Assembly (NCBI RefSeq): GCF_900115225.1
Contig: NZ_FOVR01000021.1
Location: forward strand, 1 to 38,870
DNA: 38,870 bases
From: Cohaesibacter marisflavi
GTDB taxonomy: Bacteria > Pseudomonadota > Alphaproteobacteria > Rhizobiales > Cohaesibacteraceae
Reading direction: 5' to 3'
Made by a program: the position numbers and the translations under genes. Shown one piece after another: positions 1-38,870 of this stretch. Below the pieces are notes generated by a model. The model was not told the origin of the DNA, did not search any database, and saw only the letters and a program-made list of their open reading frames with translations. Each line of letters opens with the position of its first letter. Within the stretch, counting starts at the first letter, position 1.

Positions 1-332
1 ACAATCGGTCGACAAAGGCTACCTCAGACCAGCTCCTGTCCATTATGTCACCAAGCATTTACAGCAGCGCATAGAAAGCGATCATTTCAGGGTAAAGAAG
101 AATATGCCCAGGATCGGTGGTTTCCGATCCTTCCATACAGCACGGCGAACCATCGCTGGTTTCGAGGCCATGCTGTGGCTCAAGAAGGGCTTTGACTTCG
201 CGGGGCAATGGACCGTTCGTGAACAGAATGATCTCATTGCTCTCCTCTTCGGACTTCAAAAAGTTAACGAAGCATGAAGACGAGGCCGTTTCCGGCACAA
301 ACAAGGCCTGCATAAAACTTTGCGACGAGCCC
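1..332 (+). mobile_element. IS6-like insertion sequence, 3' part (window edge)
   Basis: This is the right-hand part of an IS6-family element, cut by the window start. It holds the C-terminal transposase codons and ends in a 19-bp terminal repeat at 314-332 whose complement reads GGGCTCGTCGCAAAGTTTT. That repeat pairs with the left-end repeats at 38611-38629 (GGGCGTGTCGCAAACTTTT) and 12112-12130 (complement GGTCGTGCCGCAACCTTTT), which fixes the boundary near 332. The sequence differs from the internal copy by several substitutions, so it is a separate copy. Confidence 0.85.
2..277 (+). CDS. IS6-family transposase, C-terminal fragment (cut by window edge)
   Basis: The reading frame is open from base 2 and gives about 91 residues that match the C-terminus of the complete transposase at 11294-12046. 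It includes the stretch VTKHLQQRIESDHFRVKK, the end of the catalytic DDE domain with its last acidic residue (E in QQRIESDH), and the shared ending LLFGLQKVNEA. Differences from the internal copy include MPRIGGFRSF for MQKVGGFQSF and GQWTVREQ for GQRTVLEQ. The catalytic role (replicative cointegrate formation by IS6 elements) is family knowledge. The missing N-terminus reflects the window edge and not necessarily a broken gene. Confidence 0.85.
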   Translation, partial: QSVDKGYLRPAPVHYVTKHLQQRIESDHFRVKKNMPRIGGFRSFHTARRTIAGFEAMLWLKKGFDFAGQWTVREQNDLIALLFGLQKVNEA

Positions 333-878
333 TTATCGCCCCTATCCCCTCAAATTCACTGGCTTCATGCAAGACACTCGACGGGTGCCAATGGGGTGCG
401 GCTTGTTCCCCCTTACCGGACCGCCCATACATGAGGTCAATGAGGGGGAGCGAGAGGGGAAGGCGGCTGACAGAGGTTATTGACGGATTGATGGGAAAAT
501 TGACGTATTTCATTTAATTTCCAAATAGAAACAACTCAAATCATTGCGATTAAACCATCAATTTTCTAGTAAAAAAGTCTTAGAACGGTGGAATTTAGAG
601 GATAGACAACACTATTATCCATATGTACATCATTTTCTTCACATTTCTCAATTGCAGGAGTAATTTTGCATAACTCATGCAAAATCAGCCCATTGAGAAG
701 TTTATAAGAATAATTCTAATTACTTGTTCGATGGAAAATTCAAACATTTGAGTTTTTTTGAGGTGATTTGACCATTTTTCCCATCCGTCGCTAGTGTCTT
801 GCACGCAAATTGAAGGCTTTTTGACACGCAGATCGCTGATGACTGCGCAGGAGAGCCGTAACCTAAAGGGAGTACGAG
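333..878. other. Intergenic region between IS6 end and the galactoside operon
   Basis: I see no convincing gene in these 546 bases. The first 150 bases are of mixed composition and may be debris. From about 500 on, the region is AT-rich and probably carries the promoter of the downstream operon. One perfect inverted repeat at 664-684 is listed separately. The short ORFs that can be read here lack ribosome sites and recognisable sequence. Confidence 0.5.
664..684. promoter_or_regulatory. Perfect inverted repeat, candidate operator of the galactoside operon
   Basis: The arms TTTTGCAT and ATGCAAAA are perfect 8-bp complements separated by 5 bases. The site lies about 195 bases before the beta-galactosidase start in an AT-rich upstream region. 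A second site with GCAT/ATGC half-sites lies at 7902-7923 before the lacI-type gene, so both could be bound by that regulator. The regulator assignment is inference. Confidence 0.4.
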
Positions 879-2999
879 GTGTCTAAAACCGCGAGAGGAA
901 ACGCCTATCCTTCTATCACGCTGGAGGACAAGAAGTTTGTGATAGATGGAACTGCAACAACCGTTTACTCCGGCGCTGTTCACTATTGGCGTCTTGATAG
1001 AGATAAATGGGAAGACATAATCAACAAGGTCAAGTCTCTAGGCTTTAATACGATTTCCATCTACATGCCTTGGGAGGCACATGAGATTGAACGGGGGCAG
1101 TTCGATTTTGGTCAGGTTGACCCTCGCACCGATCTGGATGCTTTCCTGACCCTGATCGACAAGGCCGGGCTGAAAACGATCGCAAGACCCGGACCGCAGA
1201 TCAACTCGGAAATGACGTGGTTCGGCTATCCACGCCGCATTTTGGATGATCCCGACCTTCAAGCCCTCAATGCGCAGGGAGGCAAGGCGGTTCTGACCCA
1301 GGTTCCGCGCCCGATTCCAGCCGTCAGCTACGCGGCGGACAAGTTCTTTGAGGAAACCGCGCTCTGGTTCGATGCGATCATGCCAATTCTGGTCAAGCAC
1401 CAATATCCCAAAGGTGGGCTTGTTGCGACACAGGTTGACAATGAAATGGCCTATTTCTTTCACATCAACCCCTATGCCTGCGATTTCCATCCTGCTTCGA
1501 TTGCCCGTTTCCAGACCTTCCTTGAAGAAAAATACGGCTCGACCGAAGCCATCAGCAAAGCTTATGGCCAGAGAGTTTCAAGCTTTGCAGCTCTGGATGC
1601 CCCGCGACGGTTCGAAGGCAAGGCACAGCGGGATCTGCCGCGCCATGTGGACTGGATCGAATATCGTGAAAAATATCTCGTTGATTGCCTGGCACGGCTG
1701 GGCGACATGATGAAGGAACGGGGCCTCAACGAAACGCCACTGTTCCACAACTATCCTCATCCGCTCGGACCGGGTGGCGCGGCCAGTGGCATCACGGCTC
1801 CCTATAACCTGACCGAGCTGGAGAAACATCTCGATTTCGTCGGTTTCGACATTTATTCCCGCAAGGAGCTTTACAGTCATGTACGGACTGTCGTTTCCTA
1901 TGTGGTCGGGACGAGCCGTTTCCCCTATATCCCCGAATTCATCGCCGGTGTCTGGCCCTGGTATCTCAATCCAGGCGACCAAAATGACGAGGGTTTTGTC
2001 ACCAAGGCAGCGCTGATGCACGGGATCAAGGGCTTCAGCCGCTATATGCTGGTTGAACGCGACAAGTGGATGGGCTCTCCCATTCGGCGCGATGGCCGTA
2101 TTCGCAAGGAAAATGCAGTTGTGTTCGAGATAACCAATGCGGTTGCCACCCAATATGACTTCAAGGATTTCCACCGTCATGCCGACATCCTGCTGATGGC
2201 CAACAGGGACTATGACCGGCTTGAGGCTGCCTGTGAACTGCTCTCATTCCCGGGCGACTTTCTGGAATCCCAGATCAGCATGTCCGAATACCCTAATGCC
2301 ATGACCGTTTCGGGAAAAACCTTTGGCTTTGACGAACCGATCCAGCTTTCCAAAACTAAGTGGTTCAACGGCTTTGCAGAGGTGCTGAACGAGAAAGGTT
2401 ACACCTACCTGCTCTCGGATACGGCGCTGGGCGAAGAGCGCATGGTTGGTTACAAGGCTATTCTTCTGTCGTCCTTTGAGTTCCTTGCTCCGGAGGTTCA
2501 ATCCAAACTTTTGGACTATGTCGAAGAGGGTGGCACGGTTATTCTCGGGCCGAAACTGCCCCATCTGGACACAGTTTTCACAGCTTGCGATCTGCTCAAG
2601 TCCAAGGTTTTGGCTTCCGCTTCAACCCCACTAGGAAAAGACGGCTCAGATCTGGCCACATCCTATGCGGTTGGCAAAGGGCGCGTAGTTCTGGTTTCCG
2701 ATCTTGCAAAGGTTTCCGAGGCCCTTGACGCGTCGATGCAGGCAATCGGTGTCGCACCGGTCGTCAAGAATGACCCGCGCATCGACGTTGCAATCCATCG
2801 CAACAGCGACAAGCCCGATCAGCTTCTGGTCTATGTGGCCAACCCGACCAGCGAACCTGTCGAAGTGGTTGCAGGCGTTGGTCAGACGGTCAAGTCGATC
2901 ACCGAAATCTGGTCTGGTGAAACGCCTGGCAACAGCGGCGAAACCTGGAGCGACAGCTTTGCTCCATACACCATCAAAACCTACGCCGTCAGCCTTTAA
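879..2999 (+). CDS. Beta-galactosidase-like glycoside hydrolase (clan A, GH35-type barrel)
   Basis: This 706-residue enzyme has no signal peptide and is probably cytoplasmic. The N-terminal TIM barrel carries the motifs SGAVHYWRLDRDKWED and NTISIYMPWEAHE and the 'ARPGPQI' strand, typical of GH35. The likely acid/base is E189 in QVDNEM and the likely nucleophile is E353 in PEFIAGVW. Residues ~520-620 (ILLSSFEFLAPEV..LLDYVEEGGTVI) resemble the trimerisation domain of GH42/GH35-type beta-galactosidases. The start is GTG at 879 with AAAGGGA upstream; a longer ORF is not available. It heads an operon with a sugar ABC importer, so it probably hydrolyses an imported beta-galactoside. The exact substrate is unknown, and the GH42-like C-terminal half leaves the family border open. 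Confidence 0.85.
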   Translation: MSKTARGNAYPSITLEDKKFVIDGTATTVYSGAVHYWRLDRDKWEDIINKVKSLGFNTISIYMPWEAHEIERGQFDFGQVDPRTDLDAFLTLIDKAGLKTIARPGPQINSEMTWFGYPRRILDDPDLQALNAQGGKAVLTQVPRPIPAVSYAADKFFEETALWFDAIMPILVKHQYPKGGLVATQVDNEMAYFFHINPYACDFHPASIARFQTFLEEKYGSTEAISKAYGQRVSSFAALDAPRRFEGKAQRDLPRHVDWIEYREKYLVDCLARLGDMMKERGLNETPLFHNYPHPLGPGGAASGITAPYNLTELEKHLDFVGFDIYSRKELYSHVRTVVSYVVGTSRFPYIPEFIAGVWPWYLNPGDQNDEGFVTKAALMHGIKGFSRYMLVERDKWMGSPIRRDGRIRKENAVVFEITNAVATQYDFKDFHRHADILLMANRDYDRLEAACELLSFPGDFLESQISMSEYPNAMTVSGKTFGFDEPIQLSKTKWFNGFAEVLNEKGYTYLLSDTALGEERMVGYKAILLSSFEFLAPEVQSKLLDYVEEGGTVILGPKLPHLDTVFTACDLLKSKVLASASTPLGKDGSDLATSYAVGKGRVVLVSDLAKVSEALDASMQAIGVAPVVKNDPRIDVAIHRNSDKPDQLLVYVANPTSEPVEVVAGVGQTVKSITEIWSGETPGNSGETWSDSFAPYTIKTYAVSL

Positions 3000-3017
3000 A
3001 GCAGGAGGAAACTGAAC

Positions 3018-3830
3018 ATGCTACAAGCATATGTTGAAATGATTGACATCGAGGTTTCCCACTGGAGAAACCTGCAAGCCTTGATGCTTGATTCTGCCAA
3101 GGGCAAGAACAAGATCATCATTCTGCATGACAAAGGGGTGATAGAAAAATTCGCCCATAATGATGGCAGAGACATCAATCGTCCGATCTCCCAAATCAGC
3201 AATGCCAAAGAAGATGCGCGCGCGGTTTATGAAGCCAACAAGGACTGCGTAGACTTTGTCATGATCCTGGAACGGAGTGCCTCTGACGACTATTTCAGAC
3301 GCATTCAGGATGCATGGACCGTCAATGACGATATCGACGAATATGTCAATCGTGCCTTCAGATTGATGGGCGAATACGATCAGGACATCGTCACCTATCC
3401 AGGTCCGGCCAAGGAACAGCTCGGTCTGCAATGGCGTCTGGGTGCGTCCTATGACGCCATCAAGGGAGCCGTTGAAAGCTTCGTCCCCGCAGAAAGCACA
3501 GTTGTCATCGGCATCTGTGAAGAAGAAAGCCTTTGGGCCAGCCTCATCCTCCGGTTCGACGAGGACAAGCGCATCGACATCATTACGTCTGTCGATCTCA
3601 TGGACCGGAGCTTTGAGGGAAGCCGGGATCAGATTGCCAAAGACATGCTCGAGTGGGCGGCAAAAAAATACGATCCGATCTCTCTGGGCCTGTTCGCCGA
3701 TCTGCCCAGCGCCAGGGAGTTCCTGAAATCCACCAACAAGGTTCCCACCTTGCTCGAGTTGGTGAAGCGGAAAAAGCTCTCGGTTAATCCGGCAACACCG
3801 GAGCTATCCAGCCTCTTAGCAAATATCTGA
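3018..3830 (+). CDS. Unrecognised 270-residue protein in galactoside operon
   Basis: I do not recognise a family. The protein has no signal peptide and no membrane segment and is predicted soluble and cytoplasmic. It is acidic and contains a helical middle (VNRAFRLMGEYDQD..) and an alternating strand/helix C-terminal half (STVVIGICEEESLWASLILRF, RIDIITSVDLMD), which could be a Rossmann-like alpha/beta fold. It begins 19 bases after the beta-galactosidase stop with a strong ribosome site (AGGAGGAA) and is clearly co-transcribed with it. A hairpin follows at 3853-3880 before the binding-protein gene. The context suggests a role in sugar metabolism or its control, but this is inference only. Confidence 0.75.
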   Translation: MLQAYVEMIDIEVSHWRNLQALMLDSAKGKNKIIILHDKGVIEKFAHNDGRDINRPISQISNAKEDARAVYEANKDCVDFVMILERSASDDYFRRIQDAWTVNDDIDEYVNRAFRLMGEYDQDIVTYPGPAKEQLGLQWRLGASYDAIKGAVESFVPAESTVVIGICEEESLWASLILRFDEDKRIDIITSVDLMDRSFEGSRDQIAKDMLEWAAKKYDPISLGLFADLPSAREFLKSTNKVPTLLELVKRKKLSVNPATPELSSLLANI

Positions 3831-3852
3831 ATTTTACAGATTGAAAAGAATA

Positions 3853-3880
3853 ATCCTCTCCTTCCGCTCAAGGAGAGGAT
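3853..3880 (+). terminator. Stem-loop between the enzyme genes and the binding-protein gene
   Basis: The arms ATCCTCTCCTT and AAGGAGAGGAT are an 11-bp perfect stem with a 6-base loop. No T-run follows, so a processing or mRNA-stabilising stem ahead of the binding-protein gene (or a partial terminator) is more likely than a full stop. This is a common way to set the high level of a binding protein within an operon. Confidence 0.6.
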
Positions 3881-3928
3881 CACCCTCGAATAGAGGAAAT
3901 TTAAGAGACTAAGCAGGAGGAGTTACGC

Positions 3929-5056
3929 ATGTCTCGTTTTCAGAAATTAACCGGCTTCATTGCAGCCGTAGGTCTCGCTTCAGCTTTGGGAGTCGGCGCT
4001 GCCATGGCAGCCGATCCCGACGTTATGCTCGATGAGCTCAAAACCAAGGTTTACAGCCTCGGGCCAAACGGAGAAACACCATCTCCCGCCTCCGACATTC
4101 AGCTCAGTGATGAAGAATTGGCAAAAATCAAGGATATGAAAGCCACCGCAGCTATCGTTCTGCACTATGCCGGCAACGACTGGTCACAAGCTCAGGTCAA
4201 TGGCCTCAAAGCCCAGTTCGCTGAAATGGGCATCGAAGTGCTCGCAGTGACTGACGCCGGCTTCAAACCAGAAAAACAGGTCGCTGACATTGAAACAATT
4301 CTGGCGAAAAAACCGGACATCATCGTCTCTATTCCCACGGATCCGATGGCGACTGCTGGCATCTACAAAAAGGCAGCCGATCAAGGCGTAAAACTTGTCT
4401 TCATGGACAATGTTCCGAATGACCTTAAAGCAGGGGAAGACTATATCAGCGTCGTATCTGCCGACAACTATGGTAACGGAGTTGCTTCTGCTCTTCTGAT
4501 GGCAAAAGCCCTGAACGGAAAAGGCAATGTCGGTGCGATCTATCATGCTGTCGATTTCTTCGTAACCCAGCAGCGCTATGACGGGTTCAAAGACACCATC
4601 GAAAAATACTTCCCAGACATCAAGATCATTGCCGAACAGGGCATTAACGGCTCAAACCTTGCCGGTAGCGCAGAAAGAATGGCAAGTGCCATGCTGACCG
4701 CCAACCGCAAATCGATCAATGGCCTTTGGGCTGTTTGGGACGTTCCCGCTGAGGGTGTCATTGCGGCAGCCCGTTCAGCCGGTGTCAAAGACATCGTGCT
4801 GACGACCTGTGACCTTGGTGCCAACGTTGCCATTAATATGGCTCAAAAATCCTATGTCCATGGCCTTGGTTCCCAACGACCCTATGATCAGGGTGTGACA
4901 GAAGCCAAACTGGCAGGTTATGGCCTTCTGGGCAAAAAGGCCCCTGAATACGTCGCTCTGCCTTCGCTTGCCGTGACCTATGAAAATCTCCCCCAGGCAT
5001 GGCAAGAAGTCTATCATCAAGATCTTCCCAAAGACGTCAAGGACAGCATGCGCTGA
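3929..5056 (+). CDS. Periplasmic sugar-binding protein of ABC importer (RbsB-type)
   Basis: This 375-residue precursor has an N-terminal signal peptide (SRFQKLTGFIAAVGLASALG, cleavage after AAMA|ADPD). The mature part has the type-I periplasmic binding fold: TAAIVLHYAGNDWSQAQVNGL, then KPDIIVSIPTDPMATAGIYK, and further on the domain crossover SINGLWAVWDVPAEG. These are features of the Peripla_BP_4 family that binds pentoses, hexoses and galactosides. A GGAGGAG ribosome site lies 8 bases before the ATG. It delivers sugar to the ATPase/permease encoded downstream. The gene ends before a strong hairpin at 5073-5124, so it may be expressed above the other transporter genes. The ligand cannot be read from sequence; the neighbouring hydrolase suggests a galactoside. 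Confidence 0.9.
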   Translation: MSRFQKLTGFIAAVGLASALGVGAAMAADPDVMLDELKTKVYSLGPNGETPSPASDIQLSDEELAKIKDMKATAAIVLHYAGNDWSQAQVNGLKAQFAEMGIEVLAVTDAGFKPEKQVADIETILAKKPDIIVSIPTDPMATAGIYKKAADQGVKLVFMDNVPNDLKAGEDYISVVSADNYGNGVASALLMAKALNGKGNVGAIYHAVDFFVTQQRYDGFKDTIEKYFPDIKIIAEQGINGSNLAGSAERMASAMLTANRKSINGLWAVWDVPAEGVIAAARSAGVKDIVLTTCDLGANVAINMAQKSYVHGLGSQRPYDQGVTEAKLAGYGLLGKKAPEYVALPSLAVTYENLPQAWQEVYHQDLPKDVKDSMR

Positions 5057-5072
5057 TTGACTTCCCCTGACA

Positions 5073-5124
5073 TGCTCTTTCTGGAAGATGACCCGCTTCG
5101 CTCTCCAGAAAGAGCACCCTTTTT
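5073..5124 (+). terminator. Rho-independent (possibly leaky) terminator after the binding-protein gene
   Basis: A perfect 13-bp stem (TGCTCTTTCTGGA / TCCAGAAAGAGCA) encloses an 18-base loop and is followed by CCCTTTTT. It lies between the binding-protein gene and the ATPase gene and would attenuate read-through into the transporter genes. Confidence 0.75.
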
Positions 5125-5223
5125 GACATTGAGCAGGTCCGCATTTATGCGCTTTCGCGATGTATTGCAGGGCCCGTCAGTCACGAATCACAGCGCAATC
5201 AGGAGAAAAATGGAGGAGATAGG

Positions 5224-6834
5224 GTGATGGCAGACACCAATAAATCCGATGGAACCAGTGCCTGCGGGATAGAGACCGCGCGACAGACAGATCCCCCAGC
5301 CATCAAGATGACCGGCATTACCAAGTCCTTTGGCGGGGTTCTGGCTCTCAAAAATGTTGATCTCGAGGTACAACAAGGCCAGATTCATGCTCTTCTTGGC
5401 GGGAATGGCGCAGGAAAGTCCACGCTTCTAAAAATATTGCGCGGCATTCACAGCCCTGATCAGGGCTCGATCGAGGTAAATGGCAGACCGATGCTTGTGC
5501 ATTCGTCGGAAGCATCCCGCCGCGCAGGCATTGCGATGATCTTTCAGGAAATGAGCCTCATACCGAGCTTGACGGCTGCGCAGAATATTTTTCTCAACCG
5601 CGAACCCAAAGACACTTTCGGGCTGATTAAGGATCGCTTCTGCCAAGAAGAAGCCGGACGCCTGTTCGAAGAGTTCAACGTCGATATTGATCCTACCAAA
5701 CTGATTTCCCAACTCAGCACCGGGCAATGTCAGCTCATAGAGATCATAAAGGCCCTGTCCCAGCGCAGCGACATTCTGATCCTAGACGAGCCGACTTCTG
5801 CATTGAGTGATGCGGAGGTAGATCTTCTGTTTGATATGTTGCATCGGCTTAAGGAGGCCGGTGTTGCCATTGTTTATGTCTCGCATAGGATGGACGAAAT
5901 CCTACGTATCGCAGATCATGCTACGATCCTCAGGGACGGACGCCTTGTGCTCAGCGCTCCAATCGGCAACATGTCGGTTGAAAGCATTGTCGGGCATGTC
6001 GTCGGCAAAGCCGGGTCTAATCTTTCGGTACCGAAAATCGTAGACGAGACCATGCTGGGAAATACTCTTCTGGAACTCGTTGATGCTTCTGGGCGGCACA
6101 CGCCACATAATGTCAGTCTCTCGGTCCGGCGGGGCGAAGTCGTTGGCATTGCCGGGTTGCTCGGAAGCGGGCGCAGCTCGTTGGCGCGCATGCTTTATGG
6201 CGTCAATCCTATCCGCTCCGGAGACATTCGCATAAAGGGCCGATCGGTCAAGCTCTCAAGCCCCGAACAGGCTCTGAAATGCGGTATTGCGCTCATTCCA
6301 GAAGACCGGTTGCGTCAGGGCCTGGTGGTGCAACATAGCGTGGCACGAAACATCTGCCTGTCTGTGCTGGACAAGGTGAGCTATTGGACATGGGTCTCGA
6401 GCAAGAAGGTAGCCAAGCTAGTGGACGAGCAAATCGCCTTTCTCCATGTTAAGACCGACAGCCCGAACACCAAGGCCAAACAGCTGTCCGGCGGCAATCA
6501 GCAAAAGGTCGTTCTGGCCAAGGGACTGGCCACCCTTCCTGAAATCCTTATTCTGGATGAACCAACAGCAGGTATCGATATCGGCAGCAAGACCGAGGTT
6601 ATTGGTGTTGTTCGTCAAATGGCAGCACAGAACAAGGCTGTCATTCTCATCTCATCGGAAACCGCAGAACTAATCGCCGGATCGGACAGGATCCTCCTGA
6701 TGGCTGATGGCAGGATCAAAAGAGAACTGAGCCACAAAGATCTGTTTCCTGAACAATTGAATGATGCTTCTTCATTCCAGGAAGCCCAGCGTCGTCTGCA
6801 AGTCGCCATTCAAGAGGTCAATGCAAATGTCTAA
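5224..6834 (+). CDS. Sugar ABC transporter, double ATPase subunit (RbsA/MglA-type)
   Basis: The protein is 536 residues from GTG 5224; ATG 5227 is an equally good start one codon later, with GGAGG at 5212-5216. It has two fused nucleotide-binding domains. The first has Walker A GGNGAGKST (~residue 59), a signature LSTGQCQ and Walker B ILILDEPTSAL. The second has the degenerate Walker A LLGSGRSS usual for this subfamily, a canonical signature LSGGNQQK and Walker B ILILDEPTAGID. It energises import of the sugar bound by the upstream binding protein through the downstream permease. Its stop overlaps the permease start, so the two are translationally coupled. Confidence 0.93.
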   Translation: MMADTNKSDGTSACGIETARQTDPPAIKMTGITKSFGGVLALKNVDLEVQQGQIHALLGGNGAGKSTLLKILRGIHSPDQGSIEVNGRPMLVHSSEASRRAGIAMIFQEMSLIPSLTAAQNIFLNREPKDTFGLIKDRFCQEEAGRLFEEFNVDIDPTKLISQLSTGQCQLIEIIKALSQRSDILILDEPTSALSDAEVDLLFDMLHRLKEAGVAIVYVSHRMDEILRIADHATILRDGRLVLSAPIGNMSVESIVGHVVGKAGSNLSVPKIVDETMLGNTLLELVDASGRHTPHNVSLSVRRGEVVGIAGLLGSGRSSLARMLYGVNPIRSGDIRIKGRSVKLSSPEQALKCGIALIPEDRLRQGLVVQHSVARNICLSVLDKVSYWTWVSSKKVAKLVDEQIAFLHVKTDSPNTKAKQLSGGNQQKVVLAKGLATLPEILILDEPTAGIDIGSKTEVIGVVRQMAAQNKAVILISSETAELIAGSDRILLMADGRIKRELSHKDLFPEQLNDASSFQEAQRRLQVAIQEVNANV

Positions 6835-7801
6835 TGTCACTCTCTCCAAATCACAGAATAGCGTCTCGCCTCTTGCATTCGTTCGGGAGTCCTGGCGCCA
6901 GGCCGTTATCTATCTCGGCTTCGCGGTCCTTTTCATCATTTTCTCGATCACCCTGCGCGATCAGGGATTTCTCGACATCAACAACCTGCTGAATATCGTG
7001 CGTCAGACCGCTATCATCGCTATTATGGCGGTGGCCATGACATTCGTTCTGGCGGCCGGGGAAATCGACTTGTCCGTGGGCTCTCTTGCGGGACTGTCAT
7101 CGGTGGTGACTGCAATGGTTCTGCGTGATTACGGTCTTGTTGCCGGGATTTTTGCGGGGCTTTGCATCGGCTCGCTGGCCGGCGTGGTCAACGGTTTTCT
7201 GACCACCAAGATCGGCATTCCGTCTTTCCTGGTGACGCTGGCAGCGATGGGAATCTGCACCGGGACATCGATGTGGATCAGCCACACCGCATCCATTCCC
7301 ATTCTCAACCAGACTTATGCCTTCCTTTTCGGTGGTGGTGATATCGGGCCATTCCCCATTCTGCTGTTCTGGATGGCAATCATAGGCGTGACCGGGCATG
7401 TAGCTCTCAAACACAACACATTCGGTCGTCGTGTCCTGGCGACCGGTGGGAATGAGACTGCGGCACAGTATAGCGGGATCAATACAAAAGTCATCAAGGC
7501 GCGAGTCATGTTGATGTCCTCCATGGCGGCCGGACTGGCGGGTATGCTCTACGCAGGCCGTCTTCAGTCCGGTCGTTTCCAGTTTGGCGAAGGCGATGAA
7601 ATGTCCGTCATCGCAGCCGCCGTTCTGGGGGGAACCGGCCTTGCGGGAGGACATGGAACCGTGGTGGGCTCCATCATTGGTGCCATCATGATCGGCATGA
7701 TCAATAATGGATTGACACTTCACGGTCTCGAATATAGTCAACAACTAGTTGCACGCGGTGCGATTATTGTTCTGGCAGTTGCGCTCAGCAAAAAGAACTG
7801 A
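6827..7801 (+). CDS. Sugar ABC transporter permease (RbsC-type)
   Basis: This is a hydrophobic protein of about 324 residues with 8-10 membrane segments, of the BPD_transp_2 family. Family motifs include MAVAMTFVLAAGEIDLSVGSLAGLS and the region around AAAVLGGTGLAGGHGTVVGS. I chose ATG 6827 (MSNVTLSKSQ), which overlaps the ATPase stop by 8 bases and has AGAGG about 10 bases upstream. ATG 6821 is an alternative; a start at 6761 would read through ATPase-coding sequence and is unlikely. It forms the membrane channel of the importer, presumably as a homodimer. Confidence 0.92.
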   Translation: MSNVTLSKSQNSVSPLAFVRESWRQAVIYLGFAVLFIIFSITLRDQGFLDINNLLNIVRQTAIIAIMAVAMTFVLAAGEIDLSVGSLAGLSSVVTAMVLRDYGLVAGIFAGLCIGSLAGVVNGFLTTKIGIPSFLVTLAAMGICTGTSMWISHTASIPILNQTYAFLFGGGDIGPFPILLFWMAIIGVTGHVALKHNTFGRRVLATGGNETAAQYSGINTKVIKARVMLMSSMAAGLAGMLYAGRLQSGRFQFGEGDEMSVIAAAVLGGTGLAGGHGTVVGSIIGAIMIGMINNGLTLHGLEYSQQLVARGAIIVLAVALSKKN

Positions 7802-7821
7802 CCGGGATTCACGGTCCCAAA

Positions 7822-7850
7822 GCATCGACCCCGTCCTGCGGGGTTGATGC
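7822..7850 (+). terminator. Hairpin after the permease gene
   Basis: The stem GCATCGACCCC / GGGGTTGATGC has one G-T mismatch and a 7-base loop, and lies 21 bases after the permease stop. The following sequence GAAAATTT has only a short T-run. It is probably the operon terminator, or a weak one. Confidence 0.6.
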
Positions 7851-7901
7851 GAAAATTTACACAAGAACCCGGGCTATGTGACGTACGATTCTGATCAAGT
7901 T

Positions 7902-7923
7902 CAATTGATGCTGCATGCAATTG
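7902..7923. promoter_or_regulatory. Near-palindromic site upstream of lacI-type gene, candidate operator
   Basis: The site has outer half-sites CAATTG at both ends and an inner ATGCTGCAT inverted repeat. It sits about 120 bases before the regulator start. GCAT/ATGC half-sites are shared with the inverted repeat at 664-684 upstream of the operon. This makes autoregulation plausible, but it is inference. Confidence 0.35.
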
Positions 7924-8044
7924 GAATCCAAGCAGCGTCATTTTGCTCCAAGTCGGATGGTGGATTTTTGCACGAAAATGCGGGAATTCCGATCTGAAGA
8001 CCTTAAAGGGCTATTGCGATAGCTATGCCTGAGGAACACTCAAA

Positions 8045-9076
8045 GTGGTAAAAAAAGTTAACTTACGGGTCATTGCAGAAAAGGCTGGCGTTTCGCTGGC
8101 GACAGTTGATCGCATTGTAAACAATCGCCCCAATGTCAGCGCCAATACGAAATGGCGCGTGCAAAAAGTCATCGAACAACTCGACTTCCATACAGGGCAT
8201 TCTGCCGAAGAAGAAATTGTCGAGCGCGATTGCTACTTTCAGTTCATTGTTCCTCGCGGTCCAAAGAACACCTTCATGGTCAACATGAAAAAAGACATCG
8301 AGGAAATGACGCAGAAATTTGCGGCTCAGCGTGTTTTCCTGTCTTTCAGCGATTATACCGAGCTTGACGAGGTTGAGTTGACTCGAGCGCTTGCGCAAGT
8401 CGGTCCGGCCACATGCACGGGAGTTGCCGTCATCGCAATCGATTCCATTCATGTGCGCGAGGCAATTGATCGCCTTGTCCGCAAGGGGGTCATCGTGGCA
8501 ACGCTTGTGTCCGATGTCACGCCCTCGCAACGGCATTTCTCCATTGGCCCGAACAACATCGCTACCGGACGCACGGCTGCCTCTCTCATTGGCAAATTCG
8601 CCGCAGGACGATCCGGGCCCGTTGCGGCCCTCATTGGCTCTCGCACGCTTTGCGATCAGGCCGACCGGCGGTTTGGCTTCGAGCAGGTTTTGACCCAGGA
8701 ATATCCGTCGCTCAAAATCGTATCCGTACCGGAAGGACGAGACGACAGTGCCATCACCAAACAGGTCGTGCAGGATATTCTGTCTCAAAGTTCCGATCTC
8801 ATTGGCATCTACAATATCGGAGCAGGAAACCGGGGCCTGATTGAGGCGCTGGAAGAACGAGGTCGGGAAAAGGACATTATCGTGGTTGCGCACGAGTTGA
8901 CCAAGCACACGCGGAATGCGTTGATTTCAGGAACAATCGATGCCCTCATCAATCAGGATTCCAGAGCGGAAATTGAACTGGCAATCGCCTCGATGAAAGC
9001 CTATGCCACAGGCGATATCGGCTATGTACCGCCTTCGGTGCCTATCGATATCTATATGCGCTACAATCTTCCCTGA
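8045..9076 (+). CDS. LacI-family transcriptional regulator
   Basis: The protein is 343 residues from a GTG start with GAGGAA upstream. An N-terminal helix-turn-helix, NLRVIAEKAGVSLATVDRIV, and hinge NNRPNVSANTKWRVQKVIEQL are followed by a periplasmic-binding-like effector domain (TCTGVAVIAIDSIHVREAID, RHFSIGPNNIATGRTAASLI, DLIGIYNIGAGNRGLIEAL). It lies immediately after the transporter genes in the same direction and probably controls the galactoside operon in response to the imported sugar. Candidate operators are at 664-684 and 7902-7923. An ISL3 element begins 23 bases after the stop. Confidence 0.92.
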   Translation: MVKKVNLRVIAEKAGVSLATVDRIVNNRPNVSANTKWRVQKVIEQLDFHTGHSAEEEIVERDCYFQFIVPRGPKNTFMVNMKKDIEEMTQKFAAQRVFLSFSDYTELDEVELTRALAQVGPATCTGVAVIAIDSIHVREAIDRLVRKGVIVATLVSDVTPSQRHFSIGPNNIATGRTAASLIGKFAAGRSGPVAALIGSRTLCDQADRRFGFEQVLTQEYPSLKIVSVPEGRDDSAITKQVVQDILSQSSDLIGIYNIGAGNRGLIEALEERGREKDIIVVAHELTKHTRNALISGTIDALINQDSRAEIELAIASMKAYATGDIGYVPPSVPIDIYMRYNLP

Positions 9077-9098
9077 TCTCCGTTCGTCAGCTAGGATT

Positions 9099-10750
9099 GG
9101 CTCTGACGCACATTTGCTGAAGTTGGGGCCTACGTCGGACCGATCAGCCGCGCTTGCAGCAGATCGAGCTTTGCGCGTCCGTACATTTGGCGCTTGATGA
9201 GCTTCAGACGTGTGATTTGCCCTTCGGTTTGTCCATTTGACCATGGAGAGATGATGGCGTTTCGGACTGCATCTACATCCTTTTCAACGCCGCCGGCAAA
9301 AGAGCTAACCAGGCTGTTCTTCGCTGTTTCCAGCCAGCTATTGAGATTTAGCGCTGACTTTGAACGGATCATGGATTGGAAGTTGCCAATGATCTTGCGG
9401 GCGGAGGCCAATTCTGGAACATTCACTTCAATCGCAGCCACCAGGATCGCTTCGGATTTTGCCAGGTCATCGCGCGCAGCTGTCATCAGTCGAGCGATCA
9501 CCCTTGCAGATGGCGTTCGCGCGATCCCACTCTGACCAGCTTTCTCTGCTAAACGCCGGCGTTGCGCCCATTGTGAGACGATACCGCGTTGCCCTGGAAA
9601 GCCTTTTGCTTTCATCTCGCGCCAAAGTGCCGAGGCGTTTCGTGCCCCTTCGTCCCAGCGGCTGTTGAGCCAGGGTAGCCAGCTATCCATTATGCTTGGC
9701 TTTGTCCGAAACACATCAAGACGCTGGCCACGCAAGACATCACGAACAAGCTTGCGACTGTGACCAGTTTGCCGGACAATCTGCCAAATTGAAGTTCCCT
9801 TCTTCTTGAGCTCCCAGATTGCCTCATTCGTCTCCTGCCGGCGCAGATACCCCTCATATTGCAATCTTCCCGCATAAGTCAGAAGCTTGGGATCAACGAC
9901 CTTGCTACCGACTGCCTGTCTGATTTGGCGCATGGACTTGCCAATCGCATCGAGAAACGCGCGGCTCGAATTCTCCATGAGATGCCAGCGATCAGCCACC
10001 TGATCGGCATCTGGCAAAGCTTTCGCTATGGCCTCACCATATCCACCACCTCTGTCACGAGCGACAATCGAGATAGAAGGATGCTTGGTAAGCCATGCCC
10101 GAGACGTATCCGGCGTACGGTCTGGTAACAAGGTAATCGGTTGCCGTCGCTCAAGATCGCAAATGATTGTTCCATAGGTTTGGCCGCGTCTAAAGGCAAA
10201 GTCATCAATACCGATGACAGAGAGCTTATCGGTTCGTTCCACAGTCCGTCTACGCACCACTCGCAGGAGTGTATCGTTGCTAACGGGTATCATGAGGCGT
10301 TCAGAAAAGGCTGCTGCAGGTCTGCCTCCAAGCGCCAAGCCAAGATGGTGCACGATTGTTTCCAGCCTTTGGGTTCGTCGACCATAGCTAGCTAGGACAG
10401 CATCATCGAACCGTTCGCAGAAGATACGCCGCCCACACAGAACGGTATCACACCAGAAACGACGTGCCTCAATAATAAGCTCTACACGCCGACCGCACAG
10501 CGGTAGGTCCGCTGGCCTCCTCAGATATCGGCTTTGAACACGTCGGCTTGGTCGTCCACAATCCGGGCAAAGCCCCGCTATTGAACGCGGACGCAACCGA
10601 ATTTGTACTCTCCCGTTTGCGATCTGCACTGAACCTACTGAAAAGCCATCCGGCGCAAGGCTCGCACGCTGAAATCGATGAAGCATAGCTGATCCTCCAA
10701 TGAACCAGCAAAACCATGCCCAATAATTTCAGCAAATATGAGTCAGAGCC
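9099..10750 (-). mobile_element. ISL3-family insertion sequence with intact terminal repeats
   Basis: Terminal inverted repeats are visible at 9099-9122 (GGCTCTGACGCACATTTGCT..) and at 10725-10750 (complement GGCTCTGACTCATATTTGCT..), differing at two positions over the first 20. They enclose one transposase gene on the minus strand. ISL3 elements normally make 8-bp target duplications. The flanks here, CTAGGATT and AGATTTGG, do not match, so the element has been rearranged or an end has moved since insertion. Confidence 0.85.
9130..10686 (-). CDS. ISL3-family transposase
   Basis: The protein is 518 residues. It begins with a Cys-rich zinc-binding N-terminus (LCPDCGRPSRRVQSRYLRRP and the W-C-D-T-V-L-C motif) and an HTH. 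The DDE catalytic core follows (VIGIDDFAFRRGQTYGTIIC, VARDRGGGYGEAIAKALPDADQVADRWHLMEN). The HxxF-like DRWHLMEN motif is typical of ISL3 transposases. Length and ends look complete, so the element may be active. It is the only gene of the element. Confidence 0.92.
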   Translation of the reverse strand: MLHRFQRASLAPDGFSVGSVQIANGRVQIRLRPRSIAGLCPDCGRPSRRVQSRYLRRPADLPLCGRRVELIIEARRFWCDTVLCGRRIFCERFDDAVLASYGRRTQRLETIVHHLGLALGGRPAAAFSERLMIPVSNDTLLRVVRRRTVERTDKLSVIGIDDFAFRRGQTYGTIICDLERRQPITLLPDRTPDTSRAWLTKHPSISIVARDRGGGYGEAIAKALPDADQVADRWHLMENSSRAFLDAIGKSMRQIRQAVGSKVVDPKLLTYAGRLQYEGYLRRQETNEAIWELKKKGTSIWQIVRQTGHSRKLVRDVLRGQRLDVFRTKPSIMDSWLPWLNSRWDEGARNASALWREMKAKGFPGQRGIVSQWAQRRRLAEKAGQSGIARTPSARVIARLMTAARDDLAKSEAILVAAIEVNVPELASARKIIGNFQSMIRSKSALNLNSWLETAKNSLVSSFAGGVEKDVDAVRNAIISPWSNGQTEGQITRLKLIKRQMYGRAKLDLLQARLIGPT

Positions 10751-11034
10751 AGATTTGGACCCAATACCACCGAACACCATCCCGGCCCACGGCGAAAGAG
10801 ATTGTCGTAAAATGAGGTCTGACAGAAGTTCGCTCTCGATTGTATGCTTTTGATGTCAGATGCCTCTTGCATTCAGGGCGGCAACCACAGAAGTTCTCAG
10901 TGACATTTAACATCCTTAGGCGTTGATGGGGAATATTTAACTACCTCAGAAGTTAACTATGAATCAACATTTTTCTTGAGTATCTTACAGGCTTTATAAG
11001 TATATTTGACGCAGAGCAGTATGGAGAAAAGCCC
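10751..11034. other. Intergenic stretch between ISL3 and small membrane ORF
   Basis: These 284 bases contain no ORF that I can support. The right half (10900-11030) is AT-rich and could carry a promoter for the small ORF at 11035. No terminator or clear repeat is seen. Confidence 0.4.
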
Positions 11035-11196
11035 ATGTATATTCGTAGTGTGTTTTGGATTAGTTATGTAATCTTGATATTTGCAGTGATTGTATTCTGT
11101 TGTGGCCTTTCTCGGTTGGGTTGGGGACTGATCGGCGTTTTGTTCATTCTCTTGATATTTAGTAGGTACTTTAACCTAACGAATAAAAATAGGTAG
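11035..11196 (+). CDS. Small two-segment membrane protein (53 residues)
   Basis: The ATG at 11035 has GGAGAAAA 7 bases upstream. The 53-residue product begins MYIRSVFWIS and contains two hydrophobic stretches (residues ~6-25, YVILIFAVIVFCCGL, and ~29-43, GWGLIGVLFILLIFS) followed by a polar tail ending TNKNR. This is the pattern of a small inner-membrane protein. I recognise no family, and it stands alone between two insertion sequences. It could be a chance ORF in AT-rich DNA, but the ribosome site and the hairpin topology favour a real gene. Confidence 0.4.
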   Translation: MYIRSVFWISYVILIFAVIVFCCGLSRLGWGLIGVLFILLIFSRYFNLTNKNR

Positions 11197-11293
11197 TCTT
11201 TACAGTGCTGAGCCGATATCAAAGCTTTACTACGAGCGGATCGCTTGTGGTTAAAGATGTCCAAAAGCGGTAATGGGCCAAGTCAAGCCAAAG

Positions 11294-12046
11294 TCATGCT
11301 TCGTTAACTTTTTGAAGTCCGAAAAGGAGAGCAATGAGATCATTCTGTTCAAGAACGGTCCTCTGGCCTGCGAAGTCAAAACCTTTCTTGAGCCACAGCA
11401 TTGCTTCGAAACCTGCGATGGTTCGCCGCGCTGTATGGAATGATTGGAAACCACCAACCTTTTGCATATTCTTCTTTACCCTGAAATGATCGCTTTCTAT
11501 GCGCTGCTGTAAATGCTTGGTGACATAATGGACAGGGGCTGGTCTGAGGTAGCCTTTGTCGACCGATTGTTTGATCGTTGAGGGGAATGTATTGGCGCCG
11601 TCAGTGCCGATCTTGCCCGGCGACAGGAGTGGCTCTTCCTTGAGCATCTTGTTGAAGAAACGTTTTGCTGCCTCAATATCGCGGTTGGCTGTAAGCAAGA
11701 AATCCACGGGATTGCCATGCTTGTCTATGGCCCGGTACAGGAATTTCCACTTCCCCCGCACCTTGATGTAAGTTTCATCTACCCGAATAGACCCGCAATG
11801 GGGGGGGCGAAACCGACGTAATCGCTTCTCAATGAGCAGAGCATAGGCCAAAACCCAACGATTGATTGTGCTGTGGTCAACTTTAAAGCCGCGCTCAAGG
11901 AACATTTCTTCCAGATCCCGATAGCTCAGTGGATACCGCAGATACCAAGATACCGCCTGAATGATCAGCCATGCCTCAAATTGTCTGCCTTTAAAATCAT
12001 ATTTCGATTTTCGCTTCAGCTTTTCGGCAATGGCATTGAGAATCAT
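11294..12046 (-). CDS. IS6-family transposase (complete)
   Basis: The protein is about 250 residues from ATG 12046 with GAAGGAG upstream; an in-frame TTG at 12064 is possible but less likely. It has the N-terminal HTH region (RYPLSYRDLEEMFLERGFKV) and the DDE core, with the first Asp in IRVDETYIKVRGKWKFLYRA, the second in IGTDGANTF and the Glu in QQRIESDHFRVKK. The stop lies at 11294. It is the reference for the two partial copies at the window edges. The protein looks intact although the element has lost its right end. Confidence 0.92.
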   Translation of the reverse strand: MILNAIAEKLKRKSKYDFKGRQFEAWLIIQAVSWYLRYPLSYRDLEEMFLERGFKVDHSTINRWVLAYALLIEKRLRRFRPPHCGSIRVDETYIKVRGKWKFLYRAIDKHGNPVDFLLTANRDIEAAKRFFNKMLKEEPLLSPGKIGTDGANTFPSTIKQSVDKGYLRPAPVHYVTKHLQQRIESDHFRVKKNMQKVGGFQSFHTARRTIAGFEAMLWLKKGFDFAGQRTVLEQNDLIALLFGLQKVNEA

Positions 12047-12130
12047 ACGGTGCTCCTTCAACAAATCGAAGCATCTTCTCGCTGTTAAAATCTCAAGGCT
12101 GGGTTAACAACAAAAGGTTGCGGCACGACC
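11294..12130 (-). mobile_element. IS6-like insertion sequence, internal copy lacking its right terminal repeat
   Basis: The left terminal repeat is at 12112-12130, and homology to the copy at 38611-38870 is continuous into the gene. On the other side, homology to the copy at 1-332 stops at the transposase stop codon. I cannot find the GGGCTCGTCGCAAAG-type right end below 11294, so about 55 bases of the element have been lost or replaced. The element is therefore probably unable to move on its own. Confidence 0.75.
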
Positions 12131-12312
12131 GATACGATCCTTATCGTCAACCCAGGCGGGCAAATCTCAAGACATCATGATGTAGGATACTGGCATTGCC
12201 GCAGACCGGCTTAGTCCATCCGCCCGTTTTACTCATTGGAACGGAAGCCAATAGGTCCATCAAAGTCCAAAAGCCTTGTTGCGTTTCAGACCGATGACGC
12301 CTGCATTTGTCC

Positions 12313-12459
12313 TTATGCCGAAACCGTCACGCGCTTGAGCAAATAGAAACACAGGAGATCACCTGCGGCGACGAAACGGTTGTTCAGATTCCGGGCTTCC
12401 TCGTTTTCGTCGCTACGAGGATTTGACGGGTTGAACGATGCAGAAACCTGCCGGGGCTA
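12313..12459 (-). pseudogene. Coding-like remnant downstream of scpB
   Basis: On the minus strand an open stretch of about 48 codons reads like protein: RSDENEEARNLNNRFVAAGD followed by LLCFYLLKRVTVSA and a TAA at 12313. It is in the same frame as the upstream scpB gene but separated from it by two stop codons, and it has no start codon. I do not recognise the family. It is either the tail of a lost gene or chance. The remaining sequence to the IS6 end (12131-12312) shows nothing. Confidence 0.3.
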
Positions 12460-12468
12460 CTTTTGCAG

Positions 12469-13113
12469 TTAATCAGCGTGGCGCCCGAGCAATCCGGCAT
12501 CTTCGAGCGCTTCCATATCCGGCAAGTCTCTAAGGGTCTCAAGCCCGAACACGGTCAAGAAATGCTTTGTCGTAATGTAGCTATAGGGCGCACCAGGCGT
12601 CGGACTTCTCGGCCCTGAGGCAATGAACCCGGCTCCGCGTAGATTGCCGATCAGATCACGGGACACCTGTTTGCCGAACAGTTTGGACAACTCATTGCGG
12701 GTTATGGGCTGGAAATAGCTGATCGCCGTCAACACTGCGGCCTCAAATTGGGATAGTTTGGCAGCGGTTGAGCGGGTGGGCGCGTTTGATGCGCGAATGA
12801 CCTCAGCGAAACGCCCCCGGGTTCTGTGCTGCCAGCCTCCGGCGACTGCGACCAGCTCGTAGGGGCGATCGCGCAAGTCCTCAATGAGATCCTCAATCAG
12901 CAGATCGATGCTACAGGTCTTTCCGACGACTCTTTGTAACTGCTCGCGAGAAACCGGCTGAGTAGAGGCAAAAATCACAGCTTCAACGCGCAGTATCCAT
13001 TCGCGCCAGCGCAATGGAGCGGGCCAATCCAGCAATTCCCGATCGAGAAGGGTATCGTCTGATGCTGAACCGTCTTGTCCTCCCCTGCCCTTTATATGCT
13101 CTGGTCCCATCAT
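12469..13113 (-). CDS. scpB: ScpB-like segregation protein (plasmid type)
   Basis: The protein is 214 residues from ATG 13113, whose A is the last base of the preceding TGA (TGATG overlap); this coupling decides the start over an upstream ATG at 13206. The fold is two winged helices: residues ~35-100 (LRVEAVIFASTQPVSREQLQ) and ~115-185 (LSQFEAAVLTAISYFQPITR, NELSKLFGKQVSRDLIGNLR). ScpB is a kleisin-binding partner in SMC condensin. Here no ScpA or SMC gene accompanies it. Instead it is paired with DUF1403, an arrangement recurrent on alphaproteobacterial plasmids, so its plasmid role may differ from chromosome condensation. Confidence 0.85.
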   Translation of the reverse strand: MMGPEHIKGRGGQDGSASDDTLLDRELLDWPAPLRWREWILRVEAVIFASTQPVSREQLQRVVGKTCSIDLLIEDLIEDLRDRPYELVAVAGGWQHRTRGRFAEVIRASNAPTRSTAAKLSQFEAAVLTAISYFQPITRNELSKLFGKQVSRDLIGNLRGAGFIASGPRSPTPGAPYSYITTKHFLTVFGLETLRDLPDMEALEDAGLLGRHAD

Positions 13114-14066
13114 CACAATCCATATATCTTGAAGGATGCGCGTCCGGATAATTCCCTGACCGCCCCCAGATCCTGCAACCGCTGGAACAGACGCCGACTG
13201 GCCCAACGGGATAGATCAAGTCCGGGCGCTGAGGACAGGACGGCATCCTCTTCGAGCAATGCCTTGATAACAGGCTCGGCGCCTTTCGTGCGAAGCTTTG
13301 GCGCCACCTCGATCAGACAGTCAGCCCGATGCGCGATGGATCGCGCCGATTGCAAGGCCCTGTCTGTCGCGTGGGTCAGGGACAAACACACGGCCCGCTC
13401 AAATCCGCTCTCTTCAGGTTGCACACGCCGGGAATCGACTGGCAGGCGAAAGGCCTTGGCATAGCGTTCCGTGACCAGCAGCGGCACGGGGGAGTACCAG
13501 CCAAGCCTTGAGGCAATCAGCCAGTCTCCCAGTAGCCAAGCGAGGCATTCGATATCGGGTCTTAAGGCCATCACGGCGGCCAACAGATCCGCGACCGCGA
13601 AGGGCACCGCCTTTTGTGCCTGTAGCGCGTCGTCAAAGAGAGTGATCACTCCGGCAAGCGCGTCATCCCAGGGCAGACCGAAGGCGTCCGCCAACCGACG
13701 AACGGTCTTGCTATTGACTGTCCCGCTTGAGCGGCTCCAACTCCTGTAGCCCTTGGCGATCCGGCCAGCCGGGCCCGGATCATCCCCCGGCGCGGTGAGC
13801 AGGAGCATGTCGCGCAAGGCGGCTGCGTCCTGGCGGCGGCCCGTCATTTGCGAGGTTACAACCGCACAATCAAGGGCTTGGCGTGCCCGCCAGCAACCGG
13901 CCCAGACCGGGCCGCTTTTGACGAAATTATCCAAGCAATTCAACGCGATGCCTGCGACGAAAGCCGCGTCTGCAGTCGACAGATTTTTCTCATCCATGCG
14001 GGCCCATTGGGGCATGGACGGGATCGGGATGATCGCTGTTGGCGGTTGAGACAGCGGAAGAGTCAT
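13113..14066 (-). CDS. DUF1403 family protein
   Basis: The protein is 317 residues. It matches what I know of DUF1403: an N-terminal AAFVAGIALNCLDNFVKSGPVWAGCWRARQALDCA segment followed by the helical LRDMLLLTAPGDDPGPAGRI and a C-terminal DLSRWASRRLFQRLQDLGAVRELSGR. It has no signal peptide or membrane segment. The stop overlaps the scpB start, so the two are one transcription unit, divergent from the integrase at 14193. The function is unknown. The conserved pairing with ScpB and a tyrosine recombinase suggests plasmid maintenance or resolution. Confidence 0.85.
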   Translation of the reverse strand: MTLPLSQPPTAIIPIPSMPQWARMDEKNLSTADAAFVAGIALNCLDNFVKSGPVWAGCWRARQALDCAVVTSQMTGRRQDAAALRDMLLLTAPGDDPGPAGRIAKGYRSWSRSSGTVNSKTVRRLADAFGLPWDDALAGVITLFDDALQAQKAVPFAVADLLAAVMALRPDIECLAWLLGDWLIASRLGWYSPVPLLVTERYAKAFRLPVDSRRVQPEESGFERAVCLSLTHATDRALQSARSIAHRADCLIEVAPKLRTKGAEPVIKALLEEDAVLSSAPGLDLSRWASRRLFQRLQDLGAVRELSGRASFKIYGL

Positions 14067-14144
14067 GACCTGGGTGCCGATTGGATGAGCGGTTTATGGG
14101 GAGATTATTGCATAAAAGCGCACAGCTTGTCTAACATAATAAAA

Positions 14145-14169
14145 GAATGATAATGTTGCATTATCATTC
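14145..14169. repeat. Perfect palindrome in the DUF1403/integrase divergent region
   Basis: Arms GAATGATAATG and CATTATCATTC are perfect 11-bp complements around a 3-base centre. With one gap the symmetry extends into TAAAA/TTTTA on both sides. It lies 24 bases before the integrase ATG and 79 bases from the DUF1403 start. It may be an operator for divergent control or a recombination site bound by the adjacent tyrosine recombinase. Confidence 0.7.
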
Positions 14170-14192
14170 CTTTTAAGATAGATGATGAAATC

Positions 14193-15311
14193 ATGGCTTC
14201 TGACAGCGAAAAGTCCAACCAAATCACCCACAACGACCCGCCGACCAACGAGAGTGGCAGAGAGGGCCTCGTCGTGCCAGCTGAAGAACCGGCACATGGG
14301 TCACCAGGCGTCACGTCTCCTCCCCTCTCCCATCTCACCCCCCTGATCGATCGTGCCCGGGACTATGTCGAAGCGGCCTCTTCAACCAATACCCGACGGG
14401 CCTACGCGTCCGACTGGAAGCATTTTTCCAGTTGGTGCCGCCGCAACGGGGTCTCAGCCACCTCTGGTGACCCCCAGACGGTTGGCCTCTATATCACTGC
14501 CCTGGCATCCGGCGAGGCAACCGCCAACAGGTGCCCTGCGGCCGTTGCCACCATCGAGCGGCGCCTGTCGGCGATCTGTTGGAACCATACCCAGCGTGGC
14601 CTGTCTCTGGATCGCAAGGATCGCACCATCGCCACCATTCTCGCTGGCATCCGTAATCGCCATGCGGCCCCCCCACGCCAAAAGGAAGCCATTCTGCCAG
14701 AAGACCTTCTGATGATGCTCGACACCCTTGATCCGGGCAGCCTCAGAGGCATGAGGGACCGGGCCATGCTACTGATCGGATTTGCCGGCGGTCTCCGCCG
14801 CTCGGAAATTGTCGCCCTCGATCTCGGCCGGGACCAGACAGAGGATGGCAACGGTTGGATCGAGATCCTCAAGGATGGCTTGCTTGTGACCCTGCGCGGC
14901 AAGACTGGCTGGCGGGAAGTGGAAATTGGCAAAGGCTCTTCGAGTGCCAGTTGTCCAGTTGACGCCGTGCAACAGTGGATCAAATTTGGCAAGATCGCCC
15001 ATGGCCCGTTGTTTCGCAGGGTGACAGGCAAGGGCAAGAGGGTTGGCCCTGATCGCCTCAATGCGCAAGAAGTGTCCCGCCTTGTCAAACGAACGGCAGC
15101 ACGCGCAGGAATCCGGGGAGACCTCTCCGAGAAGGAACGCGAGAAACTCTTTGCCGGCCATTCCCTGCGCGCCGGTCTGGCCTCTTCGGCTGAAGTTGAC
15201 GAACGCTACGTTCAAAAGCAGCTTGGTCATGCGAGCGCTGAAATGACGCGCCGGTATCAGCGCCGAAGAGACCGTTTCCGTGTTAACCTGACCAAAGCCG
15301 CAGGACTTTGA
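14193..15311 (+). CDS. Tyrosine recombinase / integrase
   Basis: The protein is 372 residues. The N-terminal SAM-like core-binding domain is at ~residues 55-165 (YVEAASSTNTRRAYASDWKHF). The catalytic domain has R202 in GGLRRSEIVAL, H323 and R326 in AGHSLRAG, and Y355 in EMTRRYQRR, so all key catalytic residues are present. It lies divergent from DUF1403-scpB with a palindrome between them. Recombinases in this setting probably resolve plasmid multimers or integrate small elements; which it is cannot be told here. The ribosome site is weak. Confidence 0.9.
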   Translation: MASDSEKSNQITHNDPPTNESGREGLVVPAEEPAHGSPGVTSPPLSHLTPLIDRARDYVEAASSTNTRRAYASDWKHFSSWCRRNGVSATSGDPQTVGLYITALASGEATANRCPAAVATIERRLSAICWNHTQRGLSLDRKDRTIATILAGIRNRHAAPPRQKEAILPEDLLMMLDTLDPGSLRGMRDRAMLLIGFAGGLRRSEIVALDLGRDQTEDGNGWIEILKDGLLVTLRGKTGWREVEIGKGSSSASCPVDAVQQWIKFGKIAHGPLFRRVTGKGKRVGPDRLNAQEVSRLVKRTAARAGIRGDLSEKEREKLFAGHSLRAGLASSAEVDERYVQKQLGHASAEMTRRYQRRRDRFRVNLTKAAGL

Positions 15312-15509
15312 GAGAAGGAAGAGCCGAATGGGACGCCTTGCGCACTCTTGATCTGGACCGCATGAAAGAAGAACACGCCGAATAAGCGCCGGTTTGCCTT
15401 AGAGGCATCTAAAAGAAGGAGCATAGCGACCACAATGGGTCCCCTATCATTGTGATTGCAGGCCAGCTTGAGGCCGAAAGAAAATACATATCCCGCGCCA
15501 AGCGATCCG
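15312..15509. other. Degenerate stretch after the integrase
   Basis: These 198 bases hold a 25-codon plus-strand open stretch overlapping the integrase stop (15307-15385, reading ..GRAEWDALRTLDLDRMKEEH..). It looks coding but has only a TTG as possible start. It may be the tail of a lost gene. Nothing else is recognised. Confidence 0.35.
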
Positions 15510-15767
15510 CTAAAGCGCTTTTGCCGGTGCGACAGGCACGTAACCTCTCGCGATCTTCTGCGCTTGAAGGCAGCGACACCTTTTTAGAGCAGCTCTGTTA
15601 TCTGAGAAATACTCAATTTTGACCTGCCCGAACGTACCAATGCGGCCCCAATTGCGGATTAACTGAAAACCCCCCAGTAAATCAGGCTCTATTTTAAAGC
15701 GATAAAAGCGGTGCATATTGCGCGATGGGATCAGCTTTCGCAAATGGATTTCCGATCGGATAGACAA
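15510..15767 (-). CDS. WGR domain protein
   Basis: The protein is about 85 residues. The WGR domain is clear: RFYRFKIEPDLLGGFQLIRNWGRIGTFGQ followed by KRCRCLQAQKIARGYVPV. WGR domains bind nucleic acids, and small stand-alone versions are common on alphaproteobacterial plasmids. I prefer a TTG start at 15767 because AGGGGAGGGG lies directly upstream. ATG starts at 15863 or 15911 would add a non-conserved N-terminus. The neighbour is a broken ParB-like gene, a pairing seen on related plasmids. The function in the cell is not established. Confidence 0.72.
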   Translation of the reverse strand: MSIRSEIHLRKLIPSRNMHRFYRFKIEPDLLGGFQLIRNWGRIGTFGQVKIEYFSDNRAALKRCRCLQAQKIARGYVPVAPAKAL

Positions 15768-15941
15768 GGCCCCTCCCCTATTCTTGACTATGCTATGATG
15801 GTAGGAATAGGCATCGAAAAAATCCAATTCATATTGGGAATCAATTGATTGGATTTGATTCATATCGCTTATGGCCAAACTGGCCGTCTGATCCAATGTT
15901 TGGCAAACCAACGATCCAGAGCATGTTCTACTTCCCCCCCT

Positions 15942-15987
15942 CTGAAATGTCTGCTTTCTATGCGCTGCTTTAGATGCTTTGTGACAT
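15942..15987 (-). mobile_element. IS6 transposase scar
   Basis: About 45 bases (CTGAAATG..TGCGCTGCTTTAGATGC..GTGACA) match the internal IS6 copy around 11481-11525, with a handful of substitutions, in the same orientation. They correspond to codons near RIESDHF of the transposase. No other part of the element remains. The scar sits at the truncated 5' end of the ParB-like remnant, so an IS6 event probably removed the front of that gene. Confidence 0.7.
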
Positions 15988-15988
15988 T

Positions 15989-16364
15989 CAACATGCTATC
16001 ATCTATGTCGGCAATCCCATCCCCTTCGAGGATCTGTTAGCTGACACCGTGAAGCTTGATGGGCCCACCACATGGACACCCAACAGCACCTTCTTTAAAC
16101 GCCTCAAGTCGCCTCAATTGGACGAGATCATGAGCTTCATTGATAGCAAGCCTGTTTCTGCCAACTTTGCCAATATGAAAAAGAGCAACAAGGTGGCGCG
16201 GCTTTCATGCCCTGTTCAACAATGAAAGTGATCGCAACGGTCTTTCACCAGAGGCAAAGGACCGCATTGCATCTCGGGTACCGGACTGCATGATCAACCA
16301 GCCCTTGACACTAGAGCAGACCTCCAACCAAAAAGAGGAAGCCGAGCAAGACCACGCAGCCTAA
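15989..16364 (+). pseudogene. C-terminal remnant of ParB-like plasmid protein, frameshifted
   Basis: The frame reads IYVGNPIPFEDLLADTVKL, then WTPNSTFFKRLKSPQLDEI and KKSNKVARL up to about 16204. One extra T in CTTTCATG shifts the frame. The continuation reads HALFNNESDRNGLSPEAKDR, IASRVPDCM and ends at TAA 16362-16364. The pattern W-P-x-x-x-F-x-x-R..L-x-x-I followed by an acidic tail resembles the C-terminus of the large ParB-like proteins of alphaproteobacterial plasmids. I rate the family assignment about even. The N-terminal ParB domain is absent and the 5' end abuts an IS6 scar. Confidence 0.5.
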
Positions 16365-16422
16365 ACCAGCAGGCCTGCCGCGACCGGACACAAAAGTCTG
16401 GCGTGGCGGGTAATTTCCCTTG

Positions 16423-16436
16423 TAAGGTATACCGTA
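16423..16436. promoter_or_regulatory. Palindrome upstream of the toxin-antitoxin pair, candidate operator
   Basis: TAAGGTATACCGTA is a 14-bp near-palindrome with a perfect GGTATACC core at 16426-16433. It lies 19 bases before the toxin ATG. Type II toxin-antitoxin operons are usually repressed by the antitoxin binding such a site. Confidence 0.5.
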
Positions 16437-16454
16437 AAAGGTTAAATTGAGTTT

Positions 16455-16811
16455 ATGACACTACCAAGCAAAGTGCTTAACGCCGTGTTCTTCCGGTCAA
16501 CCAGTGGCGCAGAGCCTGTTCGGGACTGGTTATTGTCGTTAGATCGCGCTGACAAGAAGATTATCGGAGCAGATATAGCGACGCTCGAATTTTGTTGGCC
16601 AATCGGAAAGCCGAAGTGTTCTCCGATCGTCAATGTCAAAGGCATGTACGAGGTTCGGTCGAAAATCACGAGTGGCAGAATAGCTAGAGTTCTGTTTATC
16701 ATTGATGGAAGCAATATGGTCCTGCTGCATGGTTTTATCAAGAAGACTCAGAAGACGCCACTATCGGAACTGAATCTGGCGAAGAATCGTCTGAAGGAGT
16801 TTATGAAATGA
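16455..16811 (+). CDS. Type II toxin, RelE/HigB superfamily (Gp49-like)
   Basis: The protein is 118 residues. The motifs EPVRDWLLSLDRADKKIIGADIATLEF, the GMYEVRSKITSGRIARVLFI strand and FIKKTQKTP near the C-terminus are those of phage-derived Gp49-like/HigB toxins, ribosome-dependent mRNA interferases. The gene overlaps the antitoxin start (ATGA), with the toxin first as in higBA systems. It probably stabilises the plasmid by post-segregational killing. Confidence 0.88.
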   Translation: MTLPSKVLNAVFFRSTSGAEPVRDWLLSLDRADKKIIGADIATLEFCWPIGKPKCSPIVNVKGMYEVRSKITSGRIARVLFIIDGSNMVLLHGFIKKTQKTPLSELNLAKNRLKEFMK

Positions 16812-17113
16812 CGAATGCGACCAATACATATATCGGCAGCTCGCTCGACGATTTCCTGAAGGATGAAGGGTTGCGAGAAGAGGCCTACTCCATTGCCATA
16901 AAGAGAACGTTGGCAATGCAGATCGAGCAGGCGCGTTTGGAGCAAGATATGTCCAAATCAGAAATGGCCCGCCGCATGAAGACCAGTGCCTCCCAGCTAT
17001 CAAGGCTGTTTGACCCTGATAATGATCGCATTCAGTTGGACACGCTGATGAAAGCGGCTGCGGCCTTGGACCTGTCGTTGGAGTTTCGCTTGGTGCCCAA
17101 GCAGGCAGCATAA
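16808..17113 (+). CDS. Antitoxin, XRE-type helix-turn-helix (HigA-like)
   Basis: The protein is 101 residues. The HTH is QARLEQDMSKSEMARRMKTSASQLSRLFDPDN at ~residues 40-72, followed by LDTLMKAAAALDLSLEFRLV. The start overlaps the toxin stop by 4 bases, which couples translation. It should neutralise the upstream toxin and repress the operon, perhaps at 16423-16436. Confidence 0.88.
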   Translation: MTNATNTYIGSSLDDFLKDEGLREEAYSIAIKRTLAMQIEQARLEQDMSKSEMARRMKTSASQLSRLFDPDNDRIQLDTLMKAAAALDLSLEFRLVPKQAA

Positions 17114-17187
17114 GAGCGACACTTGTTTGAAGACCTTGCATGTCATTTGGCTGAGAACTCATGAGAAGCGCAAAGGGAGTTCTGCCG

Positions 17188-17523
17188 ATGGCGAAGGGTG
17201 ATACCGACATTAAAGGGGGGCTTAGGGTCTTTGATCCGGCTGACTACCTCAAGACCGGCGAGGCGGTTGGGACCTTTATTGACGACGCCTTCAAAACAGA
17301 TGATGCAGCGCACATCGCTCACCGCATTGGAATTGCCACACGCGCTAAAGGTATTTCAAAGATTGCTGAGGATGCAGGTCTCTCACCCGAACAATTGAAA
17401 CAGTCGTTTAGTCACCATGGCAACCCAACGCTGGCAATGACTTTGTCAGCTATGAAGGCAATGGGGTTGAAACTGGTGTGCGAGCCGAGGCTTTCCTTTT
17501 GGTGGACAGGTCCAAGCGCTTAG
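17188..17523 (+). CDS. Antitoxin-like DNA-binding protein, first of a tandem pair
   Basis: The protein is 111 residues from ATG 17188 (MAKGDTDIKG), preceded by AAAGGGAG; an ATG at 17161 is possible but lacks a good ribosome site. FDPADYLKTGEAVGTFIDDA and RAKGISKIAEDAGLSPEQLKQSFSHHGNPTLAMTLSAMKAMGLKL match the addiction-module antidote family (HI1420-like HTH). No toxin gene accompanies it. It is a paralogue of the next gene. The C-terminal EPRLSFWWTGPSA is extra relative to that paralogue. Confidence 0.8.
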   Translation: MAKGDTDIKGGLRVFDPADYLKTGEAVGTFIDDAFKTDDAAHIAHRIGIATRAKGISKIAEDAGLSPEQLKQSFSHHGNPTLAMTLSAMKAMGLKLVCEPRLSFWWTGPSA

Positions 17524-17561
17524 GGGCGCCAAGCGCCTTGCAGAGCAATGGAGAGATTGAA

Positions 17562-17870
17562 ATGCCACTGAAGACAAAGTTGTTTGATGTTGCAGACTAT
17601 CTGACGACTGAAGAAGACATAAAGGCATATCTCGACGAGGCTTTGGCTTCTGGTGATAGCCGCCTTGTTGCCGCCGCGCTCGGTGACGTTGCCCGTGCGA
17701 AGGGAATGACCAAAATTGCTGAGAAAGCCGGTCTCTCTCGTGAGAGCCTTTACAAATCTCTCAGTGACAAAGGGTATCCAGAATTTGGGACCGTGTTCAA
17801 GGTGCTGAAGGCCCTCGGCTATTCTCTGCATACCGGAGACGCCGTTGCGGACATCAGAGAGGCATCCTAA
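17562..17870 (+). CDS. Antitoxin-like DNA-binding protein, second of a tandem pair
   Basis: The protein is 102 residues from ATG 17562 with GGAGAG upstream. FDVADYLTTEEDIKAYLDEALASGDSRLVAAALGDVARAKGMTKIA followed by GLSRESLYKSLSDKGYPEFGTVFKVLKALGYSL is a textbook HI1420-family antidote HTH. Such proteins normally pair with a RelE/HigB-type toxin (HI1419), which is missing here. It may cross-act with the toxin at 16455 or be a solitary regulator. A terminator follows at 17924. Confidence 0.85.
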   Translation: MPLKTKLFDVADYLTTEEDIKAYLDEALASGDSRLVAAALGDVARAKGMTKIAEKAGLSRESLYKSLSDKGYPEFGTVFKVLKALGYSLHTGDAVADIREAS

Positions 17871-17923
17871 CACGTCCGGCATATTTTGAAGCTCTTGCAG
17901 TGCATACCCCGCGAGAGCTTCAG

Positions 17924-17960
17924 AAAGCCCTTTCCGACCAGTTTCGGGAGGGGCTTTTTT
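17924..17960 (+). terminator. Rho-independent terminator after the antitoxin-like genes
   Basis: AAAGCCCTTTCCGA pairs imperfectly (two G-T pairs) with TTCGGGAGGGGCTTT and is followed by a T-run (GGGGCTTTTTT). It closes the toxin-antitoxin cluster. Confidence 0.8.
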
Positions 17961-17995
17961 GTGTCTTGGACCAGAAAACCAGAAGCGGGAAACAG

Positions 17996-18207
17996 AAGGG
18001 CGCTAGGCGCCCTGCTCTATTCCGGCTTCTCTGGCTTGGGCCGTAGCGGGATCAAGGCTGAACAGCTGCGCTGCACCGCGCCGCCTTCCTTCATTCCCTT
18101 CGGTCATTGCGTGCAGGCGATCCCCTCACTGGCGTTCGGCGCTTGTGGCCTTGACCCCGCTACGGCCTGTCGCACGACGAGAGAAAGTGAAAGGCGATCA
18201 AACGAGC
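17996..18207 (+). repeat. Long direct repeat copy 1, hairpin-forming, upstream of methyltransferase
   Basis: About 212 bases recur at 19207-19418 with high identity; identical blocks include TCAAGGCTGAACAGCTGCGC, GATCCCCTCACTGGCGTTCG and CTGTCGCACGACGAGAGAAA. Within the copy, CCGTAGCGGGATCAAGGCT and GGCCTTGACCCCGCTACGG form 19-base near-perfect inverted arms about 90 bases apart. It is non-coding and ends about 36 bases before the methyltransferase start. It is a candidate single-stranded-DNA promoter or other leading-region element. Confidence 0.85.
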
Positions 18208-18243
18208 CGCCAGCTTCAACTCGAACGCATAGGGGTATGCATC

Positions 18244-18993
18244 ATGAAACTCACCAAAGCACAGACCAAAGCCCACAATGAAGCCGAAGCCATCCTGACC
18301 AAAGACCGCCTGTCTGATGACGAAAAGCTCTTTGTCCTCGATAACTGGCAGGAAGGCGCAAGCCATAACAATGCCTATGCCGGTGCATTCTTCACGCCCA
18401 GCGGCCTTGCTCGCGACTTCTCCCTTGAGATCATGAATGGCCATGTCATCGACCTTTGCGCTGGCATCGGGGCTTTGTCCCTTCATGCCCTTTGGTCGGG
18501 ACGCGCTGAAAGCCTGACGTGCGTCGAGATCAATCCCGCCTATGTCGAGATTGGCAAGAAGATCGTCCCCGAAGCCAATTGGATTTGTGCATCTGTCTTT
18601 GATTTTGCCCCTACCCGTCGCTTTGATTGTGCCATCAGTAACCCGCCGTTTGGCAAGGTTCGGACCCGTTCAGAAAAAGGAATGGATTTTGAGTTTCAAG
18701 TGATCGAAATTGCATCCCGCATGGCCGAAGCCGGAGCCTTCATCCTGCCCCAGACCTCAGCCGGGTTCCGCTACTCTGGCGAACGCTACTATCTGCGCTC
18801 CGAAAGTCGCAAGTTCAAAAGCTTCTCGGAGAACACGGGGATCACCATCGAACCTGGCTGTGGCATTGATACCGAAATCTACCGTGGCGACTGGAGAGGG
18901 GTTTCCCCTTGCGTTGAAATCGTGGTTTGTGAGTTTCCCGCTCCTATATTTTCCACCCCCCTTCAAACAGGCCTGTTTGACATGGTGGCATAG
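18244..18993 (+). CDS. Orphan DNA adenine methyltransferase-like protein
   Basis: The protein is 249 residues from ATG 18244 (MKLTKAQTKA); upstream in-frame codons lie in the repeat and are not conserved. SAM-binding motif I is VIDLCAGIGALSLHAL (~68-83), CVEINPAYVEIGKKI is motif II and NPPFGK (133-138) is the N6-adenine-type catalytic motif IV. No restriction endonuclease or specificity gene is nearby. Such orphan enzymes on conjugative plasmids are thought to modify incoming DNA against host restriction. It lies in the inferred leading region, directly after a hairpin repeat. Confidence 0.85.
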   Translation: MKLTKAQTKAHNEAEAILTKDRLSDDEKLFVLDNWQEGASHNNAYAGAFFTPSGLARDFSLEIMNGHVIDLCAGIGALSLHALWSGRAESLTCVEINPAYVEIGKKIVPEANWICASVFDFAPTRRFDCAISNPPFGKVRTRSEKGMDFEFQVIEIASRMAEAGAFILPQTSAGFRYSGERYYLRSESRKFKSFSENTGITIEPGCGIDTEIYRGDWRGVSPCVEIVVCEFPAPIFSTPLQTGLFDMVA

Positions 18994-19043
18994 GCTGGTT
19001 GGCTCGGAGGGGTGAAAGCCCCTTCAGAGCAGATCGCCTTGGG

Positions 19044-19104
19044 GCAAAGCCAGCCGGATCGAACGGCTGGCTTTGCCTCGAGGGGGCCACACCCGCCCCT
19101 CGAG
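19044..19104 (+). terminator. Two consecutive strong hairpins after the methyltransferase gene
   Basis: The first hairpin has a perfect 13-bp stem (GCAAAGCCAGCCG / CGGCTGGCTTTGC) with a 7-base loop at 19044-19076. The second has a perfect 9-bp stem (CTCGAGGGG / CCCCTCGAG) with a 10-base loop at 19077-19104. Neither has a T-run. They may terminate transcription or form part of the structured region before repeat copy 2. Confidence 0.65.
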
Positions 19105-19206
19105 CTCCCCTCCGGCCGGGCTGCCGGTAAAGGTGAGGCGGAAGATTCGACCCTCCTGATCCTCCTTTCCTCGTCTTTCTTATTTCACCATCCAAAGGCT
19201 AATCGG

Positions 19207-19418
19207 GAAGGGCGCTTGCGCCCTGCTTTGTCCCTGTTCTCTGGCTAGGGCCAGATCGGGATCAAGGCTGAACAGCTGCGCTGCACCGCGTCCCCTTCCT
19301 TCATTCCCTACGGTCATTGCGTGCAGGTGATCCCCTCACTGGCGTTCGGCGCTTGTGATCTTGACCCCGCTCCGGCCTGTCGCACGACGAGAGAAAGTGA
19401 AAGGCAATCAAGCCGAGC
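19207..19418 (+). repeat. Long direct repeat copy 2, hairpin-forming, upstream of DUF3560 gene
   Basis: This is the second copy of the 212-base element at 17996-18207. The outer stem is weaker here (CGGGATCAAG / CTTGACCCCG with one mismatch), but the inner blocks are identical. It ends 17 bases before the DUF3560 start. Two conserved copies, each immediately before a different plasmid gene and in the same orientation, argue for a regulatory role rather than chance duplication. Confidence 0.85.
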
Positions 19419-19435
19419 GAACAAGGAGCAAATCA

Positions 19436-20830
19436 ATGTCGAACACCGAAGCCAAAATCGAACGCATCGAAGGCGTAGAAGCCACCTATTCCCCTGAAGA
19501 CAACAAACTACGTCTCTATTCCGATACCAGATTGGACAGCGACACATACGCGCTGGTCAAGGATGCTGGCTTTAAATGGGCACCCAAGCAGGAGCTTTTT
19601 GTAGCGCCCAAATGGACGCCTGCCCGCGAAGACTTCTGCCTTGCGATTGCTGGCGAGATCGAGCCAGAAGCCACAACCCTTGCTGAACGCGCCGAGATGA
19701 AAGCCGAGCGACTGGACGCCATCGCCACCAACAAGACCCGTAAGGCCAATGCATTCACCGCCACTGCCGACACGTTGTCGCACGCTTTCGAGTTCGGCCA
19801 GCCGATCCTTGTCGGCCATCATTCCGAACGTAAAGCCCGCCGCACCCAAGAGCGCATGCATGACAATATGAGCAAAGCCGTTGAGAGCAGCCGTGCGGCC
19901 TCCCATTATCTCTACCGAGCCGAGAGCGTGCAGTGTCATGCAGACTACAAAGCGCGGCCCGATGTACGCGCTCGCCGCATCAAAACCCTGCTCGCTGATC
20001 TGCGCGACCATCAACGCACGCTCAACGGCTACGCCTACGCGCTGGAAATTTTCCAAGCAAACATATCGAATACGCTCATTATGGAACTGGTCCGCGTCGG
20101 GCAGATCGGGATAGTCTGCATTGCCCCCCATGGTGCATGGCAGAAAATGGTCGATGGAGAGATTGACCCGCAAGCCTATCGGCTGGACATGATCGAGAAG
20201 CTCACCCGTCTTGTAAAAGACAGCATTGCCCATCGCTGGATCGGTCACCTGTTGAACCGTCTTTCCTATGAGCGCGAGCTACTCGGAGACGTGGCACGCT
20301 TTGAAGAAGCCTTGACCCCAACCATCCTTCAGGCTTTTGCCCGTGAGCACGGAGCCGAGAAGCCGAAGGCAACAAAGACGGAGGAGGGGAGCTTTAAACT
20401 CGAAAGCCCTGTTCCGTTGCCCCTTCATCTGGTCGGCGGCACGTCTACCAAATGTCTTTCCCTGTCTGATGATGCTTGGCGCGACCTTATGCAGAATACC
20501 GGTTATCAGGTGCCAGCCAAGAAAACCGTTAAGCCTTCTATCCTCAACTTCAAAGCCGAGACGCTTGATTTCGAGAACCAGTATCATCCTGGAGACATGA
20601 TAACCTACACCCAGATCGAACTCACCAAGGCCGAGTATTCCGCCATTCCCTCCTGTTATCGCGGCACTCGTCTTTCCAAATGCAAGACGTTCCGCTTCAA
20701 GACCTGTCTGGACCCGCGCAAGCGGCAGCCCGGCCAGTATCCGCAATGGGTTGCTGTCTATCTCTGTGACAGCAAGACCCACCCGATCCCCGACAGCTTG
20801 CAGAATGAAGAGGCCAAAGATGCAGCGTAA
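19436..20830 (+). CDS. DUF3560 domain protein
   Basis: The protein is 464 residues from ATG 19436 with AAGGAG 9 bases upstream. The N-terminal segment (ATYSPEDNKLRLYSDTRLDS, DTYALVKDAGFKWAPKQELF) and the following KANAFTATADTLSHAFEFGQPILVGHHSERKARR are the hallmark of DUF3560 proteins of plasmids and mobile elements. The middle is helical and the C-terminal third (residues ~330-460) contains strand-rich segments. It is predicted soluble. The function is unknown; the family is typical of conjugative accessory regions with anti-restriction genes. Confidence 0.85.
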   Translation: MSNTEAKIERIEGVEATYSPEDNKLRLYSDTRLDSDTYALVKDAGFKWAPKQELFVAPKWTPAREDFCLAIAGEIEPEATTLAERAEMKAERLDAIATNKTRKANAFTATADTLSHAFEFGQPILVGHHSERKARRTQERMHDNMSKAVESSRAASHYLYRAESVQCHADYKARPDVRARRIKTLLADLRDHQRTLNGYAYALEIFQANISNTLIMELVRVGQIGIVCIAPHGAWQKMVDGEIDPQAYRLDMIEKLTRLVKDSIAHRWIGHLLNRLSYERELLGDVARFEEALTPTILQAFAREHGAEKPKATKTEEGSFKLESPVPLPLHLVGGTSTKCLSLSDDAWRDLMQNTGYQVPAKKTVKPSILNFKAETLDFENQYHPGDMITYTQIELTKAEYSAIPSCYRGTRLSKCKTFRFKTCLDPRKRQPGQYPQWVAVYLCDSKTHPIPDSLQNEEAKDAA

Positions 20831-20990
20831 GCCGGAGGCAGCCAAGACGGACACGGCGCGAAAGCGCCGTGGCTTCATTCCGATGGAAGGCGCAACCCGC
20901 AAGCGCTCGATCTACGTCCTTTATGAGAATGGGCGAAGCGTCGATATCGCGTCGGATCTCCGAAGTGCCAAGCAGTTCATGAGAGGATGA
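20820..20990 (+). CDS. Small basic protein overlapping the DUF3560 gene end
   Basis: The product is 56 residues from ATG 20820 with AGAGG 7 bases upstream; ATG 20805 is an alternative. It overlaps the DUF3560 stop by 11 bases. The sequence is Lys/Arg-rich (RKPEAAKTDTARKRRGFIPM) followed by GATRKRSIYVLYENGRSVDIASDLRSAKQFMRG, a compact alpha/beta-like tail. I do not recognise a family. The overlap and ribosome site suggest a coupled accessory gene. Confidence 0.55.
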   Translation: MQRKPEAAKTDTARKRRGFIPMEGATRKRSIYVLYENGRSVDIASDLRSAKQFMRG

Positions 20991-21094
20991 GGCAGCCGCT
21001 ACCAGACGAGAGAGAAGGGCAGGGGTCCAATATCGCGGCACAATTCCTGTCGCGTTTCTCGATCAAACGTTGATTGAAGGCACGAAACTCACAA

Positions 21095-21112
21095 GGGGGT
21101 TAACTAACCCCC
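21095..21112. repeat. 18-bp palindrome upstream of repA
   Basis: The perfect arms GGGGGTTA and TAACCCCC have a 2-base centre. It may be a RepA/RepB binding site or an operator. It does not match the GTT..GC..AAC parS pattern of repABC plasmids. Confidence 0.55.
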
Positions 21113-21365
21113 TACTTAACTTATTGAAATTACTGATCTTGGTGATTCGTAGCAGTTGCAATGAAATTCTTTAGAGGCCTGTACGGGGTAGAGCAATGCT
21201 GCATATACTCGGAGGGACACCGGAAGAATCGATTCTGACAGTTTGGGACCTGATTGCACTAGCAGAGTAAAAGTCCACTGTTATCCCGTTAGCTAGAAAC
21301 GCTAGATATTCTCTATGTTTTCATAAGTTTATGTCGACATTAATCTTCCATTAACCCTATCTTGC

Positions 21366-21394
21366 TTGACAGAATGAGACTCCTCAAACATGAT
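21366..21394 (+). promoter_or_regulatory. Candidate repA promoter
   Basis: TTGACA (21366-21371) is followed by a 17-base spacer and CATGAT (21389-21394), with about 70 bases to the repA ATG. This matches a sigma-70-type promoter with a perfect -35 and a 4/6 -10. Confidence 0.45.
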
Positions 21395-21466
21395 CTGCTT
21401 ACAATTTTTCGTCGGCCTTGATCCATATTCCGTAATTTTGGGGGCCGCTAGGAGATAAATAACGTT

Positions 21467-22666
21467 ATGCAGTCCGTCCAGGAAACAGACACGGAAGAGT
21501 TCCTTTCAGAAATGTCGTTGCTGTTGAATCAACAGATCAATCGCATATGGACCGCAACTTATCCGCCTGAAGCTAAAAAAACACTCAGATCTTTTACGGC
21601 TAAGGAAGCTGCGTCGCTGATCGGTGTAACGAGCACAAGACTACGGCAGCTTGAGCTTGATGGTGAGATTCCGCCAGTTGCACGATTGGGCAATTCGGCT
21701 AGGCGTTATACCCTTTCCGATATTGATGATATTCGTCAGTATTACGCCGCGAAAAAAGTTTCTGACGCATTAAAGTTCCTGCCACGTAGACAAGGTGAGG
21801 AGAAGCTTCAGGTCATAACTGTTGCTAACTTCAAAGGTGGCTGCGCCAAGACGACTACGAGCATTCATTTAGCGCAATATCTCGCACTGAAGGGATTGCG
21901 GGTTCTCGCAATTGACTTGGATCCGCAGGCAAGTTTAACCGAGACATTTGGGATAAGAGCCGCAATTGACGTTGGATCGATGGAGTCGATCTATGGGGTG
22001 GTTTGCTATGATGAAGAACGGCCTGTGATGAAGGATGTAATACGGAAATCCTATTTTCACGGGTTGGACTTTATTCCAGCTCATGCAGAACTAAACTATT
22101 TTGAGCATGAAACCCCAGGCGCGATCAGCAACCCCGAATTTGTTGGGAAGTCGCACTTTGTTCGTCGGATCGCGGCGGCGCTTGAGACGGTTGAAGACGA
22201 CTATGATGTTGTCATCCTCGATGCGCCTCCTCAGCTCTCCTATATGACGCTGAACGCGATTTATGCTGCAACTGGCTTAATCGTTCCTGTGCAACCGGCA
22301 ATGATCGATGTTGCCAGTATGTCTCAGTTCTTGTCGATGTTGGTCGAGATGCTGGCAGCTTTCAAAGATGCTGGCACGCCGTTTGCACATGATTTTTTCC
22401 GATTGCTAATAACTCGTCATAATCCCAACGATGTGCCCCAGACCACATTGGCTGCGATGATGCGCTCACTGTTTCTTGATAAGATCATTGGAACTACTGT
22501 GCTTGATACGACTGCAATAGCAAACGCCGGTCTGGAGAACAAATCGTTGTATGAACTGAACCGCAGTGATGTTAGCCGTGACACCTATATTCGAGCGATT
22601 GACTCTGTGAACGCAGTAAATGGTGAGATCTTCGATCTGATTGAAAAAGCATGGGGGCGGAAATGA
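21467..22666 (+). CDS. repA: Plasmid partition ATPase RepA (ParA-type)
   Basis: The protein is 399 residues. The N-terminal MerR-like HTH (FTAKEAASLIGVTSTRLRQLE, ~residues 44-64) is followed by a ParA ATPase with the deviant Walker A FKGGCAKTTTS (~122-132), VLAIDLDPQASLT and VVILDAPPQLSYMTLNAIYA. This is the RepA architecture of repABC replicons: with RepB it partitions the plasmid and represses the operon. The stop overlaps the repB start (ATGA). Confidence 0.93.
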   Translation: MQSVQETDTEEFLSEMSLLLNQQINRIWTATYPPEAKKTLRSFTAKEAASLIGVTSTRLRQLELDGEIPPVARLGNSARRYTLSDIDDIRQYYAAKKVSDALKFLPRRQGEEKLQVITVANFKGGCAKTTTSIHLAQYLALKGLRVLAIDLDPQASLTETFGIRAAIDVGSMESIYGVVCYDEERPVMKDVIRKSYFHGLDFIPAHAELNYFEHETPGAISNPEFVGKSHFVRRIAAALETVEDDYDVVILDAPPQLSYMTLNAIYAATGLIVPVQPAMIDVASMSQFLSMLVEMLAAFKDAGTPFAHDFFRLLITRHNPNDVPQTTLAAMMRSLFLDKIIGTTVLDTTAIANAGLENKSLYELNRSDVSRDTYIRAIDSVNAVNGEIFDLIEKAWGRK

Positions 22667-23697
22667 GTGCTAACGATAAAAGGAAGCAGAAGCTAAGTGC
22701 TGCTTATGATGTCTCCGATCGTGCAGCTCTTCTCGAGAGCGCAAAGAAAGATGCCGGTCGCCGCTCGTCTGCTTCCATCCCTACACAAGCGCTCAAGACC
22801 TCAATGACTGCAATTGAACAGCGGGTAGTAGAACTCCAGAACCAGTTGAAAGAAACAGCGTTCCGGAAAATAGATCCTAAGAAAATTTTAGATTCTGCGG
22901 TAGCTGACCGGTTCCCTTGGAGCGAGGATACTGAGGAGTTTATAGCACTCAAGCAGTCTATCCAACTGGAAGGTCAGAAACTTCCGATTCTTGTGCGTCC
23001 CCATCCGGAGAAGTCTGAGTATTTCCAAGTCGCGTATGGTGCAAGGAGGGCGCATGCTTGTCGCCTTCTAGGCATTACGGTGAAGGCTTTCGTTCAAGAG
23101 CTTTCCGACGAGGAACTGGTTGTTGCTCAAGGTATTGAAAATAATGATCGTACCGATTTGTCTTTCATCGAGAAGGCTCTCTATGCTCGGTCATTGCAAG
23201 CCTTTGGGTATGCACATTCCGTGATTGGCAGGGCTATTGGAGTTCAAGACAAATCCAATCTACGGAAACTTCTTCGTATTGCAGATGCAATTCCCAACGA
23301 GATTTGTCATTTGATCGGCAGCGCCAATGGCGTTGGCCTGCCTCGGTGGTCTGCCCTCGCGATCGTGTTCGAGGACAGGCAGCAAGCTGCTGAAGACGCT
23401 ATCGTCAATGCTTCAGCTTCTGCTGCGTGGCAAAAGGCAGACAGCAACGGGCGTTTTGAAATCGCTCTCAAGGTGGCACAGCGCTCCGCGCATAAAAAAT
23501 CAGCATCAACGAACAAGCGAACCATTGTGTTCTTTCAATCGGGAAATGGTGACAAAATCGTTAAATTTTCGGAGAAGGTTAAATCTCTGGACTTTTCGAT
23601 TGATCGCTCGAAGGGGGAAGGTTTCGCTGAATTCCTTAGAGAAAGAATGGAAACACTCATCTCTGAATACGAAGCAGAGAAGGGAGAGAAACAATGA
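22663..23697 (+). CDS. repB: Plasmid partition protein RepB (ParB-type)
   Basis: The protein is 344 residues from ATG 22663, which overlaps the repA stop. The ParB N-terminal domain has DRFPWSEDTEEFIALKQSIQ and GARRAHACRLLG (the GxRR arginine box in variant form). It is followed by a KorB-like HTH (YAHSVIGRAIGVQDKSNLRKL). It binds a centromere-like parS and stimulates RepA. Its 3' end lies just before the antisense-RNA terminator. Confidence 0.93.
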   Translation: MSANDKRKQKLSAAYDVSDRAALLESAKKDAGRRSSASIPTQALKTSMTAIEQRVVELQNQLKETAFRKIDPKKILDSAVADRFPWSEDTEEFIALKQSIQLEGQKLPILVRPHPEKSEYFQVAYGARRAHACRLLGITVKAFVQELSDEELVVAQGIENNDRTDLSFIEKALYARSLQAFGYAHSVIGRAIGVQDKSNLRKLLRIADAIPNEICHLIGSANGVGLPRWSALAIVFEDRQQAAEDAIVNASASAAWQKADSNGRFEIALKVAQRSAHKKSASTNKRTIVFFQSGNGDKIVKFSEKVKSLDFSIDRSKGEGFAEFLRERMETLISEYEAEKGEKQ

Positions 23698-23715
23698 CCT
23701 GATCTGCGGGAAACG

Positions 23716-23748
23716 AAAAAACCCGTCAATCGGCAAATTGACGGGTTT
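23716..23748 (-). terminator. Terminator of the antisense RNA between repB and repC
   Basis: The 12-bp perfect stem (AAACCCGTCAAT / ATTGACGGGTTT) with a 6-base loop is followed, on the minus strand, by a run of six T. It therefore terminates leftward transcription, as expected for a repABC counter-transcript. Confidence 0.85.
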
Positions 23749-23792
23749 ATTAGATAGACAAAAGCGACAAGCGCTATAGTCCATAGTTAGCA
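23716..23792 (-). ncRNA. Counter-transcribed RNA (incompatibility RNA) of the repABC operon
   Basis: repABC plasmids encode a short antisense RNA in the repB-repC gap that represses repC. Here a minus-strand promoter (23799-23827) and a minus-strand terminator (23716-23748) bracket about 77 bases, the expected size. The RNA sequence can fold into the terminator stem plus an upstream stem (GCTATAGTCCATAGTTAGC region). The start point is estimated from the -10 box. Confidence 0.75.
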
Positions 23793-23798
23793 AATTTG

Positions 23799-23827
23799 AC
23801 TATAGGTGTGATGGACCCATTTGGCAA
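23799..23827 (-). promoter_or_regulatory. Promoter of the repABC antisense RNA
   Basis: On the minus strand TTGCCA (23827-23822), a 17-base spacer and TATAGT (23804-23799) form a near-consensus sigma-70 promoter. It directs leftward transcription towards the terminator at 23716-23748. Confidence 0.7.
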
Positions 23828-23910
23828 GACTCCTTCTTGACCAAAAACGGGATTTCTATGGCTTTTGTCTGGGATACAGGATCTCAAACCGCTGTTTGGC
23901 GGGAGGTACC

Positions 23911-25176
23911 ATGTCACAGAAACACACCACAATTGCCAATTTCCGATCTCTCTCGGATGGCATTATCGCAAGCGCGATCCTTGCCCAGCAAGACAATCGC
24001 CCGATTATCGAAAAGCATGAGCTGTCTTTGACCCTCAAGCGCGTAGCGCCAGCTTTGGGCATCAAGGGGACGGCCTATCATATTCTTGATATCTTGCTTG
24101 GACTGGTTCATGCGGACGACTTTCAGGAAGGCAACACACCCATCGTTGCCATTTCCAATCAACGCTTGGCCGAATATACGCAGCATACGACCCGAACCGT
24201 GACGAGAGGGCTTAAGCAGCTCGTTGAAGCAGGTATCCTGGCTTACAAGGATAGCCCGACTGGTCGGCGCTTCATTGATCGCAATCGGGCAGGGCAGGTT
24301 ATTCAGGCCTATGGCCTTGATTTCACTCCGGCCTGCTTCAACCTTGCTGCTTTCCGGAAGAAGGCGGATGCCTTCCAGAAAGCTTTGAATGCTGAGAGGG
24401 AAGCCAAGCGATCCGTGACGCGGTTGGCGCGTGCGATCCTTGATCTTTCCATGCAGGATGATGTGGATCTTGGCAAGCAGGTTGAGAGTGCTCAACGTGT
24501 TTTGGATGATACAGGAGCGATGTGGCATGACCGAGCAGATGCCATGACGGCGCTCTATCAGGAGGCCCTCTCAAAGCTTGGATATGATGCAGATAAGTCA
24601 GAAGAAAATACAAAAATGTCACCCGCGCATGACACTGGTGTCGTGACTATACCTAATACATCCTATTCCGATAATATTAGTAATAAGAAATTGCGGCCTT
24701 GCTCAAACGAGCAAGTCTCAAATTCAGAGAGCGGACAAGCCGCTCAATGGGCTTTTCGAAGAAAGCCTAGACGCGAGATCGAGCAAAAGCAATTACCATT
24801 TTCCCAAGACGAAGGGGCAGAACTGGGCAAAATCGATTGCATGGATCAGGTATCCATCGGTTTGGTGCAGACTGCATGCAAAAAGGTGCAAACCGTGACT
24901 GGCTGCACCTTCGCATCATGGCAGGAGCTGATGGGATCGGCGCAAATGCTGAAGCTCACAATCGGCCTCAGTGACCGGGATTTTGGTTGGGGTGTTGAAC
25001 GACAAGGCAACCTGATGGCGCTCGTCTGTTTGGCCGTTATTGTCGAAAAGGCGCTCAGAGATCCGGAGCTGATCTCTCATCCGGCAGCGTATTTCAAGGC
25101 AATGATCGACCGGGCCGAGGAAGGAAACCTCAACCTGGTCCGATCACTCCACGGTTTGCGCATGGAGCCTGTCTGA
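23911..25176 (+). CDS. repC: Replication initiator RepC
   Basis: The protein is 421 residues from ATG 23911 with GGGAGG upstream; the in-frame extension to 23821 crosses the antisense promoter and is not coding. The N-terminal HTH domains (LSLTLKRVAPALGIKGTAYHIL, NQRLAEYTQHTTRTVTRGLKQL) and the C-terminal winged-helix region (SIGLVQTACKKVQTVTGCTF, WGVERQGNLMALVCLAVIVE) are those of RepC of repABC plasmids. The origin lies inside repC in this family. The 3' end overlaps the convergent M48 gene by 33 bases. Confidence 0.92.
   Translation: MSQKHTTIANFRSLSDGIIASAILAQQDNRPIIEKHELSLTLKRVAPALGIKGTAYHILDILLGLVHADDFQEGNTPIVAISNQRLAEYTQHTTRTVTRGLKQLVEAGILAYKDSPTGRRFIDRNRAGQVIQAYGLDFTPACFNLAAFRKKADAFQKALNAEREAKRSVTRLARAILDLSMQDDVDLGKQVESAQRVLDDTGAMWHDRADAMTALYQEALSKLGYDADKSEENTKMSPAHDTGVVTIPNTSYSDNISNKKLRPCSNEQVSNSESGQAAQWAFRRKPRREIEQKQLPFSQDEGAELGKIDCMDQVSIGLVQTACKKVQTVTGCTFASWQELMGSAQMLKLTIGLSDRDFGWGVERQGNLMALVCLAVIVEKALRDPELISHPAAYFKAMIDRAEEGNLNLVRSLHGLRMEPV
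24590..24690. other. AT-rich segment within repC, likely replication origin
   Basis: The stretch around 24600-24690 (for example CCTATTCCGATAATATTAGT) is clearly richer in A+T than the flanking repC sequence. It encodes the low-complexity linker of RepC. In repABC plasmids the origin maps to such an AT-rich block in the middle of repC; that assignment is family knowledge applied here. Confidence 0.6.
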
Positions 25177-26085
25177 TGAAACCAGATGTCCGAATTCTTT
25201 CAAAATCCTGTCTCGGCGCAGCTCGGAGGGGGGATGTGAGCGTTGCATCGAAACGAGAACACCGCCACCTTTCCAGCGTTCGGTTTTTCCAAAATCGTCG
25301 AGAATATCTGCAAAGTGCTTCGGGCCAAGAAGGCGTGCTGCGAAGGCATCCGCTCGATACTCGACCATTTGCCGCGTGAAATCTGAAAGAAATTGCGACA
25401 AGAAAAGTGGAATTTGCGCTACAGCAACAAACAAGAAGTTGATTTGGCTTAGAACTGGTATCCAGCTGAACAGCAAATTTAAAATGAAGATCGCAAGATG
25501 CAGAGGGTAGAACAGAAAATTCTGAATTGTCCCGAAAAAGGTATCTAAGTTTTTGTGGTGCCCCAACTCGTGAGCCGCGATCGCAGCTAGCATGTCAACC
25601 TGGTTGGGAAATGCTGCGTACTTTCGAAGCATGTCGGTGGTAAACACTATACGGTTGCTTCCATATGCAAAGGCATTGGTGTCATCATCGTCCATCATAC
25701 GATAGACCACTTGGAATATGCGTCTCTTATTTTGCTTGGCGGCGACCGTAAGTTTTTCGTTGACCTGGGCAATGACAGCATTTTCGCGGACCGAAGGTTT
25801 GCGCACTCCAAACCCTTGGTCTTGAATCCAGTTGCCAATTGGCGGAACAAGAAAAGCTAGCACAGCCGGGCCAAAAGAAATGGACAGCCAAAAAGCCCAA
25901 AAAATAGGGTCAGTTGCGATAGGGCCATTGTGATTCCAACTCTTGGGAATTTGATAAAAAAACTGCAGAAATAGCGGAACAAGAAATACCAACACCAATG
26001 ATAGCGCCATTGTGGTTGCCGTCGCAAGCAAGAGCGAGACAATCCTCACCAGATTGACGGCCACAGATGCAAGTATCTTACGCAT
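25144..26085 (-). CDS. M48-family membrane zinc metalloprotease
   Basis: The protein is 313 residues. Two membrane segments lie near the N-terminus (residues ~10-45 and ~60-85). The zinc motif HELGH is at 172-176, followed by two further hydrophobic segments (~190-235) and the third ligand region EYRADAFAA. This is the HtpX/M48 pattern, a protease of the inner membrane with a cytoplasmic active site that removes damaged membrane proteins. It converges on repC, with overlapping 3' ends. Why the plasmid carries it is unclear. Confidence 0.85.
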   Translation of the reverse strand: MRKILASVAVNLVRIVSLLLATATTMALSLVLVFLVPLFLQFFYQIPKSWNHNGPIATDPIFWAFWLSISFGPAVLAFLVPPIGNWIQDQGFGVRKPSVRENAVIAQVNEKLTVAAKQNKRRIFQVVYRMMDDDDTNAFAYGSNRIVFTTDMLRKYAAFPNQVDMLAAIAAHELGHHKNLDTFFGTIQNFLFYPLHLAIFILNLLFSWIPVLSQINFLFVAVAQIPLFLSQFLSDFTRQMVEYRADAFAARLLGPKHFADILDDFGKTERWKGGGVLVSMQRSHPPSELRRDRILKEFGHLVSSDRLHAQTVE

Positions 26086-26217
26086 AGTCTCTATTCTTTA
26101 GAGTGTGTTTGTCTTTTCACTATTTTAGCTTTAGCGTCCTGTTAAGTCACGGTATTTATTGAGTTTTGCAGAATAGATGCTTAAATTCTCCCTATCTTTT
26201 GTGAAGAAAAGGACATA

Positions 26218-26490
26218 ATGAAAAAGGCAATTTTGGCGGGTTTGATTGCGGCTGCATTTTTGGTTAGTCCCGCGGCCGAAGCATCCAGTCGTCTGGCGGT
26301 ACATATGACGCAGAAATCAATTCCTATGGCCAAAGTGAAGGCGAAGCGGATCTTTACGAGATCCACTCTCGGCTATTCGGTTACGAAAGAAACCAAAACG
26401 TCCTTGCTGTTTAGCAAATCCTTTTCCGAGAGCGACGGAAAAAACATCGTTGAGTTGCGGAACCGCATAAAGGGCAATCCGGTCGCTTAG
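26218..26490 (+). CDS. Small secreted protein, ORF ended by an in-frame TAG
   Basis: The product is 90 residues. The signal peptide MKKAILAGLIAAAFLVSPAA is cleaved about residue 22 (AEA|SS). The mature part is basic (KVKAKRIFTRSTLGYSVTKE). AAGGA lies before the ATG. I recognise no family. The TAG at 26488-26490 is followed in the same frame by 52 more coding-like codons, so this may be the first part of a ~142-residue protein interrupted by a nonsense change. Confidence 0.6.
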   Translation: MKKAILAGLIAAAFLVSPAAEASSRLAVHMTQKSIPMAKVKAKRIFTRSTLGYSVTKETKTSLLFSKSFSESDGKNIVELRNRIKGNPVA

Positions 26491-26646
26491 GTTGAACTGA
26501 TGTTTTCAAAACACGGAAACCGAACCAAAGTGGCCGGTGACACATGGTTCATTCTCAACCCGAAGGGTAAGAACAAGGATATTTACAATACCAATCACAC
26601 GAAGACCTATAAGGACCTCAAACGGCTTCTGGCTGAAATCAGGTGA
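26491..26646 (+). pseudogene. In-frame continuation of the secreted ORF after TAG
   Basis: The frame continues VELMFSKHGNRTKVAGDTWF and ends AEIR-TGA at 26644-26646; the middle reads NPKGKNKDIYNTNHTKTYKD. An ATG at 26500 could start a separate 48-residue ORF, but there is no ribosome site. A terminator follows 30 bases later, consistent with one transcription unit. The frame identity with the preceding ORF favours a split gene. Confidence 0.45.
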
Positions 26647-26675
26647 GTGTATTGAGACAAGCTGTCGGATGTCTG

Positions 26676-26707
26676 AAGGCTGAGGAGATGACCCTCGGCC
26701 TTTTTTT
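26676..26707 (+). terminator. Rho-independent terminator
   Basis: AAGGCTGAGG pairs with CCTCGGCCTT (one G-T pair) around a short loop and is followed by seven T. It ends the secreted-protein transcript. Confidence 0.85.
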
Positions 26708-26832
26708 CGTAGGGGAAGATTCCGCACCGTCACTTCCTTTTCTCCTCGTCGTCTCGCCCACGACATCAAAAGGCTTGGCTGTGAAGGTGTCCATGACGCG
26801 AGTTGATCGGCACAACCGCCGCCATGGCTAAA

Positions 26833-26949
26833 CACACTCTTCCTTCCCCGCATTGGGGCGCGCTCCCATGAGTCCTACGACCCATTTGCAGGGCGCAAAG
26901 CGCTCTTCTCATCCCTTCCATCGGAGCGACAGGCCGGAAGCGGAGTGTG
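26833..26949. repeat. Structured non-coding element related to the long hairpin repeats
   Basis: CACACTC at 26833 and GAGTGTG at 26943 are perfect outer arms about 100 bases apart. The inner part contains GCGCAAAGCGC. The block GCGACAGGCCGGAAGCGG matches, in opposite orientation, the GCCTGTCGC end of the repeats at 17996 and 19207. It may be a diverged third element. No gene is seen between 26708 and 27728. Confidence 0.35.
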
Positions 26950-27032
26950 AGACGCGCTTTTGCGCTGGCTTCAGAGGGTAAAGTCTCTCATTTTTGAGGT
27001 TTTCTTATTGACTCGATTTGAAACCCGAGTGG

Positions 27033-27253
27033 TCGCAATCTAACAAAAGAAATCGCTGTTTATCGCAATTCCTCTCCGAATATCTCGAAGAATCTGACAA
27101 TATCTCGTGGAAATCTTGGATAATTGCAATAGTTCAATTTGTTTCGCATTCTATTGCAATTTATTGCAGTTTGTTCTTTTTATGTTCCGAATTACACCCA
27201 ACGGAATCGCAATCTTTCGTAATTCATCGCCACCTATCGCAACAAATTGCAAT
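27033..27253. repeat. 10-bp-phased degenerate repeat array beside the nic site
   Basis: Copies of T(C/T)GCAAT-N3 occur at 27033, 27063, 27124, 27144, 27154, 27164, 27207, 27217, 27237 and 27247, with weaker matches (TCGCTGT, TCGCATT, TCGCCAC) at other steps. Two runs (27124-27173 and 27207-27253) have an exact 10-base period, and intermediate TCT-starting units keep the phase. A+T is high. Repeats in helical phase favour curvature and side-by-side protein binding, as described for TraK at the RP4 transfer origin. Confidence 0.75.
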
Positions 27254-27295
27254 AGGTGGGACGGCAGGATAGGTATGACGGTACCGTTCGTCATA
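27230..27295 (-). other. oriT: Origin of transfer (IncP/RP4-like oriT) with nic core
   Basis: On the minus strand CCTATCCTGCC (27273-27263) equals the nic core of RP4, where TraI cleaves CCTATCCTG^CC; here that is between 27265 and 27264. An inverted repeat TATGACG..CGTCATA (27274-27295) directly abuts the core, as the TraJ-site repeat does in RP4. On the other side a hairpin (CCACCTATCGCAA / TTGCAATAGGTGG, one mismatch, 27230-27259) ends 5 bases before nic. traKLM lie downstream. The cleavage position is inferred from RP4. Confidence 0.75.
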
Positions 27296-27728
27296 CGAGA
27301 GAATTCTTATTCGCGTTTCACGCTCAACGATTGGTTGAATTTCCCATCACACAGTGAAGACAAATTTACTCAACATTAGTAATGATTTTTGAAATTGTGG
27401 AAAAGGAATGGGAGAGGAGTCAACCTCCCGTATACAGGGAGTCACCTTGACACTATGGTGTGTTTTGTAAGTCGCTAGCGGTTCGAGTGGTCTCACTTCC
27501 ACATAAGACCACCCGAACCTAGCGAACATTAAAGTACCAGTTTAACATTCGCATTGGAGAACCAACTTACCCAAAGTCTGGCAATTGGTCGCTGACTTTC
27601 GCGCTTCGCGCTTTGTGCATTGAAGCCTACTAATGGCTGAATCGCTTTGTTATTGAAGCGACCAATTCGCCAATTCCACAAAAATTACCACAAATAGTAA
27701 GGGCGCGCCTTTTGGCGCGAACAATACC
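27296..27728. other. Non-coding region between oriT and traK with three inverted repeats
   Basis: This region has no supported gene. It contains an imperfect long inverted repeat (27473-27524; arms CGCTAGCGGTTCGAGTGGTCT and AGACCACCCGAACCTAGCG), a perfect 11-bp pair AATTGGTCGCT/AGCGACCAATT 63 bases apart (27583-27593 and 27657-27667), and CGCGCC-TTTT-GGCGCG at 27704-27719 just before traK. These are candidate sites for relaxosome proteins or traK regulation. Confidence 0.6.
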
Positions 27729-28190
27729 ATGCCGTCTGAACGGACCTCAGTCCGTCAGCCCTATGGTCAATCTCGCTTTGAGGTTGATGCTGTGCTGACG
27801 GAAACGCTACAACTTTGCCTTGTGAAGCCAAATTTAAAGGAAGTTTGGTTGGACCTCAACAACCGAGGGCGTGTTTCCAGCTCATATTCTTCCTTTATGC
27901 GCAGCCTCAAAAGTGCAGTGAGCTATCGAGATTTCTCGCACCTGCGCTCTATGGCTCGCACCAATTCTCACGAACAAGATGGGTCTGGTCGGGGCAATGC
28001 CGGAGGGAATGTCCCGACGACAGAAAATCTCGCTTCGGTTTCACAAAACACATCCCAAAATTCTGAAGCTGCGACCCTGCCAACATATTCAAAAACAGTC
28101 GATCAATCAAGGTCAGCGGCTGAACGCTTCCGAAATTCCAAAGATAACCCTTTCCGAAAAATTGATCGCAAAAAGAGGTTTGAATTCTAA
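27729..28190 (+). CDS. traK: TraK-like oriT-binding protein
   Basis: The product is 153 residues. The N-terminal third contains LKEVWLDLNNRGRVSSSYSS followed by FMRSLKSAV, which parallels the RP4 TraK segment 'IWEHMRETGRLRCRYETFTLHVKRYI'. The rest is polar, low-complexity and basic. The stop overlaps the traL start (TAATG). In RP4, TraK binds and wraps the oriT leading side to help the relaxase. Position next to traL-traM and 0.4 kb from the inferred oriT supports the call more than sequence alone. Confidence 0.75.
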   Translation: MPSERTSVRQPYGQSRFEVDAVLTETLQLCLVKPNLKEVWLDLNNRGRVSSSYSSFMRSLKSAVSYRDFSHLRSMARTNSHEQDGSGRGNAGGNVPTTENLASVSQNTSQNSEAATLPTYSKTVDQSRSAAERFRNSKDNPFRKIDRKKRFEF

Positions 28191-28951
28191 TGGAAAAAAC
28201 CTTCCATCTTGTATTGCAAGCAAAGGGCGGGATCGGCAAAAGCCTGACTGCTTCCATCATTGCCCAGTACTACTCCCATAGAGCTGTTTCGGTAACAGCA
28301 GTTGATTGCGATCCCAGTACACCCACTTTTTCGACAATCCCCGGGCTGAAAGCTATTCCCCTTCAGATTATGGAGGAAGATGACATCAACCCTCGCTGTT
28401 TTGATCAGATGATCGAGACAATTGTTGAAGCAGAGGCTGGTGAACGGATCATCTGCGATATTGGCACGAGTGCTTATGTGCCCTTCACATCATACCTCAT
28501 TCAGAATGTGGCCCTTCCGTTTCTGCAGGACAGTGGAACGCGCGTTTTGATCCATTCTCCCATTTGTGGTGGCCCTGCGTTTCAGAGCACGCTCGACGGT
28601 CTAGGAGAGCTGATTTCACAGTTTGAAACGGCTCAATTTGTCATCTGGGAAAACGAATTTTTCGGGCCTGTTGGTCGGGAAGGGAAGAGCTTTAGCGAAA
28701 GTAAATTCTTCCAGACCTATAAAGACAGGATTTTCGAGCTGCTTTTGCATCCTCGCGTTCAACAAGCAACCTTTGGCGCTGACATAAGAGCGATGATGGA
28801 GCAAAGTCTCACTTTTGAAGCTGCGATCCAGTCTCCAGACTTCAAGATCATGAGCCGCCAAAGGTTGAGACAGATCTGGAAGTCGCATGTGACTCAACTG
28901 GACCAATCCAGGCTTTCTGCTGCGCTTGTTGCCGAAGAGGCCGCAGAATGA
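28190..28951 (+). CDS. traL: TraL-like ParA-family ATPase of conjugation
   Basis: The protein is 253 residues. It aligns well with RP4 TraL as I remember it: HLVLQAKGGIGKSLTASIIA (Walker A ~10-18), VDCDPSTPTF, ERIICDIGTSAYVPFTSYLI, an EGKSF-type motif (REGKSFSESKF) and MSRQRLRQIW near the end. This is a MinD/ParA-like ATPase; its role in conjugation is accessory and not well defined. Overlaps with traK and traM show one operon. Confidence 0.88.
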   Translation: MEKTFHLVLQAKGGIGKSLTASIIAQYYSHRAVSVTAVDCDPSTPTFSTIPGLKAIPLQIMEEDDINPRCFDQMIETIVEAEAGERIICDIGTSAYVPFTSYLIQNVALPFLQDSGTRVLIHSPICGGPAFQSTLDGLGELISQFETAQFVIWENEFFGPVGREGKSFSESKFFQTYKDRIFELLLHPRVQQATFGADIRAMMEQSLTFEAAIQSPDFKIMSRQRLRQIWKSHVTQLDQSRLSAALVAEEAAE

Positions 28952-29406
28952 GCGGGATCGATCACTCTTCAGATCAACTGGATCTGGAGTGGGATACTCT
29001 CAAGAATGAAGATGCCAGAGAAGCCATTATGCGACATTCCGGCGTCATTCTGTCTGAAGATGATCCCATAATGGCGCTTGTGCCCTTGCTCAATGCCTTT
29101 TCAGACACGCTTAAAGCCAATCTTTCAAAGGCCATGGATCTCTTTGGAGAGCGCAGCAAATCTGGCGTGCGTGAAGTTGTCGCCACCGTCGATGACAAGC
29201 TGAATGAAGCGGTCAGATCGGTCTCCGAGATCAACAATGCGGTGACACAAGAGAATATCGCTACTCACCTTCAGGCCGTCGCTCATTTCACCGAACAACT
29301 AACGCTTGTCAAACGGTCCATGCAGCGCATGACCCGTTGGAACGGCTTCTTTTCCTCCATCAACATTCTGGCGGTTATCGCCATCTTTGTGATCCTCAAA
29401 CAATAG
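28948..29406 (+). CDS. traM: TraM-like membrane-anchored protein
   Basis: The product is 152 residues. The start overlaps traL by 4 bases. The middle is helical and probably coiled-coil (residues ~40-130), and a single C-terminal membrane segment (FFSSINILAVIAIFVILKQ) anchors the protein tail-first. Size, order and topology match TraM of the IncP traKLM operon. The early segment HSGVILSEDDPIMALVPLLN parallels RP4 TraM 'GRDDPLLMVITMNR'. Confidence 0.8.
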   Translation: MSGIDHSSDQLDLEWDTLKNEDAREAIMRHSGVILSEDDPIMALVPLLNAFSDTLKANLSKAMDLFGERSKSGVREVVATVDDKLNEAVRSVSEINNAVTQENIATHLQAVAHFTEQLTLVKRSMQRMTRWNGFFSSINILAVIAIFVILKQ

Positions 29407-29415
29407 GAAATTACA

Positions 29416-29727
29416 ATGTCGCGCATTTATATTCGAAAATCCAAAACTCGTCTGCCTTTGGCCCTTGCCGGTATGGCCCTTGGTAGTTCCAGCGCCTTGG
29501 CTGGCTCTGACTGGGCCTCTCCTGCCACGTCTCTGGCAGAATCCCTTCAGAGCGGCACCGTGAGCATTGCGACTGCAATTATCGGCTTCGGGCTGATCCT
29601 TTACGGCATCTATATCATAATTTCAGGGCACTTCGATATTCGGCGGGTACTGACCTATGTGCTCGGCGGCGCTTTGATCATGGTTGGTCCTAGTATTCTG
29701 ACGACCCTCTTGTCGGCAACGTCATAA
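29416..29727 (+). CDS. virB2: VirB2/TrbC-type pilin
   Basis: The precursor is 103 residues. A signal-like N-terminus (RLPLALAGMALGSSSALAGS) is followed by two membrane segments (SIATAIIGFGLILYGIYIII and VLTYVLGGALIMVGPSIL) with a short basic loop (SGHFDIRR) between them. This is the standard form of VirB2/TrbC pilins, which assemble the conjugative pilus. It opens the mating-pair-formation gene cluster. Confidence 0.9.
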   Translation: MSRIYIRKSKTRLPLALAGMALGSSSALAGSDWASPATSLAESLQSGTVSIATAIIGFGLILYGIYIIISGHFDIRRVLTYVLGGALIMVGPSILTTLLSATS

Positions 29728-29739
29728 GGGAGCAGCACG

Positions 29740-30048
29740 ATGAAAGCACAAAGCAGCGTTGCTACCTATGTGCAAGAGCCGATGAAAATCCTCGGTATGT
29801 CACCTTTTCACTTTTCCGTTGTCGTCATTGGGGTGGTTCTCCTTTCCATGCTTGGCGGAGTTGCGGGCGGTCAATCTGTTGCCTTTGTGCTTTTCATCGT
29901 GACGATGCCGCTCGGGATTGCGTGGGCCGTTTATATGCGCCGCAAAGATCCTCACTCCGACACTCTTTTCCTTCTGCCCAATACTTTTCTGAGAGGCAAA
30001 CCAAGCCGCCATTTGGTTGCTGGTGAAAAGAAGAATTTGGAGAAATAA
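29740..30048 (+). CDS. virB3: VirB3-like inner-membrane protein
   Basis: The product is 102 residues. The N-terminal VQEPMKILGMSPFHFSVVVI has the P-x-x-x-x-G pattern of VirB3. Two membrane segments lie at ~24-40 and ~47-64, and a cytoplasmic C-terminal tail with PNTFLRGKPSRHL follows. It assists the VirB4 ATPase. The gene starts 13 bases after virB2 and ends 4 bases before virB4. Confidence 0.87.
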   Translation: MKAQSSVATYVQEPMKILGMSPFHFSVVVIGVVLLSMLGGVAGGQSVAFVLFIVTMPLGIAWAVYMRRKDPHSDTLFLLPNTFLRGKPSRHLVAGEKKNLEK

Positions 30049-30051
30049 CCA

Positions 30052-32400
30052 ATGCTAACCCAAGCATTATTCATGACAACAACAGCTCTTTTTGCTGGTG
30101 CGCTCTTTCATCCTAAAACATCGCGCTATTTGCTCGGTGACATTGATGAGGATTGGCTGGCTAACGAGCTGGAATTTGATCAAATCCTTGCTGACAATCA
30201 GACCCTTCAATTGAAGGATGGGCAGTATGTCCGCATCTTTACCTTGTCCGGAGTGGCCTATGAGACGCGTTCTCTGGCTGAGCAGGATATCCTTGCAAAA
30301 ACCCGATCAACTGCATTCCATCAATTTCTCAAACCCGGCTCCTCTATCCGCATTCTTGGTGTGAAGCGATCCAGAGATGTCAGCTTTGAAGCGGAATGGC
30401 CGACCGTTACGCTCAAAGAAATTGGAGAGAAAGAGCAGTGCATTTATCAAAATGCTTTTGAGCAAATCTGGTGCCTTGTCCTTACCTGCCCAACTATGAG
30501 CGAGTTGGACAAAACGACCAGAGGATTTTCTTCATCCTTCGAAAGCTATGGCCTACGACCTGTTTTCACCGCATCAAAGCTTGATGCCCCCTGTGAACTG
30601 AGTAGTTTTGTCAATTATTTGATATGCGGCCAGTTCATGCCCTTCCTACCGCGTATTTCCCAAAATATGAGCGCCAATATTCCGGCTTGCGATCTGGATA
30701 TCTCATCGGATGGTGTGATCAAAACCACCATTCCTGCTTCATATTTCAACAAAATCATAGCGGTTCGTACATGGCCAGAAACCATGAATGGGCTTCTGAT
30801 TTCTCAAATTCTCGCGCTGCCTGCCGAGCTAGAGATTTGTCATATTGTGAAGCCGCTGGACACGACACAGCAGGTTGCGCTTTTCACGCGGACTGTCCAA
30901 GAGCAAAAGCACAATTTCTTCGGGACTGGAACTCAGCTTGCGGAGTTTGAAGGAGCGCTTGAGGACTTGCTCAATGATGAGCATCATCTCATGGAAACGC
31001 AGTTTCAAATTGCTGTCAGATCAAAGTGCGAAGCGAGGCTTGATGAGGTGATCGACAAGATCACCGCAATTCTCGACAAAGCGCGTGTCCTATATTCCAT
31101 CGAGACAAAAGGGACGTGTGTGGCTTGGTTCAATCGCATGCCAGGTCGAGAGAAGCTTCTGCGCCCATTGCGCCTTTTTGATAGCAACATAGCAACACTA
31201 TGGCCGTTCCAGTTCTCCCCTATCGGTATGTGGAAGTCACCTTTTGGGGATCGCCCGATCCGATTGTTCAAGACGCCAACGGGCGCCAACTACGCGTTCC
31301 AGTTTCACGTATCGGACAAACCGCAGAGCCCCGGCAATTACCTTGTCTTTGCTCCGACTGGTTCAGGTAAGTCCACCCTTATCATGCATTTGCTTGGAGG
31401 CCTGTCGAAGTTTCCAAAAGTTCGGAACTATGTGTTCGATTCCAAGGATGGTGCGCGCTTCATGGTCGAGGCCATGGGAGGCGTCTATCAGGGATATGAC
31501 GAGCTTGCCCTCAATCCTCTGGATACGGACCTGTCGGACAAGACCGCCAAACTCAGGGCGCTTCAGATTATGCGCTTGCTCGCGGGGAACTAATATACGG
31601 AAAATATGGAGGCGTTGCTTAGCAATGCCATTGATATGTCCGAATATCTGGAAGTTGGCGAACGGACACTCAACAACATTTTTACGGCTTCCTTCCCTCG
31701 TTTATCGACCGAGCACAGGCTTTTTGAAAAGTGGGTCTCCCTTGAAGAGAAAGAGGGACAATATGCCCATGTCTTCAATGCGCCTCGGGATCAGATTTCC
31801 GGTTTTCTGGAAAAGTCATTCCTTGCAGGGATCAATATGAACGAAGCGTTGGAAGATCCTCTGTTGGGCCCTCCGGTCATCGCCCACATTGCCAACGCGA
31901 TTTCTCAAGCCGCTCGCAAAACTGATGGTGGCTTTTCCATCTTCGTCGATGAAGCCGCAAATCTTCTGCGCAACGATGGCTTTCGCAAACTCGCGCTTGA
32001 GATGTATCGCGAATACAGAAAGCTTGATGGGCTTGTTGGGTTGGCCTTTCAGGAACCGGGAGCCTTGCTTTCGGTAGAAGGAGCTTCGGGCATTATTGAG
32101 AATGCCCAGACCATGTTCTTCTTTCCCAACTCCAACGTCGATACCAAAAATCTCGAACCGCTCAATCTATCCTCTGAACAGATCGCATTCATCAAGGGGC
32201 AGGGGGATATGCGTGGTGGCCGACAAGTCATGATCGTCAAGCGGTTCGAAGCCAGCTCCTTCAATGAGAGCGCCATCATCGACATTGACCTTACGCCTTT
32301 TGGAGACGCAATCCGTTTCTACCGCTCCGGTCCAGCCCCAATTCGCGAACTCAACGAAATCAAACAAGAATGGGGGGATCAATGGCTATCCCATATCTGA
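30052..32400 (+). pseudogene. virB4: VirB4 ATPase interrupted by an in-frame TAA
   Basis: The full frame would give 782 residues, normal for VirB4. Walker A FAPTGSGKSTLIM is at ~433-445, and Walker B FSIFVDEAANLL at ~627-638. A TAA at 31591-31593 (codon 514) separates them. The frame then continues YTENMEALLSNAIDMSEYLE without shift to the true stop at 32398-32400. No slippery sequence is seen. Without suppression only a 513-residue N-terminal part (or a 264-residue C-terminal part from ATG 31606) would be made. VirB4 is essential for type IV secretion, so transfer should be blocked. A sequencing error is possible. Confidence 0.85.
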
Positions 32401-33206
32401 GATCACATTTGCTTGCGGCGTCACTCCTCGTTGCTCTGGTAGGTGCTCCATCGACATCACAGGCTGCGATGCTGGTTGTCGATACGAGCAATCTGGCAGA
32501 GGCGCAAAAGTCAGTTGCAGCGCTCAAGAGCCAGCTTGAAACAGCTAAAAACCAGCTCAACACTTTGAAAGAGAGCCTGGAGGTGGCAACTGACCAGCTC
32601 AAGAAGCTTCAGGAAGTCAAGAAGGTTGCCGATGATACCTTCTCCGCCATTGGTGAGATGGGGCATATCACGATCCCATCCATCAACTTCAAGAGCTTGG
32701 CGAACTCGATTGCGAGTGCAAAAAGTTGTCTCGTTCCTGATTACAAGAACCTGATGCCATCAGTTGATCTTGAGAACATGTCCTTCAGCTCGATCTGTGA
32801 CCGCAGTTCGGCTTACAGCTCCGGGCTGATCACAAAGAAGGAGAGCCTCCAGACCGGGTCATGGGCAGAAAAGAAGGAAGTGCTCAAGGGCATCCAGACG
32901 AACCGGGTCAACACCATCACGGATGCATCTGTCAAAGGTTTGGCGCAGGCCGATCAGGCCATTGAGACAGCCGATGAGACGTTGGAAACCGCTCAGGATT
33001 ACAAAAAGGCCGGAGAATCTGCCGCCGATATGAATGCCCGTCTACAGGTGCTGATTGAAGTCAATGTCGCGCGCTTGGTTGCACAAAGCCATATGAACCA
33101 GCTTATGGCCCAAATGCTCAAGGTTCAGGCCGCTGCGACCATCAATGAACAAGTCCCTGTAGAGAATGATCGGGCTGAAGAGACCGATGCAGAGGGGCAA
33201 GAATAA
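32382..33206 (+). CDS. virB5: VirB5-like periplasmic protein
   Basis: The product is 274 residues from ATG 32382 (MAIPYLRSHL); ATG 32370 is 4 codons earlier. A signal peptide (LLAASLLVALVGAPSTSQAA) is followed by long helices with coiled-coil character (AEAQKSVAALKSQLETAKNQ) and a C-terminal helical segment (LQVLIEVNVARLVAQSHMNQ). This is the VirB5/TrbJ pattern: minor pilus-tip component. It overlaps the end of virB4 and precedes virB6. Confidence 0.82.
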   Translation: MAIPYLRSHLLAASLLVALVGAPSTSQAAMLVVDTSNLAEAQKSVAALKSQLETAKNQLNTLKESLEVATDQLKKLQEVKKVADDTFSAIGEMGHITIPSINFKSLANSIASAKSCLVPDYKNLMPSVDLENMSFSSICDRSSAYSSGLITKKESLQTGSWAEKKEVLKGIQTNRVNTITDASVKGLAQADQAIETADETLETAQDYKKAGESAADMNARLQVLIEVNVARLVAQSHMNQLMAQMLKVQAAATINEQVPVENDRAEETDAEGQE

Positions 33207-34222
33207 TGGATTGCACCACCTGCACAGTTTTTGAGGCCTTCGTCGATAACTCGTCCGGCTTTGTTGATCAGATGGTTTCCAACGTGGAAGGACCTCTTAC
33301 CGGGCTTGTTATTGCCATTGCAACAGTCTGGATCGTCTGGATAGGTCTTCAGGTTGTCTTAGGCTCGCTTGATGTACCTCATGCGGTGAAACAAGTTGTC
33401 TTTATGGTTCTCGGCTTCGGGGCCTTTCTGGGCGTTGAAAGTATCGTCTCGACAGTCTTTGATACGACCATTTCCGTTCTTGGCGGTTTGTCTGCTTCCA
33501 TTACGGGCTATAGTGGCGCGGGAACCAACGGGATCTCGTCTCTGCTGATGGCAATTGAATCCCAGATTACCAAAGTCATCACGATCGTCTCCATATTTAT
33601 TGGAGAGCCTAGTTGGGCAGGATCGATATCATATGTGATGAGGGCAATATATGGATTTTTCCTTTTAGTTCCGTATGGTCTTCTGCTCATCCTCTTTCTT
33701 GCCCAAACGGCAACCTGCCTGTTTCGGATCGCGCTGATTTGCGGCCTTTCCCCCTTCATCGTTGCTCTATCCGGCTTCCCTTTTGGTTCGGGGCTTTATG
33801 CTCAGGCCATCCGCACGCTCATCAGTGCGATTGCAACCATGCTCGCCGTAACACTGGTTTTTTCCATCGTCTCCAAATGCTTCGATGTTCTTAATATTGG
33901 AGGCGACGCCTCCCTCTCTCCTGATGACTTTGCAACGCTGACCTCGGGACCGTTTCTGCTTGCGCTCATCATGGGCTGGCTTGGTTGCGCTCTAATGTCA
34001 GAAGCCATTTCGATTTCAGGATCTATCGCTGGTGCGATGCTTGGCTCGGTTGGTGCAAGCACTCTTGCAGGCAGAACCCTTGGGGTTGGAGCTGCCGCAG
34101 GTGGCGTTGGAGGGGCTGTCACGAAATATGCTGGCAGCAAAGCGCTAGACGGAGCCAAGTCAGGCTACGAAAAATACAAAAATCGCAAAAGGCCGGGCGA
34201 AATATCCACCCCTACAGAATGA
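33206..34222 (+). CDS. virB6: VirB6/TrbL-type polytopic membrane protein
   Basis: The product is 338 residues. Its start overlaps the virB5 stop (TAATG). There are about six membrane segments, including LTGLVIAIATVWIVWIGLQV, VVFMVLGFGAFLGVESIV, AIYGFFLLVPYGLLLILFLA and FLLALIMGWLGCALMSEAIS. The Gly/Ala-rich C-terminal tail (GAAAGGVGGAVTKYAGSKAL) is usual for VirB6/TrbL. It forms part of the inner-membrane channel. Confidence 0.88.
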   Translation: MDCTTCTVFEAFVDNSSGFVDQMVSNVEGPLTGLVIAIATVWIVWIGLQVVLGSLDVPHAVKQVVFMVLGFGAFLGVESIVSTVFDTTISVLGGLSASITGYSGAGTNGISSLLMAIESQITKVITIVSIFIGEPSWAGSISYVMRAIYGFFLLVPYGLLLILFLAQTATCLFRIALICGLSPFIVALSGFPFGSGLYAQAIRTLISAIATMLAVTLVFSIVSKCFDVLNIGGDASLSPDDFATLTSGPFLLALIMGWLGCALMSEAISISGSIAGAMLGSVGASTLAGRTLGVGAAAGGVGGAVTKYAGSKALDGAKSGYEKYKNRKRPGEISTPTE

Positions 34223-34241
34223 AAGTCGAAAGGTATTTCAA

Positions 34242-34421
34242 ATGATTAAAGTAGTCCTGAGTGCGCTTATTTTTGCCTCATCCATCACCATGACAGGCTG
34301 TTCCACATTCTCGAAAACGGAAATGCCTATCAAACCGGATGGCGTCGATGAAATGCGCAAATCTCCTTGTGCTTGCACTGAGATCCAGTATCAGGCTCCC
34401 CGTTTTGAATGGGTGGGTTGA
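34242..34421 (+). CDS. virB7: Small lipoprotein, VirB7-like
   Basis: The ORF has 59 codons. It begins MIKVVLSALIFASSITMTGC, with a lipobox T-M-T-G-C whose Cys is residue 20. The mature part is short and ends YQAPRFEWVG, with two further Cys (SPCACTE). It sits between virB6 and virB8, exactly where VirB7 is expected, and overlaps the start region of virB8. VirB7 stabilises VirB9 in the outer-membrane core. The identification rests on position, lipobox and size. Confidence 0.78.
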   Translation: MIKVVLSALIFASSITMTGCSTFSKTEMPIKPDGVDEMRKSPCACTEIQYQAPRFEWVG

Positions 34422-34429
34422 GGTTCCTT

Positions 34430-35410
34430 ATGCGATTTCTAACCCGACTATTCAGAAGGCTGCGCAAGCCCCCTGATCAGGTTGTGCGCATCGAGCCAGT
34501 TGAGCGCGTAGAGCCGGAGGCTGTTTCCTCATCATTGATGCTTACGGTCGCCAATGACGAAAAGCAGGTGGGAGGAGACGTGGGGACGAGCGCGTATGAG
34601 CAGCAGGAAGACCCTGCTGTCTACTACGGCTCGAAACTGCCATTTCATAAAAGAATTCTCTCTTTTGGCAAGAAGCAAAGCACCAGAAAGCCGAAGTCTG
34701 ACGACAGGGAAAAAGGAGCAGTACGACAAGCTGAGGAAGGGATCGGCAACCACAGAGCCGTACTTACTGCAGATCCGTTTGCCTTCAAAACGGCAGCGCG
34801 TCGGAACGCCTTTTTCTTGCGTTTTTTCGTCGTCTATTCGACAGCCGCGACTTTGGCTATCATTGTTCTTGTCAGCACCATAAGTGAGCTTTTCCCGCTT
34901 AAAACAACCGAGTTTGCTTTGTTGCGGGTGGACCCCAATGATGACCGGATCTACTCGGTCGAACCGGTTTCTGTAAAAGTTCCCGGCTATGAGCTGATGG
35001 TCGAGAAAATTGCGCGCCGCTATGTTCGCGATATTCTGGCAATTGATGATGTTACCCAGAATGAGCGCTTCAATCGCGTTCGTCGCTATAGCGATAGCGA
35101 CTTCTTCAACGCCTATCTCAAAGCAAACAAAGATCTTATCTCCCGCGCTCTAGGGGATGGTTTGAACCGATCAATCACAGTGGTCGGCGCAAACAAGATC
35201 GTTCGGTATGACGACATCTACCAGTTTGTCGTTGAATTCATCCAGACAGACAAGATCGGGCGAGACAAGCCAAAGAAGCGCCATTTGCGCGCCTATCTCG
35301 AACTAGAGCCTCGCCAGCAAGACGTTCAGGAAGTCGACAAATTCGAAAATCCCCTCGGTATCCGCGTCCTCAATATGGCAGTCAAAGAGGAACCTACAAA
35401 AAATGAATAA
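34430..35410 (+). CDS. virB8: VirB8-like core protein
   Basis: The product is 326 residues from ATG 34430 (MRFLTRLFRR). The cytoplasmic N-terminus is unusually long (~125 residues, charged and disordered). One membrane segment follows (FFVVYSTAATLAIIVLVSTI), then the periplasmic VirB8 domain with EFALLRVDPNDDRIYSVEPV and YVRDILAIDDVTQNERFNRV. The stop overlaps virB9. The long cytoplasmic tail may be a substrate- or ATPase-docking extension. Confidence 0.85.
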   Translation: MRFLTRLFRRLRKPPDQVVRIEPVERVEPEAVSSSLMLTVANDEKQVGGDVGTSAYEQQEDPAVYYGSKLPFHKRILSFGKKQSTRKPKSDDREKGAVRQAEEGIGNHRAVLTADPFAFKTAARRNAFFLRFFVVYSTAATLAIIVLVSTISELFPLKTTEFALLRVDPNDDRIYSVEPVSVKVPGYELMVEKIARRYVRDILAIDDVTQNERFNRVRRYSDSDFFNAYLKANKDLISRALGDGLNRSITVVGANKIVRYDDIYQFVVEFIQTDKIGRDKPKKRHLRAYLELEPRQQDVQEVDKFENPLGIRVLNMAVKEEPTKNE

Positions 35411-36401
35411 GTCCATATTCGCATCAATTCTGGCCGCTGCGGTTCTCGTGAGTGCACCAATCGCCCATGCTCAGACCGCGATTGTGCGGCAGCCCCCTAA
35501 TCGCTCTGTTGCCGATAATACCAAAAGCCGGATCGATGGGGCCAATCAGGCGGCCGCGCAGGCCGCATTGGGGCTGGATGCAATTGCTGAGGAGCAGGCT
35601 CGCTTGCAAGCCTCTGGTGACTTCGGTGTTATGCAACGCAATGTTTCCATCGGCGGGCAGATCCAATCTGCATGGTCATACAAAACCAAAGGGCAGGGCG
35701 TTCATATCGAGGCGCTGTGCGATACGTGCGTCTATAAGGTCCGTTTGCGCGAGTACATGACAACGGCCATCGTCTTGCCAGAGCGAATGGAGATTGAAAG
35801 CGTTGATCTGGGGGATACCAATCGGTTTGACGCCAAGCGCCGTACCAAGAATATTCTGGTCGTGAAACCTCTTGGATCTGGGGTTGATAGCTCCATGCAG
35901 GTCTATACAAAAGAAGGTCAGGTTCTTTCCTTCTATCTTCGCTCTGAATCGGTGCGGTCCAGGCACACTCCGGACCTTACCTTCAAGATTGAAGACCGGA
36001 TTGATGCAAGTGGATTGGAGGTCATCAACTTTGTTGATGGTGCCAATGGTACTGCCAGCCCCTCTGTGCAAGGTCAGATGGCCGCAACTGGAGCGAAAGA
36101 CTTCCTTAAAACAGCGACTTTCGACCCTTCCAAAATTCGTGGTTTCGATAGCTACAAATTGTGGGGTGACAAGAGCCTGAAGCCCGAGCAGGTCTATCGC
36201 GACGACAATTTCACTTACATTCAGTATGGCGACAAATGGAATGATATCGAGCTTCCAACGGCTTATGTGGTGGTCGATGACATTGACGAGCTGGTCAACA
36301 CGCGCGTTATCGGTACGACATTTGTCGTTGAGTCAACGCATCGGTTGATCACGCTCAAGAGCGGCCAGTCCTACATGTGCATCCAGTATTTGGGAGACTG
36401 A
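35403..36401 (+). CDS. virB9: VirB9-like outer-membrane core protein
   Basis: The product is 332 residues with a signal peptide (SIFASILAAAVLVSAPIAHA). The C-terminal domain carries the VirB9/TrbG signature YKLWGDKSLKPEQVYRDDNF and TYIQYGDKW, then PTAYVVVDDIDELVNTRVIG. It forms the outer-membrane ring with VirB7 and VirB10. It starts inside the end of virB8 (8-base overlap). Confidence 0.88.
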   Translation: MNKSIFASILAAAVLVSAPIAHAQTAIVRQPPNRSVADNTKSRIDGANQAAAQAALGLDAIAEEQARLQASGDFGVMQRNVSIGGQIQSAWSYKTKGQGVHIEALCDTCVYKVRLREYMTTAIVLPERMEIESVDLGDTNRFDAKRRTKNILVVKPLGSGVDSSMQVYTKEGQVLSFYLRSESVRSRHTPDLTFKIEDRIDASGLEVINFVDGANGTASPSVQGQMAATGAKDFLKTATFDPSKIRGFDSYKLWGDKSLKPEQVYRDDNFTYIQYGDKWNDIELPTAYVVVDDIDELVNTRVIGTTFVVESTHRLITLKSGQSYMCIQYLGD

Positions 36402-36403
36402 TC

Positions 36404-37501
36404 ATGGGATTGTGCACTGTGTTCCTGGCTCTCAATATGTCATTGGGGGGGCTATGCCACCAACCCCCTTCAATCCCGCGTGGTGTTGGGGAAAGTGATC
36501 CTCAGGTTTTCGACTATGAGAAACCAACGCCTCCGCCGCCCCCTCCCAAGCCACACGTCATAACAATGCCGCCTGTTGTTATCAATAAGCAGGTCGAGGT
36601 TCCGGTTGAGAAGGAAGTGGTCAAGGAGAAAAAGGTCACTGAATACGTGACGCAATATCTTCAACCCGAAGTGAAAGAGGAACCCGGCCCTACGTCTTTG
36701 CAGATTGCCTTGCAACAGGAAATGCTTGAGCGCCGTGCTGCCCAACAAAGGCTTGTTGCGGTGGATCTTGATGGAGAATTGACCAGTACGCAGGCTCCGG
36801 AAGGGCGCTACAATGCGAACCTTCCGAATTTTCCGCCGCCTGATGGCATTGACAAAGAGAACAGCAAATACAGCGCTCAGCGCAGTTATTCCACCACTGC
36901 GGTGGACAATACCCGTATTCTGGCCGCTGACCGTGTCATCACCGGCATTCTTGAGAATGGCGTGAACTCGCAGCTTTCAGACAATGGATCTGTGATCGTG
37001 CAAGTCTCTCGTGATGTTTACGGGGCTCACGGACGAACCAAACTGGTTCCCAAGGGCTCACGCATGATCTGTCACTATGATGAAGTCGATAAGGTCGGGC
37101 AGACGCGTGTCGGCTTTACATGTAATCGTATTCTTCTGGCTGAGAGCCGCGCTGAAATCTTCCAGCTCTCCTCTCATATTGGTGATAGCCAAGGCTATGG
37201 TGGTCTCTCGGGCGAGGTCGATAATCGCTTCTGGGAGAAATATGGCAGCGCCATCCTGACGACCGCGCTTGGGTCGGCAGTCGAAGCCGGCGTTATGGCT
37301 GCATCTTCAGCTGATCAGTCAGATTCCAATATCATCGGTAATGGAGCATCCGGAGTTTCCGAGAATGTGGGGCAGATTACCGCCGCCATTCTTGAAGACA
37401 CAGTTGATCTTACCCCGATCATCCGAATTGCGCAGGGAACCCGCGTGCAAATCCGACCAGAGAAAGACTGGTATCTGGCCGATCCGGTCAAATCAAACTA
37501 A
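36404..37501 (+). CDS. virB10: VirB10-like channel protein
   Basis: The product is 365 residues from ATG 36404, two bases after the virB9 stop. A short hydrophobic N-terminus (GLCTVFLALNMSLGGLC) is followed by a Pro-rich linker (YEKPTPPPPPPKPH) and a Val/Glu/Lys region. The TrbI/VirB10 barrel follows: DRVITGILENGVNSQLSDNG, GRTKLVPKGSRMICHY and TPIIRIAQGTRVQIRPEKDW. It spans both membranes and senses ATPase energy. The hydrophobic segment is shorter and more N-terminal than usual. Confidence 0.88.
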   Translation: MGLCTVFLALNMSLGGLCHQPPSIPRGVGESDPQVFDYEKPTPPPPPPKPHVITMPPVVINKQVEVPVEKEVVKEKKVTEYVTQYLQPEVKEEPGPTSLQIALQQEMLERRAAQQRLVAVDLDGELTSTQAPEGRYNANLPNFPPPDGIDKENSKYSAQRSYSTTAVDNTRILAADRVITGILENGVNSQLSDNGSVIVQVSRDVYGAHGRTKLVPKGSRMICHYDEVDKVGQTRVGFTCNRILLAESRAEIFQLSSHIGDSQGYGGLSGEVDNRFWEKYGSAILTTALGSAVEAGVMAASSADQSDSNIIGNGASGVSENVGQITAAILEDTVDLTPIIRIAQGTRVQIRPEKDWYLADPVKSN

Positions 37502-37512
37502 GGAGCAAATCT

Positions 37513-38637
37513 ATGAGATTGCGAAAGCAATTGAGCTTGGGATTTGTGTTAGCAGCTTTGCTCACACCAAATCTCGCTATGGCTCAATCGTCACCCGATA
37601 GTGGTGCGCAGGCAGCAACGACAGATCCCGCTTTGGCAATATCGGGTCCAAGCGACGCCGAAGCGGTTATCAAGGAAAACCTGTTTACCGTTGTGCCCAC
37701 GCTGGAAACAGCAATGACGGAAGAAGGATCTCCCGTCAATCTTTCCTTCTCTGGCTCTCCCAATACGGAGACACCAGTTGATCTAAGCGGGATCTCTGCG
37801 AAGGGGGTTACGCGCACCGTGACAGTTGATGGCGAGAAGATCGCCCAGGTTGTTGTTACCAATCTATCCAACGAGGATGACGCGTCAGTCGCTCTTTCGG
37901 CCGATAAATTCACCAGTCAGTTCAATATTGACTCTGACATATTGGAGCCAACAACGGCCATATCTGTCAACGGGAATGAAGAGGAGTTTGTCACTGCTGT
38001 CAAATCCCTCCAGAAAACCCCACCTGAAGAAGAGGAAGAGCCCGAAGAAAAGGGCACGGAGAACGGAACTGATCGAGGCACTTCCACAAGCGGTGGAGGG
38101 AGTGCAAATGATATCGCCGGTTCTTACCAGACCCCTGAGAGGATCGAGCCGGAAGAAGAAGAGCCTGAAGATACTGTTGAAGTTCGTGTGACGACTGTCG
38201 GCTGTCCGGTTGTCATTGACGAGACCCAAGGGCTTGTTCGTGTGCAATCCAAGAGCCAGACCTTCACCAATGGAACGATGACCTCGGAAGATGCCTGCAC
38301 CGATAACGGTACGACCTATACCATCCAGAAGTCCTATACGACTTGTAGCGATGTGGTTGATCTGGATGGTAAAACCGCTAATCCTCAATATCTGTCCTAC
38401 TATATTGACGCTGAGGCGACCCGCAAGGAGATCTCCGACTGTCAGCCAGATATCGAGAAAACCTATAAAATCTCCGAGATTGAGAATGGCTGTTCTGTGT
38501 CGGTTGATATCGACAATATGAAGGTTAGCCGGAATACGTCTCTTGTGTATACAAATGGCAATAACACCCAGATCAAGGTGCAGGATTGTTCACCATCGGA
38601 GACATTGGAGGGGCGTGTCGCAAACTTTTGTCGTTAA
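37513..38637 (+). CDS. Secreted protein with three Cys-framed repeats, C-terminus replaced by IS6 end
   Basis: The ORF has 374 codons with a signal peptide (RLRKQLSLGFVLAALLTPNL..AMA|QSS). A Thr/Ser/acidic region (residues ~30-215, including EEEEEPEEKG) is followed by three tandem units of ~45 residues. Each begins with Cys after a turn and ends with a second Cys: CPVVIDETQG..DAC, CSDVVDLDGK..DCQ, CSVSVDIDNM..DCS. I do not recognise the family; similar Cys repeats occur in surface proteins of conjugation loci. The last eight residues (GRVANFCR) and stop are encoded by the IS6 terminal repeat starting at 38611, so the native C-terminus is lost. Confidence 0.7.
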   Translation: MRLRKQLSLGFVLAALLTPNLAMAQSSPDSGAQAATTDPALAISGPSDAEAVIKENLFTVVPTLETAMTEEGSPVNLSFSGSPNTETPVDLSGISAKGVTRTVTVDGEKIAQVVVTNLSNEDDASVALSADKFTSQFNIDSDILEPTTAISVNGNEEEFVTAVKSLQKTPPEEEEEPEEKGTENGTDRGTSTSGGGSANDIAGSYQTPERIEPEEEEPEDTVEVRVTTVGCPVVIDETQGLVRVQSKSQTFTNGTMTSEDACTDNGTTYTIQKSYTTCSDVVDLDGKTANPQYLSYYIDAEATRKEISDCQPDIEKTYKISEIENGCSVSVDIDNMKVSRNTSLVYTNGNNTQIKVQDCSPSETLEGRVANFCR

Positions 38638-38870
38638 CCCAGCCTTGAGATTTTAACAGCGAGAAGATGCTTCGATTTGTTGAAGGAGCACCGTATGATT
38701 CTCAATGCCATTGCCGAAAAGCTTAAACGGAAATCGAGAGATGACTTCAAGGGCAGACAATTTGAGGCATGGCTGATCATTCAGGCGGTGTCCTGGTATC
38801 TACGTTACCCGTTGAGCTATCGGGATCTGGAAGAAATGTTCCTTGAGCGCGGCTTTAAAGTTGACCACAG
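38611..38870 (+). mobile_element. IS6-like insertion sequence, 5' part (window edge)
   Basis: The left terminal repeat GGGCGTGTCGCAAACTTTT begins at 38611 and the leader is nearly identical to that of the internal copy at 12046-12130. The transposase begins at 38695 and is cut by the window end. The insertion lies inside the reading frame of the preceding gene. Both window ends carry this element in the same orientation, but the ~330-base middle of the element is not present at either end. Confidence 0.88.
38695..38870 (+). CDS. IS6-family transposase, N-terminal fragment (cut by window edge)
   Basis: It begins at ATG 38695 with GAAGGAG 8 bases upstream and reads MILNAIAEKLKRKSRDDFKG and onward to GFKVDH, 58 residues, matching the internal copy with two differences (KSRDDF for KSKYDF). 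The window ends before the catalytic DDE core. It is not obviously broken. Confidence 0.88.
   Translation, partial: MILNAIAEKLKRKSRDDFKGRQFEAWLIIQAVSWYLRYPLSYRDLEEMFLERGFKVDH

Follow-up and report, generated by a model that had tools for sequence, protein, structure and literature searches.

The segment at 27263-27296 of the DNA analyzed here is very probably the cognate origin of transfer (oriT) of a Cohaesibacter repABC plasmid, at which the TraI/MobA(P) relaxase encoded in the same tra operon would nick. The stretch of 38,870 nucleotides that was analyzed (hereafter "the window") is the whole of contig C41. By its sequence and that of its relatives, the site belongs to the RP4/TraI kind of oriT, with its own relaxase in cis and a rearranged layout. 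The closest named relatives, as measured by TraL, were Cohaesibacter haloalkalitolerans (98%) and C. celericrescens (66%). The features of the window are collected in Table 1.

Table 1. Features of the window, in order of position
Feature	Position	Strand	Remarks
repABC replication and partition genes	21467..25176	plus	leading side of oriT
AT-rich stretch, repeated TTGCAAT/TCGCAAT-like words	27030..27262		leading side of nick
Hairpin, 12/13 pairs	27231..27260		leading side of nick
nic core CTATCCTGCC	27263..27272	minus	exact match
Predicted nick CTATCCTG^CC	between 27265 and 27264	minus	position by analogy with RP4
Perfect inverted repeat adjoining core, 8-8-8 bp	27273..27296	minus	arms vary among lineages, each pairing with its own partner
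Second conserved element	27474..27573	plus	14-bp inverted repeat, 12-14 nt spacer, plus smaller stem
traK-like gene	27729..28190	plus	by position, no family match
traL-like gene, ParA/MinD-type ATPase	28190..28951	plus	NF010461, 215 bits, below cut-off of 360
traM-like gene	28948..29406	plus	by position, no family match
virB2/trbC, virB4, virB6, virB8, virB9, virB10	29416..37501	plus	Pfam
virB3- and virB5-like genes	within 29416..37501	plus	by position
Large operon gene, 5' part, IS-interrupted	37513..38610	plus	continues on C39 (shared duplication, open frame)
8-bp target duplication CATTGGAG	38603..38610		present also at the end of C39
IS	38611 to contig end		one end of an IS240-like element; other end terminates C39

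The RP4-type nic core reported in the preliminary description was found exactly on the minus strand, as the 11-mer CCTATCCTGCC at 27263-27273, which is its single exact copy in the window. Read on that strand from 27296 to 27263, the site is GTATGACG-AACGGTAC-CGTCATAC-CTATCCTGCC. The inverted repeat that had been given as TATGACG-N8-CGTCATA, 5' of the core, is real and abuts it (gap of 0), with the correction that its arms are slightly longer, at 8 bp (GTATGACG-N8-CGTCATAC, 27273-27296). The adjoining of core and repeat puts 8 nt between the repeat and the predicted nick, the same spacing as described for RP4 (8 bp; PMC7314908). The site accordingly has the YATCYTG core, the abutting inverted repeat and the 8-nt distance to the nick that characterize this kind of oriT. 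The exact nick, the protein contacts and the direction of transfer are all predicted by analogy with RP4.

By itself the 11-mer proves nothing, as about 2.5 copies of CCTATCCTGCC are expected by chance in the 5.34-Mb genome (our own arithmetic, at equal base frequencies). Three exact copies were found in the genome, and none of a backwards control. The other two copies (contigs C19 and C28) were inspected by eye, and no abutting repeat was seen in the 80 bases before each. When one mismatch was tolerated, one more copy was located in the window at 29516; two or more matches were obtained in 10 of 100 shuffles. The core with its abutting repeat is more than chance would give. When the window was shuffled 300 times (first-order Markov), no place had both a core with at most one mismatch and a perfect repeat of 7 bp or longer adjoining it; relaxing the core to two mismatches yielded 8 places in the 300 shuffles. 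No DNA similar to 26500-28500 was found in the plasmid collection. Rfam applied to 26500-28300 returned only STAXI (16.7 bits; cut-off 40.5), and gave no match at E up to 0.1 for four related loci (L023, L024, L028, L031). A consensus scan of 26900-27800 returned one promoter-like site (1.2 in shuffles) and three terminator-like sites (1.0 in shuffles).

The core and repeat were found antisense and upstream of traL in all six Roseibium aggregatum plasmids. In an order-level search, TraL was detected in 13 of 397 genomes, at 14 places including the window; the site was antisense at nine of these (window included) and sense at five, the site in L029 being weaker. Eighty of the 93 named TraL loci found were kept. 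Among the closest 11, ten had an antisense site (L036-L045), and the core plus repeat was not found in the eleventh (L046). The same criteria gave 10 matches in the remaining 69 loci (eight sense and two antisense, the latter in L058 at 2986 bp and in L099 at 906 bp) and none in 59, some of which had little upstream sequence. The antisense core and repeat stood about 790-980 bp before the traL match in the Roseibium, order-level and closest named loci. A Thalassospira plasmid with a similar operon had no core plus repeat within 2.5 kb of traL.

All of the antisense sites near traL (Roseibium, order-level and L036-L045) read CTATC[C/T]TGCC in searches that permitted other letters. It is highly improbable that the core and repeat serve only as an operator regulating the tra operon and resemble a nic site by coincidence. 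RP4 TraJ, in binding to its repeat, also represses its own promoter (PMC7314908), so operator and oriT roles can coexist; however, an operator alone offers no reason for the motif to abut the repeat in every one of these sites, and the core here is the same as that of an IncP plasmid and occurs alongside a TraI-family relaxase. The arms were compared in 25 loci chosen by the same motif plus an abutting repeat, some of which represent one genome twice. Among them were 13 distinct sequences, with arms of six types. All six types pair with their own partners, and none of 30 chimeras had a perfect 4-bp arm reaching the core. Since CACTT is common to three types, not all six count as independent. 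The core and repeat in the window are identical to those of the sister plasmid. With six versions of the repeat next to a nick core that hardly varies, these loci offer natural material for finding out which protein recognizes the repeat and how the specificity of that protein shifts.

As had been noted before, the window itself contains no relaxase gene. Two Pfam relaxase matches were found in the genome, on contigs C39 and C20. The C39 protein (354 aa) matched Relaxase and TraI_middle in Pfam and scored 332.3 bits against NF041893 (TraI/MobA(P); cut-off 250). It was 32% identical to R751 TraI and 56-59% identical to five aligned Roseibium proteins; a comparison of it with solved structures returned no match. 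Its Tyr20 aligns with Tyr22 of R751 TraI, and H111, H118 and H120, which we take to be the relaxase His motif, are invariant in the alignment. The score above the family cut-off and the Tyr and His residues held in common with R751 TraI place the protein in the TraI/MobA(P) (MOBP) family, as the preliminary description had anticipated. In RP4 TraI, Tyr22 is catalytic (PMC7314908). Upstream of the relaxase gene are those for a 114-aa NikA/TraJ-like protein, a toprim protein, a TraG-type coupling protein (596 bits; cut-off 586) and a VirB11-type ATPase. The TraJ-like protein scored 33.9 bits against the Pfam NikA-like family (cut-off 27) and 33.6 bits against NCBIfam TraJ, below the cut-off of 134.

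The preliminary description had concluded that the relaxase must act from elsewhere. This conclusion was not supported: the relaxase gene closes the same tra operon, which is severed where the contig ends in a copy of an IS. When the IS was omitted, the frame of the interrupted gene was open for 957 codons across C41 and C39. In the sister genome (G003; TraL 98%), the oriT, traK to virB10, the large gene, virB11, virD4, the traJ-like gene and traI lie on one contig, on which the oriT and traI are 17 kb apart with the operon between them and no IS transposase match was found. Given the shared 8-bp duplication, the continuing frame and the single contig of G003, the relaxase need not come from another replicon. 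C39 and C41 thus appear to belong to the same replicon, the IS junction resting on a draft assembly.

The window without a relaxase and the presence of a second one on C20 would suit an oriT mobilized only in trans, by the relaxase of another replicon. There is scant likelihood of this arrangement, however. The last genes of the operon, on the far side of the IS with its shared duplication, are those for the TraJ-like protein and the relaxase, and in G003 both lie on the oriT contig; the relaxase is in cis in six of six Roseibium plasmids, and a TraJ-like homologue is present in both of those tested (L012, L013). Further, the C20 relaxase scored just 28.6 bits against the TraI/MobA(P) model. 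On C20 (L008:6135-12104), this second, divergent MOBP-like relaxase has a NikA-like neighbor and is near the contig end; a 645-aa possible coupling protein was noted there by eye.

In the favored arrangement, with the relaxase in cis, the short (354-aa) TraI/MobA(P) protein from the far end of the tra operon would nick the minus strand at CTATCCTG^CC. The TraJ/NikA-like protein, encoded just before the relaxase, would probably hold the abutting inverted repeat. The nicked strand would then depart 5' end first, toward repABC, so that the tra operon would reach the recipient last. Nicking and transfer are predictions from sequence.

The state of this particular copy is a separate matter. An in-frame TAA at 31591-31593 divides virB4 into frames of 513 and 264 aa; virB4 is a single 782-aa frame in two Cohaesibacter relatives (L116, L118). 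Because of this stop and the IS in another operon gene, this copy may be unable to transfer itself and may need help; as read from the assembly, it may require the channel of another plasmid. The same two lesions could mean that the site is a once functional oriT on a decaying plasmid without self-transfer. This possibility, which is compatible with the identification of a cognate oriT, is on the unlikely side: the core and repeat match those of the sister plasmid, the relaxase match is without a stop, and the virB4 stop could be a sequencing error.

The traK-, traL- and traM-like genes that had been reported near the site were upheld in part. The traL-like gene is recognized by NCBIfam, below the cut-off, and the traK- and traM-like genes, which had no family match in Pfam or NCBIfam, are named by position only. 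The operon order after the oriT is traK-, traL- and traM-like, virB2, virB3-like, virB4, virB5-like, virB6, virB8, virB9 and virB10. Elsewhere in the window, ScpB-like, DUF1403 and tyrosine integrase genes are adjacent at 12469-15311, and two adjacent small genes at 16455-17113 resemble, by eye, a HigBA-kind toxin-antitoxin pair.

On the leading side of the nick, AAATTGC (at most one mismatch) occurred at nine sites in 260 bp, a number equaled by two of 60 shuffles. The best word on the other side occurred at four sites, which all 60 shuffles equaled. Leading-side repeated words were reached by three or fewer of 60 shuffles in four of eight lineages and not in the other four; on the other side, none of the eight lineages had repeated words at that level. 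These observations are suggestive of accessory-protein sites on the leading side. The hairpin that had been described there as 13 bp is present, with 12 of 13 pairs. Among the relatives inspected by eye, the near-identical sister plasmid (L023) alone retains it; it is absent from the other Cohaesibacter locus and from the six Roseibium plasmids.

A second inverted repeat is conserved between the oriT and traK. In 15 aligned rows, both sides had changed in 32 cells, a count that none of 500 shuffles reached (11.3 in shuffles); in the same rows 93.6% of cells pair, and there were no one-sided changes. The lack of G-U steps suggests that the element pairs as DNA, not as RNA. A model built from it found one full copy in the genome of the window, and full copies in three of 61 genomes searched (the window's own counted). 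The model matched 11 of 50 sources, among them L031 (3e-10) and L034 (2.8e-6), both of which were outside the model-building set; R751, the Thalassospira plasmid and L046 gave no match. The short, asymmetric spacer is present in both orientations among related plasmids. The spacer of L020 agrees with that of the window in 13 of 14 letters when reversed and in 6 as is, and that of L038 in 12 and 5. The L026 spacer agrees with that of L012 in 11 letters reversed and 6 as is, and the L012 spacer with that of the window in 7 and 6, which favors neither orientation. Spacer orientation was labeled using our own motif rule (read by eye for L014, L039, L041 and L045); under these labels, it changed at least four times on a 20-row TraL tree. 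With low confidence, the element is interpreted as a protein-binding site that is occasionally flipped by recombination or template switching. It is a decidedly long shot that the transfer origin is a composite, in which the second repeat is inherited together with the nick site and might, as a site of recombination or protein assembly, switch or set the transfer of the tra operon.

In PLSDB, MOB-suite types the six Roseibium plasmids with such an oriT and relaxase as "non-mobilizable", which may mean that gene flow in these bacteria is underestimated. Together with the plasmid described here, they form part of a group of marine alphaproteobacterial plasmids that combine an RP4-like relaxosome with a virB-type channel. 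The Thalassospira plasmid with a similar relaxase and operon is likewise non-mobilizable in PLSDB (seven of seven fetched records).

The inverted orientation of the oriT was traced in TraL trees. Thirteen of the 80 named loci have a divergent upstream traI; the site was sense in seven of these, antisense in 0, and not found by our criteria in six. In a first tree (47 chosen rows, without L031 and L034), 20 antisense rows fell in a fully supported group of 21; L046, within this group, and L099 had no orientation label. In a second tree (28 chosen rows), L031 and L034 were beside the antisense group (support 83), on long branches that make their position unsure, and L099, there counted as antisense, fell among sense rows, giving two orientation changes. 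The inverted form thus comes close to a single clade, L099 being a possible second origin. In this deltaproteobacterial MAG locus, a possible antisense CATCCTGCC with an imperfect repeat was located roughly 906 bp ahead of the match to traL at 4415.

Among known plasmids, those of Roseibium aggregatum (NZ_CP045621.1 and five others) are alike in the position and orientation of the oriT and in the second element (six of six). The operon order is annotated whole in four of the six; it crosses the record start in NZ_CP128602.1, and the virB10-virD4 stretch of NZ_CP128603.1 is annotated as small frames only. Their virB4 is annotated as a single gene, of 2352 bp in four of six, while the remaining two have lengths of 2130 and 2505 bp. 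repABC is common to NZ_CP045621.1 and the present plasmid, and was not found in the examined 41 kb of NZ_CP045633.1. The Roseibium core is CTATCTTGCC, with arms unlike those here. By description, the PromA plasmids (pIPO2, pSB102) also carry virB-like mating genes; their RepA is described as IncW-related (PMC4290620). The oriT described here, in its rearranged layout, was not met in a literature search at the level of search results.

The IncP comparison was made with R751 and pMNCN064 in place of RP4. The earlier assignment to an IncP/RP4 type holds for the nick site and the relaxase; it does not extend to the plasmid, which has repABC replication, mating-pair genes in virB order, and an oriT that faces the other way relative to traKLM than in R751 and pMNCN064. 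The core CCTATCCTGCC is exact in the IncP plasmid pMNCN064 and in a Sphingobium plasmid, and is ACATCCTGCC in R751. The abutting repeat, TraI/MobA(P) relaxase, TraJ protein and adjoining traKLM are also shared with IncP-1 (R751; pMNCN064). However, the repeat here is short (24 bp), with arms unlike those of IncP-1. The traJ-like gene and traI close the operon here, whereas they are divergent in IncP-1; the oriT, rather than lying between divergent traJI and traKLM operons, is inverted, and the relaxase gene comes last in its operon. The single long virB-type operon and repABC also set the plasmid apart from IncP-1, and no TrfA match was found among 30 window frames scanned against Pfam. The core points away from traKLM, and toward traK/traL in R751, pMNCN064 and the Sphingobium plasmid. 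RP4 transfers its traKLM side first and traJI last (PMC7314908); the reversed oriT here predicts instead that the replication and partition genes would enter first.
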